64,000 nucleotides of DNA, taken from contig NZ_CP159258.1 in the NCBI RefSeq assembly GCF_040438925.1, positions 3,796,001 through 3,860,000 of the forward strand, given 5' to 3'. Shown piece after piece: positions 1 through 64,000 of this stretch. Numbering within the stretch: the first letter of the stretch is position 1; the number at the start of each line of letters is the position of its first letter. Made by a program: the position numbers and the translations under genes. The notes beneath the pieces are model-generated. The model was not told the origin of the DNA. It saw only the letters and a program-made list of their open reading frames with translations, and did no database searches. The DNA is from Pseudomonas sp. MYb327 (GTDB taxonomy: Bacteria > Pseudomonadota > Gammaproteobacteria > Pseudomonadales > Pseudomonadaceae).

Positions 1-200
1 TCCACTTCGGCTTTGCCGTTGGGATCGACTTTGCCGTGCAACACCAGAAAGCGCTGCACTTCGGAAACATTGGCGTTTTTGGTGCTGACGAACGACAGCC
101 GCGAGGACTCGCCGTCCAGATACCAATCCGCCTGGGCCGACAGCGAAGCGCCAGCCAAGAGCAGGACGGTGAGGGTTTGGATGATGGACCGCTGGAACAT
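1..200 (-). CDS. YceI-like periplasmic protein, 5' part only
   Basis: This is the first 66 codons of a gene that runs off the left edge. The product begins MFQRSIIQTLTVLLLAGASL, a classic signal peptide ending at SAQA, followed by DWYLDGESSRLSFVSTKNAN. The 'W-L-D-x-x-S-S-L-x-F-x-S-T-K-N' opening is characteristic of the YceI lipocalin-like family of periplasmic isoprenoid-binding proteins. The ATG is at 200-198. Family assignment rests only on this N-terminal stretch; the barrel lies outside the window. Confidence 0.75.
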   Translation of the reverse strand, partial: MFQRSIIQTLTVLLLAGASLSAQADWYLDGESSRLSFVSTKNANVSEVQRFLVLHGKVDPNGKAEV

Positions 201-288
201 AGAGACTCGTTGGGGCAGATAAACCTGTGCTGAACCTTAACTGCCCTTCAGAACAATGCAAGCGGCCTGATCGTGTGCACCGAGCTTT

Positions 289-416
289 GTGGCGAGAGAG
301 CTTGCTCCCGCTGGAGTGCGAAGCGCTCCCGAAAACGGAGGTCCGAGTGTTTCAGGTTGACCGCATGCAACGGTTTTGCGGCTGCTGCGCAGAGCGGGAG
401 CAAGCTCCCTCGCCAC
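289..416. repeat. REP-type inverted repeat pair
   Basis: Two 24-nt arms (289-312 and 393-416) are inverted copies with one mismatch, carrying the core GAGCTTGCTCCCGC. They lie between the YceI-like gene and the IclR gene. The sequence class matches the REP/BIME elements common in fluorescent pseudomonads. Confidence 0.8.
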
Positions 417-438
417 TAAGAATCAGCCACTCACTGAA

Positions 439-1209
439 TTACGCCATTGCCTGCTGCACATCCCCAATGGTCGTGGCCAGGCTGTTGAGGTGCAGGCTCA
501 GCACCCGCTCCACCGGCGCCTGATCCATCGGCCAGTGCAGCGCCATGCTGCCGACCAGTCGGCCGTCGGTGCGGATCGGCAAGGCCACCGCGCGAATCAG
601 GAATGGCAAACGCACCGGGTATTCCCAGTAGCCTTCAGTGCGCTGGCCGAAACCTTGGTGCAACGCCTGTTCCGTGGTGTTGAACAGGGTTTCGTCATTG
701 AGCCGTTCACGACTGGCCAGACGCTCTACTTCTTGACTTTCCAGCTCACCGAGGCAGGCCCGGCCCATCGCCGAATGAAACAGGCTGGCGTGCTGACCGA
801 CGATCTGACAGTTGTTCGGATAACGCTTGCGCAGCACTGAAGGAATGGCACTTTCCATGACCTCGATCCGTTCACCGTCGAAGCACGACAGGTCGACCAC
901 CAACCCGGTGCGCTCGCTCAGCTCCAGCAACAGCGGCGCGGCGTTTTCCACCAGGCGCCGTTTGAAGCGCTGCTGGCTGTCGCCAAACAAGCGCTTGGCG
1001 CACAATCGGTAACGCCGGTCGCTCAAGCCGCGATAGATCCAGCCCTGCTCCTGCAAGGTCAGCAACATGCGCGACACCGTGGCTTTGGGCAGGCTGGTCA
1101 GGTAATGCAATTCCTCCAGACCCAGCGCCTGATGTTCGCCCAGCAATTCGACGATCGCCAGGGCACGCTCGACCGAACGTACGCTGCCGGTTTCTGCCTT
1201 GCTGTCCAT
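439..1209 (-). CDS. IclR-family transcriptional regulator
   Basis: A 256-aa IclR-family regulator. An N-terminal winged HTH (about residues 9-70, including SVERALAIVELLGEH and LPKATVSRMLLTLQEQGWI) precedes the IclR effector-binding domain (GRRIEV-like segment, 'SAMGRACLG', 'ALPIRTDGRLVGSMALHW'). I chose the ATG at 1209 because the reverse strand has an AGGGAG Shine-Dalgarno just before it; the longer upstream ORF would run through the terminator-like hairpin. The gene is last in a leftward cluster with the amidase, transporter and M20 hydrolase, so it probably controls them. A palindrome suited to an IclR dimer sits upstream of the first gene of the cluster. The effector is unknown, perhaps an N-acyl amino acid or amide. 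Confidence 0.88.
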   Translation of the reverse strand: MDSKAETGSVRSVERALAIVELLGEHQALGLEELHYLTSLPKATVSRMLLTLQEQGWIYRGLSDRRYRLCAKRLFGDSQQRFKRRLVENAAPLLLELSERTGLVVDLSCFDGERIEVMESAIPSVLRKRYPNNCQIVGQHASLFHSAMGRACLGELESQEVERLASRERLNDETLFNTTEQALHQGFGQRTEGYWEYPVRLPFLIRAVALPIRTDGRLVGSMALHWPMDQAPVERVLSLHLNSLATTIGDVQQAMA

Positions 1210-1256
1210 GTATTCGATCTCCCTGTGCCCGAAATGGATGACCGTCAAAGTACAGC

Positions 1257-1280
1257 AAAATGCGCGCCCGTCCGGCGCGC
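1257..1280 (-). terminator. Possible terminator after the amidase gene
   Basis: Read leftward, GCGCGCC pairs with GGCGCGC around a five-base loop, followed by ATTTTG. It begins directly after the amidase stop codon. The U tract is short, so termination may be partial, leaving some read-through to the IclR gene. Confidence 0.45.
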
Positions 1281-2723
1281 TCAAACATTTTGCAGACAGC
1301 CGGGCGGCCGGCGTTTGACCCATTGGGTCAATTGTTCATGGGCATAAGCCAGTTGCAACACCGCGCGATCCGCCTGGGCCGGACCAATGATTTGCAGGCC
1401 CATGGGCAGTCCCGCCGGGTTGAACCCCACCGGCACGTTCATGCTCGGCAGACCGGCCAGGGTCGGCCCGATGACCACTTCCATCCAGCGGTGATAGGTG
1501 TCCATGCTTTGCCCGCCGACGACGCGCGGCCAAGGGGTGTGTGCATCAAAAGGGAACACTTGGGCGGTCGGCAGCAGCAGGAAATCGTAACGCTCGAACA
1601 ACTCGCCCAAAGCGCGGTACCACTCGCTGCGGCTGAGCGAAGCCTGGTAGACATCCGCCGCCGTCAATCGCACCCCGCCCTCGATTTCCCATTGGGCTTC
1701 GGGTTTGAGTTGCTCGCGTTTTTTCGGATCGGCATACAACGCTCCGAGGCTGCCTTGCACAAGCCAGTGGCGATGCGTCAACCAGGTTTGCCAGAGGCGT
1801 TCCATGGAGAAATCCGGCTGACAGGCTTCGACCTTGCAGCCCAGTGCCGCGAAGTCCTGCAGCGCCGACTCGCACAGGCTCATCACGCCTGGGTCCATTG
1901 GCAGGTAACCGTTGTAGTCGCCCAGCCAGCCCACGCGGACCTCGCTGAAATCCTGCGTCAGCGACTGATGGAAAATCTCCGGGTCTTGAGTCAGCGACAG
2001 CGGCACGCGCGGGTCGTAACCGGCCTGGGTGCCGAGCAAGCGGGCGACATCGGTGACAGTGCGGCCCATCGGCCCTTCGGTGGCCAGTTGCTGGACGAAC
2101 ACCTCCGGCTGCGGTCCGTGAGGCACGCGGCCCTGGGACGGACGAAACCCGAACACGTTGTTGAATGCCGCCGGGTTGCGCAGCGAGCCCATCATGTCGC
2201 TGCCATCGGCCACCGGCAACATGCGCAACGCCAGCGCCACCGCCGCCCCGCCACTGCTGCCACCGGCGACCAAGGACGGATCGTAGGCATTGGTGGTGGT
2301 GCCGAACACGCTGTTGTAAGTCTGCGAACCGAGGCCGAATTCCGGCACGTTGCTCTTGCCGATGATGATCGCGCCGCACTCACGCACCCGCGCCACGCTG
2401 ATCGCGTCGTGCTGCGGCACTTGCTCGGCGAACAGCGGCGAGCCCATCGTCGTGCGTAAACCCGCGGTCGCGGCCAGGTCTTTCACCGCTTGCGGCATGC
2501 CGTGCATCCAGCCACGGGACTGGCCCTGGCCCAGTTGTCGGTCGCAGGCGTCGGCTTCGATCAGCAATTCTTCGGCCGGGCGCAGGGATACCAGCGCATT
2601 GACCTGCGGGTTGAAGCGTTCGATCTGCGCCAGATACGCCTGCATCACTTCGCGGCAGGACACCTTGCGCGCATGGATGGCCCGCGACAACGCATCGGCG
2701 TCCATTTCAACAATCGGATTCAT
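1281..2723 (-). CDS. Amidase (amidase-signature family)
   Basis: A 480-aa amidase-signature enzyme that hydrolyses an amide bond to a carboxylate and ammonia or an amine. The Ser-cisSer-Lys triad is visible: Lys81 in MPQAVKDLAA, the cis-Ser in GGSSGG (about residue 156) and the nucleophile in GSDMMGSLRNPA (about residue 180, the expected 24-residue spacing). The usual GTDTGGS context is altered to GSDMMGS, typical of a divergent subgroup. An in-frame TTG two codons upstream overlaps the transporter stop; ATG at 2723 is preferred. It is the third gene of the M20-transporter-amidase unit, which suggests a scheme of import and stepwise deamidation or deacylation of one substrate. The substrate cannot be named from sequence. 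Confidence 0.88.
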   Translation of the reverse strand: MNPIVEMDADALSRAIHARKVSCREVMQAYLAQIERFNPQVNALVSLRPAEELLIEADACDRQLGQGQSRGWMHGMPQAVKDLAATAGLRTTMGSPLFAEQVPQHDAISVARVRECGAIIIGKSNVPEFGLGSQTYNSVFGTTTNAYDPSLVAGGSSGGAAVALALRMLPVADGSDMMGSLRNPAAFNNVFGFRPSQGRVPHGPQPEVFVQQLATEGPMGRTVTDVARLLGTQAGYDPRVPLSLTQDPEIFHQSLTQDFSEVRVGWLGDYNGYLPMDPGVMSLCESALQDFAALGCKVEACQPDFSMERLWQTWLTHRHWLVQGSLGALYADPKKREQLKPEAQWEIEGGVRLTAADVYQASLSRSEWYRALGELFERYDFLLLPTAQVFPFDAHTPWPRVVGGQSMDTYHRWMEVVIGPTLAGLPSMNVPVGFNPAGLPMGLQIIGPAQADRAVLQLAYAHEQLTQWVKRRPPGCLQNV

Positions 2724-2725
2724 GC

Positions 2726-4036
2726 TCAAGGTTTCACCCCAAGGTTAAGTTCGACAGATCGCTTTGCCCGTGGTGCTTCCTGCATGCAGTAAGTGCCCAA
2801 TAACGTCAGCAGGCAAGCGAACAATACGTAGAACGATGGCGCCACCGGCGTGGCCAGAACCTTGCTCAGCCAGGTCACGATCAACGGGGCGAAACCGCCG
2901 AATACCATGACCGCCACGTTATAGGCCACCGACACGCCGGTAGAGCGCACTTCAATCGGAAACTGCTCGGCCAGCGCCGTCGGTGCGGGGCCAAAAAAGC
3001 CGCCAATCGAACTGCACAGCAGCAGTTGCATCACCAGCAAACGCTCGATAGACGGCGCTGCCGCGACCCACACATACAGCGGATAGACCATCAGGAAAAA
3101 CGCCAGGGTGAAGGCCATCAATACCGGCCGTCGGCCCAGGCGATCCGACAGCGCGCCCGACAACGGAATCACCACCGTCATCACCGCCACCGCGAGCATT
3201 TGCACCAGCAGCACCTGGTCCAGCGGCAGCCCCAGATTCTTGTGGGCGAAAGTCGGCATGTTGACCAGCACCACGTAGAACGACACGGTCGCGCCGCATG
3301 CCAGGCCCATCGACACCAGAATGGCGCGGCGATGTTCGCGGATCACTTGCAGCAGACCCGGGCTCTCGCCTTTGGCCTGTTTGCGCGCTTCAAGAAACTC
3401 TTCCGGCTCTTCCATGTGTTTGCGAATCCACAAGCCCACCGGGCCGATCAGCAAGCCGATCATGAACGGAATCCGCCAGCCCCAGCTGTCCAGCGCCTCG
3501 GGTGTCAGCAGGTGCGTAAACAGCGCCACCATCCCCGCCCCGGCAAACACCGCCAGGCACTGCCCGACCAGTTGCCACGAACCGTACAAACCCTTGCGAT
3601 GCGCCGGTGCACTTTCCACAAGAAATGCCGTGGCGCTGGCGTACTCGCCGCCCGTAGCGAAGCCCTGGAGCATGCGTGCAACCACGATCAACAACGGCGC
3701 GCCCATGCCGATGGCGGCGTAGTTCGGCGCAAAGGCAATCAGCGCGATGGACACGGTCATCAAGCGGATGATCATCTGCATCGCCGCTTTCCGGCCTTTT
3801 CGGTCCGAATACATGCCCAGCAAAATGCCGCCCACCGGGCGCATGAAGAAGCCGACGCCGAAGGTCGCCAAGGCCATCAGCAGTGACGCGTATTCGTCCT
3901 CGGACGGGAAAAATTGCCGGGCGATGATGCTCGCCAGAAAGCCGTAAACGATGAAGTCATACCATTCCAGCGCATTGCCGATAACGGCGGCGACCACTTG
4001 CCGGGTACGCGAAACGCCTGTGCTCGAAGTCTGCAT
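2726..4036 (-). CDS. MFS transporter, metabolite:H+ symporter (MHS) family
   Basis: An inner-membrane transporter of 436 aa with about 12 hydrophobic segments. MHS-type landmarks are 'NALEWYDFIVYGFLA' at the start of TM1, 'FMRPVGGILLGMYSDRKGRKAAM' in the TM2-3 loop, and 'GFATGGEYASATAFLVESAP' after TM4. These place it near ProP, KgtP and ShiA, carriers of small organic acids or zwitterions. The start at 4036 has a GGAGAG Shine-Dalgarno. Its stop lies next to the amidase start, so the two are translationally close. It likely imports the substrate of the flanking hydrolases. Confidence 0.9.
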   Translation of the reverse strand: MQTSSTGVSRTRQVVAAVIGNALEWYDFIVYGFLASIIARQFFPSEDEYASLLMALATFGVGFFMRPVGGILLGMYSDRKGRKAAMQMIIRLMTVSIALIAFAPNYAAIGMGAPLLIVVARMLQGFATGGEYASATAFLVESAPAHRKGLYGSWQLVGQCLAVFAGAGMVALFTHLLTPEALDSWGWRIPFMIGLLIGPVGLWIRKHMEEPEEFLEARKQAKGESPGLLQVIREHRRAILVSMGLACGATVSFYVVLVNMPTFAHKNLGLPLDQVLLVQMLAVAVMTVVIPLSGALSDRLGRRPVLMAFTLAFFLMVYPLYVWVAAAPSIERLLVMQLLLCSSIGGFFGPAPTALAEQFPIEVRSTGVSVAYNVAVMVFGGFAPLIVTWLSKVLATPVAPSFYVLFACLLTLLGTYCMQEAPRAKRSVELNLGVKP

Positions 4037-4117
4037 GGGCAACTCTCCAGAAACCTGTTGGGTAATGACGGGCACGACAGCGCGCGCCCGGTCCAGCGGC
4101 AGTAGAAAGTGAGGAGA

Positions 4118-5293
4118 TCAGGCCGGCTTGAGCCAGCTCTCGGTCAGCGCGCCCCAGTACGCCGCGCCGGTCAGGAGGATGTCGTCGTTGAAGTCATACG
4201 CGGGGTTGTGCACCATCGGCCGCGACACGCCGTTGCCGATGAACAGGTAAGCGCCGGGGCAGCGTTGCAGCATCCAGGCGAAGTCTTCGCTGCCCATCAG
4301 TTTTGGGGTGTTGCCGTCCACTGCGTCGGCGCCCACCAACTCGACGCCAACCTGTCGGGCGAACTCGGTTTCGGCGGCATGGTTGACCAGCACCGGGTAG
4401 GCCGGACGGTGCTCGATGCGCGACGTGCAACCGAAACTCTGGGCCTGGGATTCGATGATTGCGCGCACGCGGTCGAGGGTTTGCTCACGCACCTGAGCGT
4501 TCAATGCGCGCAGGCTAAGGCGCAGGATTGCCTGCTGCGGGATGACATTGGCCGCCTCCCCGGCCTGCAATGCACCGACCGTTACCACCGCGGCCTGCTG
4601 CGCATCGATGTTGCGCGCGACCACGGTTTGCAACGCCATGACCACGCTGGCCGCCGCCACCAGCGGATCGACCGCTAGATGCGGCATTGAACCGTGACCG
4701 CCGACGCCTTCGATGGTGACGGTGAGCAAATCCTGCGAAGCCATCATCGGCCCTTCGCGAAAGCCCAGGTGCCCGGCCGGCAGGCCCGGCATGTTATGCA
4801 TGCCGAACAACGCGTCGCAGGGAAAACGTTCGAGCAAGCCATCGGCGAGCATCGCTTCGGCGCCGCCCTGGCCCTCTTCGGCAGGCTGGAAAATCAAGGT
4901 CAGGGTGCCGTCGAACTGACGGGTCGCCGCCAGGTAACGCGCGGCCCCCAGCAACATGGTGGTGTGACCGTCGTGCCCACAGGCGTGCATGCAGCCCTGA
5001 TGCTGGCTGCTGTAAGCGGCGCCGGTATTTTCGATGATCGGCAGCGCGTCCATGTCCGCGCGTATCCCCAGTTTGCGCAGGCTGCTGCCGTTGCGCAGAA
5101 CGCCGACCACACCGGTCTTGCCGATGCCGGTGTGCACGTCGTAACCCCACGCTTTGAGGGATTTGGCCACCAGCGCCGAGGTGCGGTTTTCCTCGAAGCC
5201 GAGTTCCGGGTGGGCGTGGATGTCCTGGCGAGTGGCGTGCAGATCGCTGGCGACGTCGCTGAGCCAGGCGAGAATGTGCTGATGTCGGGTCAT
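4118..5293 (-). CDS. M20-family amidohydrolase (hippurate hydrolase-like)
   Basis: A 391-aa M20D metallohydrolase of the hippurate/IAA-amino acid hydrolase type, which cleaves N-acyl amino acids. Metal-binding motifs seen in order: 'RADMDALPI', 'MHACGHDGHTTMLLGAA', 'FQPAEEGQGGAEAML' with the catalytic Glu, and the C-terminal 'GSEDFAWML'. ATG at 5293 has a GAGGA ribosome site; the longer ORF is not needed. It is the first gene of the leftward cluster. The intergenic region behind it carries a 10-bp-arm palindrome (5424-5446) expected for an IclR dimer. Confidence 0.9.
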   Translation of the reverse strand: MTRHQHILAWLSDVASDLHATRQDIHAHPELGFEENRTSALVAKSLKAWGYDVHTGIGKTGVVGVLRNGSSLRKLGIRADMDALPIIENTGAAYSSQHQGCMHACGHDGHTTMLLGAARYLAATRQFDGTLTLIFQPAEEGQGGAEAMLADGLLERFPCDALFGMHNMPGLPAGHLGFREGPMMASQDLLTVTIEGVGGHGSMPHLAVDPLVAAASVVMALQTVVARNIDAQQAAVVTVGALQAGEAANVIPQQAILRLSLRALNAQVREQTLDRVRAIIESQAQSFGCTSRIEHRPAYPVLVNHAAETEFARQVGVELVGADAVDGNTPKLMGSEDFAWMLQRCPGAYLFIGNGVSRPMVHNPAYDFNDDILLTGAAYWGALTESWLKPA

Positions 5294-5423
5294 GACGATT
5301 GTCCTCGGGCCGGGTGAATTCCCGTTCTTTTTGTTTGTTGGTCTTTTGTGGAGAGCGCGACACATCAAGGCCAATCGCGCTCACCGCCAGATAACCGCGA
5401 GTCGCGCGCGAGGACAATCGAAT

Positions 5424-5446
5424 ATGGTTCCACGGTGTGGAACCAT
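5424..5446. promoter_or_regulatory. Candidate IclR-family operator
   Basis: A perfect inverted repeat: ATGGTTCCAC, three-base centre GGT, GTGGAACCAT. It lies about 130 bp upstream of the M20 gene start, the only long promoter region of the cluster. IclR-family regulators commonly bind short-spaced palindromes of this size, and an IclR gene closes this cluster. The pairing of site and protein is inference. Confidence 0.6.
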
Positions 5447-5492
5447 AGGGGCCGGCTTAAAGGAATGTCGACTGACACCCCGCAATCTCCTT

Positions 5493-5578
5493 TAGGAGCC
5501 GGCTTGCTGGCGATGGCGGTGTACCTATCAATATGGATGTCGACTGACACACGGCTATCGCCAGCAAGCTGGCTCCTA
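5493..5578. repeat. REP-type inverted repeat pair
   Basis: Arms 5493-5514 and 5557-5578 are inverted copies of TAGGAGCCGGCTTGCTGGCGAT with one mismatch. The right arm overlaps the last codons of the small membrane protein gene and supplies its TAG stop. A direct repeat ATGTCGACTGACAC occurs at 5465-5478 and 5537-5550, inside and just outside the element. Confidence 0.85.
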
Positions 5579-5905
5579 CAGGTCCGGGTTCAGGCGGCAG
5601 CCCTGGCGCTCGCCGATCCAAACGGCGCTATTACTGCGGCCCATGCCGCTGACGGTGATCCGCTTGCTGGCGCTGTCGTCGGTAAACCCACTGGCGGGCA
5701 ACCATTGCTTCACGTAGCCACGGCAATACTCGGCGTCGTTGTTCATCACATACCGGCACGAGCAATATTCCTTGGCGGTGTAGGCGCTGATGATGTCGGG
5801 GAACGCCCAAAGCGCCGAACGCTCGTGCCAGATCCAGCCGAGCAAGGCGATCAGCAGGATCAGCAACAGTGAGCGAATCGGTCGTCGCCTGATGAAACCG
5901 CTCAT
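5576..5905 (-). CDS. Small membrane-anchored protein of unknown function
   Basis: A 109-aa protein with an N-terminal basic segment, one transmembrane helix (about residues 12-28, SLLLILLIALLGWIW) and an external domain with paired cysteines (YCSCRYV, YCRGYVKQW, QGCRL). Its start overlaps the stop of the serine hydrolase gene (ATGA), so the two are co-translated and probably function together in the cell envelope. The stop codon lies within a REP arm. I do not recognise a named domain. Confidence 0.7.
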   Translation of the reverse strand: MSGFIRRRPIRSLLLILLIALLGWIWHERSALWAFPDIISAYTAKEYCSCRYVMNNDAEYCRGYVKQWLPASGFTDDSASKRITVSGMGRSNSAVWIGERQGCRLNPDL

Positions 5906-6996
5906 GGCTGCACCTTCCCGGCAAAGGCCCTGAGCGCGAGCTTGAGCAATTGGTTGTGCCGGTAGCTGCCGTCGCGATCATCGCCGTAGCGCACGATCAC
6001 CAGTTTTTCACTGGGGATCACATACATCGCCTGACCCCAATGACCCAGTGCCGCAAAGGTATCGACGGGCGCATCGGGCCAGGGTTGCGCGGCGCTATCT
6101 ACAGCACGATTGAGCCACCAGTGACCGCCGGGCACCGCATCATCCTGATGGGCACGATAGTGGGCGAAGGGTTCGCGATTGAAGGCAACCCAGTCTTTGG
6201 GCAGCAGTTGTTTATCGCCCCAGCGACCATCCCGCGCCATCAACAGACCGATGCGTGCCAGATCCCGAGCACTGAGGTAGGCATAGGACGAGGCGACGAA
6301 AGTCCCCGTGGCGTCGGTTTCCCAGGTCGCCCGGCGAATGCCCAGGGGTTCGAACAGCGCAGTCCACGGATAGTCCGCGTAGCGATCCTGCCCGACGAGG
6401 GTTTTCAGTGCGGCGGACAACAGATTGCTGTCACCGCTGGAATAGCGAAACGCCTGGCCTGGTGCAGCGTAGGTGTCGTGATCGGCAGTGAACGCGGCCA
6501 TGTCCGAGTGACCACGGGTGTAAAGCATGGCCACCACCGAGGATTTAAGCGGCGCGTATTCGTAGTCTTCCTGCCAGTGGAGACCGGAGGCCCAGTGCAG
6601 CAGGTCGGCCATGGTCATGTCGGCGTGTTTTTTCAGGGGCGGGTAGAATTTGGCCACTGGATCCTGAAGCTTGAACAAACCTTCGCCATACGCCACGCCG
6701 AGGACCGTAGCCATCAGGCTTTTGCTTATGGACCAGGTGAGGTGCGGGGTTTCAGCGGTGGTCGGCCCGGCATAGCGCTCGTAGATCAACCGACCATCGC
6801 GGATGACCAGCAAGGCGTCGGTGCGGATGCCTTGGCGGGTGGCGTCGTTGCGGGGTGGGAAGACGTAGCTTTCCAGAGCTTGAAGCGCTGGACCGGTGTC
6901 GACCGGGTCGGTTTGCCATTGTTCGGCAGGCCAGTTTTCGGCGTGGGCCGTGAGGCTGAGCAGTATCAGGAAAAACAGCGACAAGCCTCTGGCCAT
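5902..6996 (-). CDS. Serine hydrolase, beta-lactamase/penicillin-binding-like
   Basis: A 364-aa exported enzyme of the class C beta-lactamase/D,D-peptidase superfamily. It has a signal peptide ending TAHA, the nucleophile motif S-I-S-K (Ser89-Lys92) in TWSISKSLMAT, and a Tyr185-Ser-Ser in RYSSGDS matching the YxN/YSS position. Near the C terminus, 'ALGHWGQAMYVIPSEKLVIV' takes the place of the HxG/KTG strand. Esterases and amide hydrolases of this superfamily share the same motifs, so the substrate is open. It overlaps the downstream small membrane protein gene by four bases. Confidence 0.82.
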   Translation of the reverse strand: MARGLSLFFLILLSLTAHAENWPAEQWQTDPVDTGPALQALESYVFPPRNDATRQGIRTDALLVIRDGRLIYERYAGPTTAETPHLTWSISKSLMATVLGVAYGEGLFKLQDPVAKFYPPLKKHADMTMADLLHWASGLHWQEDYEYAPLKSSVVAMLYTRGHSDMAAFTADHDTYAAPGQAFRYSSGDSNLLSAALKTLVGQDRYADYPWTALFEPLGIRRATWETDATGTFVASSYAYLSARDLARIGLLMARDGRWGDKQLLPKDWVAFNREPFAHYRAHQDDAVPGGHWWLNRAVDSAAQPWPDAPVDTFAALGHWGQAMYVIPSEKLVIVRYGDDRDGSYRHNQLLKLALRAFAGKVQP

Positions 6997-7078
6997 GGTA
7001 GGAGCTCTTGGAAATAAACCTGCTGAGCCTAGCCGAGGTTGATGACAGTCCCGGGATCTGTGCTGTCAATGAGGCCGT

Positions 7079-7238
7079 CATCGCTGGCAAGCCAGCTCCT
7101 ACAGGATCTGCGTCGTACACAATATTTCATTCATCTAAAATCCCTGTAGGAGCTGGCTTGCCTGCTCCTACAGGATCTGCGTCGTACACAATATTTCATT
7201 CACCTAAAATCCCCGTAGGAGCTGGCTTGCCAGCGATG
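7079..7238. repeat. Clustered REP arms with a 69-bp tandem duplication
   Basis: Three REP arms lie between two leftward genes. Within them 7095-7162 is repeated at 7164-7231 (unit 69 bp) with two substitutions, each unit containing GGATCTGCGTCGTACACAAT followed by a REP arm. The open frame across it (7008-7280) is just the repeat read through and is not called as a gene. Confidence 0.85.
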
Positions 7239-7245
7239 AGGCCCG

Positions 7246-8124
7246 TCAGATCGCCGCCGATGCTTTGGCAAGACGCTTAGCTCGCGCCCCCGCCGCCAAA
7301 TCCATTACCGCCTGATCCCGTTGCCACATCGCGGCCCATTGCGGCGGGCCATCCGTCAATGCTTGATTGACGTCAGCCTTGAGCCCTTCGAACTGCGCGA
7401 ACAGCCCTCCAAGCAACACATGCCCGGCCGCATTATTCGGCGCCTGTCGGCTGGCCTCCGCACAACCCGCCAGTAACGCCAGCAAGCGCAATTGCAGGTT
7501 TTGCGGCCAGTCACTGTCCTGACCGACGCCATACAGCCACGCCGTCATGGCGCTCAACACATAGACATCTTCCAGGGTGCGGAACGGTTTGACGTACGCG
7601 TCCCAGCCATCCCCCGCGAGCAATTCGCACAGCGCGTTGTCCAGAAACAAGCGGCCATGGCTGATTTCCGGCATCAATGGCATCGCCGGAAGTTTTTCCA
7701 CGCGCACGCCCGCTTCACCGGGATAAACCACTGCCAGGCTCAGACGCGGATCGTCGCCGGGAGCCTCGCTGCGCGCCGCGATCAACAGCCAGTCGGCAGC
7801 ATCGCCAGCGGTGACGAAATCCTTGCGCCCGCTCAAGCGCAAATCGTGCAGACGGGTCTGCATGTCCGCCACGCGCAGGCTGCGTTGTTCCGTTGCGCAC
7901 AACGCGCCGAGGCTCAGCGGCGCGCTTGGCCACAGCATGCGCAAGGCGGCCTGATAGCCCACCAGAAACGCCAGTCCCGGCGTCGCCATCATCCGCGCGC
8001 CGGTCACCGCCAACTCAAACGGCGTGACCGAGCCCAAGTCGTGCAACAACGCCGCGAAGCCTTCGCCCAGGTCCGGGTTGGCGGGCAGGCGCTCGCGGCG
8101 ATTCAACAGGTTTTGCCAGGGCAT
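7246..8124 (-). CDS. Acyl-CoA dehydrogenase-like protein
   Basis: A 292-aa soluble protein. 'FELAVTGARMMATPGLAFLVGYQAALRML' and 'LSGRKDFVTAGDAADWLLIAARS' resemble the N-terminal helical region and the middle beta-domain (the S/GxKxFVT-A motif) of acyl-CoA dehydrogenases. At about 290 residues it is shorter than the usual 380-390, and the C-terminal helical domain is reduced. FAD binding or catalytic activity is therefore uncertain. The start at 8124 has a good AAGGAG site eight bases upstream. Confidence 0.6.
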   Translation of the reverse strand: MPWQNLLNRRERLPANPDLGEGFAALLHDLGSVTPFELAVTGARMMATPGLAFLVGYQAALRMLWPSAPLSLGALCATEQRSLRVADMQTRLHDLRLSGRKDFVTAGDAADWLLIAARSEAPGDDPRLSLAVVYPGEAGVRVEKLPAMPLMPEISHGRLFLDNALCELLAGDGWDAYVKPFRTLEDVYVLSAMTAWLYGVGQDSDWPQNLQLRLLALLAGCAEASRQAPNNAAGHVLLGGLFAQFEGLKADVNQALTDGPPQWAAMWQRDQAVMDLAAGARAKRLAKASAAI

Positions 8125-8279
8125 AAGAGGCTCCTTGTGGGCTGTCATATAAGCATCACCAAAGGTTCATGGCGATGACACCGGCGCTACATAGCCTGAC
8201 TTTGCACAACAAGGCTGGATAAAGAAAGTCGATCCGCTGTAACCCAAAGACGGGTGAGCAGCCCGCACGGAGATTCGCC

Positions 8280-9035
8280 ATGACTCAGATCGCCCGCATC
8301 AGCGACACCGCCAGTGAACGCCGTCTGCAAGCCGAACGCCTGGTGGGCGCCGAAGCCTTGCAGGAAGCCCAGGCCTTGCGCTTCAACGTGTTCAGCGGCG
8401 AATTCAATGCCAAGCTGAAAGGCGCGGAACTGGGTCTGGACATGGACGACTATGACGTTCACTGCGCGCACATCGGCGTGCGTGACCTCAACACCGGGCG
8501 TCTGGTGGCGACCACCCGTTTGCTCGACCACACCGCCGCCAGCAGCCTCGGCAAGTTCTACAGCGAAGAAGAATTCAGCCTGCATGGCCTGGTGCATCTG
8601 CAAGGCCCGATCCTGGAAATCGGTCGCACCTGCGTCGACCCGGCCTATCGCAACGGCGGCACCATCGCCGTACTTTGGGGTGAATTGGCCGAAGTGCTGA
8701 ACCAGGGCGGCTACAGCTATTTGATGGGTTGCGCGAGCATTCCGATGCAGGACGGCGGCATCCAGGCCCACGCGATCATGCAGCGCCTGCGCGAACGTTA
8801 CCTGTGTACCGAACACCTGCGGGCCGAGCCGAAAAAACCGCTGCCGACCCTGGATATTCCGTCGAACGTGATCGCCGAAATGCCGCCGCTGCTCAAGGCC
8901 TACATGCGCCTGGGCGCGAAGATCTGCGGCGAGCCGTGCTGGGACGAAGACTTCCAGGTCGCCGACGTGTTCATCCTGCTCAAGCGCGACGAGCTCTGCC
9001 CGCGCTACGCCAAACACTTCAAGGCGGCCGTGTAA
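8280..9035 (+). CDS. olsB: L-ornithine N-alpha-acyltransferase (OlsB-type GNAT)
   Basis: A 251-aa GNAT-fold protein of the OlsB family, which transfers a 3-hydroxyacyl group from acyl carrier protein to the alpha-amino group of ornithine, making lyso-ornithine lipid. Typical segments are '[18 protein letters not shown]', '[19 protein letters not shown]', '[22 protein letters not shown]' and 'LMGCASIPM'. The stop overlaps the start of the next gene (TAATG), giving the two-gene ornithine-lipid operon also seen in P. aeruginosa. Ornithine lipids often replace phospholipids under phosphate limitation; no pho box was searched for. Confidence 0.88.
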
Positions 9036-9826
9036 TGCGTCGCTTGCGCGTGTACGCGCGAATCGCACGGGTGCTGTTGGTGGTCGGGTTGGGCCTGAGC
9101 ATGGCCACCGTGTTCGGTGTGTTCGAGCGCCTGGGGCTGGCCCATTCGATGGAGCGTCGTCAGCGCTGGTCACGGTTTTTCATGGCGCGCCTGAGCAACG
9201 CCCTGCCCTTCGACGTGACTGTGCACGGCCAGCTGCCGAAAACACCGATGCTGTGGGTCAGCAACCACGTGTCCTGGACGGATATTCCACTGCTGGGGAT
9301 GCTCACGCCGCTGTCATTCCTGTCCAAGGCCGAAGTGCGCACTTGGCCAATAGCGGGCTGGTTGGCGGCCAAGGCCGGTAGCCTGTTCATCCGTCGTGGT
9401 TCGGGCGACAGCCAGTTGATCCGCAAACAAATGATCCGCCATCTGCAACAGGAACATCCCCTGCTGATGTTCCCGGAAGGCACCACTACCGATGGCCGTT
9501 CGTTGCGCACTTTCCACGGGCGCCTGCTGTCGGCAGCCATCGATTCCGAAGTGGCACTGCAACCGGTGGCGATTCGTTACGTGCGCGATGGCGAGCCCGA
9601 TACGCTGGCGCCGTTCATTGGCGACGATGATTTGCTCTCGCACTTGATGCGCTTGTTTGCCAATGATCGTGGCGGTGTGGAGATTCATCTTCTCAAGCCC
9701 ATCGCTTGCGAAGGTCGTGAACGTGCGGCGCTGGCGTTCGAGGCGCAGGAGGCGGTGCAGAAGGCGCTGTTTGGGTCCATACCGGAGAAACAGCAAGTCC
9801 CACTGCGCCCCGCTATCGCTGCCTAG
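9035..9826 (+). CDS. olsA: 1-acyl-glycerol-3-phosphate acyltransferase-like, OlsA
   Basis: A 263-aa membrane-bound acyltransferase of the PlsC family. The H-x4-D motif is in SNHVSWTD (His78, Asp83), and the acceptor-binding FPEGTTTDG lies at about 146-154. One N-terminal hydrophobic segment (about 11-30) anchors it. Coupled to olsB by TAATG overlap, it should O-acylate lyso-ornithine lipid; OlsA enzymes can also acylate lysophosphatidic acid. Confidence 0.88.
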   Translation: MRRLRVYARIARVLLVVGLGLSMATVFGVFERLGLAHSMERRQRWSRFFMARLSNALPFDVTVHGQLPKTPMLWVSNHVSWTDIPLLGMLTPLSFLSKAEVRTWPIAGWLAAKAGSLFIRRGSGDSQLIRKQMIRHLQQEHPLLMFPEGTTTDGRSLRTFHGRLLSAAIDSEVALQPVAIRYVRDGEPDTLAPFIGDDDLLSHLMRLFANDRGGVEIHLLKPIACEGRERAALAFEAQEAVQKALFGSIPEKQQVPLRPAIAA

Positions 9827-9836
9827 ACACTTAATG

Positions 9837-9915
9837 CTTGCCAGCGATAGCAGCGGGTCAGCCAACGTAGATGTTGGATGATCCGGGCTTATCGCTGGCA
9901 AGCCAGCTCCCACAG
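9837..9915. repeat. REP-type repeat
   Basis: A partial arm at 9838-9850 (CTTGCCAGCGATA) and a full inverted arm at 9890-9914 (ending CAAGCCAGCTCCCACA) lie between the convergent olsA and acpH genes. Confidence 0.75.
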
Positions 9916-9919
9916 TGAT

Positions 9920-10498
9920 CTATGTTGCTGGATGGCTCTGCGCAAAATCCTGAAGCTGCGGATAGAACAACCGAAAGTCCTCGCTCAACGGCTCATACAA
10001 CACGCGCAATTCCTGCATCGCCGCGGCCAGTTCCTCAGGCTTGGTCAACCGCCGCGAAATCCCCCGCAGCACCTGCTCCAGCACTTCAAATTCCCGATAC
10101 GAACCCAACCAGTCATTGGCCACCATGTGCGGCGCGATCTTGGCCAGTCGCTCGGGTAACTGCCGTTCGCTGGACAACACCCGGTACACATCCGAAGTGA
10201 ACAGCTCCAGCGGCCGGTCCGCATACAGCGCCCAGTCCCGCGCCAGGCAATGGTCGAAAAACACGTCGAGGACGATCCCGGCGTAGCGCCGGCGCGTCAG
10301 GGAGAACCGCGACAGCGAGGCATCCACCACCGGATGGCGGTCGGTGAAGACGTCGATGCGGCGATGCAACTGGATGGCCGCTTCGATTTCGGGATCGAAC
10401 TGCCCTTGCAGCCGTCCCTTGACGAAATCGCCATACAGACTGCCGAGCAATTGACCGGGACGCTGGCCACCGAGATGAAGATGTGCGAGATAGTTCAT
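9920..10498 (-). CDS. acpH: Acyl carrier protein phosphodiesterase
   Basis: A 192-aa AcpH-family HD-like hydrolase that removes the 4'-phosphopantetheine arm from holo-ACP. Recognisable stretches are 'MNYLAHLHL', 'GSLYGDFVKG', 'IQLHRRIDVFTDRHP', and 'GIVLDVFFDHCLARDW' with conserved His and Asp residues. The size matches the family (about 190 aa). Its position next to olsBA and pyeR matches the order recalled for P. aeruginosa. Confidence 0.9.
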   Translation of the reverse strand: MNYLAHLHLGGQRPGQLLGSLYGDFVKGRLQGQFDPEIEAAIQLHRRIDVFTDRHPVVDASLSRFSLTRRRYAGIVLDVFFDHCLARDWALYADRPLELFTSDVYRVLSSERQLPERLAKIAPHMVANDWLGSYREFEVLEQVLRGISRRLTKPEELAAAMQELRVLYEPLSEDFRLFYPQLQDFAQSHPAT

Positions 10499-10526
10499 CC
10501 GCGCAGCTTAGCATTGCCGCCAACGT

Positions 10527-10600
10527 ATCGTTATAACCCGATATACCGATTTGCTTGATCATCAGAGCAAAATCATATTTGTATATCGCGAAATAACGAT
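10527..10600. promoter_or_regulatory. Candidate PyeR (ArsR-type) operators
   Basis: An 18-nt motif ATATCGCGAAATAACGAT (10583-10600) occurs again in inverse orientation at 10527-10544 (15 of 18 identical). A third ATATCGCGAT-like half is at 10614-10623. The AT-rich imperfect dyads sit in the only promoter region before the ArsR gene, the expected place for autorepression. Confidence 0.5.
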
Positions 10601-10652
10601 TTAAATTTCGCTTCATCGCGATATAGCGTTTTACTGATCACGAGCCCTAATC

Positions 10653-10955
10653 ATGAACCTTGAACTCGACGAAATAATAAAAGCCCTGGCACACCCGGTA
10701 CGGCGAGAAATCCTGCACTGGCTCAAAAACCCGGACGTCGAATTTCCAGACCAGTCCCACAGCAACGAGCACGGCGTTTGCGCCGGGCAGATCGATCAAC
10801 GTTGCGGTCTGTCGCAGTCCACGGTGTCCGCACACCTGGCGACCCTGCAACGCGCCGGCCTGATCAGCAGCCGCAAAGTCGGTCAGTGGCATTTTTTCAA
10901 ACGCAATGAGGAAACCATCCAGGAGTTCCTCCGCATCTTCAGCAAAGAGCTCTGA
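10653..10955 (+). CDS. pyeR: ArsR-family repressor PyeR
   Basis: A 100-aa winged-helix ArsR-type repressor. The recognition helix is in 'CGLSQSTVSAHLATLQRAGLI', preceded by 'IIKALAHPVRREILHWL' and followed by 'SSRKVGQWHFFKRNEE'. No CVC metal motif is present, so it is not an arsenic sensor. The arrangement ArsR-MFS-XenB matches pyeR-pyeM-xenB of P. aeruginosa, where PyeR represses its own operon. Symbol assigned by arrangement and similarity. Confidence 0.85.
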   Translation: MNLELDEIIKALAHPVRREILHWLKNPDVEFPDQSHSNEHGVCAGQIDQRCGLSQSTVSAHLATLQRAGLISSRKVGQWHFFKRNEETIQEFLRIFSKEL

Positions 10956-10989
10956 CCCTTCACGTCAGCCAGCCGAAAAGGAATTAGAC

Positions 10990-12156
10990 ATGCCCCTCTC
11001 ACTATTAATATTGGCCTTGAGCGCCTTCGCCATCGGCACCACCGAGTTCGTCATCATGGGCTTGCTGCCCGACGTGGCGGCCGACCTCGGTGTGTCGATT
11101 CCCGGTGCCGGCTGGCTGGTGACCGGTTACGCCCTGGGCGTGGCCATCGGCGCACCGTTCATGGCACTGGCCACCGCCAGACTGCCGCGCAAGGCCGCGC
11201 TGATCGCGTTGATGGGCATTTTCATTATCGGCAACCTGCTCTGCGCCGTGGCCAGTGACTACAACGTGCTGATGTTTGCCCGCGTGGTCACAGCCCTGTG
11301 TCACGGTGCCTTCTTTGGTATCGGTTCAGTCGTAGCCGCCGGCCTTGTACCTGCGAACAAACGCGCTTCGGCCGTGGCCTTGATGTTCACCGGCCTGACC
11401 CTGGCCAACGTGCTCGGCGTTCCGCTGGGCACCGCGCTCGGTCAGCAAGCCGGCTGGCGCTCGACCTTCTGGGCGGTGACCGTAATCGGTGTGATCGCAC
11501 TGATCGGTCTGATCCGCTTCCTGCCAGCCAAGCGCGATGAAGAAAAACTCGACATGCGTGCCGAACTGCGTGCCCTCAAGGGTGCCGGTATCTGGTTGTC
11601 TCTGAGCATGACGGCACTGTTCGCCGCGTCGGTGTTCACCCTTTTTACTTACGTAGCGCCGTTGCTGGGCGAAGTGACTGGTGTCTCGCCCCGCGGTGTG
11701 ACCTGGACCCTGATGCTCATTGGCCTGGGCTTGACCGTCGGCAACATCATCGGCGGCAAGCTGGCTGACAAAGGCCTGGCCGCGACGCTGATCGGCGTCT
11801 TTATCGCGATGGCCGTCGTCTCCACAGTCCTCACCTGGACCAGCGTCGCGCTGATCCCGACCGAAATCACCCTGTTCCTCTGGGCCACCGCGTGTTTCGC
11901 CGCCGTGCCGGCCCTGCAAGTCAACGTGGTGACCTACGGCAAGGCTGCACCGAACCTGGTTTCGACCCTGAACATCGGCGCCTTCAACGTCGGCAACGCC
12001 TTGGGCGCCTGGGTTGGCGGCAGCGTCATCGCCCACGGCTTCGGCCTGACCAGTGTGCCCCTTGCGGCAGCAGCGCTGGCGGTACTCGCCTTGCTGGTGA
12101 CCCTGATCACTTTCCGTCAGAGCGGCAATCCCGAACTGGCTCCTGCTACTAACTGA
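10990..12156 (+). CDS. pyeM: MFS transporter PyeM (DHA1/AraJ type)
   Basis: A 388-aa inner-membrane protein with about 12 hydrophobic segments. The opening 'ALSAFAIGTTEFVIMGLLPDVAADL' is the hallmark of AraJ/YdhP-type drug:H+ antiporters. Start ATG at 10990 has an AAGGAA site eight bases upstream; the longer frame overlaps pyeR and is not used. Middle gene of the pyeR operon, so probably exports a small toxic compound related to the substrate of XenB. The substrate is unknown. Confidence 0.88.
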   Translation: MPLSLLILALSAFAIGTTEFVIMGLLPDVAADLGVSIPGAGWLVTGYALGVAIGAPFMALATARLPRKAALIALMGIFIIGNLLCAVASDYNVLMFARVVTALCHGAFFGIGSVVAAGLVPANKRASAVALMFTGLTLANVLGVPLGTALGQQAGWRSTFWAVTVIGVIALIGLIRFLPAKRDEEKLDMRAELRALKGAGIWLSLSMTALFAASVFTLFTYVAPLLGEVTGVSPRGVTWTLMLIGLGLTVGNIIGGKLADKGLAATLIGVFIAMAVVSTVLTWTSVALIPTEITLFLWATACFAAVPALQVNVVTYGKAAPNLVSTLNIGAFNVGNALGAWVGGSVIAHGFGLTSVPLAAAALAVLALLVTLITFRQSGNPELAPATN

Positions 12157-12177
12157 TCTTCAAAAGAGAGCAATTAA

Positions 12178-13227
12178 ATGACGACGATTTTCGATCCGAT
12201 CAAACTGGGCGACCTGGAACTGTCCAACCGCATCATCATGGCCCCGCTGACTCGCTGCCGCGCCGACGAAGGCCGTGTGCCGAACGCACTGATGGCCGAA
12301 TACTACGTGCAACGCGCCTCCGCGGGCCTGATCCTCAGCGAGGCCACCTCGGTCACGCCAATGGGCGTCGGCTACCCGGACACCCCGGGTATCTGGTCCA
12401 ACGATCAGGTGCGTGGCTGGGCCAACGTGACCAAAGCGATCCACGGTGCGGGCGGCAAGATTTTCCTGCAACTGTGGCACGTCGGCCGGGTTTCGCACTC
12501 TTTGTACTTGAATGGTGAAGCACCGGTCGCACCGAGCGCCATCCAGCCAAAAGGCCACGTCAGCCTGGTTCGCCCGTTGTCCGACTACCCGACCCCGCGC
12601 GCCCTGGAAACCGCTGAAATCGCCGACATCGTCGACGCCTACCGCGTCGGTGCCGAAAACGCCAAGGCCGCCGGTTTCGACGGCGTGGAAATCCACGGCG
12701 CCAACGGTTACCTGCTCGACCAGTTCCTGCAAAGCAGCACCAACCAGCGCACCGACCACTACGGTGGCTCCCTGGAAAACCGTGCACGCCTGCTGCTGGA
12801 AGTGACCGATGCCGCCATCGAAGTCTGGGGCGCCGGCCGCGTCGGCGTGCACCTGGCGCCGCGTGCCGACTCCCACGACATGGGCGACGACAACCTGGCG
12901 GAAACCTTCACCTACGTCGCTCGTGAACTGGGCAAGCGCGGCATCGCGTTCATTTGCTCCCGCGAAAAAGAAGGCGCCGACAGCCTCGGTCCACAAATCA
13001 AGGAAGCCTTCGGCGGCCCGTACATCATCAACGAACGCTTCACCAAGGACAGCGCCAACGCCTGGCTGGCGGCTGGTAAAGCTGACGCGGTTGCCTTCGG
13101 CGTACCATTCATTGCCAACCCGGACCTGCCGGCACGCTTGAAGGCTGATGCGCCGCTGAACGAGGCTCATCCGGAAACCTTCTACGGCAAAGGCCCGGTG
13201 GGCTACATCGACTATCCGACGCTGTAA
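12178..13227 (+). CDS. xenB: Old yellow enzyme family reductase XenB
   Basis: A 349-aa FMN-dependent ene-reductase. Evidence: 'IIMAPLTRCRADEGRVPN' (FMN site), 'EIHGANGYLLDQFLQSSTNQRTDHYGGS' with the conserved His and Asn that bind substrate, and the C-terminal 'GYIDYPTL'. XenB-type enzymes reduce nitro-esters, nitroaromatics and activated alkenes with NADPH. It follows pyeM by 21 bases and ends at a strong terminator, completing the operon. Confidence 0.92.
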   Translation: MTTIFDPIKLGDLELSNRIIMAPLTRCRADEGRVPNALMAEYYVQRASAGLILSEATSVTPMGVGYPDTPGIWSNDQVRGWANVTKAIHGAGGKIFLQLWHVGRVSHSLYLNGEAPVAPSAIQPKGHVSLVRPLSDYPTPRALETAEIADIVDAYRVGAENAKAAGFDGVEIHGANGYLLDQFLQSSTNQRTDHYGGSLENRARLLLEVTDAAIEVWGAGRVGVHLAPRADSHDMGDDNLAETFTYVARELGKRGIAFICSREKEGADSLGPQIKEAFGGPYIINERFTKDSANAWLAAGKADAVAFGVPFIANPDLPARLKADAPLNEAHPETFYGKGPVGYIDYPTL

Positions 13228-13246
13228 TCGCTTCCCGTAGAAATGC

Positions 13247-13278
13247 AAAAGCCCCGACTCGAAAGAGCCGGGGCTTTT
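13247..13278 (+). terminator. Rho-independent terminator of pyeR-pyeM-xenB
   Basis: AAAAGCCCCGACTC and GAGCCGGGGCTTTT form a 14-bp stem (one wobble) with a GAAA loop, followed by a T-rich stretch. Confidence 0.9.
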
Positions 13279-13469
13279 AATTTCGTTTAATTGCGAAATC
13301 GCAATATCAGATGACGCCGTAGGACCTTGTAGGCAAACTCTGAATCTCGCTTTTGGGCACTTTGATGCCTTGTTGCGCTTTTCTTCGAAGGGATACTCTC
13401 CGGACGTCGCTGACCTTTCAGCGATCGGGTGTGGTAACCCGGTGAAACCAGCGCAACAGCATCAACATC

Positions 13470-13598
13470 ATGAACACTGGCGTTCTGCCTGTGATCTTGA
13501 GTTATGGCGGCTGTGCGTGGGACGTCTTCGGGCGTGCCGGTTTCCTTGGTTCCCGGTTTACCACCCTGCGTACAGCTGCCACCCCTTTCGTGTGGTAA
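13470..13598 (+). CDS. Putative 42-aa peptide upstream of the DUF3077 gene
   Basis: An uninterrupted 42-codon frame, starting MNTGVLPVILSYGGCAWDVF and ending ATPFVW, stops 36 bases before the DUF3077 start. The composition is protein-like (Gly, aromatic, few rare codons), but there is no clear Shine-Dalgarno. The ten bases GTGTGGTAAC that contain its stop codon also occur at 13429-13438, just before it. This suggests either a duplicated module or a structured leader RNA. The DUF3077 start may depend on its translation. Confidence 0.4.
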   Translation: MNTGVLPVILSYGGCAWDVFGRAGFLGSRFTTLRTAATPFVW

Positions 13599-13634
13599 CG
13601 AAACTGGCAGCTCCTAAAACCCAGGAGTTACACC

Positions 13635-13940
13635 ATGAGCAAAACCAATCCGCCCTCACCCTCAGAACTCAAAACCATCGGCTTCACCCCTTTCATTTAC
13701 TGCTCAGACCAGCCGCTGTTTCACGTAAGCCGCGGCGTGCCCCTCGCCGAAGCATTATCTCAAGCCTCCAACCTGCTCTTCCTCGCAAAGGAACTCACCC
13801 TCGACGCCGCCTACGCCAAAGACACCGACCGCCACGCCTGGGCCGCGCATTACCTGACGGCGATGAGCAAAGCGGTGATTGATGATGTGGCGAAAGTGCT
13901 GGATCGAGGGCCTGATCGCAAAGGCAAGCAAGCCAAATAG
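13635..13940 (+). CDS. DUF3077-type small protein
   Basis: A 101-aa soluble protein with 'HVSRGVPLAEALSQASNLLFLAKELTLDAAY' and 'AWAAHYLTAMSKAVIDDV', a pattern typical of the small pseudomonad DUF3077 proteins. AGGAG lies seven bases before the ATG. Function unknown. A hairpin terminator follows. The long leader (13279-13634) and the 42-codon frame within it hint at post-transcriptional control. Confidence 0.8.
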   Translation: MSKTNPPSPSELKTIGFTPFIYCSDQPLFHVSRGVPLAEALSQASNLLFLAKELTLDAAYAKDTDRHAWAAHYLTAMSKAVIDDVAKVLDRGPDRKGKQAK

Positions 13941-13960
13941 TGGCGATAAATTTTGCACGT

Positions 13961-13990
13961 AAAAAAGCCGCGAACATACGCGGCTTTTTT
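13961..13990 (+). terminator. Terminator after DUF3077 gene
   Basis: AAAAAAGCCGCG, loop AACATA, CGCGGCTTTTTT: a perfect 12-bp stem with flanking A/T tracts. Confidence 0.92.
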
Positions 13991-14029
13991 GGACCTCAAA
14001 CATGTGCTGTAGGGTTGACGCAATCCCGG

Positions 14030-14117
14030 TGGGAGCGAGCCTGCTCGCGATGCGGTGTGTCAGGCGACATCTTGGGTGACTGTTACACCGCCATCGCGAG
14101 CAAGCTTGCTCCTGCAG
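14030..14117. repeat. REP-type inverted repeat pair
   Basis: Arms 14030-14051 (TGGGAGCGAGCCTGCTCGCGAT) and 14093-14117 (its imperfect inverse, ending GCTTGCTCCTGCA). It belongs to the GAGC-rich variant also found at 289-416. It lies between the convergent DUF3077 and emhR genes. Confidence 0.75.
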
Positions 14118-14276
14118 AAGTCACTCGCTCACAGCCTCGACACAAAATTCCTACAAAATACTGAGCCAACTCTCTGTCAACGCAGCGAGCGGGCGTATAT
14201 AAAAGCACCCCTCTGCTGTGGAGCGCGTGAAGAACTGTTCATCCACGGCGTCAATGGTTGACACACGCGGAACCGA

Positions 14277-14924
14277 TTAAGCATCTTGTTTCACTTTGCG
14301 CAGGCTGGGACTCAAACGCAGCATGTCCAGCGCGATATCGACCCAACGCTCGGCTTCGGTGTGCAGCTGGAAGCTGTCGGGTGCGAGCAACCACTGGTAC
14401 AGCAGGCCGTCGATCCAGGCATGAATGCTAATGGCGGCGCGGGCGGTGTCGAGGTCTTCCGGCAACTGCCCACGATTGACGGCATTACGCAGGGTCAGGC
14501 CGATGCGCGAGTTGCATTCGAGGCTGGCCGCACGACGCTGCTGACGCAGGTCGCACATTTCATCGGTGAATTCGCACTTATGGAACAGAATCTCGTTGAT
14601 GCGCCGGGTCTTGGGGTCCAGCGCAACTTCATGAAACAAATGAATCAGCAACCGGCGCATGCAGCCCAATGGATCGAGTTCATCTTCGCTCTCCGCGGCT
14701 TTGGCCAGTTCATCAAGGGGCTCTTGCAGACTGTCGAGCATGGCCTGCACCAGATCGGCCTTGTTGCTGAAATGCCAGTAGATGGCCCCGCGCGTAACGC
14801 CGGCCAGGGTTGCGATGTCCGCCAGGGTCGTGCGTGCCACGCCCCTTTCAAAAAAGGCTTTTTCGGCCGCTTCGAGTATCTGGTTGCGGGTTTCTTGAGC
14901 TTCCTCTTTGGTGCGACGGACCAT
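14277..14924 (-). CDS. emhR: TetR-family repressor of the RND efflux operon
   Basis: A 215-aa TetR-family repressor closely resembling EmhR/TtgR. The N-terminal HTH (residues 10-56) contains '[28 protein letters not shown]'; the ligand domain includes '[25 protein letters not shown]'. It is divergent from emhABC, separated by 267 bases that contain a TtgR-type operator, so it should repress the pump and itself until an aromatic or antibiotic ligand binds. Confidence 0.93.
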
Positions 14925-15071
14925 GGCAGTACAACCTCAATCAGGATGCCTCAGCGATGTCTGAACATCAGCTGAATAAAAGTGGGGCGAGCGCTCTTGG
15001 GTCTCGTCCCCGGGCCTACAATTCCAACCTTTCAACGGCGTCTGTAACGGCGCGGATACAGGGTCAAGGCC

Positions 15072-15097
15072 TTTACAAACAGCCGTGAATGTAAGTA
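15072..15097. promoter_or_regulatory. TtgR/EmhR-type operator
   Basis: The stretch TTTACAAACAGCCGTGAATG followed by TAAGTA contains inverted TTACA (15073-15077) and TGTAA (15090-15094). It closely resembles the known P. putida TtgR operator, including the TATATTCC promoter element that follows. It lies in the divergent emhR-emhA promoter. Confidence 0.8.
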
Positions 15098-15191
15098 TAT
15101 TCCTTAGCAAGCTACTTATCCACCCGGCATACATTTTTTAACCTTCCATGTTTTCTTGCGCGTGTTTTGCGCGCCTGACCCGAGGATTTTC

Positions 15192-16349
15192 ATGCAACTC
15201 AAGCCAGCTGTTACCGCTCTGGTCGCCGCCGTCGCCCTGGCATCACTGCTCAGCGGATGTAAAAAGGAAGAGGCCGCCCCGGCCGCACCACCGCCTCAGG
15301 TCGGCGTCGTAACCCTGCAACCACAATCCTTCACCCTGACGTCCGAGCTGCCGGGTCGCACCAGTGCGTTCCGCATCGCCGAAGTTCGCCCGCAAGTGAA
15401 CGGCATCATCCTCAAGCGTCTGTTCAAGGAAGGCGGCGATGTCAAAGCCGGCCAGCAGCTGTATCAGATCGACCCTTCGGTCTATGACGCTACGCTGAAA
15501 AGCGCCGAAGCCAACCTGCGTTCGACCAAGTCGATCTCCGACCGCTACCAGCAACTGGTCAACGAACAGGCCGTAAGCCGCCAGGAATACGACACCGCCG
15601 TGGCCAACCGCTTGCAATCGGAAGCCGCGTTGCAATCAGCCCAGATCAATGTGCGCTACACCAAGGTCTACGCGCCATTGACCGGCCGCATCGGTCGTTC
15701 TTCGGTGACCGAAGGTGCACTGGTCAGCAACGGGCAGGTCGAAGCGATGGCGGTGATCCAGCAACTGGACCCGATCTACGTCGACGTCACCCAATCCTCG
15801 GTCGAACTGCTTCAGCTGCGCCGCGAACTGGAAAGCGGTCGCCTGCAAAAGGCTGGCGACAACGCCGCGAAAGTCAAACTGACCCTCGAAGATGGCAGCC
15901 AGTACAAGCTGGAAGGCAAGCTGGAGTTCTCCGAGGTCTCGGTTGACCAGACCACCGGTTCCGTGACCTTGCGCGCCGTGTTCCCGAACCCTGATCACAC
16001 GCTGTTGCCAGGCATGTTCGTTCACGCCCAATTGCAGGCCGGCGTTAACAGCGCGGCTATCCTCGCGCCGCAGCAAGGCGTGACCCGCGACCTCAAAGGC
16101 ACGCCGACCGCACTGGTCGTCGGCCCGGACAACAAGGTCGAACTGCGTCAGCTCAAGGCCAACCGCACCGTCGGCAACCAATGGCTGATCGAAGACGGCC
16201 TGAAGGCCGGCGATCGCCTGATCACCGAAGGCTTGCAATTCGTTAAACCTGGCATCGAAGTCAAGCCAAGTGAAGCGACCAACGTAGCCGCAAAGAACCC
16301 GGCCCCCGCTCAGGCAGCTGACAAAGCGTCTGGCGGCAAAGGGGAGTAA
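15192..16349 (+). CDS. emhA: RND efflux periplasmic adaptor lipoprotein
   Basis: A 385-aa membrane-fusion protein of the MexA/TtgA/EmhA group. A lipoprotein signal ends at LLSGC, then come the lipoyl half 'GRTSAFRIAEVRPQVNGIILKRLFKEGGDVKAGQQLYQIDP', an alpha-hairpin (about 100-170) and beta-barrel segments. ATG at 15192 follows GAGGA. It joins the inner-membrane pump to the outer-membrane channel. First gene of the emhABC operon; three bases separate it from emhB. Confidence 0.94.
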   Translation: MQLKPAVTALVAAVALASLLSGCKKEEAAPAAPPPQVGVVTLQPQSFTLTSELPGRTSAFRIAEVRPQVNGIILKRLFKEGGDVKAGQQLYQIDPSVYDATLKSAEANLRSTKSISDRYQQLVNEQAVSRQEYDTAVANRLQSEAALQSAQINVRYTKVYAPLTGRIGRSSVTEGALVSNGQVEAMAVIQQLDPIYVDVTQSSVELLQLRRELESGRLQKAGDNAAKVKLTLEDGSQYKLEGKLEFSEVSVDQTTGSVTLRAVFPNPDHTLLPGMFVHAQLQAGVNSAAILAPQQGVTRDLKGTPTALVVGPDNKVELRQLKANRTVGNQWLIEDGLKAGDRLITEGLQFVKPGIEVKPSEATNVAAKNPAPAQAADKASGGKGE

Positions 16350-16352
16350 CTC

Positions 16353-19300
16353 ATGTCAAAATTCTTCATCGACCGTCCGATTTTCGCCTGGGTAATTGCC
16401 CTGGTGATCATGCTGGTCGGGGCACTATCGATCCTCAAACTGCCGATCAACCAATACCCGAGCATCGCGCCTCCGGCGATCGCCATTTCCGTGACCTACC
16501 CGGGTGCGTCTGCGCAAACCGTCCAGGACACCGTGGTTCAGGTGATCGAGCAACAGCTCAACGGTATCGACAACCTGCGTTATGTCTCGTCGGAAAGTAA
16601 CGCCGACGGCACCATGACCATCACCGCGACCTTCGAGCAAGGCACCAATTCCGATACCGCGCAGGTTCAGGTCCAGAACAAACTGAACCTGGCCACCCCG
16701 CTGCTGCCGCAAGAAGTGCAGCAGCAAGGTATCCGCGTGACCAAGGCCGTGAAGAACTTCCTGCTGGTGATCGGCGTGGTGTCGCGTGACGGCAGCATGA
16801 CCAAGGACGACCTGTCCAACTACATCGTGTCGAACATGCAGGACCCGATCTCCCGGACCGCTGGTGTCGGTGACTTCCAGGTGTTCGGTTCGCAGTACGC
16901 CATGCGTATCTGGCTCGACCCCGCCAAGTTGAACAACTTCAACCTGACCCCGATCGACGTCAAGACCGCCATTGCTGCACAGAACGTCCAGGTGTCGTCC
17001 GGCCAGCTCGGCGGCTTGCCTGCCCTGCCCGGTACGCAGCTGAACGCGACGATCATCGGCAAGACCCGTCTGCAGACCGCTGAGCAGTTCGAAAAAATCC
17101 TGCTCAAGGTCAACAAGGACGGCTCGCAAGTTCGCTTGAAAGATGTCGCCAGCGTCGGTCTGGGTGGCGAGAACTACAGCATCAACGCCCAGTTCAACGG
17201 TGCCCCGGCATCCGGTCTGGCCGTGAAGCTGGCCACCGGCGCCAACGCCCTGGATACCGCCAAGGCACTGCGCAAAACCATCGACAGCCTCAAGCCGTTC
17301 TTCCCGCAAGGGATGGAAGTGGTGTTCCCGTACGACACCACGCCGGTGGTGACCGAGTCGATCAAAGGTGTGGTTCACACCCTGGTTGAAGCGGTCGGGC
17401 TGGTGTTCCTGGTGATGTTCCTGTTCCTGCAAAACTTCCGCGCCACCATCATCACCACGATGACCGTGCCGGTGGTATTGCTCGGTACGTTCGGGATCCT
17501 CGCGGCAGCCGGTTTCAGCATCAACACCCTGACCATGTTCGGTATGGTGCTGGCCATCGGCTTGCTGGTGGATGACGCCATCGTCGTGGTGGAAAACGTC
17601 GAACGGGTGATGAGCGAAGAAGGCCTGTCGCCCAAGGAAGCCACCAAGAAATCCATGGGGCAGATCCAGGGTGCATTGGTCGGTATTGCCCTGGTGCTGT
17701 CGGCGGTTCTGCTGCCGATGGCGTTCTTCAGCGGTTCCACCGGTGTGATCTACAAGCAGTTCTCGATCACCATTGTCTCTGCCATGGCCCTGTCGGTACT
17801 GGTTGCGCTGATCTTCACCCCCGCGCTTTGCGCCACCATGCTCAAGGCGATTCCGAAAGGCGAGCACCACACGCCGAAACGCGGCTTTTTCGGCTGGTTC
17901 AACCGCACCTTCGACCGAGGCGTCAAAAACTACGAGCGTGGCGTGGGCAGCATGCTCACGCACAAGGCGCCGTATTTGCTGGCCTACCTCATCATTGTGG
18001 TCGGCATGATCTGGCTGTTCACCCGCATTCCAACAGCGTTCCTGCCGGAAGAAGACCAGGGCGTACTGTTCGCCCAGGTGCAGACGCCGGCTGGCTCGAC
18101 GTCCCAGCGCACCCAAGTGGTGGTGGACGAAATGCGTGAGTACCTGCTGCGTTCGGGCAAGGACGGCGGTGAAGGCGATGCGGTGAACTCGGTGTTTACC
18201 GTGACCGGCTTCAACTTCGCTGGCCGTGGCCAGAGCTCGGGTATGGCGTTCATCATGCTCAAACCGTGGGACGAACGTAACGCCGACAACAGCGTGTTCA
18301 AGGTCGCGGCCCGTGCCCAACAGCACTTCTTCACCTTCCGTGACGCCATGGTGTTTGCCTTCGCGCCACCGGCAGTACTGGAGTTGGGTAACGCTACCGG
18401 TTTCGACGTGTTCCTTCAGGACCGCGCCGGTATCGGTCACGAGAAGCTGATGGAAGCGCGTAACCAGTTCCTGGGCATGGCCGCGCAAAGCAAGATCCTG
18501 ACACAGGTGCGTCCGAACGGCCTGAACGACGAACCGCAATACCAACTGGAAATCGACGACGAGAAGGCCAGTGCCCTGGGCATTACCATCGCCGACATCA
18601 ACAACACTCTGTCGATTGCGTTGGGCAGTAGCTACGTCAACGACTTCATCGACCGCGGTCGTGTGAAGAAGGTGTACGTGCAAGGCCAGCCTGGCGCACG
18701 CATGAGCCCTGAAGACCTGAAGAAGTGGTACGTGCGCAACAGCGTCGGCACCATGGTTCCGTTCTCGGCGTTCGCCAAGGGTGAGTGGATTTACGGCTCA
18801 CCGAAACTGGCCCGTTACAACGGCGTGGAAGCGATGGAAATCCTCGGCGCCCCGGCTCCGGGTTACTCCACTGGTGAAGCGATGGCCGAAGTCGAAGCCA
18901 TTGCCAAGAAACTGCCGGCCGGTGTTGGCATTTCCTGGACTGGCCTGTCGTACGAGGAACGTTTGTCCGGTTCGCAAGCGCCAGCGCTCTACGCTCTGTC
19001 GCTGCTGATGGTGTTCCTGTGTCTGGCGGCGCTGTATGAGAGCTGGTCGATTCCGATCGCGGTGATGTTGGTGGTGCCGCTGGGGATCATCGGTGCGCTG
19101 ATGGCCACCAGCCTGCGCGGCCTGTCCAACGACGTGTACTTCCAAGTGGGCTTGTTGACGACCATCGGTCTGGCGGCGAAAAACGCCATCCTGATCGTCG
19201 AGTTCGCCAAGGAACTGCACGAGCAAGGGCGCAGCCTGCGCGATGCGGCGATTGAAGCCTGCCGCATGCGTCTGCGACCGATCATCATGACCTCGCTCGC

Positions 19301-19514
19301 GTTCGTCCTCGGCGTGGTACCACTGGCTATTTCCACGGGCGCAGGTTCGGGTAGCCAGCATGCCATCGGTACTGGTGTGATTGGCGGTATGATCACGGCA
19401 ACCGTTCTGGCGATCTTCTGGGTCCCGCTGTTTTTCGTCACTGTGTCGGCCATGGGTCAGCGTAAAAACGTCGACCAGGAAGACGCTATTGAAACTCCTA
19501 AAGAGGCTGGCTAA
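16353..19514 (+). CDS. emhB: RND multidrug efflux transporter
   Basis: A 1053-aa hydrophobe/amphiphile efflux-1 family pump. '[27 protein letters not shown]' forms TM1, and the proton-relay pair is at Asp407-Asp408 in '[16 protein letters not shown]'. Twelve TMs and two large periplasmic loops are evident, and '[21 protein letters not shown]' lies in the C-terminal half. Size matches MexB/TtgB. Exports hydrophobic drugs, solvents and polycyclic aromatics by proton antiport. Its stop overlaps the emhC start. Confidence 0.95.
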
Positions 19515-20974
19515 TGAGCAAGTCGCTACTCTCCCTGGCAGTCGCCGCTTTTGTGCTCGGTGGCTGCTCGCTGATCCCTGATTATCAGCAGCCGCAAGCA
19601 CCGGTGGCGGATCAATACCCGCAGGGCCCGGCGTATTCGCCGGCCCAGGCACCGGCGCAGGCCGCTGCCGAGCAGGGCTGGAAGCAGTTTTTCCATGACC
19701 CGGCATTGCAGCAACTGATACAGATATCCCTGGAAAACAACCGCGACTTACGCGTCGCGGCCCTGAACATCGACGCCTTTGCGGCTCAGTACCGCATCCA
19801 GCGCGCCGACCTGTACCCGGCCATTTCCGCCAATGGCACTGGCAGTCGTCAGCGCCTGCCGGCCGACGCTTCGCAAACCGGCGAGGCAGGGATCAGCAGT
19901 TCCTACTCGGCCACCGTCGGCATCAGCGCCTATGAACTCGACCTGTTCGGTCGGGTTCGCAGCCTGAGCGAAGAAGCCCTGCAAAAGTACTTCGCCACTG
20001 AAGAAGGTCGCCGCAGCACCCAGATCAGCCTGGTGGCCAGCGTGGCCAATGCCTACCTGACCTGGCAGGCCGACAAGGAACTGCTGAAGCTGACCCAGGA
20101 CACCCTCGGTGCGTTCGAGGAGAGCTACAAGCTCACCGCCCGTAGCAACGAAGTGGGTGTGGCCTCGGCGCTGGACCTGGCGCAGTCGCGCACCTCGGTG
20201 GAAAACGCCCGTGCGCAACTGGCCAAGTACACCCGCCAGGTCGCCCAGGACGAGAACAGCCTGGTGCTGCTGCTCGGCACCGGCATTCCGGCCAATCTTC
20301 AAGCGGCCAAACCGCTGGCAGACGATCTACTGGCCGAAGTGCCACCTGGCCTGCCGTCCGACTTGCTGCAACGTCGTCCGGATATCCTGCAAGCCGAATA
20401 CAACCTCAAGGCTGCCAACGCCAACATCGGCGCCGCACGGGCCGCGTTCTTCCCGAGCATCAGCCTGACCGCCAACGCCGGTACGTTGAGCCCGGACCTG
20501 TCCGGTCTGTTCAAGGGCGGCTCGGGCACCTGGTTGTTCCAGCCGCAGATCAACCTGCCGATTTTCAACGCCGGCAGCCTGCGCGCCAGCCTGGATTACT
20601 CGAAAATCCAGAAAGACATCGGCGTGGCGAACTACGAGAAGTCCATTCAAACGGCCTTCCAGGAAGTCGCCGACGGCTTGGCCGCACGGCAGACTTATGT
20701 CCAACAATTGCAGGCGCAAGCCGACTTCGTCAGCGCCAACCAGGACTACTACCGTTTGGCTGAGCGTCGCTACCGTATCGGTGTCGACAGCAACCTGACC
20801 TTCCTCGATGCCCAGCGTCAGCTGTTCAGTGCCCAACAGGTGCTGATTACTGACCGTCTGGCGCAACTGGTCAGCCAGGTCAATCTGTACAAGGCTCTGG
20901 GTGGTGGCTGGAATGAGCAGACGGCGAAGAACGAGCCGTTGAAAGAAGAAGCGCCGAAGATGAAGTACTTCTGA
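19514..20974 (+). CDS. emhC: Outer-membrane efflux channel (OprM family)
   Basis: A 486-aa TolC-like lipoprotein. The signal peptide ends LGGC, followed by two repeats of the outer-membrane efflux domain: '[32 protein letters not shown]' opens the first, '[32 protein letters not shown]' the second. Start and preceding stop share TAATG. It completes the tripartite pump and ends at a strong terminator. Confidence 0.94.
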
Positions 20975-20987
20975 TAGCGCTGTGAAC

Positions 20988-21020
20988 ACAAGAAGCCCAC
21001 CGATTGGTGGGCTTCTTGTT
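20988..21020 (+). terminator. Terminator of emhABC
   Basis: ACAAGAAGCCCACC, loop GATT, GGTGGGCTTCTTGT: a 14-bp perfect stem followed by T. Confidence 0.92.
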
Positions 21021-21047
21021 GGCAGCGGGAAAAGTTGTGCTGACTTC

Positions 21048-21138
21048 ATCGCTGGCAAGCCAGCTCCCACAGTATGAGTGTCGTGCACAAATTTTGTGGA
21101 CCACTGTGACCCTGTGGGAGCTGGCTTGCCAGCGATGA
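21048..21138. repeat. REP-type inverted repeat pair
   Basis: Arms 21048-21072 and 21112-21136 are perfect inverse copies (25 bp) of the ATCGCTGGCAAGCCAGCTCC type, with a 39-base spacer. Confidence 0.88.
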
Positions 21139-21176
21139 GGCATACAGGACAGCACAAAAATTACTGCAAATCTTAT

Positions 21177-21191
21177 GTTCGATAATCGCCC
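21177..21191 (+). promoter_or_regulatory. PcaR-type box upstream of the OprD-family porin
   Basis: GTTCGATAATCGCCC is identical to the box upstream of pcaR (33337-33351, other strand) and matches 14 of 15 positions of the box before pcaK. It lies 213 bases before the porin start, oriented toward it. This is the basis for placing the porin in the PcaR regulon. Confidence 0.65.
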
Positions 21192-21403
21192 AGAACCTTC
21201 TTTTAACAATTGAACCATCCAGTACATTCCCCGCACCATCCGACCCACAAAACCAAAAACAACAGGTTCGATGCCATGCTCCCGCGCCCTGCCCCGTCCG
21301 GCTGATCACGTTCGTTTCTCCGAAATAATCCAATGATTTGTCTGCAATCCCACGTTTGCGGCACGCCCCGTTTCATCCCCAAGAATTAGAGAGACCCGAG
21401 CAC

Positions 21404-22663
21404 ATGACGCCTTCTCCCGCGCAGTATTTCGTTCCCAGCCTGATCGCCATTGCCCTGGCCAGCGCCGCCCTGCCCGCACACGCCGAGGAATCCGGTTTCG
21501 TCGAAGGCGCCAAGGTCAACCTGAACCTGCGCAACTTCTACATCAATCGTAACTTCACCAATCCGACCAAGACCCAGGGCAAGGCTGAAGAGTGGACGCA
21601 GAGCTTCATCCTTGACGCCAAGTCCGGATTCACTCAAGGCGTCGTCGGGTTCGGAATGGACGTACTGGGGCTGTACTCGGTGAAGCTCGATGGCGGCAAA
21701 GGCACTGGCGGTACGGCACTGCTGCCGCTGGACAGTGATGGTCGTCCGGCCGACAACTTCGGTCGCACCAACGTGGCGTTCAAGGCCAAGCTGTCGCAGA
21801 CCGAAGCGAAGGTGGGCGAATGGATGCCCGTGCTGCCGATCCTGCGTTCGGACGACGGTCGTTCACTGCCACAAACCTTCCGTGGCGGTCAGATTACCTC
21901 GAAGGAAATCGACGGCCTGACGCTCTACGGCGGCCAGTTCCGCCAGAACAGCCCCCGCGACGACAGCAGCATGGACGACATGTCGATGACCGGCAAAGCG
22001 GCGTTCACCTCGGACCGCTTCAACTTTCAGGGCGGCGAATATCTGTTTAACGAAAAGCGCACCCAGATCGGTGTGTGGAACGCCGAACTCAAAGACATCT
22101 ACAGCCAGCAATTCATCAACCTGACCCACAGCCAACCGATCGGCGCCTGGACTCTGGGCGCCAATCTCGGTTTCTTCTATGGCAAGGATGATGGCAGCGC
22201 CCGGGCCGGCGAGCTGGACAACAAAACCATGTACGGCCTGCTCTCGGCCAAATACGGCGGCAACACCTTCTACGTCGGCCTGCAAAAACTCACCGGCGAC
22301 AGTCCTTGGATGCGAGTCAACGGCACCAGCGGCGGCACTTTGGCCAACGACAGTTACAACTCCAGCTACGACAACGCCCGGGAAAAATCCTGGCAAGTGC
22401 GTCACGACTACAACTTCGTCGCCGTGGGTGTCCCGGGCCTGACCCTGATGAACCGCTATATCAGCGGCGATAACGTGCACACCGGCACGATTACCGATGG
22501 CAAGGAATGGGGACGTGAAAGTGAACTGACCTACACCGTACAGAGCGGTGCGCTGAAAGACCTGAACGTAAAATGGCGCAACTCGACCATGCGCCGCGAC
22601 TACAGCAACAACGAGTTCGATGAGAACCGCCTGATCATCAGCTATCCGATTAGCCTGCTTTAA
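21404..22663 (+). CDS. OprD-family outer-membrane porin
   Basis: A 419-aa OprD-family substrate-specific porin. The signal peptide ends LPAHA; the mature protein begins EESGFVEGAKVNLNLRNFYI, then 'QSFILDAKSGFTQGVVGFGMDVLGLYSVKLDGG', the usual 'RSDDGRSLPQTFRGGQI' loop, and a C-terminal 'NRLIISYPISLL' strand. The family forms 18-stranded monomeric channels for amino acids or aromatic and organic acids. The ATG at 21404 is preferred over the longer frame because it starts the signal peptide. Because of the PcaR box it may admit 4-hydroxybenzoate or protocatechuate; this is inference. Confidence 0.9.
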   Translation: MTPSPAQYFVPSLIAIALASAALPAHAEESGFVEGAKVNLNLRNFYINRNFTNPTKTQGKAEEWTQSFILDAKSGFTQGVVGFGMDVLGLYSVKLDGGKGTGGTALLPLDSDGRPADNFGRTNVAFKAKLSQTEAKVGEWMPVLPILRSDDGRSLPQTFRGGQITSKEIDGLTLYGGQFRQNSPRDDSSMDDMSMTGKAAFTSDRFNFQGGEYLFNEKRTQIGVWNAELKDIYSQQFINLTHSQPIGAWTLGANLGFFYGKDDGSARAGELDNKTMYGLLSAKYGGNTFYVGLQKLTGDSPWMRVNGTSGGTLANDSYNSSYDNAREKSWQVRHDYNFVAVGVPGLTLMNRYISGDNVHTGTITDGKEWGRESELTYTVQSGALKDLNVKWRNSTMRRDYSNNEFDENRLIISYPISLL

Positions 22664-22676
22664 ACCTCAACTTGAA

Positions 22677-22713
22677 AAAACCGCATCGTGTGTTATTCCA
22701 CGATGCGGTTTTC
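22677..22713 (+). terminator. Terminator after the porin gene
   Basis: AAACCGCATCGTG and CACGATGCGGTTT form a 13-bp stem with an 8-base loop, followed by TCT. Confidence 0.88.
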
Positions 22714-22811
22714 TGTAACAAGCTTTTCTCACACGTCTTACACCCGCTACGAAAACAACACGCCTGCTTCATGCCCATCTCAAACAAAAAAACGACGTAA
22801 CTTTAACCGCT

Positions 22812-23327
22812 TTAATCCGCAATATTTAACGAGAACGCGTTACATCTAAAATTAGTTTCCTTACCTCCATCCTGCACACTACCTTTGAAGCTAAACGACA
22901 TTTGACCATCAATTGAGTTTTCTGTAGCTTCCCTAATGGTTAACGTACCCACCGGATTAAAACTCTCCGGAGTTTGAATACCCTCCAACTTAAACCTGAT
23001 ATTCACTTCAGTAAGCGCATCTGAAATAGCATAAGCTTTACCCGTCTCCAGTTCATCACCAGAGATACGCAAGTATCCCTTTTCATACGTGACATCCAAA
23101 AAGAACCCAACCACATCTGGATTCTTTCTACTCCAGATAAAATCCAGGGATTTCGACTCAATCGTTTCGACAAACTCACCGCCCACTGTGATATCTACGT
23201 GCATTCTCCCTTTAACAGGCACCAACGGAACCTCTCTTCCGGACAAAATAACTTTCACAGGCTTGCCATCCTCATAAACAACCCGCTCATCTTCACCAAC
23301 GCTCAACTTACCGGCCTTAGCACTCAT
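22812..23327 (-). CDS. Hypothetical protein, AT-rich orphan
   Basis: A 171-aa soluble beta-rich protein with no signal peptide; I do not recognise a family. Features: 'SVGEDERVVYEDGKPVKVILSGREVPLVPVKG' and repeated strand-like segments ('IREATENSIDGQMSFSFKG'). Starting at 23327 is preferred because GGAGG lies five bases upstream; an ATG five codons earlier has a worse-placed site. Its base composition is clearly more AT-rich than its neighbours, and it sits between an intact porin gene and a porin relic. Recent acquisition is likely. No partner gene is adjacent. Confidence 0.6.
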   Translation of the reverse strand: MSAKAGKLSVGEDERVVYEDGKPVKVILSGREVPLVPVKGRMHVDITVGGEFVETIESKSLDFIWSRKNPDVVGFFLDVTYEKGYLRISGDELETGKAYAISDALTEVNIRFKLEGIQTPESFNPVGTLTIREATENSIDGQMSFSFKGSVQDGGKETNFRCNAFSLNIAD

Positions 23328-23524
23328 CACAGCCTCCGACATTTAAAAAATCAAACTTCCTTAAACACCAGAAAACTTTAATACCAACGACCCCCTCAAA
23401 CAACTGGCATATATGACAGGTTGACATTCAATATATCCATGCGCACTTTGAACGGTTGCACATTGCAAAACCTTCAAATAACTTTTCAAAGTAAACGTTA
23501 TTGCCAACCGAGGTAATGTGGACG

Positions 23525-23640
23525 GAGGACATGCTCCACGCTCAGCGGTGGAAAGGATTGGGGGGGGGGGGTGAAATTGGGGGCTACACCGAACAGAGCG
23601 GCGCGCTGGAGGACTTGAACCAAATTCGATGAGAACGCCG
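23525..23640 (+). pseudogene. Decayed 3' fragment of an OprD-family porin gene
   Basis: The stretch aligns with the 3' part of the intact porin. GGCTACACCGAACAGAGCGG, then CGCGCTGGAGGACTTGAACC, matches the porin's TACACCGTACAGAGCGGTGC, GCTGAAAGACCTGAAC. TTCGATGAGAAC and GTGGAAAGGATTGG also match the porin's TTCGATGAGAAC and GATGGCAAGGAATGG. Deletions and a run of 12 G (23560-23571) break the frame. It is a remnant, 0.9 kb downstream of the intact gene and on the same strand. Confidence 0.7.
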
Positions 23641-23675
23641 AAGGCAGCCTCAGCATTGACGCAGTATCAACGGCC

Positions 23676-23772
23676 GCTTCGCCGGCAAGCCGGCGTCTAC
23701 CGGCATCGTGGATGGCTGCGAATTGTGAGTTCGCAGCCATCCATTGTGTAGGCGCTGGCTTGCCAGCGAAGG
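23676..23772. repeat. REP pair enclosing a strong hairpin
   Basis: Outer REP arms (CGCCGGCAAGCCGGCGTCTAC and GTAGGCGCTGGCTTGCCAGCG) flank a perfect 13-bp hairpin, GGATGGCTGCGAA (23710-23722) with TTCGCAGCCATCC (23730-23742) and a 7-base loop. It lies downstream of pcaC on its strand. Confidence 0.75.
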
Positions 23773-23801
23773 CGTCCGTTAAATCAACGAAAAATCACGG
23801 A

Positions 23802-24194
23802 TCACTCCCGCGATTCAACCCCCAACTCATCCCACACCGACTCAGCCAGGTGGAACGTTGCGTTGGCCGCGGGAATGCCGCAGTAGATCGCACTCTGCAT
23901 GATCACTTCCTTGATCTCCCCACGGCTCACGCCGTTGTTGGCGGCGGCGCGCAGGTGCAGTTTGAGTTCACCCTCGCGGTTCATGCCGATCAACATGGCG
24001 ATGGTGATCAGGCTGCGGGTATGGCGCGGCAGGCCCGGACGGGTCCAGATGTCACCCCAGGCGTGGCGGGTGATCATTTCCTGGAACTCCGAGTTGAACT
24101 CGGTCAGGGTGGTCAGGCTACGGTCGACATGGGCGTCGCCCAGCACCGCGCGACGGACGTTCATGCCCTCGTCGTAACGTTGTTTCTCGTCCAC
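23802..24194 (-). CDS. pcaC: 4-carboxymuconolactone decarboxylase
   Basis: A 130-aa protein of the carboxymuconolactone decarboxylase family, converting 4-carboxymuconolactone to 3-oxoadipate enol-lactone. 'MNVRRAVLGDAHVDRSLTTLTEFNSEFQEMITRHAWGDIWTRPGL' and 'RSLITIAMLIGMNREGELKLHLRAAANNGVSRGEIKEVIMQSAIYCGIPAAN' are typical. I start it at GTG 24194, which gives the family length and has AAGGGGA upstream; the longer frame runs into pcaD. It is the last gene of the pca cluster, 10 bases after pcaD. Confidence 0.95.
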   Translation of the reverse strand: MDEKQRYDEGMNVRRAVLGDAHVDRSLTTLTEFNSEFQEMITRHAWGDIWTRPGLPRHTRSLITIAMLIGMNREGELKLHLRAAANNGVSRGEIKEVIMQSAIYCGIPAANATFHLAESVWDELGVESRE

Positions 24195-24204
24195 AACAAT
24201 CCCC

Positions 24205-24996
24205 TTAGTGAGCCAACAAAAACGCCAGTACGCGCTCGCTGAACGCAGCGCCGGCCTGGACGTTGGACAAATGCGCGGCATAGAACTCGGCGTACTCGGC
24301 GCCCTGCACATGCTCCTGAATGAAATGCCCACCGGATGGCGGCGTGACGGCGTCTTCTGTCCCGGCAATCACCAGCAACGGCACCTTGATCGAGGACAAC
24401 TGATCGCGGAAATCGGCATCACGCACCGCTGCGCAATTGGCCGCGTAACCTTCTGGCGAAGTCGCCGCGAGCATGTCGGTAATCTGCTTGGCCGCCGCCG
24501 GGTTGGCTTCTGAGAAATCCGGGGTGAACCAGCGCGCAATCGACGCATCGCGCAGGGCGACCATCGCTGCGGCGCCATCGCGCAACACGGTTTCGATGCG
24601 TGGGTTCCACACCGACGGATCGCCGATTTTCGCCGCGGTGTTACACACGATCAGTTTGTTCAAACGCTCGCCGGCATTGATGCCCAGCCACTGCCCGATC
24701 AGCCCGCCCATGGACAGACCGCAGAAATGCGCCCGCTCGATGTGCAGCGCATCCAGCAGCGCCAGCACGTCGCGGCCCAGTTGCTCGATGCTGTAGGGCC
24801 CCGGCGTCACCAGCGATTGGCCATGACCGCGCGTGTCAAAACGCAGCACGCGGAAATGCTCGGTGAACGCTGCAATTTGCGCGTCCCACATGTGCAGGTC
24901 AGTGCCCAGCGAGTTGGACAGCACCAGCACCGGCGCATCGACCGGGCCATCGAATTTGTAATTCAGTTCGCCATCGGCGAGTTGTACGAAAGCCAC
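24205..24996 (-). CDS. pcaD: 3-oxoadipate enol-lactonase
   Basis: A 263-aa alpha/beta hydrolase that opens 3-oxoadipate enol-lactone to beta-ketoadipate. Nucleophile elbow: 'AHFCGLSMGGLIGQWLG'; the acid residue is in 'VIAGTEDAVTPP' and the His in 'AAHLSNVQAG'. The start is GTG at 24996 with AAGGAG seven bases upstream. It is spaced 11 bases from pcaB and 10 from pcaC. Confidence 0.95.
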   Translation of the reverse strand: MAFVQLADGELNYKFDGPVDAPVLVLSNSLGTDLHMWDAQIAAFTEHFRVLRFDTRGHGQSLVTPGPYSIEQLGRDVLALLDALHIERAHFCGLSMGGLIGQWLGINAGERLNKLIVCNTAAKIGDPSVWNPRIETVLRDGAAAMVALRDASIARWFTPDFSEANPAAAKQITDMLAATSPEGYAANCAAVRDADFRDQLSSIKVPLLVIAGTEDAVTPPSGGHFIQEHVQGAEYAEFYAAHLSNVQAGAAFSERVLAFLLAH

Positions 24997-25007
24997 AGCA
25001 ATCTCCT

Positions 25008-26372
25008 TCAGGCAGTCAACGCAGAATGTTCAGCCACCGCTCGCTCGACCCAGGTACGGGCCTGGCCGAGGTAATGAGCGGGGTCCAGCAGATGATCGAG
25101 TTCCGTCGCCGACAGCTCGGCAGTCACTTGCGGTTCGTCGCCGAGTACCGCGCGCAAATGACGCTGTTCGGCCACGGCGCGTTTGCAGCATTGCTCCAAC
25201 AGGTGATGCGCGGTATCGCGCCCAACCCGTTGCGCAAGGACGATGCTCACCGCTTCGGCGAGCACCAGGCCCTGGGTCAGATCGAGGTTGCGCGCCATGC
25301 GGTCGGCGTCCACTTCCAGCCCGCCCGCGACCAGCAGCGCTTGCTTGAGGCTGCCGGACACCAGGCAGCAAATTTCCGGCAGGGTTTCCCACTCGGCATG
25401 CCACAGCCCAAGGCTGCGCTCGTGTTCCTGGGGCATGGCGCTGAACAGCGTCGACAGCAGGCCCGGCACCCGCGTCGCCGCACCGATCAGCACCGCTGCG
25501 CCGACTGGATTGCGTTTGTGCGGCATGGTCGAAGAACCGCCCTTGCCCGGTGCCGAAGGTTCGAACACTTCGCCGGCTTCGGTCTGCATCAACAAACTGA
25601 TGTCGCGCCCGAGTTTTCCGAGGCTGCCGGCGATCAGTCCGAGTACCGATCCAAACTCCACAAGCCGATCGCGCTGGGTGTGCCAAGGCTGGTCGGGCAG
25701 CGTCAGTTGCAGCTCCTCGGCCAGCGCCTGGGCAATCGGCATTGCCTGCTCGCCGAGGGCCGCGAGGGTTCCGGAAGCGCCGCCGAATTGCAGCACCAGC
25801 AGACGCGGTTTGAGTTCGAGCAGGCGCTGGCGACTGCGGGTCACCGCGCCCAGCCAACCGGCGATTTTCATGCCGAGGGTGACCGGTGTCGCGTGTTGCA
25901 ACCAGGTGCGCCCGGCCAGTGGTGTAGCCACGTAACGCTGGGCCTGGGCGGCGAGAGTCTGACCCAGTTGCGCCAGATCGCTGTCGATCAATTCCAGCGC
26001 ACGGCGCAGTTGCAGCACCAGCCCGCTGTCCATCACGTCCTGACTGGTAGCGCCCAGGTGCACATAGCGCTCGGCTGCGGCGTCGCTCGCGGCGATCTGT
26101 TTGCCCAAGGCCTTGACCAATGGAATCGCCGAATTACCCGCCGTGGCAATCGCTTCGCCGAGGGCGGCAAAGTCGTAATGCCCGGCCTGGCACGCCGCTT
26201 CAATCGGCGCCACCGCCGTCTGCGGAATCAACCCGACCCGTGCTTCGGCCCGGGCCAGTGCCGCTTCGAAATCAAGAATGGCCTGAACCCGGCCCTGATC
26301 GCAGAACACTTCACGCATGTCGCGGGCAGTGAAATAGGCATCGAACAATTGATTGCCCGGTCGCTCGTTCAT
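25008..26372 (-). CDS. pcaB: 3-carboxy-cis,cis-muconate cycloisomerase
   Basis: A 454-aa fumarase/aspartase-superfamily enzyme lactonising 3-carboxy-cis,cis-muconate, the product of PcaHG. The superfamily signature is 'GKGGSSTMPHKRNPVGAAV', and 'HLGATSQDVMDSGLVLQLR' carries conserved catalytic positions. It lies 45 bases after pcaT and directly before pcaD. Confidence 0.95.
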   Translation of the reverse strand: MNERPGNQLFDAYFTARDMREVFCDQGRVQAILDFEAALARAEARVGLIPQTAVAPIEAACQAGHYDFAALGEAIATAGNSAIPLVKALGKQIAASDAAAERYVHLGATSQDVMDSGLVLQLRRALELIDSDLAQLGQTLAAQAQRYVATPLAGRTWLQHATPVTLGMKIAGWLGAVTRSRQRLLELKPRLLVLQFGGASGTLAALGEQAMPIAQALAEELQLTLPDQPWHTQRDRLVEFGSVLGLIAGSLGKLGRDISLLMQTEAGEVFEPSAPGKGGSSTMPHKRNPVGAAVLIGAATRVPGLLSTLFSAMPQEHERSLGLWHAEWETLPEICCLVSGSLKQALLVAGGLEVDADRMARNLDLTQGLVLAEAVSIVLAQRVGRDTAHHLLEQCCKRAVAEQRHLRAVLGDEPQVTAELSATELDHLLDPAHYLGQARTWVERAVAEHSALTA

Positions 26373-26417
26373 AAACAGTCCCTGGAGGCGCGGGCCACTC
26401 GGGCCCGCGGGTATAGA

Positions 26418-27722
26418 TCAAAGGTCGTGATGCAAATACTTGGCTTGCTTGGGCAGGCGCAGGCTGAACAGGAACGCGATCGCCATCATCACCGTCACGT
26501 ACCAGTAGAAGGAATTTTCCATGCCGACAGCCTTGAGGCTCAGGGCCACATATTCCGCCGAACCGCCGAAGATCGCATTCGCCACCGCGTAAGCCAGTCC
26601 GACGCCCAGTGCGCGCACTTCAGGCGGGAACATCTCGGCTTTTACCAGGCCGCTGATCGAGGTGTAGAAACTGACGATCGCCAGCGCCACGGTAATCAAC
26701 ACAAAGGCCAGGAACGGACTGCTGACGCTTTTCAGGCTCAGCAGAATCGGCACGGTGCACAACGTGCCAAGAGCGCCGAACCAGAGCATCGAGTTACGTC
26801 GGCCGATCTTGTCCGCGAGCATGCCGAAGATCGGCTGCATGCACATATAAAGGAACAGCGCGCCGGTCATGATGTAACTGGCGGTCTTGGCGTGCATGCC
26901 GGCGGTGTTCACCAGGTATTTCTGCATGTACGTGGTGAAGGTGTAGAAAATCAGCGAGCCACCGGCGGTGTAGCCGAGCACGGTGATGAACGCGGCCTTA
27001 TGGTCGCGGAACAGCGCGCGGATACTGCCGGCGTCTTTGTTTTCGCGCATTTCCTTGCTGGTGGTTTCTTTCAGCGAACGGCGCAGGAACAGCGAAATCA
27101 ACGCTGCTACCGCACCGACGACGAACGGAATCCGCCAGCCGTAGGCGCGCAGCTCATCCTCGCTGAGGAACTGTTGCAGGACCACCACCAGCGACACCGC
27201 CAGCAATTGTCCGCCAATCAGCGTCACGTACTGGAACGAGGCGAAGAAACCGCGCTGGCCCTTGAGGGCGACTTCGCTCATGTAGGTCGCAGTGGTGCCG
27301 TACTCGCCGCCCACCGACAGGCCCTGGAGCAGACGGGCGAACAGCAGCATGATCGGAGCCCAGACACCGATGTCCTTGTAGGTCGGCAGGCAGGCGATGA
27401 GCAGTGAGCCGAAGCACATCATCAGAATCGAGATCAACATCGAATTCTTGCGCCCGTGCTTGTCCGCCACACGGCCGAAGATCCAGCCGCCAATCGGTCG
27501 CATCAGGAACCCGGCGGCAAACACGCCCGCGGTGTTGACCAACTGCACCGTGGGGTTGTCGGACGGGAAAAAGGCTGGCGCGAAATAGATCGCACAGAAG
27601 GCGTAGACGTAAAAGTCGAACCATTCGACCAGGTTGCCGGACGAGGCGCCGACAATCGCGAAGATCCGCTTGTTGCGCTCTTCGCCGGTGTAAAGAGGTT
27701 CTGTAGTGGTGGTCGTTGTCAT
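26418..27722 (-). CDS. pcaT: MHS-family transporter PcaT
   Basis: A 434-aa MFS permease of the KgtP/ProP-type subfamily: '[23 protein letters not shown]', '[24 protein letters not shown]', '[21 protein letters not shown]'. PcaT of P. putida takes up beta-ketoadipate and related dicarboxylates and occupies the same place before pcaBDC. The REP upstream (27798-27882) separates it from pcaG, so it may start a separate transcript; I see no PcaR box there. Confidence 0.88.
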
Positions 27723-27797
27723 TGTTTTTCACTCAATGGGGACAGTGAGAGTCTAGACATACTTTGCAACAGTCCCGTTCCGCAGATGCATTAGCTT

Positions 27798-27882
27798 TAG
27801 GAGCCGGCTTGCTGGCGATTGCGGATTGTCAGTGTCATCCATATTGAATGGCACGACGCAATCGCCAGCAAGCCGGCTCCTA
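27798..27882. repeat. REP-type inverted repeat pair
   Basis: Arms 27798-27823 and 27857-27882 are perfect 26-bp inverse copies of the TAGGAGCCGGCTTGCTGGCG type. They lie between pcaG and pcaT inside the pca cluster. Confidence 0.9.
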
Positions 27883-27899
27883 CAGGTTGCGGTGTTCGA

Positions 27900-28466
27900 T
27901 CAATAATCGAAGAACACCGTCTCGGCATCTGTGCCCTGCAGAATCACATTCCACTGATAAACACCGGTCGCATCCTGCTTCGCCAGCAAGGTATCGCGAC
28001 GCTCGGCCGGCACGCATTCCAGCAGCGGATCCGACACATTGGCCGGCTCACCGTCGAAGTAAATCCGCGTCAGCAAGTGCTTCACCAGGCCACGGGCGAA
28101 CACCAACACCACAAGGTGCGGCGCCTGGGTCGTGCCCTTCAAGCCTTCCACCGTACCCGGTTTGATCGTGGTGAATCGGAAGCGCCCTTCGGCGTCCACC
28201 GGCACCCGGCCGAAACCTTCGAAGTTCGGGTCGAGGGGCTTGTCCTGATCGTCTTCAGGGTGGTCGTACTTGCCCGCCGCGTTGGCCTGCCAGACTTCCA
28301 GCATCGCATCGTTAACAACGTCGCCATTGCCATCCACCACTTGCCCGGTGATCGCCACGCGCTCGCCCAGGGTTTGCTCGACGGTCAGGTCTTCGCGGTT
28401 CAGCCAGGTCAGGCCGATGTGATAGTACGGCCCGACGGTGTGGGACGTGGTCGCAGTCAGCGTCAT
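27900..28466 (-). CDS. pcaG: Protocatechuate 3,4-dioxygenase alpha subunit
   Basis: A 188-aa intradiol dioxygenase subunit: 'TVGPYYHIGLTW', 'QVVDGNGDVVNDAMLEVWQANAAGKYDHP', 'FRFTTIKPGTVEGLKGTTQAPHLVVLVFARGL'. The alpha subunit retains the fold but not the full iron ligand set. ATG at 28466 is one base after the pcaH stop, so the two are translated together as expected for a heterooligomer. The longer frame into pcaH is rejected. Confidence 0.95.
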   Translation of the reverse strand: MTLTATTSHTVGPYYHIGLTWLNREDLTVEQTLGERVAITGQVVDGNGDVVNDAMLEVWQANAAGKYDHPEDDQDKPLDPNFEGFGRVPVDAEGRFRFTTIKPGTVEGLKGTTQAPHLVVLVFARGLVKHLLTRIYFDGEPANVSDPLLECVPAERRDTLLAKQDATGVYQWNVILQGTDAETVFFDY

Positions 28467-28467
28467 C

Positions 28468-29172
28468 TTATTTCTCCATCGGCGTGGCGTCGCGGCCGCG
28501 CAAAACGATGTCCCAACGATAACCGAGGGCATAGGAAGGGATGGTTTTTTCCAGGTCGAAACTGGCGATCAAGCGCTCTTTGGCGCGGGTATCGGGCACG
28601 CAGTTGTAGATCGGGTCATACGCCAGCAGCGGGTCGCCGGGGAAATACATCTGCGTGACCAGGCGCGTCAGGATGCTCGGCCCGAACAGCGAGAAGTGGA
28701 TGTGCGCCGGGCGCCAGGCGTTGTGGTGGTTGCCCCACGGATAGGCGCCAGGCTTGATGGTCTGGAACTGGTACCAGCCATCGGCGTCGGTCACGGTGCG
28801 GCCGGTGCCGGTGAAGTTCGGGTCCAACGGCGCGTCGTGCAGGTCGCGGGCATGGTTGTAGCGTCCGGCGGCGTTGGCCTGCCAGATCTCCACCAGAATC
28901 CCCGGCACGGGCAGACCGTTCTCATCCAGCACGCGGCCGTGAATGATGATGCGTTCACCCTGCGGTTCACCTTCGTGCTGGGCAGTCAGGTCGTTGTCTT
29001 TCTCGTTGACGTGCTCGGCACCGATGGTCGGTCCGGTGATTTCCGACAACGAATGCGGCAAGAACACCAACGGCTTGGACGGCGAGCGCAGGTTGGTGGA
29101 TTGGTAGGTCGGGTGCAGGTACGGCGGTTGGGTGCCTTCCTGCGGGCGACGGTAACCAGGCTTGTCAGTCAT
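28468..29172 (-). CDS. pcaH: Protocatechuate 3,4-dioxygenase beta subunit
   Basis: A 234-aa catalytic subunit that opens protocatechuate between its hydroxyls to 3-carboxy-cis,cis-muconate. The Fe(III) ligands are visible: Tyr in 'NAAGRYNHARD', Tyr in 'KPGAYPWGNHH', and two His in 'WRPAHIHFSLFG'. 'GRVLDENGLPVPGILVEIWQANAAG' is the intradiol signature. It follows pcaF by 37 bases. Confidence 0.96.
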   Translation of the reverse strand: MTDKPGYRRPQEGTQPPYLHPTYQSTNLRSPSKPLVFLPHSLSEITGPTIGAEHVNEKDNDLTAQHEGEPQGERIIIHGRVLDENGLPVPGILVEIWQANAAGRYNHARDLHDAPLDPNFTGTGRTVTDADGWYQFQTIKPGAYPWGNHHNAWRPAHIHFSLFGPSILTRLVTQMYFPGDPLLAYDPIYNCVPDTRAKERLIASFDLEKTIPSYALGYRWDIVLRGRDATPMEK

Positions 29173-29209
29173 GAAGCGTTCCTCAGTTTCTTATAGTCGT
29201 CAGGGCGCG

Positions 29210-30412
29210 TCAGACGCGCTCGATCGCCAAGGCCAGGCCTTGGCCGACACCGACGCACATGGTCGCCAGACCTTTTTTGCCACCGGTTTTTTCCAGCTGA
29301 TGCAACGCCGTCAATACCAGACGCGCACCGCTCATGCCCAGTGGGTGACCCAAGGCAATCGCGCCACCGTTCGGGTTGACCTGAGGCGCGTCGTCGGCAA
29401 TCCCCAGCTCGCGCAGCACCGCCAAGCCTTGGCTGGCGAAGGCTTCGTTGAGTTCGATCACGTCGAAATCGCTGACGGCCAGACCGAGGCGTTCGGTCAG
29501 TTTACGCACCGCTGGCACCGGGCCAATGCCCATCACTCGCGGCGCGACACCGGCACTCGACATGCCCAGCACTTTGGCGCGAGCGGTCAGACCGTGTTTT
29601 TTCACGGCTTCAGCCGAAGCCAGGATCAACGCCGCCGCACCGTCGTTCACGCCGGAAGCATTGCCCGCGGTGACGGTTTTGTCCGGGCCGTTGACCGGTT
29701 TCAGTTTGGTCAGGGCTTCCAGGGTGGTGTCAGCGCGAGGATGTTCGTCCTGGCTGACCACGGTTTCACCCTTCTTGTGGGCTACTCGCACCTCGACGAT
29801 TTCTTCAGCGAAAAATCCGGCGGCTTGCGCGACGGCCGTGCGCTGCTGACTGCGCAGTGCGAAAGCGTCCTGATCCTCGCGGGAAACTTCGTAATCGTCA
29901 GCCACGTTGTCGGCGGTCTGCGGCATCGCGTCGACGCCGTACTGGGCTTTCATCAACGGGTTGATGAAGCGCCAGCCGATGGTGGTGTCTTCGAGCTTCA
30001 TGTTGCGCGAGAACGCGGCGTCAGCCTTGCCCATCACGAACGGAGCGCGGGACATCGACTCGACGCCACCAGCAATCGTCAGCTCCATTTCGCCGCTGGC
30101 GATGGCGCGGAACGCAGTGCCGATGGCGTCCATGCCCGAGGCGCAGAGACGATTGAGGGTCACGCCCGGAATGGTTTCCGGCAAACCGGCCAGCAGCAGC
30201 GCCATGCGCGCCACGTTGCGGTTGTCTTCGCCGGCCTGGTTGGCGCAGCCGAGGAACACCTCGTCCACGGCACTCCAGTCCACCGACGGGTTACGCTCCA
30301 TCAATGCCTTGATCGGCACAGCGGCCAGGTCGTCGGCGCGAACCGTCGACAAGCCACCACCAAAACGGCCGATGGGGGTACGAATTGCATCGCAGATATA
30401 AACGTCACGCAT
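29210..30412 (-). CDS. pcaF: 3-oxoadipyl-CoA thiolase
   Basis: A 400-aa thiolase cleaving beta-ketoadipyl-CoA to succinyl-CoA and acetyl-CoA. Nucleophile Cys in 'NRLCASGMDAIG', then 'NPNGGAIALGHPLGMSGAR' with the catalytic His and 'TMCVGVGQGLA' with the second Cys. Two tandem ATGs exist (30415, 30412); the second, seven bases from GGAG, is preferred. The pcaIJ CoA-transferase that supplies its substrate is absent from this window. Confidence 0.95.
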   Translation of the reverse strand: MRDVYICDAIRTPIGRFGGGLSTVRADDLAAVPIKALMERNPSVDWSAVDEVFLGCANQAGEDNRNVARMALLLAGLPETIPGVTLNRLCASGMDAIGTAFRAIASGEMELTIAGGVESMSRAPFVMGKADAAFSRNMKLEDTTIGWRFINPLMKAQYGVDAMPQTADNVADDYEVSREDQDAFALRSQQRTAVAQAAGFFAEEIVEVRVAHKKGETVVSQDEHPRADTTLEALTKLKPVNGPDKTVTAGNASGVNDGAAALILASAEAVKKHGLTARAKVLGMSSAGVAPRVMGIGPVPAVRKLTERLGLAVSDFDVIELNEAFASQGLAVLRELGIADDAPQVNPNGGAIALGHPLGMSGARLVLTALHQLEKTGGKKGLATMCVGVGQGLALAIERV

Positions 30413-30605
30413 CATGCTTCTCCAGGTGCTTGGCCGTGGGCGGCCGCGGTGCGTGTTACCAGATCACGCGGTGCCTCAGCTCGACTTCGGTCGGCTCGGC
30501 GGTTTGTTCAAGGTTGTCGGCAAAACGAATGACCCCAACCAGTGACGGCGCCGATGCGCAGCGCCGGGATGCCTGAAAGATTAAGCCCCTGAAATGCGCC
30601 AAACA

Positions 30606-30620
30606 ATCCGATAATCGACT
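30606..30620. promoter_or_regulatory. Degenerate PcaR-like box before pcaF
   Basis: ATCCGATAATCGACT retains the CGATAATCG core of the PcaR box (10 of 15 positions) in the region upstream of pcaF. Weak; listed because PcaR is known to control pcaF in P. putida. Confidence 0.3.
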
Positions 30621-30675
30621 GAGCGTTCGCCTACCGAACACATTGTTGGTTAGCCATGCTTTTGTGTCGCCTGCA

Positions 30676-30750
30676 AAAGATCGCAGCCTCCGGCAGCTCC
30701 TACGGAGAATACTTACACCCCTGTAGGAGCTGCCGAAGGCTGCGATCTTT
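30676..30750. repeat. Inverted repeat of a second REP type
   Basis: Arms 30676-30703 and 30723-30750 (28 nt, one mismatch) carry AAAGATCGCAGCCT and CGGCAGCTCCTAC, differing from the main REP class of the window. Located between pcaK and pcaF. Confidence 0.8.
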
Positions 30751-30779
30751 CCCTGCTACACCGCTATTTCAAGTCGGGG

Positions 30780-32126
30780 TCAGGTCGCATCCGCATGACT
30801 GACCACCCCTTTGATCACCACAGCCGCAGTCGCCAATGCCGCCGGAATCACCAGTGCCGTCAGCACTTGCTCGAAATTCCAGCCCAGGCCTAACAACGTT
30901 GCGCCCATCCAGGCACCGAGGATCGCGCCGAAGCGACCAATCCCGAGCATCCACGACACACCGGTAGCGCGTCCTTGGGTTGGATAGAACCGCGCCGCCA
31001 GCGACGGCATCGCCGATTGCGCACCGTTGACGCACATACCGGCCACCAGCACCAGGGTTGCCAGGAGGGTGATGTTGCCCAAACTCTGCCCTACCGCGTA
31101 GGCAAACACCCCGGCCAGCAGGTAAAAAATGCCGATGACCTTGTGCGGATTAAACCGGTCCATCGCCCAACCCACACCCACCGCGCTCAGCACACCGCCG
31201 AACTGGAACAGCGCACCGATGAACGCCGCTTGCTCCATGCTTGCGCCACTGTCACGCATCAGGGTCGGCAGCCAACTGGTCAGCAGGTAAACAATCACCA
31301 GGCCCATGAAGTAGGTCAGCCACAACAGCAACGTGCCGACGCTGTAGGTGCCGGAGAAGATCACCGCAAATACGTTGCGCGCCTTGACGGATTTCTGTTC
31401 CGGCACGCTGAAGCTCGATGCCTGGGCCACCACCGTCGGCTCGATCGGCGCCAGCGTCTTGCGTACTTTGTCAGTACCGCGATTACGGACTACAAGGAAA
31501 CGCGCCGATTCCGGCAGCCAAAACAGCAAGACGACGGCGAGGATCAACGGCAGAATCCCACCGATCAGTAACAGACTGTGCCAGCCGAAGGCTGGGATCA
31601 GTTTCGCCGAAATGAATCCGCCACCGGCCATGCCCAGGTTGAAGCCGCAGAACATACTGGTCACCAGCAGCGACTTTTTGCGCTCCGGGGTGTATTCCGA
31701 CAGCAGAGTCGTCGCGTTCGGCATGCCCGCGCCAAGCCCCAGGCCCGTCAGGAATCGCAGCACCAGCAATTGATCGACGTTGGTGCTGTAAGCGGAGGCC
31801 AGGCTGAAGGCGCCGAAAAGAAACACCGCCCCCACCAGTACGACTTTTCGCCCAAAGCGGTCAGCCAACGGACCAGAGCCCAGCGCGCCGAAGACCATGC
31901 CGATCAATGCCGCACTCATCACCGGGCCAAGACTGGCGCGATCGATGCCCCAGTCCTGGGACAGCGCAGGCGCGATAAAACCCATGGCCGCGGTGTCGAG
32001 GCCATCGAGGAAAACAATCAAGAAACACAAGATCACCACTCGCCATTGGTAGCGCGAAATGGGTTGGGCGTTGATGAAGGACTGCACGTCGAGGCAGTTT
32101 CCTACAGCAGACTGGGGCTGATTCAT
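30780..32126 (-). CDS. pcaK: 4-hydroxybenzoate/protocatechuate transporter
   Basis: A 448-aa aromatic acid:H+ symporter of the MFS, the length of P. putida PcaK. 'FLIVFLDGLDTAAMGFIAPALSQDWGI' with the conserved DGxD in TM1, 'GSGPLADRFGRKVVL', and 'LGLGAGMPNATTLLSEYTPERKKS' are near identical to what is known of PcaK. ATG at 32126 begins MNQPQSAVGNCLDVQSFIN; the upstream extension is not needed. A PcaR box lies 270 bases upstream. Confidence 0.95.
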   Translation of the reverse strand: MNQPQSAVGNCLDVQSFINAQPISRYQWRVVILCFLIVFLDGLDTAAMGFIAPALSQDWGIDRASLGPVMSAALIGMVFGALGSGPLADRFGRKVVLVGAVFLFGAFSLASAYSTNVDQLLVLRFLTGLGLGAGMPNATTLLSEYTPERKKSLLVTSMFCGFNLGMAGGGFISAKLIPAFGWHSLLLIGGILPLILAVVLLFWLPESARFLVVRNRGTDKVRKTLAPIEPTVVAQASSFSVPEQKSVKARNVFAVIFSGTYSVGTLLLWLTYFMGLVIVYLLTSWLPTLMRDSGASMEQAAFIGALFQFGGVLSAVGVGWAMDRFNPHKVIGIFYLLAGVFAYAVGQSLGNITLLATLVLVAGMCVNGAQSAMPSLAARFYPTQGRATGVSWMLGIGRFGAILGAWMGATLLGLGWNFEQVLTALVIPAALATAAVVIKGVVSHADAT

Positions 32127-32395
32127 TATTTTTATTCCACGCAAAACGCAGTCGAACAGATGCCAGCCGTGGACCGAGGCTGTCACAAGAAAGGGGATGT
32201 CGGGATCAGGCGATCCGGTTCCGGCAGGACAATCGGGGAGAACAGCGACAGTCAGGGAATGTGCGCATGGGGGTGCCTCTTTTCATTGTTATGGGGTCGT
32301 CGTCCGGTGCCGGATCGAAATCGACAGCGCCGGATGACGCTGCCGCGACATTAATGAGCCAAGGGAAAGAGCGTCAATTCAGCAAACGCGACTCT

Positions 32396-32410
32396 GTGCG
32401 ATTATCGAAC
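32396..32410 (-). promoter_or_regulatory. PcaR box upstream of pcaK
   Basis: On the minus strand the sequence reads GTTCGATAATCGCAC, the PcaR recognition sequence known from P. putida pca promoters. It lies just after the pcaR stop codon, in the pcaR-pcaK gap. Confidence 0.8.
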
Positions 32411-32413
32411 ACC

Positions 32414-33256
32414 TTAGGTAAACAGCTGCGTACTCAGATCGCGGCTGGCACTCAAAAGACCGGGCAGGAAGCGCTGCTCCAGTTCATTGCGACTGACCCG
32501 TCCGGCGTGGGTGCTGACATTGAGAGCCGCAACAACCTGACCGGAAGCGTCGTACACCGGAACGGCAATCGAGCGTAGTCCTTGCTCCAGCTCCTGATCG
32601 ACGATGCACCAACCTTGCTGCCGTACTTCTTGCAGGCATTCGAGTAATGCTTGCGGGGTATGAATGGTTCGACTGGTCTTGGCTTGCAGGTCAGCGTGAT
32701 CCAGATACTCGTGCAATGAAGTGTCATCCAGGGCGGCAAGCAGAATCCTGCCCATCGAGGTGCAGTAGGCGGGCAAGCGTCCTCCCACCGAAAGATCGAC
32801 CGAAATCAAACGCTGGGTGGTCGCGGAGCGGGCAATGTACAGGATGTCATCCCCTTCCAGCGTGGCCATGTTGCAGGCTTCATGCAGTTGCTCGCTCATG
32901 CGGTCCAGATAGGGCTGAGCAGAAACCGCCAGTGGCGTCGAGGACACATACGCATGGCCGAGGGTCAGCACTTTGGGCAGCAATGAATACGTTCGGCCGT
33001 CGGTGGTGGCGTAGCCGAGTTTGATCAGCGTGTGCAGGCAACGTCTTACAGCGGCGCGGGGAATTTCCGTGCGGTGGCTGATCTGCGCAATGGTCAGGTG
33101 CCGTTTGCGCTCCTGAAACGCTTGCACCACGGCCAGCCCACGCGCCAGCGAGGTCATGAAATCGGGGTCGCCGGTCAGGGCCTGGATCCGCTTGGCTGGC
33201 GATGCAACGATCGGCGGTGCGACTGAAGCGAAGGAGTTGCGCAGTTGATCGTTCAT
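32414..33256 (-). CDS. pcaR: IclR-family regulator PcaR
   Basis: A 280-aa IclR-family activator of the beta-ketoadipate pathway. HTH at about 35-95: 'SLARGLAVVQAFQERKRHLTIAQISHRTEIPRAAVRRCLHTLIKLGYA'; the effector domain has 'GRLPAYCTSMGRILLAAL' and 'EQGLRSIAVPVYDASGQVVAALNVS'. P. putida PcaR responds to beta-ketoadipate. AAGGA precedes the ATG. A PcaR box 81 bases upstream of its start fits autoregulation. Confidence 0.94.
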   Translation of the reverse strand: MNDQLRNSFASVAPPIVASPAKRIQALTGDPDFMTSLARGLAVVQAFQERKRHLTIAQISHRTEIPRAAVRRCLHTLIKLGYATTDGRTYSLLPKVLTLGHAYVSSTPLAVSAQPYLDRMSEQLHEACNMATLEGDDILYIARSATTQRLISVDLSVGGRLPAYCTSMGRILLAALDDTSLHEYLDHADLQAKTSRTIHTPQALLECLQEVRQQGWCIVDQELEQGLRSIAVPVYDASGQVVAALNVSTHAGRVSRNELEQRFLPGLLSASRDLSTQLFT

Positions 33257-33336
33257 ATAAGGTCCTTTTCCGACACGGAACAGCGACTATTACAAGCGGC
33301 TACCGGTCCGGTACACAAGCCCGAGCCACCGAGATC

Positions 33337-33370
33337 GGGCGATTATCGAACCGCCGACCGATAATCGCAA
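33337..33370 (-). promoter_or_regulatory. PcaR box(es) upstream of pcaR
   Basis: Minus strand GTTCGATAATCGCCC at 33337-33351, identical to the porin site. A second, weaker copy, GACCGATAATCGCAA, follows on the plus strand at 33356-33370, making an inverted arrangement. Confidence 0.7.
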
Positions 33371-33938
33371 TCGGTTCCCTCTTGATCCGGGGCGATTCCG
33401 ACCGATAGCGCTGACTGCCTTATATAGATGCCCAGATTCCGATGTCGGACTTAGAAGGATCGATAGTTATTTCAAGTTATGCGACTTAAGAGCGTCAGAA
33501 AAGCATCACGGCGATGTGGCATCATCCCGCCAACCTAGTTAACGGCGAAAAGTTACAGGCAACAAAACAATCTCAACATCAAAATCCACTTTTAATTCTT
33601 TGGCGATAGTGTTCTGTCAATCGCTCGCTATAATGCAAATTAGTAGCCACCCGGTTCCTTACTTACCGAATGCGCTACGCGGCGGCGCGATATTCCATCG
33701 CGACTGCCTCCAGCAAGCGCCTGAGACTGCCTGCATTGGCATGTCACCGCGCTCGCTGAACAGGAAACTGATGCTGCGTCAGCTGTTTATCTCTGGTGTC
33801 GTGGCCGCCCTGCAACATGGAAGTGTCGATCGCACTGCCGAAAAATGAGGCCGTCACCGGTCACGTCCTTTCGACGAGCGTGGTCGATACATGCAGCGCG
33901 TTTCACCAGAGTTTATCTCAACTCAATCAGGTAGCACT
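33371..33938. other. Long intergenic region without a convincing gene
   Basis: About 570 bases. A perfect TATAAT (33629-33634) has no good -35. The open frames here (for example 33600-33848) are short, lack a ribosome site and have no recognisable product. The fragment MSPRSLNRKL, which resembles an AraC-type recognition helix, suggests at most a decayed regulator. No stable hairpin was noticed. Confidence 0.4.
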
Positions 33939-34139
33939 GTGACGAAAGACGAACTGCGCGTGGAACTTGAGCGCCAGGAACAACGTTACAAGGAAGTTTA
34001 CGGCGGGGAAGTCACCACCTACGCCGCCCAGCCCGAACCGGAACGCAAACCCTGGCGTAAACGCGCCACCGTTCAGGATCAGGTTTTCAAACAAGAACTG
34101 GAAAAAATGGAAAAGGAACTCAAAGCCGAAGAGCCATGA
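33939..34139 (+). CDS. Small charged protein of unknown function
   Basis: A 66-aa hydrophilic, helix-rich protein ([20 protein letters not shown], then [30 protein letters not shown]), probably a coiled coil. The start is GTG at 33939, after AGGT. An in-frame ATG 16 codons earlier lacks a ribosome site. Function unknown. Confidence 0.65.
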
Positions 34140-34515
34140 CTGCCTCGGCTTGAACCTTCCTGGGGTCTGCGCTGACACCCGTTAAAAACGGGATGTCTGG
34201 ATGATGCCTTTTGCGCCCGTTACAAGCGGGCAGCGGCCGCCTTGCTCATCTGACAGGGTAAAAGGCTCATATCTGACCTTCCTCTCAGAAATTTCACACA
34301 AGTGTTCAAGTCTCTCCTTCGGGCGTGGGAAAAGCTTGTGTAATCTGGCTTTGCAAAGAAATTCAATGACTTGCAAGCCTAGGAAAAACGCAGGGATTGG
34401 TGGTATGGCTACAAAATAATTCGTTGAAGAATGTTACCGATGAGCAGCTAGTGCATCGATTGACAGTCTTTTCTGGCATAATCGCGCCCCCTTATGACCG
34501 GGTCAGAAAACCTTC
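34140..34515. other. Intergenic region before the phosphate transporter
   Basis: Contains CCCGTTAAAAACGGG (34177-34191), a short perfect hairpin, and a second GCCCGTTACAAGCGGGC hairpin near 34215-34231. A TTGACA and a CATAAT occur near 34460-34482, but their spacing (11 bases) is too short for a sigma-70 promoter. A small RNA is possible but not shown. Confidence 0.35.
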
Positions 34516-35991
34516 ATGATCGATTTATTCAGCGGACTGGATGCTTGGGTGCTTGTGAGCCTCTTGCTCGCCCTGGCTTTTGTCCTCGCCTTCGAGTTCA
34601 TCAATGGATTTCATGACACCGCTAACGCGGTAGCCACTGTTATCTACACCAAAGCGATGCCGCCTCATCTGGCGGTGTTCTTTTCAGGTGTGTTCAATTT
34701 CCTCGGCGTGTTGCTGGGCGGCGTTGGCGTGGCGTATGCCATCGTTCACCTGCTGCCGGTGGAACTGTTGATCAATGTGAATACCGGCCATGGTCTGGCA
34801 ATGGTTTTCTCTTTGCTCGCCGCCGCTATTACCTGGAACCTGGGCACCTGGTACTTCGGTATCCCCGCCTCCAGCTCCCATACACTGATCGGTTCGATCC
34901 TCGGTGTAGGTCTGGCCAACGCCCTGATCAACGATATCCCGTTGGCCGACGGGGTGAACTGGCAGAAGGCGATCGATATCGCGGCATCGCTGGTGTTTTC
35001 GCCAATGGCCGGTTTCCTGATCGCCGCGCTGATTCTGATCGGCCTTAAATGGTGGCGTCCGCTGTCGAAGATGCACAAGACGCCGGAACAGCGCCGCAAG
35101 ATCGACGACAAGAAACACCCGCCGTTCTGGAACCGCCTGGTGCTGGTGATCTCGGCGATGGCCGTGAGCTTCGTGCACGGCTCCAACGACGGCCAGAAAG
35201 GTATAGGCCTGATCATGCTGGTTTTGATCGGTATCGTGCCGGCGCAGTTCGTTCTGGACCTGAACAGCACGACCTACCAGATCGAGCGGACACGTGACGC
35301 GACGCTGCACTTGAGCCAGTTCTACCAGCGCAATTCCGAAACCCTGGGTGAGTTCCTGGCCCTGGGCAAAAGCGTGGAAGGCGACCTGCCGGAGAAATTC
35401 CGTTGCAACCCGCAACAGACCGAACCGACCATCACCGCCCTGCTCGGCACCCTCAAGGGTGTAGCCGACTACCACTCGCTGCCGTCGGAAAGCCGCATCG
35501 AAGTGCGTCGCTACCTACTCTGCCTGGACGACACGGCGAAGAAAGTCAGCAAGTTGCCAACCCTCGGGGCACGGGAAAAGGCTGACCTGGACAAGCTGCG
35601 CAAAGATCTGACCACCACGACCGAATACGCCCCGTTCTGGGTGATTCTGGCCGTTGCACTGGCCCTCGGCCTGGGCACCATGGTTGGCTGGAAACGTGTA
35701 GTACTGACTATCGGCGAGAAGATTGGCAAGCAAGGCATGACCTATTCCCAGGGCATGTCGGCACAGATCACCACCGCCAGCCTGATTGGTATGGCCAACA
35801 TCTTCAGCCTGCCGGTGTCCACCACCCACGTGCTGTCCTCGGGTGTGGCCGGCACCATGGTCGCCAACAAAAGCGGCCTGCAAGGCGGCACGGTCAAAAC
35901 CATCCTGCTGGCCTGGGTTCTGACCCTGCCAGCGACGGTGGCGCTGTCGGCCGGCCTGTTCTGGCTGGCTTCGAAGGCACTCGGTAGCTGA
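34516..35991 (+). CDS. Inorganic phosphate transporter, Pit family
   Basis: A 491-aa inner-membrane permease with the duplicated PHO4 signature: 'FINGFHDTANAVATVIYTKAMPP' in the N-terminal half and 'FVHGSNDGQKGIGLIMLVLIG' in the middle. 'TWYFGIPASSSHTLIGSILG' and 'NIFSLPVSTTHVLSSGVAG' are the paired Pit repeats. A hydrophilic insert of about 130 residues (270-370) separates the halves. Takes up metal-phosphate with protons at low affinity. No DUF47 partner gene is adjacent. Confidence 0.92.
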   Translation: MIDLFSGLDAWVLVSLLLALAFVLAFEFINGFHDTANAVATVIYTKAMPPHLAVFFSGVFNFLGVLLGGVGVAYAIVHLLPVELLINVNTGHGLAMVFSLLAAAITWNLGTWYFGIPASSSHTLIGSILGVGLANALINDIPLADGVNWQKAIDIAASLVFSPMAGFLIAALILIGLKWWRPLSKMHKTPEQRRKIDDKKHPPFWNRLVLVISAMAVSFVHGSNDGQKGIGLIMLVLIGIVPAQFVLDLNSTTYQIERTRDATLHLSQFYQRNSETLGEFLALGKSVEGDLPEKFRCNPQQTEPTITALLGTLKGVADYHSLPSESRIEVRRYLLCLDDTAKKVSKLPTLGAREKADLDKLRKDLTTTTEYAPFWVILAVALALGLGTMVGWKRVVLTIGEKIGKQGMTYSQGMSAQITTASLIGMANIFSLPVSTTHVLSSGVAGTMVANKSGLQGGTVKTILLAWVLTLPATVALSAGLFWLASKALGS

Positions 35992-36005
35992 TAGGCAGCC
36001 GAACG

Positions 36006-36041
36006 AAAAAAGGCGCGTTCCGCAAGGACCGCGCCTTTTTT
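36006..36041 (+). terminator. Terminator after the Pit gene
   Basis: AAAAAAGGCGCG and CGCGCCTTTTTT form a 12-bp stem around a 12-base loop. Confidence 0.9.
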
Positions 36042-36145
36042 ATTGCTGCCAATTCCTGTAATTGTAAAATCATCGGGCAAAAAAAGGGGCAACCGAAGTT
36101 GCCCAAAATGCCTTGCGTGCTCATTGCATCCAGAATGACCTGCGG

Positions 36146-36256
36146 TTATTTCCGCTTGTGCGAATCCTTCCAGATAAAAAATCCGAACCCTGCAAAAAAT
36201 ACAAACATGAGGCTGACAGTCAGCACTCCGGCGATCACCACGTTGTCGAAAAACAT
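36146..36256 (-). CDS. ccoM: Probable CcoM subunit of cbb3 cytochrome oxidase
   Basis: A 36-aa single-pass membrane protein: MFFDNVVIAGVLTVSLMFVF, then FAGFGFFIWKDSHKRK. AGGAGA lies seven bases before the ATG. The Asp-containing N terminus, one helix (about 6-28) and the 'WKDSHKRK' tail match what I recall of CcoM, the small subunit that stabilises cbb3 oxidase in P. stutzeri. Support comes from two ANR/FNR boxes upstream (36322-36335 and 36371-36384), as expected for a low-oxygen oxidase component. It is not next to ccoNOQP, which is also normal for ccoM. The name remains a similarity-based inference. Confidence 0.68.
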   Translation of the reverse strand: MFFDNVVIAGVLTVSLMFVFFAGFGFFIWKDSHKRK

Positions 36257-36321
36257 GACGCGTCTCCTGTACTTGCCCTGTTGCGATGAAGCTAAGTTAA
36301 TCAAATGGGCAGGAGAAAATA

Positions 36322-36335
36322 TTGACCGGGATCAA
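36322..36335 (-). promoter_or_regulatory. ANR/FNR box upstream of ccoM
   Basis: TTGACCGGGATCAA matches the TTGAT-N4-ATCAA consensus with one change per 14 positions. Its centre is about 72 bases before the ccoM start, which would allow a class II arrangement with a start site near 36287. Confidence 0.7.
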
Positions 36336-36370
36336 TGTCGCCGCAGGATGGGCGAAAGGAAGGGAAATAA

Positions 36371-36384
36371 CTGACCTGCATCAA
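36371..36384 (-). promoter_or_regulatory. Second, weaker ANR/FNR box
   Basis: CTGACCTGCATCAA keeps the ATCAA half and TGAC of the other half. It lies 49 bases farther from ccoM than the first box. Confidence 0.45.
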
Positions 36385-36399
36385 TGGATGCAGGGGGTT

Positions 36400-36561
36400 T
36401 CAACGCTTCTTGGGTTTGTTTTTCGGCTTTTTCTTGGCCTTGCCCAACGGCATGGCTTGTTCAAACGCCTGGCGCACTTCATTCAGGCGCTTGTCGTTAA
36501 GGTCGTGGACACGCTTGGCGCGTTCGGCGTTGAGGTCGATCAGCTTGTCGTCTTGGCTCAT
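36400..36561 (-). CDS. Small basic protein of unknown function
   Basis: A 53-aa protein, MSQDDKLIDLNAERAKRVHD then LNDKRLNEVRQAFEQAMPLG and a Lys-rich tail (KAKKKPKNKPKKR). It is helical in its first half; the tail could bind nucleic acid or ribosomes. The ATG at 36561 is taken; the upstream 21 codons are Arg-rich and lack a ribosome site. No named family recognised. Confidence 0.6.
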   Translation of the reverse strand: MSQDDKLIDLNAERAKRVHDLNDKRLNEVRQAFEQAMPLGKAKKKPKNKPKKR

Positions 36562-36661
36562 GGCAGTCAGTGCATCGCTTGAATGGAGATTTCGCTGCCG
36601 CTTCGGTCGACAGGATTGCGTCAATAATGCGGTCTGACGACGGCGCTGACCAGTCGCGAAC

Positions 36662-37003
36662 TCAAATCTCGATATCGACCCACAAGCCCTGACGGGGCTG
36701 ATCTTCCATCAACGGCGCCACCGGCACGGTATTGTCGGCGTTCAGTTCGTCACCGGGAATCGCCAGGTGCGCTTCAGGATCATCATCGGCTTCACGACGG
36801 CGACGCTCGCGTTCCTGCTGTTTGCGCTGCTCCTCGCGCAACAGCAAGGTGGCCTCTTCAGGGTCACGATTTTTCAGGTCGATGGTGCTGTCGCTTGAGC
36901 TCTCCTGCATCGGCACCACGGGCGCAATGTCCGGCCGTGGGCGGATCGGGTCATGCTGTGAAGTGATCGGCACGGCACTCAGTGGGAGCATCGGTGGCAG
37001 CAT
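36662..37003 (-). CDS. Charged, disordered protein of unknown function
   Basis: A 113-aa protein starting MLPPMLPLSAVPITSQHDPI, with a Glu/Arg/Gln-rich central segment (LLLREEQRKQQERERRRREA) and the C terminus 'QPRQGLWVDIEI'. No catalytic motifs. AGGAG lies 11 bases upstream. It belongs to a small pseudomonad family found next to rapA; similar proteins have carried misleading enzyme names, which the sequence does not support. Confidence 0.65.
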   Translation of the reverse strand: MLPPMLPLSAVPITSQHDPIRPRPDIAPVVPMQESSSDSTIDLKNRDPEEATLLLREEQRKQQERERRRREADDDPEAHLAIPGDELNADNTVPVAPLMEDQPRQGLWVDIEI

Positions 37004-37220
37004 ATTGATTGGTCTCCTGTCAGCAAGCTGTCGGCTGCGCGGATGGCGACTTGAGCCATCGGTCGCAAACTGTGACCCAATTGGCACTTGTTGGTGCCTT
37101 CAACCGCGCAACTTGCGTGGCTGAACTAACGTAAAGAAAGAGTTTTTATGAGAGTCTTTTGGCCCTCAAGCCCTCATTCCGTTAAGATAGCCCGCTTTTT
37201 CAAGGTGGGAGTCAGGCAGC

Positions 37221-40067
37221 ATGGCGCAGCAGTATCAACCGGGGCAACGCTGGATTAGTGACAGCGAAGCCGAGCTGGGTTTGGGCACCGTTCTGGCACA
37301 GGACGGCCGCTTGTTGACCGTGCTCTACCCGGCCACTGGCGAGACTCGCCAGTACTCGCTACGGAATGCGCCCCTGACCCGCGTGCGATTTTCGCCGGGT
37401 GACTCCATCACTCACTTCGAGGGCTGGAAACTGACCGTACGGGAAGTCGACGACGTCGACGGCCTGCTGGTCTACCACGGCCTCAACGCGCAGAACGAAG
37501 TGGTCACCCTGCCGGAAACCCAACTGTCGAACTTCATCCAGTTCCGCCTCGCCAGCGACCGTCTGTTCGCCGGGCAAATCGACCCGCTGGCCTGGTTCTC
37601 CCTGCGTTACCACACCCTCGAACACACCAGCCGCCAATTGCAGTCGTCGCTGTGGGGCCTGGGCGGCGTTCGGGCACAACCGATCGCGCACCAACTGCAC
37701 ATTGCCCGCGAAGTTGCCGATCGAATCGCGCCACGGGTTCTGCTGGCCGACGAAGTGGGTCTGGGTAAAACCATCGAAGCCGGCCTGGTGATCCATCGCC
37801 AACTGCTGTCGGGGCGCGCCAATCGCGTGCTGATCCTGGTGCCGGAAAACCTGCAGCACCAATGGCTGGTGGAAATGCGCCGCCGTTTCAACTTGCAAGT
37901 CGCGCTGTTCGACGAAGAACGCTTCATCGAGAGCGATGCCTCCAACCCGTTCGAAGACACTCAGCTCGCACTGATGGCACTGGAATGGCTGGTGGACGAC
38001 GAGAAGGCTCAGGACGCGCTGTTCGCTGCCGGTTGGGACTTGCTGGTGGTCGACGAAGCGCACCATCTGGTGTGGCACGAAGACCAGGTCAGCCCTGAAT
38101 ATTCGCTGGTCGAACAACTCGCCGAAACCATCCCGGGCGTGCTGCTGTTGACTGCAACCCCGGAACAACTGGGCCAGGATAGCCACTTCGCCCGTCTGCG
38201 CCTGCTTGACCCTAACCGTTTCCATGACCTGCACGCCTTCCGCGCCGAGAGCGAGAACTATCGCCCTGTGGCGGAGGCCGTTCAGGAGTTGCTGGATCAG
38301 GGTCGTCTGTCGCCTGAAGCGCACAAGACCATCCATGGTTTCCTCGGCAACGAAGGCGAAGCCCTGCTGACCGCCGTCAATGATGGCGACACCGAAGCCA
38401 GTGCCCGCCTCGTGCGCGAACTGCTGGACCGCCATGGCACCGGCCGCGTGCTGTTCCGAAACACCCGCGCCGCCGTGCAGGGTTTCCCGGAACGCAAACT
38501 GCACCCGTACCCGCTGCCATGCCCGGACGAATACCTCGAACTGCCGCTGGGCGATCACGCCGAGCTGTACCCGGAAGTCAGCTTCCAGGCCCAGCCGGAC
38601 GCCAATGAAGAAGAACGCTGGTGGAAATTCGACCCGCGCGTCGAGTGGCTGATCGATACGCTGAAGATGCTCAAGCGCACCAAAGTACTGGTGATCTGCG
38701 CCCACGCCGAAACCGCCATGGACCTGGAAGACGCCCTGCGCGTGCGTTCCGGTATTCCCGCCACGGTGTTCCACGAAGGCATGAACATCCTTGAGCGTGA
38801 CCGCGCCGCCGCTTACTTCGCCGACGAAGAATTTGGCGCGCAAGTGCTGATCTGCTCGGAAATCGGCAGTGAAGGTCGCAACTTCCAGTTCTCCCACCAC
38901 CTGGTGCTGTTCGACCTGCCGTCCCACCCGGACCTGCTGGAACAACGTATCGGTCGTCTGGACCGGATCGGCCAGAAACACATCATCGAACTGCACGTGC
39001 CGTACCTGGAAACCAGCCCGCAAGAGCGCTTGTTCCAGTGGTACCACGAAGCGCTGAACGCGTTCCTCAACACTTGCCCGACCGGCAACGCCTTGCAACA
39101 CAAGTTCGGCCCGCGTCTGCTGCCGTTGCTGGAAGAGGCCGATGATGGTGAGTGGCAAGCGCTGATCGACGAAGCCCGCACCGAGCGCGAGCGTCTGGAA
39201 GCCGAGTTACACACCGGTCGCGACCGCTTGCTTGAGCTCAACTCCGGTGGTGCTGGCGAAGGTGATGCACTGGTCGAGGACATCCTTGAGCAAGACGATC
39301 AATTCACCCTGCCGATCTACATGGAAACCCTGTTCGACGCGTTCGGCATCGACAGTGAAGACCATTCGGAAAATGCCCTGATCCTCAAGCCGAGCGAGAA
39401 GATGCTCGACGCCAGTTTCCCGCTGGGCGACGACGAAGGCGTGACCATCACCTACGACCGTAACCAGGCGCTGTCTCGCGAAGACATGCAGTTCATCACC
39501 TGGGAACACCCGATGGTTCAGGGCGGCATGGACCTGGTGTTGTCCGGCTCCATGGGCAACACCGCCGTGGCGCTGATCAAGAACAAGGCGCTGAAACCTG
39601 GCACCGTGCTGCTGGAACTGCTCTACGTCAGCGAAGTGGTTGCTCCGCGCTCGCTGCAATTGGGCCGTTACCTGCCGCCGGCCGCCCTGCGCTGCCTGCT
39701 CGACCCAAACGGGAATGACTTGGCGGCCCGGGTGTCGTTCGAGACCTTGAACGATCAGCTGGAAAGCGTGCCGCGCGCCAGCGCCAACAAGTTCATCCAG
39801 GCCCAGCGCGATCAACTGACGCCGCGGATCAACGCTGGCGAAGAGAAAATCGCCCCGCGTCACGTCGAACGCGTGGCCGAAGCGCAACGTCGCCTGGCGG
39901 CTGACACCGACGAAGAACTGGCGCGCCTGACCGCCCTGCAAGCGGTCAATCCGACCGTACGCGACAGCGAACTGGTTGCCCTGCGCAAACAACGCGAACA
40001 AGGCCTGGCCATGCTCGACAAAGCGGCGCTACGACTGGAAGCGATTCGGGTGTTGGTGGCGGGTTAA
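37221..40067 (+). CDS. rapA: RNA polymerase-associated ATPase RapA
   Basis: A 948-aa SWI2/SNF2 ATPase that recycles RNA polymerase after transcription. An N-terminal Tudor-like region ('[34 protein letters not shown]') precedes the helicase: motif I '[17 protein letters not shown]' (about 174-190), motif II DEAH (about 278), motif III '[11 protein letters not shown]', and motif VI '[13 protein letters not shown]'. Length matches RapA/HepA. In P. aeruginosa the same neighbourhood contains nbdA, as here. Confidence 0.95.
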
Positions 40068-40089
40068 GTCCCCCTGCTCCATCGGTAAT

Positions 40090-40121
40090 AAAAAGGCCCG
40101 CAGCGATGCGGGCCTTTTTTT
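40090..40121 (+). terminator. Terminator of rapA
   Basis: AAAAAGGCCCGC, loop AGCGAT, GCGGGCCTTTTTT: 12-13-bp stem with T tract. Confidence 0.92.
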
Positions 40122-40141
40122 GGGGTCGGTCGCGCGCCCCC

Positions 40142-40234
40142 GTAGGAGCCGGCTTGCTGGCGATGGACGTTAACGATGACGCGTATGGTCTGGTTAAACG
40201 CGCCGCATCCAATCGCCAGCAAGCCGGCTCCTAC
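40142..40234. repeat. REP-type inverted repeat pair
   Basis: Arms 40142-40164 and 40212-40234, perfect 23-bp inverse copies of GTAGGAGCCGGCTTGCTGGC plus GAT. Between the convergent rapA and MFS genes. Confidence 0.9.
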
Positions 40235-40250
40235 AGGTTTTGCGTGATTG

Positions 40251-41603
40251 CTACAAAGCCGCTGCCGTTGCAACCTCAGGCCCAACCACTGCCACCAACC
40301 CCTCCTTCATCCGCTTGGCATCCCGAACAAAACACCGTGACGCCAATACCAGAAACACCATGGTGAAAAACAGCGCCACCGGGATCAGGTACATCGCGTC
40401 ATGCAGGCCGACAGCCTTGAATGCCTCAGTCATCTGCTCGGCACCGGCCGAAAGCATGGCCGTGTGAGCAAAGTGATCGGACAAGGCTCCGACCACCACC
40501 GGCCCCAATCCACCGCCTAACAAATACAACCCGGCGAAAAACAGCGCCATGGCCGTTGCCCGCAGGCGCGGCTCGACCACGTCCTGAATCGCCGTGTAAA
40601 CGCAGGTATAAAAGTTATAGGCAAACAACCAGCCCAAGCTGAACACGGCCACGAACACGCCGATTTCTATGCGCCCCGAATGCAACGCCCAGGCAGTGCA
40701 CAAGGTTGAGATGATCAGGCTGAACGCGGCAAACAGCAGACGACCGTTGGCAACCCGCTGGTGGATCTTGTCCGCCACCCAGCCGCCCAGTGTCAGGCCG
40801 AACAAACCGGTCACGCCGACGATCACCCCCGTCGCCACGGCGGCTTCCTGCAACGGCATCAGGAAGTAACGCTGCAGCATCGGCACCAGAAACGAGTTAC
40901 AGGCATAGGTGGCGAAGTTGAAACACAACCCGGCCATCACCAGCCACAGGAAGGTCGGCACAGCCAGCACGCGGCGGATCGGCCGATCAATTTTCTCCTG
41001 CGACACCTGCACGCTTTCCGCCGCACCGCGTTTCGGTTCCTTGATGAAAAACATGAAGATCGCCAGGATCAACCCCGGCACAGCAGCGATGAAGAACGGT
41101 GCTCGCCAGCTGTCGAACGCCTTGACCATCGCGCCGATGGTGAAGAATGCCAGCAACAGCCCAAGCGGCAGGCCGAGCATGAAAATACCCATGGCCCGCG
41201 CCCGCCGGTGAGCCGGAAACAGGTCGCCGATCAGCGAGTTGGCGGCCGGTGCATAACTGGCTTCACCGATACCCACGCCCATGCGCACGATCAGGAAACT
41301 CCAGAAACTGCCCACCATTCCGTTGACCGCCGTCAAACCGCTCCAAACCGCCAGGCCCCAGCCCATCAGCTTGCTGCGCGAGCCGGTATCGGCCATGCGC
41401 CCCAGCGGCAGCCCGGCGATTGCGTAGACGATGGTGAACGCCGTGCCGATGATCCCCAGTTGAAAGTCGCTGAGGTGCCATTCCATGCGAATCGGTTCGA
41501 TGATGATGGCCGGGATGGTGCGGTCAAAAAAGTTGAACAGGTTGGCCAGGAACAGCAGGAACAGAATGCGCCAGGCATTCGCCGCTTGGGTCGAGTTCTG
41601 CAT
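40251..41603 (-). CDS. MFS transporter (spinster/ExuT-like)
   Basis: A 450-aa permease with about 12 TMs. 'LFLLFLANLFNFFDRTIPAIIIEPIRMEWHLSDFQLGIIGTAFTIVYAIAGLPLGRMAD' is the N-terminal pattern of spinster-type and hexuronate-type MFS carriers ('D-R' in TM1 loop). 'GVGIGEASYAPAANSLIGDLFP' follows TM4. ATG at 41603 is preferred to the longer TTG frame. It interrupts the rapA-nbdA synteny known in P. aeruginosa, so it may be an insertion specific to this lineage. Substrate unknown. Confidence 0.85.
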   Translation of the reverse strand: MQNSTQAANAWRILFLLFLANLFNFFDRTIPAIIIEPIRMEWHLSDFQLGIIGTAFTIVYAIAGLPLGRMADTGSRSKLMGWGLAVWSGLTAVNGMVGSFWSFLIVRMGVGIGEASYAPAANSLIGDLFPAHRRARAMGIFMLGLPLGLLLAFFTIGAMVKAFDSWRAPFFIAAVPGLILAIFMFFIKEPKRGAAESVQVSQEKIDRPIRRVLAVPTFLWLVMAGLCFNFATYACNSFLVPMLQRYFLMPLQEAAVATGVIVGVTGLFGLTLGGWVADKIHQRVANGRLLFAAFSLIISTLCTAWALHSGRIEIGVFVAVFSLGWLFAYNFYTCVYTAIQDVVEPRLRATAMALFFAGLYLLGGGLGPVVVGALSDHFAHTAMLSAGAEQMTEAFKAVGLHDAMYLIPVALFFTMVFLVLASRCFVRDAKRMKEGLVAVVGPEVATAAAL

Positions 41604-41886
41604 GGGTCCGTCTCTTTTATTGTTATGGGGGGCTTCACTGCCACCGGGAACTTGCAATCTAGTCAGGCCCGCCCGGGCTGTCTGTAATTATTCGTAAAGC
41701 TGATACCCCACCATGGAAGCCAGCGCTGCCCATGCAACATGTTATTTCCAAACGCTCTAATGGCCATTCCAAAAAGACCAGGGATCAATTAGCCATCACG
41801 GCTTGCGTTCAGTGCATGGCTTCTATACTCCAAGGCATTCGCCAGCGCTCATTGCGCCGGCCAGGCAAATTAAGACGGGGCATGCG

Positions 41887-44103
41887 ATGGAGTGGCTTGG
41901 TCTGCATTTCATTACCGAGCTGCCAGAGAGTGGGCAGGTCATACTCAATTGCTTACATGACCCTTTTCTGGTGTTGCTGGCTTATCTGGTCGCCTGTGCG
42001 GGCAGCTTCGCCACCCTGGATATGGCCGATCGGCTTGTGCACGCTGAGAAACCCGCCTCCCAGCGACTCTGGCGTTGGGTCGGTGCCGGTTGTCTGTCGG
42101 GCGGGATCTGGGCCATGCATTTTATCGGCATGCTGGCGTTCGAGGCGCCGATCACTGTCCACTATCAACTTCCCGTCACGCTTGTCTCCCTGGTGATCGC
42201 CTTGATTACCGCGTGGTGGGCAATGCGCACCCTCAGCCTGCCTGCCCTTAATTTCATGCACTGCCTCAAGGCCTCGATCTGGATCGGCCTGGGCATTGCC
42301 ACCATGCATTACGTGGGCATGTCCGCCATGCGCTCGCAAGCGATCATCTATTACCAGCCCGCGTTGTTTGCCCTCTCTGTCGTGATCGCGATGGTTGCCA
42401 GCCTGGCGGCGCTGCTGCTGGCGAGCTATTTACGCAAGGGCGCCGGCATGCTCCATCAGCTACTCAAGTACAGTGCCAGCCTGGTGCTTGGGGCAGGCAT
42501 CGTCAGCATGCATTTCACCGGTATGGCCGCCTTCAACCTGGTGTTGCCCACCGGCAGCCTCCTGACGCTACCGGGGGAAAACAATCACCTGCAACTGGGT
42601 CTGACGGTCGCGGTCATGACTCTACTGATTATCGGGAGCAGCATCAGTGCCGCATTGGCGGACAAAAAACTGCAAAAAAAGGAACGCGACCTACAGCGGG
42701 TGAACTCGTTGCTCAGTCAGCTGGACCAGGCGCGTCTGTCGCTGCAGCAGGTTGCGCACTACGACGCCTTGACCAACCTGATCAACCGCCGCGGCTTCAA
42801 TCAAATCTTCGCCGAAAAGCTCGTCGAGAAGTCCCGCGAGGGTGGCATGCTCGCCGTGCTTTTCCTCGACATCGACCATTTCAAACGGATCAACGACAGC
42901 CTCGGCCATGACGCCGGCGACGAACTGCTCAAGGTGCTCGCCGACCACATCAAAGACTCCGTACGCAGCGACGAAGACGTGGTGGCGCGTTTCGGTGGCG
43001 ACGAGTTCTGCCTGCTCATCAACCTGCAAGATCGGGAAGAAGCTCGCCAGTTGGCCCAGCGCATCATGCTGAAAATGAAGGCGCCGATCGAGCTGGCCGG
43101 ACGGCGCATGGTAATGACCACCAGCATTGGCATCAGCCTGTTTCCGCAAGATGGCAGGACTTGCGAAGAGCTGCTGAAAAACGCCGACCTGGCGCTGTAC
43201 CAGTCCAAGGGCAACGGCCGTAACGGCCTGAATTTCTTCAGTGCCAATCTCAAGGTCCGAGCCACGCTGGAGCTGCAACTGGAAGAAGAACTGCGCCATG
43301 CGTTGCACGAAGACACCGGCCTGATGCTCTTTTACCAACCGATCTACGACCTTAAAACCGGTCAGGTCAGCAAACTTGAGGCATTGATTCGTTGGCAGCA
43401 CCCGATCCATGGATTTCTGACACCCGACCGTTTCATTGCCATCGCCGAGGCCAACGGCTTGATCGCCGAGTTGGACAACTGGGTGCTGCGAAAAGCTTGT
43501 GAAGATCTGGGCGAGCTGTCACGCCAGGGTTGCGAGGAGCTGAAGATTGCCGTGAACTGCTCGCCCCTGAACCTGGCGCGCGAAGATCTGGCCGATGAAA
43601 TCGAACAAGCGCTGCGCAACGCCGGGGTAGCGCCCGATCGGCTGGAGCTGGAGGTCACCGAAAATGCCCTGATGGGCAATATCGCCGATACGCTGGTGCT
43701 GCTGCGGCAGATTCGTGACCTCGGCGTCTCGCTGTCGATCGATGACTTCGGCACCGGCTATTCATCCCTCGCCTACCTCAAGCGCCTGCCGCTCAACACG
43801 CTGAAGATCGACCGCTCGTTTATCCAGGAAATCCCCAAATCCACCCAGGACATGGAAATCGTCCAGGCCATTATCGCCATGGCCCACACCCTGCATTTGC
43901 AGGTGGTGACCGAAGGTGTCGAAACGTTCGAGCAGTACCAGTTTCTGGAACGCCAGGGTTGCGACTTCGTTCAGGGTTACCTGCTCAGTCGCCCGGTGCC
44001 GCTGACTGATTTACATCCGGTCCTGAACGAAATTAACCAGCGCAAGCAGTCGTACACTGTCATGCCGTTGAGTCTGGTCCACGGTACATCTGCACTAATG
44101 TAG
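41887..44103 (+). CDS. nbdA: MHYT-GGDEF-EAL c-di-GMP enzyme, NbdA-like
   Basis: A 738-aa inner-membrane protein. The seven-helix MHYT sensor (residues 10-250) has three copies of the motif: 'WAMHFIGM', 'TMHYVGMSAM', 'VSMHFTGMAA', thought to bind a metal for gas sensing (O2, NO, CO). A GGDEF domain follows with an intact GGDEF (about 369-373) and a RxxD-like region, then an EAL domain with 'KLEALIRWQHP' (about 497) and 'DDFGTGYSSLAYLK'. NbdA of P. aeruginosa drives NO-induced dispersal but has a degenerate AGDEF. The name rests on synteny: rapA on one side, a 3-hydroxyisobutyrate dehydrogenase-like gene on the other. Confidence 0.85.
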   Translation: MEWLGLHFITELPESGQVILNCLHDPFLVLLAYLVACAGSFATLDMADRLVHAEKPASQRLWRWVGAGCLSGGIWAMHFIGMLAFEAPITVHYQLPVTLVSLVIALITAWWAMRTLSLPALNFMHCLKASIWIGLGIATMHYVGMSAMRSQAIIYYQPALFALSVVIAMVASLAALLLASYLRKGAGMLHQLLKYSASLVLGAGIVSMHFTGMAAFNLVLPTGSLLTLPGENNHLQLGLTVAVMTLLIIGSSISAALADKKLQKKERDLQRVNSLLSQLDQARLSLQQVAHYDALTNLINRRGFNQIFAEKLVEKSREGGMLAVLFLDIDHFKRINDSLGHDAGDELLKVLADHIKDSVRSDEDVVARFGGDEFCLLINLQDREEARQLAQRIMLKMKAPIELAGRRMVMTTSIGISLFPQDGRTCEELLKNADLALYQSKGNGRNGLNFFSANLKVRATLELQLEEELRHALHEDTGLMLFYQPIYDLKTGQVSKLEALIRWQHPIHGFLTPDRFIAIAEANGLIAELDNWVLRKACEDLGELSRQGCEELKIAVNCSPLNLAREDLADEIEQALRNAGVAPDRLELEVTENALMGNIADTLVLLRQIRDLGVSLSIDDFGTGYSSLAYLKRLPLNTLKIDRSFIQEIPKSTQDMEIVQAIIAMAHTLHLQVVTEGVETFEQYQFLERQGCDFVQGYLLSRPVPLTDLHPVLNEINQRKQSYTVMPLSLVHGTSALM

Positions 44104-44956
44104 AAGGGTCTTTTTCCAGGAAACCCTGGCCCCCGTGCAGTCGCATCAGTTGTGCGGCCAGGCCGCTGATCGGTGTTGCCGAACCTTGTTCGCGGGAAAA
44201 CTTCACCGCGGTGTCCAAGTCCTTGAGCAAGGTTCGCACGTGCCATTTGACCGGTTCGAAACGGCTCTCGGCCATTTGCGGAGCAAGGATCTGCAAGGGT
44301 TTTGAATCGGCAAAACCGCCGGCCAGCGCCTCGGCGATCAGGCTTGCATCAACGCCGGAGCGCTCCGCCAGCGCAACCACTTCGGCGATCACCAGTGCAT
44401 TGCAGGCGACGATCATCTGATTGCACGCCTTGGTCACCTGGCCGGCCCCGACAGGACCCATGTGCGTCACGCGTTGGCCAAGACTGAGCAAAACGGCTTT
44501 GACTCGCTCAAGGTCCGACGCAATACCACCGACCATGATTGCCAGGCTTCCCGCCTCGGCGCCGACAACGCCGCCGGAAACCGGCGCATCCAGCCAGCCC
44601 ATACCGGTTTTGCTGACAAGCGCTGTCGCCATTTCCCGCGTGGCGGTGGGCTCAAGACTGGAAAAGTCCACGAGCAATTGAGCTTTTTTGGCCCCCTCGA
44701 CAATGCCCGCCTTGCCGAAAACCACCTCGCGTACCACCGCCGTGTCCGCCAGACACAACATCACCACATCAGCGTGTTGGCACAGCTCGGCTGGAGTAGC
44801 GACCTGACGCGCACCCGCCTCCACCAGTGGCGCACATTTGTCCGGGTTACGGTTCCACACCGTCAGCGGATAGCCCGCCGCGAGCAAACGCCGGCACATC
44901 GGCAACCCCATGAGCCCTATTCCGGCGAACCCCAACGAAGGTAGCGTTGACATCAT
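44060..44956 (-). CDS. NAD(P)-dependent beta-hydroxyacid dehydrogenase
   Basis: A 298-aa protein of the 3-hydroxyisobutyrate dehydrogenase family. 'LGFAGIGLMGLPMCRRLLAAGYPLTVWNR' is the nucleotide-binding start (GxGxMG), 'DAPVSGGVVGAEAGSLAIMVGG' the substrate-binding signature, 'GAGQVTKACNQMIVACN' carries the catalytic Lys, and 'LLKDLDTAV' is conserved. The 3' end overlaps the 3' end of the c-di-GMP enzyme gene by 44 bases on the opposite strand. AAGGAGG precedes two tandem ATGs; either could be used. Confidence 0.9.
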   Translation of the reverse strand: MMSTLPSLGFAGIGLMGLPMCRRLLAAGYPLTVWNRNPDKCAPLVEAGARQVATPAELCQHADVVMLCLADTAVVREVVFGKAGIVEGAKKAQLLVDFSSLEPTATREMATALVSKTGMGWLDAPVSGGVVGAEAGSLAIMVGGIASDLERVKAVLLSLGQRVTHMGPVGAGQVTKACNQMIVACNALVIAEVVALAERSGVDASLIAEALAGGFADSKPLQILAPQMAESRFEPVKWHVRTLLKDLDTAVKFSREQGSATPISGLAAQLMRLHGGQGFLEKDPSTLVQMYRGPDSTA

Positions 44957-45154
44957 TTGGCCTCCTTTTGATTAAAGATCGCTGAATATTGGCCGATTCA
45001 TCATGACTTAGGAAAGGATTCCCCCGAGCGACGTTCAGGCCAAGGCGCTGACGCCCGGGACAAATACGCGCTGCTAAAAGACGCGATTTCTCATTCCGTG
45101 ACGGTTCGACGACTGCATGTCGGCCAACCAACCAGCCCAGGTACATGGCGAACA

Positions 45155-47362
45155 ATGACTTCCAAAAACAACCCGGCCACAGCAGTATCCGACCTGGCTT
45201 TGAGCCCTGCGGCGAACAGCCCTGCCCTGACACCGTCGAAGCCATTGCCGCCGTCACGCCCGCTGGCGACCCAGCAATACCTGTACTTCACCGAAACCAA
45301 CACCGACCGCATCCTCGATAACCTCGACGGCCTGCGTGACATGGTGTTCCCGCGCCCACCGCACCTCGATGGCGACAACGAACAGCACAACGATCAGGAA
45401 TTCCCGTCGGTGTGCCTGATCGGTCTGGGCCGATGCGGGTCGAACATTGCGCTGGATGTCGCGGAACTGGTGTACAACGCCCGCAAGTTCTACCTCAACG
45501 AATTCAACAACGAAGATCGCCTGTCGCCGGACAAACGCTACGCTGAAAAGGGCTACAGCCCGGCCCAGTGGATACGCAACAACCTGCGGCTGGGGCAGAA
45601 CAAAGCCACCAAACCGGTGTTTCTGGTCGAGCCTCTGGTGATGCTGGGCGACCTGGACAAAGACATCGCCGGTCGCATCCGCTTTTCACGCAAGGGCGAA
45701 AAAAGCGGCTTCCTGCGCGACTACAGCAAAATGAAAATCATGGACTTGTCGGAAGTCCACGCCGGTGGCGCCGGTAACGCGCCGATCCTCGGTCAGTACC
45801 TGGCGAAGATCATCCTGAACAAGGACACCCAGCGTTTCTCCAGCCCTGACTGGAAGATGATCCACTCGTACCTGATCGACAGCTGCGGCATCAAGGCCAA
45901 CCAGTCGCGCCTGTATTTCTCGATCTTCAGTGCTGGCGGCGGTACCGGTTCGGGCATGGCTTCCGAGTTCGGCCTGGCCCAGCAGCACTCGTACATGAAC
46001 AAAACGTTCGACACCAAGCCAGTGGACGAGCACGACAGCAAAAGCGGTCACTCCTTTGTTTTCGAGCCGATCTTCACCAGCGGAATCTGCGTGCTACCGA
46101 ACATTTCCGATCACCGCAGTGAAATGTCCGAGGCGCTGCACATCAACGCCGGTCGCCTTCTGTGCAAATACCTGTCGGAGGAATGGGATTTCTCCTACAA
46201 CTTCGCCAATGAAGACAGCAGCGAAGCCAGCGTCATGGGCCGTATCCGCCCATGGAACGCGATGATGCTGATCTCCAACGACATCATGCGCTACGCCGAA
46301 GAGAGCGATGACGGCAACATCCAGAACATTGATGTCAATGCGATGGAGAAGCACGCCAACCAATACATCTCGCAGCAGATCTTCAACATTCTGACGGCGC
46401 AAGCGGTCACGACTGACTACGACCAGAACTATTTCCGTCGTGCCGGCATCGACATCGGCGAAACCATTCGCCTGGACGCCAACGACCTGTTCATGAGTCT
46501 GGCCGGCCCGGTGGCGATTGCCTACGCCGAGTCCGTCGTACCGGAAACCCCGCCGCCGAGCAGCGACAAATTCAAGGTCTTCGAGAAAGAACCACAGCGC
46601 CTGAACATCGACGACCTGTTCTTCCGCTCCATCGACCTGCCGCACTTCAACAAAGTCACCCAGGCCATCGAAGGCATCAGCCTGCTGCCGATCGAGTCCA
46701 AGCGCTATCGGGCATCGCTGGAGCAGTACAAGAATTCGGGCTATGACGCGGCCGCCCTGCACGACCTGCACTTCTTCAAAAACTGCTCGTCGGTGGTGTC
46801 GATCGTTTCGCTGCCGAAAGACTACAAGCTGTCCTACATGGACCTGAACCGGTTGAAAACGCACCTCAACAACTTGTTCCCCAACACCACGCTCAAACGC
46901 TACGCCCTGGTAATCGGCGCCTCGGCCAACCTGTCGCTGACCACCCTGATCGCCAAGAGCCCGTGCCTGTCGGACGACTTCCTGACGCTGATCGTGGCTT
47001 TCATCAAGCGTTGCTTCGCGCGCAGTCCGTACCGTTTCGACGAGACGCTGGACAACTCGATGCTGGACTTCATCATCAATGAAGAATTCGACGAAGATCG
47101 CATCGATGACTTGCTCAATGAATTCGAGAACCCGGCGAAGATCCTCGATACCAACTGGTACGCGATCAAACCGATGTACGAGAAGAAGTACCGCGAGCTG
47201 ATCAACGACAAGGACAAATTCGTCTCGATCAACGACATCCGCCTGTCCCGGGATTGCGTGAAGAAAGCAATCAAATACCTGCGCGAGATTTACCGTCATC
47301 GCATTGGCAAGACCAAGGTCATTTCGCTGAATAACCATACCGGCAAGACTTTCTCGGTCTGA
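45155..47362 (+). CDS. Tubulin/FtsZ-like GTPase superfamily protein
   Basis: A 735-aa protein. After a Pro/Ser-rich, probably disordered N terminus (1-40), 'VCLIGLGRCGSNIALDVAELV' (about 87-107) has the shape of the tubulin/FtsZ first loop. 'FSAGGGTGSGMASEFGLA' (258-275) contains GGGTGSG, the tubulin signature that binds GTP phosphates. 'IRLDANDLFMSLAGPVAIAY' (about 438-457) is a possible counterpart of the FtsZ T7 segment. The C-terminal 250 residues match nothing I recognise. It most resembles the bacterial 'tubulin-like' (Tubulin_2-type) families. It stands alone, divergent from the dehydrogenase gene. The start at 45155 is chosen because the upstream frame (to GTG 45098) looks non-coding; no strong ribosome site is seen at either. 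Confidence 0.78.
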   Translation: MTSKNNPATAVSDLALSPAANSPALTPSKPLPPSRPLATQQYLYFTETNTDRILDNLDGLRDMVFPRPPHLDGDNEQHNDQEFPSVCLIGLGRCGSNIALDVAELVYNARKFYLNEFNNEDRLSPDKRYAEKGYSPAQWIRNNLRLGQNKATKPVFLVEPLVMLGDLDKDIAGRIRFSRKGEKSGFLRDYSKMKIMDLSEVHAGGAGNAPILGQYLAKIILNKDTQRFSSPDWKMIHSYLIDSCGIKANQSRLYFSIFSAGGGTGSGMASEFGLAQQHSYMNKTFDTKPVDEHDSKSGHSFVFEPIFTSGICVLPNISDHRSEMSEALHINAGRLLCKYLSEEWDFSYNFANEDSSEASVMGRIRPWNAMMLISNDIMRYAEESDDGNIQNIDVNAMEKHANQYISQQIFNILTAQAVTTDYDQNYFRRAGIDIGETIRLDANDLFMSLAGPVAIAYAESVVPETPPPSSDKFKVFEKEPQRLNIDDLFFRSIDLPHFNKVTQAIEGISLLPIESKRYRASLEQYKNSGYDAAALHDLHFFKNCSSVVSIVSLPKDYKLSYMDLNRLKTHLNNLFPNTTLKRYALVIGASANLSLTTLIAKSPCLSDDFLTLIVAFIKRCFARSPYRFDETLDNSMLDFIINEEFDEDRIDDLLNEFENPAKILDTNWYAIKPMYEKKYRELINDKDKFVSINDIRLSRDCVKKAIKYLREIYRHRIGKTKVISLNNHTGKTFSV

Positions 47363-47382
47363 TCCAGTACCGAGTCGCCCCA

Positions 47383-47446
47383 ATCGCTGGCAAGCCAGCT
47401 CCTACACGAACTGTGTAATCTCTGTAGGAGCTGGCTTGCCAGCAAT
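47383..47446. repeat. REP-type inverted repeat pair
   Basis: Arms 47383-47406 and 47423-47446 (24 bp, one mismatch) separated by only 16 bases, directly after the tubulin-like gene. It could form a long hairpin in the 3' UTR. Confidence 0.88.
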
Positions 47447-47643
47447 GGCGTTATTGCTGCACCGCACCAGTTCCTTACCAACATCCAGAAACAATTAAGC
47501 AGCCCTCAAGTTGCTCTCTTAACTGTTCCCGTTACGTTTACGTCACCGTGAGGCTGTAGCCTTTCTCTACGGCAAGGTGCCATCACGCTACTCGGCTACA
47601 CACTTTCAGTCGGCAAGCACGCGCACCAAAAAGGTGCTCACCA

Positions 47644-47949
47644 TCAAACCTGCGCTCTTTCCTGGATCATAATCCACGGCGAAACGACCACAGCCCACAG
47701 TTCCGGATCGCGTTCGAAGAGATCCAGCGCCCGCGTTTCAGACAGCTTGGCGACTTTGTCAGCGGCCAACCAGGCAGCCACTTTCTCGCCGTCATCCGTC
47801 GCCATGGCCTCCGCTGCTGCGATCAAATCCAGACCTGGGTCGACCCACAATAGGGCACCCTTGGCGAAGAACGGCTCCAACTCTTTCCAGGTAATAGATG
47901 CGGTTTCTCCAAGCAGCTTGGCATAGAGGGTGCTAGGTTCTTGATTCAT
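47644..47949 (-). CDS. DUF2288-type protein
   Basis: A 101-aa soluble protein: 'STLYAKLLGETASITWKELEPFFAKGALLWVDPGLDLIAAAEAMATD' and 'DPELWAVVVSPWIMIQE' are typical of DUF2288. Start at 47949. Function unknown; neighbours give no hint. Confidence 0.82.
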   Translation of the reverse strand: MNQEPSTLYAKLLGETASITWKELEPFFAKGALLWVDPGLDLIAAAEAMATDDGEKVAAWLAADKVAKLSETRALDLFERDPELWAVVVSPWIMIQERAQV

Positions 47950-48299
47950 GGGTTCTGTCCGAAAAGAAATCGACGCAATAATAAACGTTGGTGGTCTGGC
48001 AGAAAAACCCGGATGCAATTTGAGTTACCGAATGAAAAGAGCAGGAAAGCCAAGGAATGCACGGAATCTGGCTATAAGCCCGTCAAAGCCCCGCCGCAAT
48101 TCTGTCTTTTTCTTTCAAAAACGCGACAACCCCAAGTTTTGCCCCCCGGCGTCAGCTTCCCAGGCTGACAATCGGCGCTCTACACTGTACCGGTACAGTT
48201 GCCGAGGGGCTTTTCCGGGGATGTCGTCGATATCTGACCCGGTTCTGCTGCCCTGAGGCGCCAGGACTATAAAAACTACAACAGTAAGAGTGGAGCACT
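47950..48299. other. Promoter region upstream of braC
   Basis: About 350 bases without a convincing gene. It holds the perfect 16-bp palindrome described separately, and a GTGGAG ribosome site before braC. Short frames here have no coding signature. Confidence 0.5.
48184..48199. promoter_or_regulatory. Perfect 16-bp palindrome upstream of braC
   Basis: ACTGTACCGGTACAGT is fully self-complementary. It matches CTGT-N6-ACAG, like a LexA site, but the centre CCGG is unlike usual SOS boxes and is closer to TetR-type operators. It lies 100 bases before the braC start. Which protein binds is unknown. Confidence 0.5.
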
Positions 48300-49427
48300 A
48301 TGACTAAGGCTACTAAGCAGATTTCCAAACTGTTTGCCGCTATGGTTCTGGCCGGGGTTGCCAGCCATTCGTTCGCAGCTGACACCATCAAGATCGGCAT
48401 CGCCGGCCCTAAAACCGGTCCTGTAGCCCAATACGGCGACATGCAGTTCAGCGGCGCCAAAATGGCCATTGAACAGATCAACGCCAAAGGCGGCGTAGAC
48501 GGCAAGAAACTCGAAGCCGTTGAATACGATGACGCCTGTGATCCAAAACAAGCGGTAGCGGTCGCGAACAAAGTCGTCAACGACGGCGTCAAGTTCGTAG
48601 TTGGCCACCTGTGCTCCAGCTCCACTCAACCGGCTTCGGACATCTACGAAGACGAAGGCGTGATCATGATCACCCCGGCTGCCACCAGCCCGGACATCAC
48701 CGCCCGTGGTTACAAAATGGTGTTCCGCACCATCGGTCTGGACAGCGCCCAGGGCCCTGCCGCCGGTAACTACATTGCCGATCACGTAAAACCGAAAATC
48801 GTTGCTGTCCTGCACGACAAACAGCAATACGGTGAAGGCATCGCCACCGCCGTGAAGAAAACCCTGGAAGGCAAAGGCGTGAAAGTCGCCGTGTTCGAAG
48901 GCATCAACGCCGGCGACAAAGACTTCTCGTCGATGATTTCCAAGCTCAAGCAAGCCAACGTCGACTTCGTTTACTACGGCGGCTACCACCCGGAGCTGGG
49001 TTTGATCCTGCGTCAATCCCAGGAAAAAGGCCTGAAAGCCAAGTTCATGGGTCCGGAAGGCGTGGGTAACGACTCCATTTCGCAGATCGCCAAAGACGCT
49101 TCCGAAGGCCTGCTGGTGACCCTGCCGAAATCTTTCGACCAGGATCCGGCTAACGTTGCCCTGGCTGATGCGTTCAAAGCCAAGAAAGAAGATCCAAGTG
49201 GTCCGTTCGTGTTCCCGGCCTACTCGGCTGTGACCGTGATCGCCGACGCAATCACCGCTGCCAAGTCCGAAGACACTGCCAAAGTGGCTGCAGAAATCCA
49301 CAAAGGCACCTTCAAGACCCCAACCGGCGACCTGAGCTTCGACGACAAGGGCGACCTGAAAGACTTCAAATTTGTGGTTTACGAGTGGCACTTCGGCAAA
49401 CCAAAAACTGAAGCCAAGCCTCAGTAA
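48300..49427 (+). CDS. braC: Branched-chain amino acid-binding protein
   Basis: A 375-aa periplasmic substrate-binding protein of the Leu/Ile/Val family. The signal peptide ends SFAA; mature 'DTIKIGIAGPKTGPVAQYGDMQFSGAKMAIEQINAKGGV' and 'VVGHLCSSSTQPASDIYEDEGVIMITPAATSP' are the BraC/LivJ pattern. A terminator follows and braDEFG starts 232 bases on, so braC can be made in excess of the transporter core. Confidence 0.94.
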   Translation: MTKATKQISKLFAAMVLAGVASHSFAADTIKIGIAGPKTGPVAQYGDMQFSGAKMAIEQINAKGGVDGKKLEAVEYDDACDPKQAVAVANKVVNDGVKFVVGHLCSSSTQPASDIYEDEGVIMITPAATSPDITARGYKMVFRTIGLDSAQGPAAGNYIADHVKPKIVAVLHDKQQYGEGIATAVKKTLEGKGVKVAVFEGINAGDKDFSSMISKLKQANVDFVYYGGYHPELGLILRQSQEKGLKAKFMGPEGVGNDSISQIAKDASEGLLVTLPKSFDQDPANVALADAFKAKKEDPSGPFVFPAYSAVTVIADAITAAKSEDTAKVAAEIHKGTFKTPTGDLSFDDKGDLKDFKFVVYEWHFGKPKTEAKPQ

Positions 49428-49451
49428 GGCTTTGCCTGACTGACTGCCAAT

Positions 49452-49480
49452 AAAGCCCACGGCGTGCCGTGGGCTTTGTT
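49452..49480 (+). terminator. Terminator or attenuating hairpin after braC
   Basis: AAAGCCCACGG, loop CGTG, CCGTGGGCTTT followed by GTTTT. It probably adjusts the ratio of braC to braDEFG mRNA. Confidence 0.85.
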
Positions 49481-49659
49481 TTACGAACGTATTGGGCCGC
49501 GCTGGCGTGATCCGCTAGTCTCCCCACCTGAAAATCTCAAAACCGTCATCAGCGGTTCGCTGGCAAACCTCGGATTCGAAGTGGATGCAGATCCACGGGG
49601 CTCGAGCGGGAAAATGACTCCACCAGTGAAATGCGTATCAGGTTTTTAGGAGCGCTGTA

Positions 49660-50583
49660 ATGCCTGACATCTATCACTTCTTCCAACAGCTGGTTAATGG
49701 TCTGACCATTGGCAGCACGTATGCCCTGATCGCCATCGGCTATACGATGGTTTACGGCATCATTGGAATGATCAACTTCGCCCACGGCGAGGTGTACATG
49801 ATTGGCTCCTACGTGGCGTTCATCGCCATCGCCGGGCTGGCCATGCTGGGACTCGACAGTGTTCCGCTGTTGATGACTGCCGCTTTCCTCGCGACCATCG
49901 TCGTGACCAGTGCCTACGGCTACAGCATCGAACGGATCGCCTACCGCCCCCTGCGCGGCAGCAACCGTCTGATCCCGCTGATCTCCGCCATCGGCATGTC
50001 GATCTTCCTGCAGAACACGGTTCTGCTGGCGCAAGACTCCAAGGACAAATCCATCCCCAACCTGATTCCGGGCAACTTTGCATTCGGGCCAGGTGGCGCA
50101 CAAGAAGTGCTGATTTCCTACATGCAAATCGTGGTGTTCGTGGTGACTCTGGTCGCCATGCTCGGCCTGACGCTGTTCATCTCCCGCTCTCGCTTGGGTC
50201 GCGCCTGCCGCGCCTGCGCCGAAGACATCAAGATGGCCAACCTGCTGGGTATCAACACCAACAACATCATCGCCCTGACCTTCGTCATCGGTGCTGCCCT
50301 GGCGGCCATCGCGGCCGTGCTGCTGAGCATGCAATACGGCGTGATCAACCCGAACGCCGGTTTCCTTGTCGGCCTCAAGGCCTTCACTGCTGCGGTTCTG
50401 GGCGGTATCGGCAGTATTCCGGGCGCCATGCTCGGCGGTCTGGTCCTGGGCGTGGCGGAAGCCTTCGGTGCCGATATCTTCGGCGACCAGTACAAGGACG
50501 TCGTGGCCTTCGGTCTCTTGGTTTTGGTGTTGTTGTTCCGGCCAACCGGCCTGCTGGGCCGTCCGGAGGTTGAGAAAGTATGA
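49660..50583 (+). CDS. braD: Branched-chain amino acid ABC permease
   Basis: A 307-aa LivH-family inner-membrane permease with about eight TMs: '[45 protein letters not shown]' is the family's N-terminal signature. '[29 protein letters not shown]' is the ATPase-contact (EAA-like) loop. Its stop overlaps the braE start (ATGA). Confidence 0.94.
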
Positions 50584-51836
50584 CTAGGAATCTTAAACAG
50601 GCGCTGTTCAGTGCCTTGCTGGTGTGGGCGGTTGCCTACCCGGTACTCGGCCTGAAGCTGACCATCGTCGGCATCAACCTCGAAGTCCACGGCACCAGCA
50701 CCGCCACGTTGATCACCATCGCCGTCTGCTCGGTACTGATGTTCCTGCGCGTGCTGTTCGACCAGCAAATCAGCTCGGCCTGGCGCTCGTCGCCAAGCAT
50801 GCCGCTGATCCCGGCCAAGGCCAGTAACTTCCTGACCCTGCCGACCACCCAGCGCTGGATCATCATTGCACTGATCGCCGGTGCACTGATCTGGCCGTTC
50901 TTCGGTTCTCGCGGCGCGGTCGATATCGCGACGCTGGTGCTGATCTACGTGATGCTCGGCCTCGGCCTGAACATCGTGGTCGGCCTGGCCGGCCTGCTCG
51001 ACCTCGGTTACGTCGGTTTCTACGCCGTCGGCGCCTACAGCTATGCGCTGTTGTCGCACTACTTCGGTCTGAGCTTCTGGATCTGCCTGCCGATCGCCGG
51101 CCTGATGGCGGCCACTTTCGGCTTCCTGCTCGGTTTCCCGGTGTTGCGTCTGCGGGGCGACTACCTGGCGATCGTGACCTTGGGCTTCGGTGAAATCATC
51201 CGTCTGTTCCTGCGCAACCTGACCGGCCTCACTGGCGGCCCGAACGGTATCAGCAACATCGAGAAGCCAACGTTCTTCGGCCTGACGTTCGAACGCAAGG
51301 CTGCGGAAGGGATGCAAACCTTCCACGAGTATTTCGGCCTGGAATACAACTCGATCAACAAGGTGATTTTCCTCTACCTGGTGGCATTGCTCCTGGCACT
51401 GGCGGCGCTGTTTGTCATCAACCGCCTGCTGCGCATGCCGTTGGGCCGCGCCTGGGAAGCCTTGCGTGAAGACGAGATCGCCTGCCGCGCCTTGGGCCTG
51501 AATCCGACCATCATCAAACTGTCGGCTTTCACCCTGGGTGCCAGCTTCGCCGGTTTCGCCGGTAGCTTCTTCGCCGCCCGGCAAGGCCTGATCACGCCGG
51601 AGTCCTTCACCTTCATCGAGTCGGCGATCATCCTCGCCATCGTCGTGCTGGGTGGCATGGGCTCGCAACTGGGCGTGATCCTCGCTGCCGTGGTGATGAT
51701 CCTGCTGCCGGAAATGATGCGTGAGTTCAGTGAGTACCGCATGTTGATGTTCGGTGCCTTGATGGTACTGATGATGATCTGGCGCCCTCAGGGTCTGCTG
51801 CCCATGCAACGTCCTCACATGGAGCTGCGCAAATGA
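50580..51836 (+). CDS. braE: Branched-chain amino acid ABC permease
   Basis: A 418-aa LivM-family permease. '[42 protein letters not shown]' and the contact loop '[44 protein letters not shown]' identify it. The N-terminal 100 residues, with two extra TMs, are usual for this subfamily. Overlaps braD and braF by four bases each. Confidence 0.94.
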
Positions 51837-52600
51837 GCCGCGAAATCCTGAAAGTAGAAAACCTGAGCATGCGCTTCGGCGGCTTGCTGGCGGTCAATGG
51901 CGTTGCCTTGAGCGTGAAAGAAAAACAAGTGGTAGCCCTGATCGGTCCCAACGGCGCCGGCAAGACCACCGTGTTCAACTGCCTGACCGGTTTCTACAAG
52001 CCGAGCGGCGGTAGCATCCTGCTGGACGGCGAGCCGATCGAAGGCCTGCCGGGCCACAAGATCGCCCTCAAAGGCGTGGTGCGTACCTTCCAGAACGTGC
52101 GGTTGTTCAAGGACATGACCGCGGTCGAGAACCTCTTGATCGCCCAGCATCGTCACCTGAACACCAATTTCCTGTCCGGCCTGTTCAAGACTCCGGGGTT
52201 TCGCAAGAGCGAACGCGAGGCCATGGAATTCGCCGAATACTGGCTGGAAAAGGTCAACCTGAAAGAGTTCGCCAACCGTCCGGCCGGCACCCTGGCCTAC
52301 GGTCAGCAACGTCGCCTGGAAATCGCCCGCTGCATGATGACCCGCCCGCGGATCCTCATGCTCGACGAACCGGCCGCCGGCCTGAACCCGAAGGAAACCG
52401 AGGACCTGAAAGCGCTGATCAGCGTGTTGCGTGAAGAGCACAACGTCACCGTGCTGCTGATCGAGCACGACATGAAACTGGTCATGAGCATTTCCGACCA
52501 CATCGTTGTGATCAACCAGGGCACGCCTCTGGCTGACGGTACGCCGGAACAGATCCGCGACAATCCTGAAGTGATCAAAGCCTACCTGGGGGAAGCGTAA
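51833..52600 (+). CDS. braF: Branched-chain amino acid ABC ATPase
   Basis: A 255-aa LivG-type ATPase. Walker A 'GPNGAGKTT', signature '[15 protein letters not shown]' (degenerate LSGGQ as LAYGQ, typical of LivG), Walker B '[14 protein letters not shown]', His-loop 'IEHDM'. Directly abuts braG. Confidence 0.95.
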
Positions 52601-53302
52601 ATGCTGCAGTTCGAAAACGTTTCCACCTTCTACGGCAAGATCCAGGCGCTGCACAGCGTCAACGTCGAAGTCCGCCAGGGCGAGATCGTGACCCTGATCG
52701 GCGCCAACGGTGCCGGCAAGTCCACGCTGCTGATGACCTTGTGCGGTTCACCGCGCGCCCACAGCGGCAGCATTCGCTACATGGGTGAGGAGCTGGTTGG
52801 CCAGGACTCCTCGCAGATCATGCGCAAGAGCATCGCCGTGGTGCCGGAAGGTCGTCGGGTGTTTTCCCGCCTGACCGTGGAAGAGAACCTGTCCATGGGC
52901 GGATTCTTCACCGCGAAAGGCGATTATCAGGAGCAGATGGACAAGGTTCTCGGACTTTTCCCACGCCTGAAAGAGCGCTTTAGTCAGCGCGGCGGCACCA
53001 TGTCTGGCGGCGAACAGCAAATGCTTGCGATCGGCCGCGCGCTGATGAGCAAACCCAAGCTGCTGCTGCTCGACGAGCCATCGCTGGGCCTTGCACCGAT
53101 CATTATCCAGCAGATCTTCGACATCATCGAACAGCTGCGCAAGGACGGTGTGACGGTGTTCCTGGTGGAGCAGAACGCCAATCAGGCGTTGAAAATCGCC
53201 GACCGTGCCTACGTGCTGGAAAACGGCCGGGTGGTGATGCAAGGCACCGGTGAATCGCTGCTGACCGACCCGAAAGTGCGCGAAGCGTACCTGGGCGGCT
53301 AA
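52601..53302 (+). CDS. braG: Branched-chain amino acid ABC ATPase
   Basis: A 233-aa LivF-type ATPase. Walker A 'GANGAGKST', signature 'MSGGEQQMLAIGRALM', Walker B 'LLLLDEPSLGLAP', and a Gln-loop near 'VPEGRRVFSRLTVEENL'. It pairs with BraF to energise BraDE. Last gene of the operon, followed by a terminator. Confidence 0.95.
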   Translation: MLQFENVSTFYGKIQALHSVNVEVRQGEIVTLIGANGAGKSTLLMTLCGSPRAHSGSIRYMGEELVGQDSSQIMRKSIAVVPEGRRVFSRLTVEENLSMGGFFTAKGDYQEQMDKVLGLFPRLKERFSQRGGTMSGGEQQMLAIGRALMSKPKLLLLDEPSLGLAPIIIQQIFDIIEQLRKDGVTVFLVEQNANQALKIADRAYVLENGRVVMQGTGESLLTDPKVREAYLGG

Positions 53303-53317
53303 GCCTTTGCGGTAGCC

Positions 53318-53348
53318 AAAAAAAACGGCCTTCGCGGGCCGTTTTTTT
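53318..53348 (+). terminator. Terminator of braDEFG
   Basis: AAAAAAAACGGCC, loop TTCGCG, GGCCGTTTTTTT. Confidence 0.92.
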
Positions 53349-53375
53349 ATGCCTGCCAGAAACAACGAAACCTCC

Positions 53376-53469
53376 CTTGTAGGAGCCGGCTTGCTGGCGA
53401 TGGCGGCGTATCAGTCAACATTTCATTTGAAATTTAAACCGCCATCGCCAGCAAGCCGGCTCCTACAAG
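53376..53469. repeat. REP inverted repeat with perfect 31-bp arms
   Basis: Arms 53376-53406 and 53439-53469 are exact inverse copies over 31 bp, the longest perfect pair in the window. Lies between the convergent braG and LysR genes. Confidence 0.92.
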
Positions 53470-53472
53470 GGT

Positions 53473-54381
53473 CTATAGCCTGTCCAGCACCTCGCCACTG
53501 CGCTTGAACCAGCCAATCAAGTAATCCGCCAACACCTGCGTGCGCTTGGGCAATCCGCCTTGATACGGATGCACCAGGTACATCGGCATGCTCCGAGTCT
53601 GATAGTCACGCAGGAGCCAGCGCAAACGGCCGTCAGCCAATTCCGTCGGCAACAAGTAAGACGGCAGACGGGCAATGCCGGCACCGGCGAGCGCGGCTTT
53701 TTTCAACAGGCTGTAATGGTTGCTGGCAAACGGACCCGAGACCCTCACCCGCAACAGTTCGTGCTGCTGGTGATACAACCACTCTTCGCGACCGCTGTAA
53801 TGGCTGTTAAGCAAACAGCGATGTTCGGCCAACGCCTGGGGTGTCGAAGGCTCGCCGTACTGGTCCAGATAGGCCGGGCTGGCGCAGGTCATTTCGTGCC
53901 ACGCCAGCAACGGCCGCGCGACCAGGCGTTCGTCATTGGCCACATCGGAGCGGACCGCCAGATCAAAACCGTCACGGGACAGATCGCGATAGTTGTTGCT
54001 GAGGTCCAATTCGATCTGCACCTCGGGGTATTGGCTCGAGAACTCCAGCAACAAGCCATCGAAGAAGGTTTCCCCCAGCGAAACCGGAACGGTCATACGC
54101 ACCGGACCAGCCATGTCATCCTTCAATCGCGCCAATGCCTGACGCGCCCTTTCGACCTGAACGACCAACGCTTGCGCCTGTGGCAACAACGCAGCGCCCG
54201 CAGCCGTCAGGCTCAAGCGCCGCGTGGTGCGTTGCAGAAGGACTACGGAAAACTGTGCTTCGAGAAGGCTGATGCGCTTGGACAATTGCCCCTTGCTGCA
54301 ACCCAGTTGTTGCGCCGCCAAGGTAAAACTCCCCGCCTCGACCAACACCGCGAACGCCGCCAGATCATCCATTTCACTCAT
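53473..54381 (-). CDS. LysR-family regulator
   Basis: A 302-aa LysR-type regulator. N-terminal HTH 'DDLAAFAVLVEAGSFTLAAQQLGCSKGQLSKRISLLEAQFSVVLLQRTTRRLSLTAAG', then the effector domain. 'RDGFDLAVRSDVANDERLVARPL' is typical of the CrgA-like group. ATG at 54381. Divergent from the SDR gene with about 105 bases between, so it likely controls it; TTATCGGTGGAAAAAACCAC lies in this region. Confidence 0.9.
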   Translation of the reverse strand: MSEMDDLAAFAVLVEAGSFTLAAQQLGCSKGQLSKRISLLEAQFSVVLLQRTTRRLSLTAAGAALLPQAQALVVQVERARQALARLKDDMAGPVRMTVPVSLGETFFDGLLLEFSSQYPEVQIELDLSNNYRDLSRDGFDLAVRSDVANDERLVARPLLAWHEMTCASPAYLDQYGEPSTPQALAEHRCLLNSHYSGREEWLYHQQHELLRVRVSGPFASNHYSLLKKAALAGAGIARLPSYLLPTELADGRLRWLLRDYQTRSMPMYLVHPYQGGLPKRTQVLADYLIGWFKRSGEVLDRL

Positions 54382-54486
54382 GGATTGTTTCCATTTGAAA
54401 ACCAAAGGTTGCCTATTAGCTCGCTTATCGGTGGAAAAAACCACTCTAAACTGAAGCTACTTTCAACCCAATGGAGTAACGGCAGC

Positions 54487-55086
54487 ATGAAAATTCTTTT
54501 GATTGGCGCAGGCGGCACCATCGGTTCGGCGGTCGACAAGGAACTGTCCCTGCGCCACGAAATCATCCGCATCGGCCGCAACAGCGGTGATTTTCAGGTG
54601 GACATCAGCGACAGCGCCTCGATTCGCAAACTGTTCGAGCAGACCGGCAAATTCGATGCGCTGATCTGCGCCGCTGGCAACGTAACCTTCGCGCCGCTGG
54701 GGGAAATGACTGACGAGAGTTTTGCCTTGGGTCTGAAGGACAAGCTGATGGGCCAGGTCAATCTACTGTTGATCGGACGCGAGTTCGCCAACGACGGCGC
54801 ATCGTTCACCTTCACCACTGGCGTGCTCAGCCACGACCCGATTCGCAGCGGCGCCTCGGCGGCGCTGGTCAACGGTGCGCTGGACAGCTTCGTCCGTGCT
54901 GCCGCCATCGAACTGCCGCGCGGCCTGCGGGTTAATTCGATCAGCCCGAACGTGCTGGTCGAAGCCATGGGCAAATACGCGCCGTACTTCCGCGGCTTCA
55001 AACCGGTTCCGGCGGCGGATGTGGCATTGGCCTACGCCAAAAGTGTCGAAGGCTTGCAGACCGGCCAGACATTTCACGTAGGCTGA
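54487..55086 (+). CDS. Short-chain dehydrogenase-like protein lacking the catalytic YxxxK
   Basis: A 199-aa Rossmann-fold protein. 'MKILLIGAGGTIGSAVDKEL' has the GxxGxxG cofactor site; 'ALICAAGNVTFAPLGEM' is the NNAG-like strand and 'FTTGVLSHDP' carries the usual Ser position shifted. Where YxxxK is expected the sequence reads 'SAALVNGALDSFVRAAAIEL', so Tyr and Lys are replaced (Ala and Asn). Either it is a specialised subgroup or not an oxidoreductase. The start at 54487 is preferred to a frame extending back through the LysR gene. Confidence 0.82.
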   Translation: MKILLIGAGGTIGSAVDKELSLRHEIIRIGRNSGDFQVDISDSASIRKLFEQTGKFDALICAAGNVTFAPLGEMTDESFALGLKDKLMGQVNLLLIGREFANDGASFTFTTGVLSHDPIRSGASAALVNGALDSFVRAAAIELPRGLRVNSISPNVLVEAMGKYAPYFRGFKPVPAADVALAYAKSVEGLQTGQTFHVG

Positions 55087-55100
55087 ACCTGACGCGATCC

Positions 55101-55166
55101 GTAGGAGCCCGGCTTGCCGGCGATGGCGCCCTCCAGATCGCTATCGCCGGCAAGCCGGGCTCCTAC
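55101..55166. repeat. REP-type inverted repeat pair
   Basis: Arms 55101-55124 and 55143-55166, perfect 24-bp inverse copies (GTAGGAGCCCGGCTTGCCGG plus CGAT) with an 18-base loop. It immediately follows the SDR gene. Confidence 0.92.
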
Positions 55167-55256
55167 AGATAACAACAATACGACACCGAAACTCACTGGG
55201 GTTGTGATGAACGGTCAGGCTGAGTAACGTGGCGGCACTTGTCAGGAGACCCCAAG

Positions 55257-55913
55257 ATGCGTGTTGCCCGTTCCCTAGTCCTCGTTGCCCTGCTTCCGCT
55301 GTTCGCCGCTTGCCAGTTATTCGATGGCTCGCGTGAAAGTGCCTCTCATGTGGGCCAGACCCGCATGCAGGGCCAATTGAGTGCAGCCGACGGCAAGCTC
55401 TTGTTCCAACCGTGCGGCGACACGCGTCGTTATGTGGTCGACGACACCGGTGGCACCAGCGTCCTGCAACAGGCAGCCACCCTGGCCGATGCCCAGGGCA
55501 AGTTGTTTGCCGATGTGCGCGGGCGGATCGTTGGTGACGGCCAACTTGACCTGGAAACGCTCTACCGCGTCGAACGTTCGGGCACCGCATGTGACGATCC
55601 CAATTTCAAACTGCTGATCCTGCGCGCTGCCGGCCACGCCCCCGAGTGGAGCGTGAAAGTCAGCGGCAAAGGCATGGTTGTCGAACGCGCCGGCCAACCA
55701 GCATTGGCGCTGCCCTACGTTGAAGAACAACTGGGCGATGGCCGTTTCAACCTCAGCACCGAAGCCAACAATCAGCACATCGAACTGTGGGTCGCGCCGC
55801 AACGTTGCGTCGACAGCAGCACCGGCAGCATTGCGCACATGAGTGCCGAACTGCGCATCAACGGTCAGGTCCAGCGTGGCTGCGGGTATTTCGGCGGTTC
55901 CCGCGACGACTGA
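55257..55913 (+). CDS. Putative envelope lipoprotein
   Basis: A 218-aa lipoprotein: the signal 'MRVARSLVLVALLPLFAAC' ends in a lipobox LFAAC with Gln at +2, predicting outer-membrane localisation. The rest has a tandem of beta-rich halves ('MQGQLSAADGKLLFQPCGDTRRYVV'; 'NLSTEANNQHIELWVAPQRCVDSSTGSIAHMSAELRINGQVQRGCGYFG') resembling COG3650/HslJ-neighbouring lipoproteins. AGGAGA precedes the ATG at 55257. Function unknown. Confidence 0.75.
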   Translation: MRVARSLVLVALLPLFAACQLFDGSRESASHVGQTRMQGQLSAADGKLLFQPCGDTRRYVVDDTGGTSVLQQAATLADAQGKLFADVRGRIVGDGQLDLETLYRVERSGTACDDPNFKLLILRAAGHAPEWSVKVSGKGMVVERAGQPALALPYVEEQLGDGRFNLSTEANNQHIELWVAPQRCVDSSTGSIAHMSAELRINGQVQRGCGYFGGSRDD

Positions 55914-56008
55914 TCGTTTTTGCCTCACTGGACCGGACTTTGCGGCTTATAATTGCCGGCTTCAAACGCCCTGGCGCAGTTGTGCGCCCCGCGAACCCGG
56001 ATCCCGTC

Positions 56009-57622
56009 ATGTTACGAATCACTGAACTCAAGCTGCCGATCGACCATCCCGATGAAGACCTGCGCCCTGCCATCGTGCAGCGCCTGGGCATTGCCAGCGA
56101 TGACTTGCTCGACTTCACCTTGTTCAAGCGCAGCTACGATGCGCGCAAAAAGTCCTCCGAACTGTGCTTCATCTACACCATCGACCTCAATGTTCGCGAT
56201 GAGGCCTCGGTTCTGCACAAGTTCGCCGATGACCGTAACGTCAAAGTGGCACCGGATGTCAGCTACAAGATGGTCGGCCAGGCGCCCGCCGAACTGAGTG
56301 CACGCCCGATCGTCGTCGGCTTCGGCCCGTGCGGGATTTTCGCCGGGCTGTTACTCGCGCGAATGGGCTTCAAGCCGATCATCCTCGAACGCGGTACCGA
56401 AGTGCGCCAGCGCACCAAAGACACCTGGGGCCTGTGGCGCAAAAGCGTGCTCAACCCCGAGTCCAACGTGCAATTCGGCGAAGGCGGCGCGGGGACATTC
56501 TCCGACGGCAAGCTCTACAGTCAGATCAAGGATCCGAAATTCATCGGTCGCAAAGTCCTCAATGAGTTCGTCAAGGCCGGCGCTCCGGAAGAAATCCTCT
56601 ACGTCAGCAAGCCGCACATCGGCACGTTCCGTCTAACCGGTGTCGTGGAAAACATGCGTGAGCAGATTCGCGCCATGGGTGGTGAAGTGCGCTTCCAGCA
56701 GCGTGTCACCGACGTGTTGATCGAGGACGGCCAACTGGTCGGCGTCGAACTTGATGGCGGCGAGCAGATCCACTCGAAACACGTGATCCTGGCCCTCGGC
56801 CACAGTGCCCGGGACACCTTCCGCATGCTTCACGGCCGCGGCGTGTACATGGAAGCCAAGCCGTTCTCGGTGGGCTTCCGCATCGAACACCCGCAGTCGC
56901 TGATCGACCGAGCGCGTCTGGGCAAATACGCCGGCCACCCGAAACTCGGCGCCGCCGACTACAAACTGGTGCACCACGCCAAGAACGGCCGTTCGGTCTA
57001 CAGCTTCTGCATGTGCCCAGGCGGTACGGTGGTTGCCGCCACCTCCGAACCGAATCGCGTCGTCACCAACGGCATGAGCCAATACTCGCGTAACGAACGC
57101 AACGCCAACTCCGGGATCGTCGTCGGCATCACTCCGGAAGTCGATTATCCGGGCGGTCCACTGGCCGGTATCGAGTTGCAGGAACGCCTGGAATCCCACG
57201 CTTTTGTGCTGGGCGGCAGCAACTACGAAGCACCGGCGCAACTGGTCGGCGACTTTATCGCCGGCAAGCCGTCCACCGAACTGGGCAGCGTTGAACCGTC
57301 CTACAAACCGGGGGTTGCCCTGGGTGATTTGGCGCTGGCCTTGCCGGCCTTCGCCATCGAGGCGATTCGCGAGGCTTTGCCAGCCTTCGAGAAGCAGATT
57401 CGCGGTTACTCGCTGCACGACGCGGTGTTGACCGGGATCGAGACTCGCACCTCGTCTCCGCTGCGCATTACCCGTAACGAGTCGATGCAGAGCCTGAACG
57501 TGAAGGGCCTGTTCCCGGCCGGCGAAGGCGCGGGTTATGCGGGCGGGATTCTGTCGGCAGGTGTCGATGGAATTCGGATTGCCGAGGCAGTCGCCCGGGA
57601 TATCCTCGGCCTCGAGGCCTGA
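56009..57622 (+). CDS. FAD-dependent dehydrogenase-like protein (COG2509)
   Basis: A 537-aa flavoprotein. The N-terminal 80 residues ('LRITELKLPIDHPDEDLRPAIVQRLGIASDDLLDFTLFKRSYDAR') form the ferredoxin-like domain usual in this family. The FAD-binding 'PIVVGFGPCGIFAGLLLARMGFKPIILERG' follows, then 'GEGGAGTFSDGKLYSQIKDP', and 'GLFPAGEGAGYAGGILSAGVDGIRIAEAVA' at the C terminus. The physiological substrate is not known. ATG at 56009; the longer frame into the lipoprotein gene is rejected. Confidence 0.85.
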   Translation: MLRITELKLPIDHPDEDLRPAIVQRLGIASDDLLDFTLFKRSYDARKKSSELCFIYTIDLNVRDEASVLHKFADDRNVKVAPDVSYKMVGQAPAELSARPIVVGFGPCGIFAGLLLARMGFKPIILERGTEVRQRTKDTWGLWRKSVLNPESNVQFGEGGAGTFSDGKLYSQIKDPKFIGRKVLNEFVKAGAPEEILYVSKPHIGTFRLTGVVENMREQIRAMGGEVRFQQRVTDVLIEDGQLVGVELDGGEQIHSKHVILALGHSARDTFRMLHGRGVYMEAKPFSVGFRIEHPQSLIDRARLGKYAGHPKLGAADYKLVHHAKNGRSVYSFCMCPGGTVVAATSEPNRVVTNGMSQYSRNERNANSGIVVGITPEVDYPGGPLAGIELQERLESHAFVLGGSNYEAPAQLVGDFIAGKPSTELGSVEPSYKPGVALGDLALALPAFAIEAIREALPAFEKQIRGYSLHDAVLTGIETRTSSPLRITRNESMQSLNVKGLFPAGEGAGYAGGILSAGVDGIRIAEAVARDILGLEA

Positions 57623-57630
57623 CCGGAACC

Positions 57631-57721
57631 CTGTAGGAGCTGGCGTGCCAGCGATAGCGGTGGATCAGCCAACATTCATGCTGAATCCGAATCCGTCTCG
57701 CCGGCAAGCCAGCTCCTACAG
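57631..57721. repeat. REP-type repeat
   Basis: Left arm CTGTAGGAGCTGGCGTGCCA (57631-) and right arm CGCCGGCAAGCCAGCTCCTA (57699-57721) are imperfect inverse copies, between convergent genes. Confidence 0.8.
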
Positions 57722-57731
57722 GTAATGGGTG

Positions 57732-58826
57732 TCAGATGTTGGCGCGCAACACGCTAGCCGGCAGCGGCTCGCCGCGCTCGACCGTCGCCGCAACCGCATC
57801 CATCAATCCGCTCAACTCATAACCCTCGGCCTTGAGCCAAGCCTGATCGTAATAAGTCGTGGCATAACGCTCGCCGCCATCGCACAAGATCGCCACAATC
57901 GATCCCGTTTCCCCCGCCGCCGCCATCTGTTGCGCGGCCATCAACGCGCCGATCAGGTTGGTGCCGCTCGATCCCCCCACATGTCGCCCCAAGCGTTCGG
58001 CCAGGTAATGCATGGCTGCCAGTGACAATGCGTCCGGCACCTTGACCATCGCGTCGATCACCTTGGGCAGGAATGACGCTTCCACCCGAGGCCGGCCAAT
58101 GCCTTCGATCCGCGAGCCGTGATCCAGGCGCAGGCTGGCATCCCCGCTCTGGTAGAAATCGAAAAACACCGAGCGTTCAGCATCGGCACACAACACGCGG
58201 GTGCAGTGCTGGCGATAACGCACGTATCGTCCCAGCGTCGCCGTGGTGCCACCGGTGCCAGGGCTGGAAATCAGCCAGCTCGGCTCCGGATGTTGCTCGA
58301 AACGCATCTGCTGGAAAATCGATTCGGCGATGTTGTTGTTCGCCCGCCAGTCGGTGGCGCGCTCGGCGTAGGTGAACTGGTCGATAAAGTGCCCGTCGTG
58401 CTCACGGGCCAGACGCTCGGACTCGGCGTAGATCTGCGTCGGATCCTCCACCAAATGACTCTGGCCACCGTAGAACGCGATCTGTGCGATTTTTTCCCGT
58501 GAGGTGGTCGCCGGCATCACAGCAATAAAAGGCAAGCCCAACATGCGTGCGAAGTACGCCTCGGAAATCGCTGTCGAGCCGCTGGACGCCTCAATCACCG
58601 GCGCGCCGGGCTTGAGCCAGCCGTTACACAACGCATAGAGGAACAACGAACGCGCCAACCGGTGCTTGAGGCTGCCGGTGGGATGGCTCGACTCATCCTT
58701 GAAGTACAACTCGATGCCCGGAAAACCCGGTAGCGGCAAGGGGATCAGGTGGGTGTCGGCGCTGCGCTGGAAGTCGGCTTCGATGATCCGGATGGCTTCG
58801 CGGGCCCACTGTCGGTTGTCGCTCAT
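57732..58826 (-). CDS. PLP-dependent cysteine synthase-family enzyme
   Basis: A 364-aa fold-type II PLP enzyme. The cofactor Lys is in 'HPTGSLKHRLARSL', the substrate loop is 'EASSGSTAISEAYFARMLG', and the phosphate-binding loop is 'SSPGTGGTTATLGRYVRY'. The family includes cysteine synthases and Cds1-type cysteine desulfhydrases. No CBS domain is present. It is not in an operon with cysE or sulfur genes, so a catabolic (H2S-releasing) or other beta-replacement role is possible. ATG at 58826. Confidence 0.85.
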   Translation of the reverse strand: MSDNRQWAREAIRIIEADFQRSADTHLIPLPLPGFPGIELYFKDESSHPTGSLKHRLARSLFLYALCNGWLKPGAPVIEASSGSTAISEAYFARMLGLPFIAVMPATTSREKIAQIAFYGGQSHLVEDPTQIYAESERLAREHDGHFIDQFTYAERATDWRANNNIAESIFQQMRFEQHPEPSWLISSPGTGGTTATLGRYVRYRQHCTRVLCADAERSVFFDFYQSGDASLRLDHGSRIEGIGRPRVEASFLPKVIDAMVKVPDALSLAAMHYLAERLGRHVGGSSGTNLIGALMAAQQMAAAGETGSIVAILCDGGERYATTYYDQAWLKAEGYELSGLMDAVAATVERGEPLPASVLRANI

Positions 58827-59064
58827 GGTGATTTTCTCGTTGGATCGGCCAGGAAACTGCCTCAATCATCAAGCTTAGGAAAAAACCTACATCCAGCACA
58901 GGTACAGCTGAGCCTCAATACGCTTGGCAACTGCTAGGCTCAGGTCCGTAGGGGACAATCACGTTGTAACGACATATAACAAAAAAGAATATAACTTTTG
59001 TTTTAACAACTAACGGTACGGGTTAGGGTGTCCCACCTTTTGAATTCATCGATGGAGAGCGACC

Positions 59065-60252
59065 TTGCCTCTGCGTAGCACTTTCACGCGCTTCTTTCAG
59101 TTGGAAGCTGCCAGCGGTCTGTTACTGATTGCTGCGGCTGTCCTCGCTTTGGTCATCAACAATTCCTCGCTGTCATGGCTCTACAACGGCTTGCTGGACA
59201 CCCCGGTGGTCGCCCAGGTCGGCGCCCTGAAAATCGCCAAGCCGTTGCTTCTGTGGATCAACGACGGCCTGATGGCGCTGTTTTTCCTGCTGATAGGCCT
59301 GGAGGTGAAGCGCGAAGTCCTCGACGGCCAGTTGTCCAAACCGTCGCAGATCGTGCTGCCGGGTGCGGCCGCCATTGGCGGCATGGTCGTGCCGGCGCTG
59401 ATCTACTGGTTCCTCAACCGTGACAACCCGGCGGCCCTGAGCGGCTGGGCGATTCCGACCGCTACCGACATCGCCTTTGCGCTGGGGGTACTGGCGCTGC
59501 TGGGCAAACGCGTGCCGGTGTCGCTGAAGCTGTTCCTGATGACCCTGGCGATCATCGACGACCTCGGCGCGATCATCATCATTGCGATCTTCTACTCCGG
59601 TGCGTTGTCGACGCTGTCCCTGGCATTGGCCGCAGCCTGCATCGCGGCGCTGATCGGGATGAACCGGCTCGGCGTGGTCAAGCTCGGGCCATACATGATC
59701 ATCGGTTTGATTCTCTGGGTTTGCGTACTTAAGAGCGGCGTGCACGCTACGCTGGCCGGCGTGACATTGGCCTTCTGCATCCCGCTGCGCACGAAAAATG
59801 CCGAACCTTCGCCGCTGCTGACGCTGGAGCACGCTCTGCACCCCTGGGTCGCTTACGGCATCTTGCCGCTGTTTGCCTTCGCCAACGCCGGCCTGTCCCT
59901 GAGTGGCGTCACCGTCGAGAGCTTCACCCACGATGTGCCGATGGGCATTGCGGTCGGCCTGCTGCTGGGCAAGACCGTCGGCGTGTTTGGCCTGACTTGG
60001 CTCGCAGTGAAAATCGGCATCGCCGCCCTGCCCCAAGGCGCCAACTGGGGTCAGGTGCTGGGCGTCGCGATCCTCTGCGGTATCGGTTTCACCATGAGCC
60101 TGTTTGTCGGTTCCCTGGCGTTCGAGCCGGGCGCCAATGACTATGCGGGGATGGACCGGATGGGGATTTTGACCGGGTCGATACTGGCGGCATTGATCGG
60201 TTATGCGGTGACGGCGATGGCGAGCCGCAAGAACACTGCCCTGTCTTCCTGA
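59065..60252 (+). CDS. nhaA: Na+/H+ antiporter NhaA
   Basis: A 395-aa inner-membrane antiporter that exports Na+ or Li+ in exchange for protons. The ion-binding pair is Asp-Asp in '[14 protein letters not shown]' (about 164-165), the same position as E. coli NhaA 163-164. '[22 protein letters not shown]' is the unwound TM4. The start is TTG at 59065 with GGAGAG seven bases upstream; no earlier ATG is in frame. Confidence 0.94.
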
Positions 60253-60373
60253 TCATCAGAGACAATTCTTAGGTTCATCGAAGAACCGTCCTACAGCCAC
60301 GCTTTGTCCCGTTCGTTAACGTCGCGCAGCCCTTACCCGGGGCTGCCGATGAACGAACACACAAGGACAGTCA

Positions 60374-61609
60374 GTGGCTAGCAACAAGCACATTCCCCAG
60401 GTTAGAAACCCGCCGTCAGGGGACGGGCATCACATCAGCTACCGCGACATGACCGCCACTGAACTGGCAGAACGCGAGGCCCGGCAAAACGCCCATGACG
60501 CGATGCTCGCCAGGCAAGCGGCATTCGAACGCAGCCGTCAGATCGCTCCGATCGCACAGGCGCCCGTCCGGGCCGGATGCGTCTTCGCCAAATCCTGCAA
60601 CCTGCCTGATGCGATCATCGATTACGCCAATCCCTCGGGCATGGTGCCCACCGACAGCCTTGAAGATTACGGCGAGATTGCATGGCTGGGAGCTCGCGAG
60701 GTAGATGAAAGCGGTCTGCTGAATCTACAAACGATCAGCGGCACCACCCTATCACTGGGCCTCGGTCAACTGGCCCTTCGCGCGCCGGCTCTCGCCGCTC
60801 CCGTCATAGGCGCAGGTGTTGCTCTCGGTACGGCTGCCGCCGCGACATTAACCGGGCTGGTCGCGCTGTTCTGGACGCCCACCCTGGGCGACAGCGCCCT
60901 CTACACCGAAGACCAACTGCGCGCCCTCAAACATGCCCGCACGCGTATGCGCCTGCAAATCGAACAGCGGGAGGACGGCAGCCTCAAGGGCTACGCCTTT
61001 TACACCGGCAAGAATCGTGATTGGGAAATGGTCGATGTGGTGCAGATCGCTTTGCGCGATAGCCAATACATAGCCGACCTCGGTGCAGGCATCGAACTGA
61101 TCTGGACCCCGGCATTAGACGCTTCCGACATCCTCGGCATCCCCAAACTGGAAGCCGCCCCGCAAGCCCCGCACATCTGGGTTTATCCGCCGACGAAACT
61201 GGCTGACGGGATTATCGTTAATCCGGTTTATCCGCCTGAGTACAAGGATTTCATTCTTGTGTTTCCGGTGGGGTCGGGGGTGAAGCCGGTTTATGTTGTG
61301 GTGAGCGTTTCTGGTAGAAAATTACCAAATCCAGATCACGATTATCACTCGGCACCCGAAACGGAAGAAATTACAGGCTTTTCAGGTCTGAAAGAGGCGA
61401 AAAGGAAAACCCCAAAACAAGGCGGTGGAGGCCTCCGGGAGAGGTGGACCGATGCCAAAGGTAGAAGGATTTATGAGTGGGACTCACTACATGGAGAACT
61501 CGAAGCTTATCGTGCAAGTGATGGAAGCCATCTAGGTTCATTCGACCACAAAACGGGCGAACAAATAGATCTACCAAAGAAAGATCGCAATATTAAAAGA
61601 TTTTTATGA
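60374..61609 (+). CDS. E3-type rRNase bacteriocin/effector with pyocin S domain
   Basis: A 411-aa toxin. The C-terminal ~90 residues are a colicin E3-type 16S rRNase: 'ERWTDAKGRRIYEWDSLHGELEAYRASDGSHLGSFD'. The catalytic set is intact: Asp370, His373, Glu377 and Arg405 match E3 D510, H513, E517, R545 in spacing. Upstream (about 175-315) is an S-type pyocin translocation-like domain, and a hydrophobic Gly/Ala-rich stretch lies at 125-168. There is no long coiled-coil or receptor-binding region. The start is GTG 60374 with AAGGA. The distal third is AT-rich compared with the rest, a sign of module exchange. The cognate immunity gene follows after 7 bases. Confidence 0.85.
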   Translation: MASNKHIPQVRNPPSGDGHHISYRDMTATELAEREARQNAHDAMLARQAAFERSRQIAPIAQAPVRAGCVFAKSCNLPDAIIDYANPSGMVPTDSLEDYGEIAWLGAREVDESGLLNLQTISGTTLSLGLGQLALRAPALAAPVIGAGVALGTAAAATLTGLVALFWTPTLGDSALYTEDQLRALKHARTRMRLQIEQREDGSLKGYAFYTGKNRDWEMVDVVQIALRDSQYIADLGAGIELIWTPALDASDILGIPKLEAAPQAPHIWVYPPTKLADGIIVNPVYPPEYKDFILVFPVGSGVKPVYVVVSVSGRKLPNPDHDYHSAPETEEITGFSGLKEAKRKTPKQGGGGLRERWTDAKGRRIYEWDSLHGELEAYRASDGSHLGSFDHKTGEQIDLPKKDRNIKRFL

Positions 61610-61616
61610 GGCAGAG

Positions 61617-61871
61617 ATGGGACTGAAAATAAGGTTGGATTGGTTCGATAAGACCACCGAAGTATTAGAGGGAAAGGAATACTCTGCCGATCTCGGCGAC
61701 GACGGCTCGATCATTGAAGCAATGGGTTTGATGGATGCTAACGAAATATACGATGGTGGATTTAATGTAGTAGATGCCTGGATTGCTAAGCTGCAGCCTC
61801 TTTTCAACCATCAAATCGACACCACCACTTTCGATTACCAAATAGCGTTTCGATATCGACAGGCATGGTGA
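61617..61871 (+). CDS. Colicin E3/cloacin-type immunity protein
   Basis: An 84-aa acidic protein: 'MGLKIRLDWFDKTTEVLEGKEYSADLGDDGSIIEAMGLM' and 'GFNVVDAWIAKLQPLFNHQIDTTTFDYQIAFRYR' follow the E3/cloacin DF13 immunity pattern closely, including the WFDK and FNHQID segments. It is expected to bind and neutralise the rRNase. Directly downstream of the toxin, seven bases apart. AT-rich. Confidence 0.9.
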   Translation: MGLKIRLDWFDKTTEVLEGKEYSADLGDDGSIIEAMGLMDANEIYDGGFNVVDAWIAKLQPLFNHQIDTTTFDYQIAFRYRQAW

Positions 61872-61876
61872 AGGAC

Positions 61877-61896
61877 GGTTTATGTGGTGGTGAGCG
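61877..61896 (+). repeat. Short duplicate of the toxin's pre-nuclease segment
   Basis: GGTTTATGTGGTGGTGAGCG matches the toxin gene at 61288-61307 in 19 of 20 bases. In the same frame it would encode VYVVVS, the sequence just before the toxin's nuclease domain. It lies between the E3 immunity gene and the next small gene, the position expected for a scar left by replacement of a toxin domain. Confidence 0.7.
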
Positions 61897-61931
61897 CGCC
61901 TCACCGCAGATCCAACCAGAAAGGCAGAACC

Positions 61932-62156
61932 ATGAAGCACCGAATTATGCGCGTTAAGAAGGGAGAGGATTTCCCTGTGTATGAAGGGGATATTTCAATC
62001 GCTTTAGCAAAACTAACAGTCATTATGGGTTGGATCGAAGATGAAGTCTGTCTGCATGATTACAGACTTACCGAGAGTCAAATCGTGGATATAGAAAAAG
62101 CTAGCTCGCTGGATTTGCCTAGAAATCTTGATTTGTATTTGACCTCACAAATTTGA
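61932..62156 (+). CDS. Small protein, possible orphan immunity protein
   Basis: A 74-aa protein, MKHRIMRVKKGEDFPVYEGD then ISIALAKLTVIMGWIEDEVCL and a C-terminal helix-rich part. AAAGGC precedes the ATG. Low GC like the immunity gene before it. Because the toxin-domain scar lies between them, I infer it is an immunity gene kept from an earlier toxin domain; the sequence alone does not prove this. Confidence 0.6.
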   Translation: MKHRIMRVKKGEDFPVYEGDISIALAKLTVIMGWIEDEVCLHDYRLTESQIVDIEKASSLDLPRNLDLYLTSQI

Positions 62157-62164
62157 GGTTCAGA

Positions 62165-62198
62165 AAAAACCCCGACCAGTCACCTGATCGGGGTTTTT
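62165..62198. terminator. Terminator between convergent genes
   Basis: AAAAACCCCGA and TCGGGGTTTTT form an 11-bp stem around a 12-base loop. It can serve both the bacteriocin unit and the leftward lipoprotein gene. Confidence 0.88.
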
Positions 62199-62216
62199 GT
62201 TTACCCGGCTTTCCGC

Positions 62217-62681
62217 TTAGTGCGAAACGCGGCTCGTGCCATCAACGGTAGCAATCCGCACACGCTCGCCAACACGGAACACTTCGTTTTCCTGAACCTG
62301 TTGCACGTAGGCGCGCATGCTGCCGTCGTCTTCGCGGACGGTGATTTCCACGCCCTGGGTGCGGGTCAGGCCTTCTTCGGCTGCGGAACCGACGAGGCCG
62401 CCGGCGACTGCGCCAATGACCGCAGCCACGATACTGCCCTTACCGCCACCGATGGCGCTGCCACCTACGCCACCCACCGCTGCACCGGCGAGGCCGCCGA
62501 TTGGGGTTTTGGTGCCTTCGATTTTCACCGGACGCAAGGCTTCGATGGTGCCCATGCGAATCGTCTGCACCCGACGCGCTTCGTCACGGGAATAGGAGTC
62601 ACCGGTCAAGCTCGATTGGCAGCCAGTGAGCAACATCGCCATCGTGGAAAAGGAAGCAACCAGCAGAACAGACTTACGCAT
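62217..62681 (-). CDS. Glycine-zipper lipoprotein (SlyB-like)
   Basis: A 154-aa outer-membrane lipoprotein. The signal 'MRKSVLLVASFSTMAMLLTGC' is followed by a glycine-zipper segment (about 65-105: 'GGLAGAAVGGVGGSAIGGGKGS' region) and a C-terminal beta domain ending 'RVRIATVDGTSRVSH'. The SlyB/17-kDa antigen family contributes to envelope integrity. Start 62681 with GGAG. Confidence 0.87.
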   Translation of the reverse strand: MRKSVLLVASFSTMAMLLTGCQSSLTGDSYSRDEARRVQTIRMGTIEALRPVKIEGTKTPIGGLAGAAVGGVGGSAIGGGKGSIVAAVIGAVAGGLVGSAAEEGLTRTQGVEITVREDDGSMRAYVQQVQENEVFRVGERVRIATVDGTSRVSH

Positions 62682-62847
62682 AGCATCAACTCCAAAGGAC
62701 AGGTAATCATTAAACTCCGCAGCTTGACGCCTGTCACGGCATCGCCGGGATAAAAATGGTTTCATTCAGTTCCAGTACAGGCGCTGCCGCAAACTGCCGG
62801 GCGAACGCGGCAAATTCAACGATCTGCGCTGCTGACTCAGGATTTTC

Positions 62848-63084
62848 ATGGATTACTTTATCATTGTCGTCACTACTGTTGCCGGACTGTACTTCCACTG
62901 GTGGCTATTTGTACGTATCAAACGCTGGATGGACCGCGATCTGGCGTTAGCCCTGGCCGGTCAGGATGAGCAGAAAAAAGCATTCATGCTCGAACGATTG
63001 GCGAGCGCGTATGCGCAGAAGATCAAGCGTCGAGATCTGCCGAAGTGGCTGGAGGCCGCTGCGGCAGGGTATCCCGATCGGTAG
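62848..63084 (+). CDS. Small membrane-anchored protein
   Basis: A 78-aa protein with one N-terminal TM (about 3-22, FIIVVTTVAGLYFHWWLFV) and a charged cytoplasmic tail (LERLASAYAQKIKRRDLPKWLEA). AGGA lies just before the ATG. It ends five bases before the convergent pdxH end. Conserved next to pdxH in pseudomonads as far as I recall; function unknown. Confidence 0.75.
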   Translation: MDYFIIVVTTVAGLYFHWWLFVRIKRWMDRDLALALAGQDEQKKAFMLERLASAYAQKIKRRDLPKWLEAAAAGYPDR

Positions 63085-63089
63085 ACTGC

Positions 63090-63737
63090 TCAGGGTGCCA
63101 GACGTTCAAGAATCCAGTCGGCGCCCTGCAAACGATAGTTCAGGCGGTCGTGCAGGCGGCTCGGACGGCCCTGCCAGAACTCGATGCGCTCCGGCAGCAG
63201 GCGATAACCACCCCAGTGTTCAGGGCAGTGAGGCTGGGAGTCGCTGAAACGTTGCTCGATGTCCTTGAGCAACGCTTCCAATTCACCGCGATCAGCAATC
63301 ACCCGGCTCTGAGGCGAAGCCCAGGCACCGAGGCGGCTGCCCAGCGGGCGAACCTGATAGTAAGCGTCGGACTCTTGCGGTGTGACCTTGACCACCCGCC
63401 CCTCGATGCGCACCTGGCGCTCCAGGGCGGGCCAGAAAAAGGTCATGGCCGCGAACGGGTTCGCGGCCATGTGTTGGCCCTTGGCGCTGTCGTAATTGGT
63501 GAAGAACGTGAAGCCCTGCGCGTCCAGGCCCTTGAGCAGCAGAATGCGGCAATGCGGCCGACCGTCCCGATCGACCGTGGCCAGGGTCATGGCATTGGCC
63601 TCCACCGGCGCCTGCTCGGTTTTCACCGCATCAGCGAACCACTGGTGAAACAGCGCGAATGGCTCGGCCGGGGCTTGCGCCTCGGTCAGGCCATCACGGG
63701 TGTAGTCGCGGCGCATATCAGCCAAGGCCTTGGTCAT
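63090..63737 (-). CDS. pdxH: Pyridoxamine 5'-phosphate oxidase
   Basis: A 215-aa FMN enzyme that makes pyridoxal 5'-phosphate from PNP or PMP. Landmarks: '[27 protein letters not shown]', '[54 protein letters not shown]', and the C-terminal '[34 protein letters not shown]'. AAGGAA lies eight bases before ATG 63737. Confidence 0.96.
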
Positions 63738-63761
63738 GGCGCATTCCTTCTGGTTAACGAA

Positions 63762-64000
63762 TCACTTCTTTGTGGTATCGGCGGCGACTTTCGTCGCATC
63801 GGCAGTCGCTTTGGCCGGTGTGGTCTTTTTCGCTGGCGTCGCGGTTTTAGCCGGCGCCTTCTTGGCTGGCGCCTTGGCAGCTTTCTTCGCCGGCGCCTTT
63901 TTCGCCACCGGTGCAGCCGCTTTTTTAGCATCGGCCGGCGCTGGCGTCACTGGCTTGGCGACTGGCTTGATGTCCTGGGCGGCAACCATGCGCACCGGTG
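63762..64000 (-). CDS. Lys/Ala-rich protein, cut by the window edge
   Basis: At least 77 residues ending AKKTTPAKATADATKVAADTTKK. The visible part is almost entirely Lys-Ala-Pro repeats (APVAKKAPAKKAAKAPAKKAPAKT), like the tail of histone H1-type or AlgP-like bacterial proteins. An ATG occurs at 63989, but no ribosome site precedes it and the frame is open to the edge, so the N terminus is probably outside. 24 bases separate it from pdxH on the same strand. It may bind DNA or RNA. Confidence 0.6.
   Translation of the reverse strand, partial: PVRMVAAQDIKPVAKPVTPAPADAKKAAAPVAKKAPAKKAAKAPAKKAPAKTATPAKKTTPAKATADATKVAADTTKK

Follow-up and report, generated by a model that had tools for sequence, protein, structure and literature searches.

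The chromosome of Pseudomonas sp. MYb327 encodes a protein that is very likely of the FtsZl2 type, within the tubulin/FtsZ superfamily, and that probably has a role in the change from a swimming to a settled life. Its gene, here called Q (45155..47362, + strand; 735 aa), lies in the window, the stretch of 64,000 nucleotides that was analyzed. Two features suggest a role in the motile/sessile switch: a flagellar-type promoter motif upstream of Q, and recurrent neighboring genes for c-di-GMP enzymes. On balance, the evidence favors a functional link of Q to c-di-GMP and motility. Among the matches listed, no report in the open-access literature connects FtsZl2 with either.

The FtsZl2 family

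Makarova and Koonin found FtsZl2 in 2010 through a search for the motif GGGTG(S/T)G, with PFL_1302 from P. fluorescens Pf-5 as type member (PMC2875224). In the excerpted text of that report, FtsZl2 has all of the nucleotide-domain motifs, including T7, along with a C-terminal region of about 300 aa predicted to be mixed α/β, and is predicted to form filaments. The same excerpts state that neither associated genes nor hints of a function were found, whereas the relatives of Q considered here have recurrent c-di-GMP enzyme neighbors and a sigma-28-type promoter motif. These features now suggest direct experiments on a family described without a functional clue. In the open-access literature searched, two papers mention FtsZl2 by name and one mentions PFL_1302.

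Q matches the published description of PFL_1302, and the two very probably represent the same family. Shared features are occurrence in Pseudomonas and Marinomonas; the GGGTGSG sequence; motifs T1, T4, T6 and T7 (T6 and T7 being assigned by eye in Q); a large C-terminal region; and coexistence with a normal ftsZ, which is seen in Pseudomonas, Marinomonas, and other Proteobacteria.

The Q reading frame begins with ATG (an alternative in-frame GTG at 45098 would yield 754 aa), and the gene is single-copy in its genome. Conservation of its motifs was judged on an alignment of 73 family members, 56–96% identical to Q. The T1-like loop GLGRCGSN (residues 90–97; 45422..45445, + strand), named by analogy with FtsZ, is invariant at G90 and residues 92–97 and nearly so at L91. 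The T3-like loop AGGAGN (residues 203–208; 45761..45778, + strand), invariant except for A206, falls in a region that is paired by hhalign with FtsZ GAGANPEVG. The T4 signature SAGGGTGSG (residues 259–267; 45929..45955, + strand) coincides with the Pfam Tubulin match (residues 255–270) and belongs to an invariant run, residues 259–270; GGGTGSG itself occupies residues 261–267, within SAGGGTGSGMAS. Two further invariant motifs were assigned by eye: T6-like SND (residues 374–376; 46274..46282, + strand), by comparison with FtsZ PND/PNE; and T7-like RLDAND (residues 439–444; 46469..46486, + strand), whose counterpart in the FtsZ of this genome is NVDFAD. In FtsZ, the acidic T7 stretch completes the active site of the next subunit. 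The initial annotation had described this reading frame, a first nucleotide loop, and the phosphate-binding signature from the sequence, and all three stand as described.

Across four close Pseudomonas loci, pN/pS is 0.04–0.12 for Q as against 0.20–0.30 for the neighboring GGDEF-EAL gene; across four more distant Pseudomonas loci it is 0.21–0.28 for Q.

Membership in the tubulin/FtsZ superfamily

Just two Pfam families match Q at E ≤ 1: PF00091 (Tubulin; E 0.0035, 18.1 bits against a cut-off of 33) and PF13809 (Tubulin_2; E 0.0051, 16.5 bits against a cut-off of 27). Alignment of Q-family residues 80–460 to 31 FtsZ sequences with hhalign gives a score of 26.2, reached by none of 100 column-shuffled controls, with a weak E of 0.0076. 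Searches of NCBIfam (one irrelevant match, far under its cut-off) and of solved structures by sequence (one chance match, E 1.9) returned nothing else. The proposal that Q is a chromosomal tubulin/FtsZ-like protein is supported; the profiles of both suspected Pfam families score below their curated cut-offs.

Might GGGTGSG be incidental, and Q an unrelated nucleotide-binding fold? This is very improbable. The sub-threshold Pfam scores, the weak hhalign E (~0.007), and two AlphaFold2 models with mean pLDDT of 45 and 47, both below 50, speak for such a protein; against it, the two tubulin families are the sole Pfam matches, the N-terminal profile surpasses 100/100 controls, a separate part of the protein has FtsZ as its first structural match, and the excerpted 2010 text (PMC2875224) reports that the FtsZl2 type member has an HHpred match.

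That separate part is the C-terminal half, which the initial annotation left unassigned. Beyond residue 450, the low-confidence models contain strands and helices. Structural comparison of residues ~433–592 (46451..46930, + strand) gives the FtsZ C-terminal domain as best match, weakly, and this segment is tentatively taken as an FtsZ-like C-terminal domain. The remaining ~140 residues stay unassigned: this extension (residues ~593–735; 46931..47359, + strand) is mostly helical in the low-confidence models, with pLDDT over 70 in part and a low tail. (Profile comparison of this half with FtsZ gave a score of only 10.1, a value that 93 of 100 shuffles reach, so the match to FtsZ made by eye lacks sequence support and was rejected.)

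At another place in the genome, a single PF00091 match exceeds the cut-off; its frame of 401 codons (397 aa when counted from the first Met) is taken as ftsZ; Q would then be additional to the housekeeping gene, as anticipated. The two proteins share GTP-loop motifs, and FtsZ is the top structural match of the Q C-terminal half. They differ in size (397 versus 735 aa) and in the long insertions and C-terminal extension of Q, and the profile match between them is weak. (Another proteobacterium, G871, carries a second, weak PF00091 match besides a normal one: 33.1 bits, in a 194-codon frame at C13:2257-2679.)

A different relative, FtsZl1 (Tubulin_2, PF13809), shares with Q the FtsZ-like N-terminal domain and the Pfam match at E 0.0051, which for Q falls short of the curated cut-off (16.5 bits versus 27). 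As excerpted from the 2010 report, FtsZl1 contains a coiled coil and shares an operon with genes for vWA, kinase, and GTPase proteins, features not seen for Q; a 2023 survey of the superfamily, also in excerpt, sets Tubulin_2 proteins apart (PMC9871819). The initial annotation noted that such families have been proposed to act in membrane remodeling. The proposal exists; in the excerpted 2010 text it rests on FtsZl1 (PMC2875224), whereas Q fits FtsZl2. (The reviews section of that paper mentions a diguanylate phosphodiesterase beside an FtsZl1 gene in Pirellula.)

Distribution

Among 199 Pseudomonas genomes, 130 have a relative of Q. A sample of 194 genomes from the order contained 12 with a relative (two are Pseudomonas, MYb327 itself among them), and a sample of 369 from the class contained 2, of which one is again MYb327. 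By family, they are present in 29/48 genomes of f26 (Marinomonas, judging by protein names), 6/81 of f20, and 1/3 of f82. Three protein searches yielded 661, 648, and 645 matches, about 650 homologues; the best 120 of each include Rheinheimera, Cellvibrio, Celerinatantimonas, Agarivorans, and Thioalkalivibrio.

Could Q be a DNA-segregation or phage-positioning tubulin of the TubZ/PhuZ type, left behind in the chromosome? Membership in the superfamily and patchy occurrence between genera would fit. However, the chromosomal slot of Q is conserved in Pseudomonas, and neither 72,556 plasmid records nor 50,697 phage records contain a Q match (tblastn, E ≤ 1e-5); the viral contigs searched hold no confirmed relative, and PHROGs gave no match. 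Such an origin, already disfavored in the initial annotation, which saw no obvious TubZ or PhuZ, is barely credible. A defense or phage reading of Q was likewise rejected, with no match in PADLOC or PHROGs.

A sigma-28-type promoter motif

A sigma-28 (FliA)-type promoter motif, TAAAGATC-N11-GCCGATTC (44973..44999, + strand), lies 155 nt before the Q ATG. The excerpted source (PMC7286023) applies the FliA consensus TAAAGTTT-N11-GCCGATAA to P. fluorescens MFE01; the Q motif agrees with it at 12 of 16 positions and has the exact spacing. Nineteen Pseudomonas upstream regions display the conserved sequence TAAAG...GCCGATTC, spaced as in the FliA consensus.

Loci were compared by a core score, the number of matches at the 10 positions of TAAA-N15-GCCGAT; the Q site scores 10. 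So do 80/80 near-copies of the locus. The other 81 loci score 10 in 19 cases, 9 in 20, and lower in 42, as against none at 10 and 3 at 9 for the reverse strands of all 161 loci. Of the 44 loci in the main Pseudomonas clade, all but L200 (43) carry the motif. Conservation among 41 distinct sites is concentrated in the two boxes (0.995 and 0.90) relative to the spacer (0.60) and the flanks (0.52 and 0.50). Beyond the main clade, no motif was seen except a 9/10 match in L119. Random 450-nt windows from the same loci score 10 in 56/3220 cases and 9 in 126/3220, some of them overlapping true sites, so that a lone 9/10 match such as that of L119 means little.

The strict pattern TAAAG-N14-GCCGAT occurs three times in the genome, versus once for its reversed control; the other two sites apparently fall within genes, if each is assumed to sit at the center of its locus. 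Within the window and 400 kb of the same genome, the Q site alone scores 10/10. (Those 400 kb contain no match to a flagellin pattern, hence no known flagellar promoter entered the comparison.) Two other promoter types were considered and rejected for Q: sigma-54, with a candidate in 1 of 161 loci; and sigma-70, with a single site in 44000–47700, inside the gene, against 1.2 expected. Rfam, at gathering threshold, reported nothing at Q.

Neighboring c-di-GMP enzymes

Q had been described as standing alone. This is not supported: a c-di-GMP enzyme gene recurs on the same strand near Q, in addition to the conserved promoter motif. In the window, a gene encoding an MHYT-GGDEF-EAL protein by Pfam (41887..44103, + strand; ATG at 41887, frame open from a TTG at 41803) ends with a stop codon 1,051 nt ahead of the Q ATG. 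The 3-hydroxyisobutyrate-dehydrogenase-like gene that intervenes (44060..44956, − strand; Pfam NAD_binding_2 and NAD_binding_11) is regarded as a mere neighbor, outside the system.

The survey scanned 161 loci (the window, L002–L081, L112–L131, and L159–L218) with GGDEF and EAL profiles made from the window's own protein; distances were measured between open frames, stop to stop, rather than from start codons. Among the near-copies (L002–L081, 95–100% identical), 76 of 80 have a same-strand upstream GGDEF and/or EAL gene within 2 kb; in L027 this is an EAL-only fragment. For the phylogenetic tree, the 81 other loci were combined with 5 near-copies. Of these 86 loci, 58 have a same-strand GGDEF/EAL gene within 2.5 kb of Q, and wherever such an enzyme gene exists the nearest one is on the Q strand (58/58). 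The other 28 have none within that distance, including all six loci from f20 and both from f14.

The neighbors comprise four architectures in both gene orders: MHYT-GGDEF-EAL, upstream in 40 loci (counting the L027 fragment) and directly downstream in 2; Amt-PAS-GGDEF-EAL, downstream in 8 and upstream in 4 (counting L167, where the enzyme gene, 905 bp away, is broken in frame); NMT1-GGDEF, upstream in 2 and downstream in 1; and PAS-GAF-GGDEF-EAL, the second gene downstream in 1. These kinds were identified by Pfam on one example each, plus one downstream MHYT case, and otherwise by similarity clustering.

GGDEF matches number 35–62 in 18 of 19 genomes counted and 5 in the remaining one (G211). 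From these counts, chance alone would give a same-strand GGDEF gene to ~1.4% of genes at distances up to 350 bp, and to ~3.4% at distances up to 2.2 kb. Six of eight clades hold at least one enzyme locus, for a rough binomial P of 2e-8 at 3% per clade or 2e-5 at 10%, given clades drawn by eye after seeing the data and a lenient "at least one member" criterion. A single clade of the three NMT1-GGDEF loci is rejected (p-AU 5e-79); a single clade of the MHYT loci is rejected too, in part trivially, because enzyme-less loci nest among them.

Within the main Pseudomonas clade, adjacency represents one inherited arrangement, since 17 of 20 Q-less genomes inspected (from 38 with the MHYT protein) keep the MHYT gene together with DUF2288 and livK. 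Presence of the MHYT protein, defined as an N-terminal match over 200 bits, is associated with that of Q across 199 Pseudomonas genomes: both in 106, Q only in 24, MHYT only in 38, and neither in 31 (Fisher p 1e-4, ignoring relatedness). Four loci (L128, L197, L214, and L218) keep the promoter motif with no enzyme nearby, which most simply makes it Q's own promoter.

Some of these findings would also fit Q as an independent tubulin-like polymer, active in cell shape, envelope remodeling, or division tuning, with the enzymes placed nearby through regulating the same life phase or occupying permissive loci rather than through a physical partnership. The motif persists where the enzyme is absent nearby; among the 199 genomes, Q occurs alone in 24 and the MHYT protein alone in 38; and the diversity of architectures is as expected if any c-di-GMP gene suffices. 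The recurrence of same-strand adjacency in separate clades and in both gene orders argues the other way, and we consider independence possible, if rather unlikely.

Several arrangements at these loci deserve mention. In four Q-less loci (L220, L221, L223, and L226), roughly 4.5–5 kb of other DNA separates the MHYT gene from DUF2288, and this position may be an exchange site. L119 contains, between Q and its GGDEF-EAL gene, a 678-codon frame (5004-7037, − strand) with gene-like codon-position GC, an apparent membrane anchor near the start (by eye), and no Pfam match. A 590-aa "gene" following the enzyme in L123 was dropped, as it overlaps a better-looking gene on the opposite strand.

A model for Q function

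The model that we prefer is as follows. Q would bind and hydrolyze GTP and, most likely, polymerize head-to-tail like FtsZ, serving the motile-to-sessile switch rather than cell division. Its expression in the main Pseudomonas clade would accompany that of the late flagellar genes and start, through FliA, at a sigma-28 promoter belonging to Q. The polymer, perhaps located at the pole or division site, would position or tune a partner c-di-GMP enzyme, or else assemble under a c-di-GMP signal. The presumed partner is MHYT-GGDEF-EAL here, and Amt-PAS-GGDEF-EAL or NMT1-GGDEF in relatives. Taken whole, this account of a polymerizing, FliA-made GTPase tied to a c-di-GMP enzyme has about an even chance of being correct. 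Several results count against it: the 28 loci with no enzyme gene in range, the single inherited arrangement behind adjacency in the main clade, the separate occurrence of Q and the MHYT protein in some genomes, the near-restriction of the promoter motif to the main clade, the low confidence of both structural models, and the C-terminal profile that fails to match FtsZ.

The scaffold mechanism is drawn by analogy. In the excerpted sources, the diguanylate cyclase YfiN works with FtsZ (PMC4992967), the c-di-GMP enzyme DmxA acts at the division site (PMC11255338), and FliA is reported to affect c-di-GMP. YfiN and DmxA provide a model, a diguanylate cyclase with an FtsZ-based structure, for how Q would work. 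Their partner is division FtsZ or the divisome, whereas a dedicated tubulin-like protein is proposed for Q; if the link holds, c-di-GMP signaling would have in Q a cytoskeletal protein of its own.

Alternatively, Q might be a switch or receptor for GTP or a guanine second messenger that forms no filaments. Its guanine-nucleotide loops are invariant, its neighbors use GTP or c-di-GMP, and filaments of Q are themselves a prediction. The T7-like acidic stretch is invariant as well, however, and the 2010 authors, as excerpted, predicted filaments for FtsZl2 (PMC2875224); a switch of this kind seems improbable.

The preferred polymer model can be extended, more tentatively, to the family. FtsZl2 might constitute a tubulin cytoskeleton dedicated to the motile-to-sessile transition. 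Driven by GTP, and in Pseudomonas made together with the flagellum, its polymer would act, in several gammaproteobacterial groups, as a scaffold onto which different membrane c-di-GMP enzymes could be fitted; we rate this broader proposal as a serious possibility at somewhat less than even odds. If true, an FtsZl2 polymer would couple cell architecture to second-messenger output.

Other features of the window

G+C content dips to 0.51–0.52 at 22001–24000 and 61001–63000, compared with ~0.60 around. The PhrS small RNA (36078-36295, − strand) was identified by Rfam at 190.5 bits. A C4 antisense RNA with its a1/b1 target motif (13393-13586, + strand), an element known from phages, lies ~31 kb from Q and just upstream of a 101-aa ORF (13635-13940).
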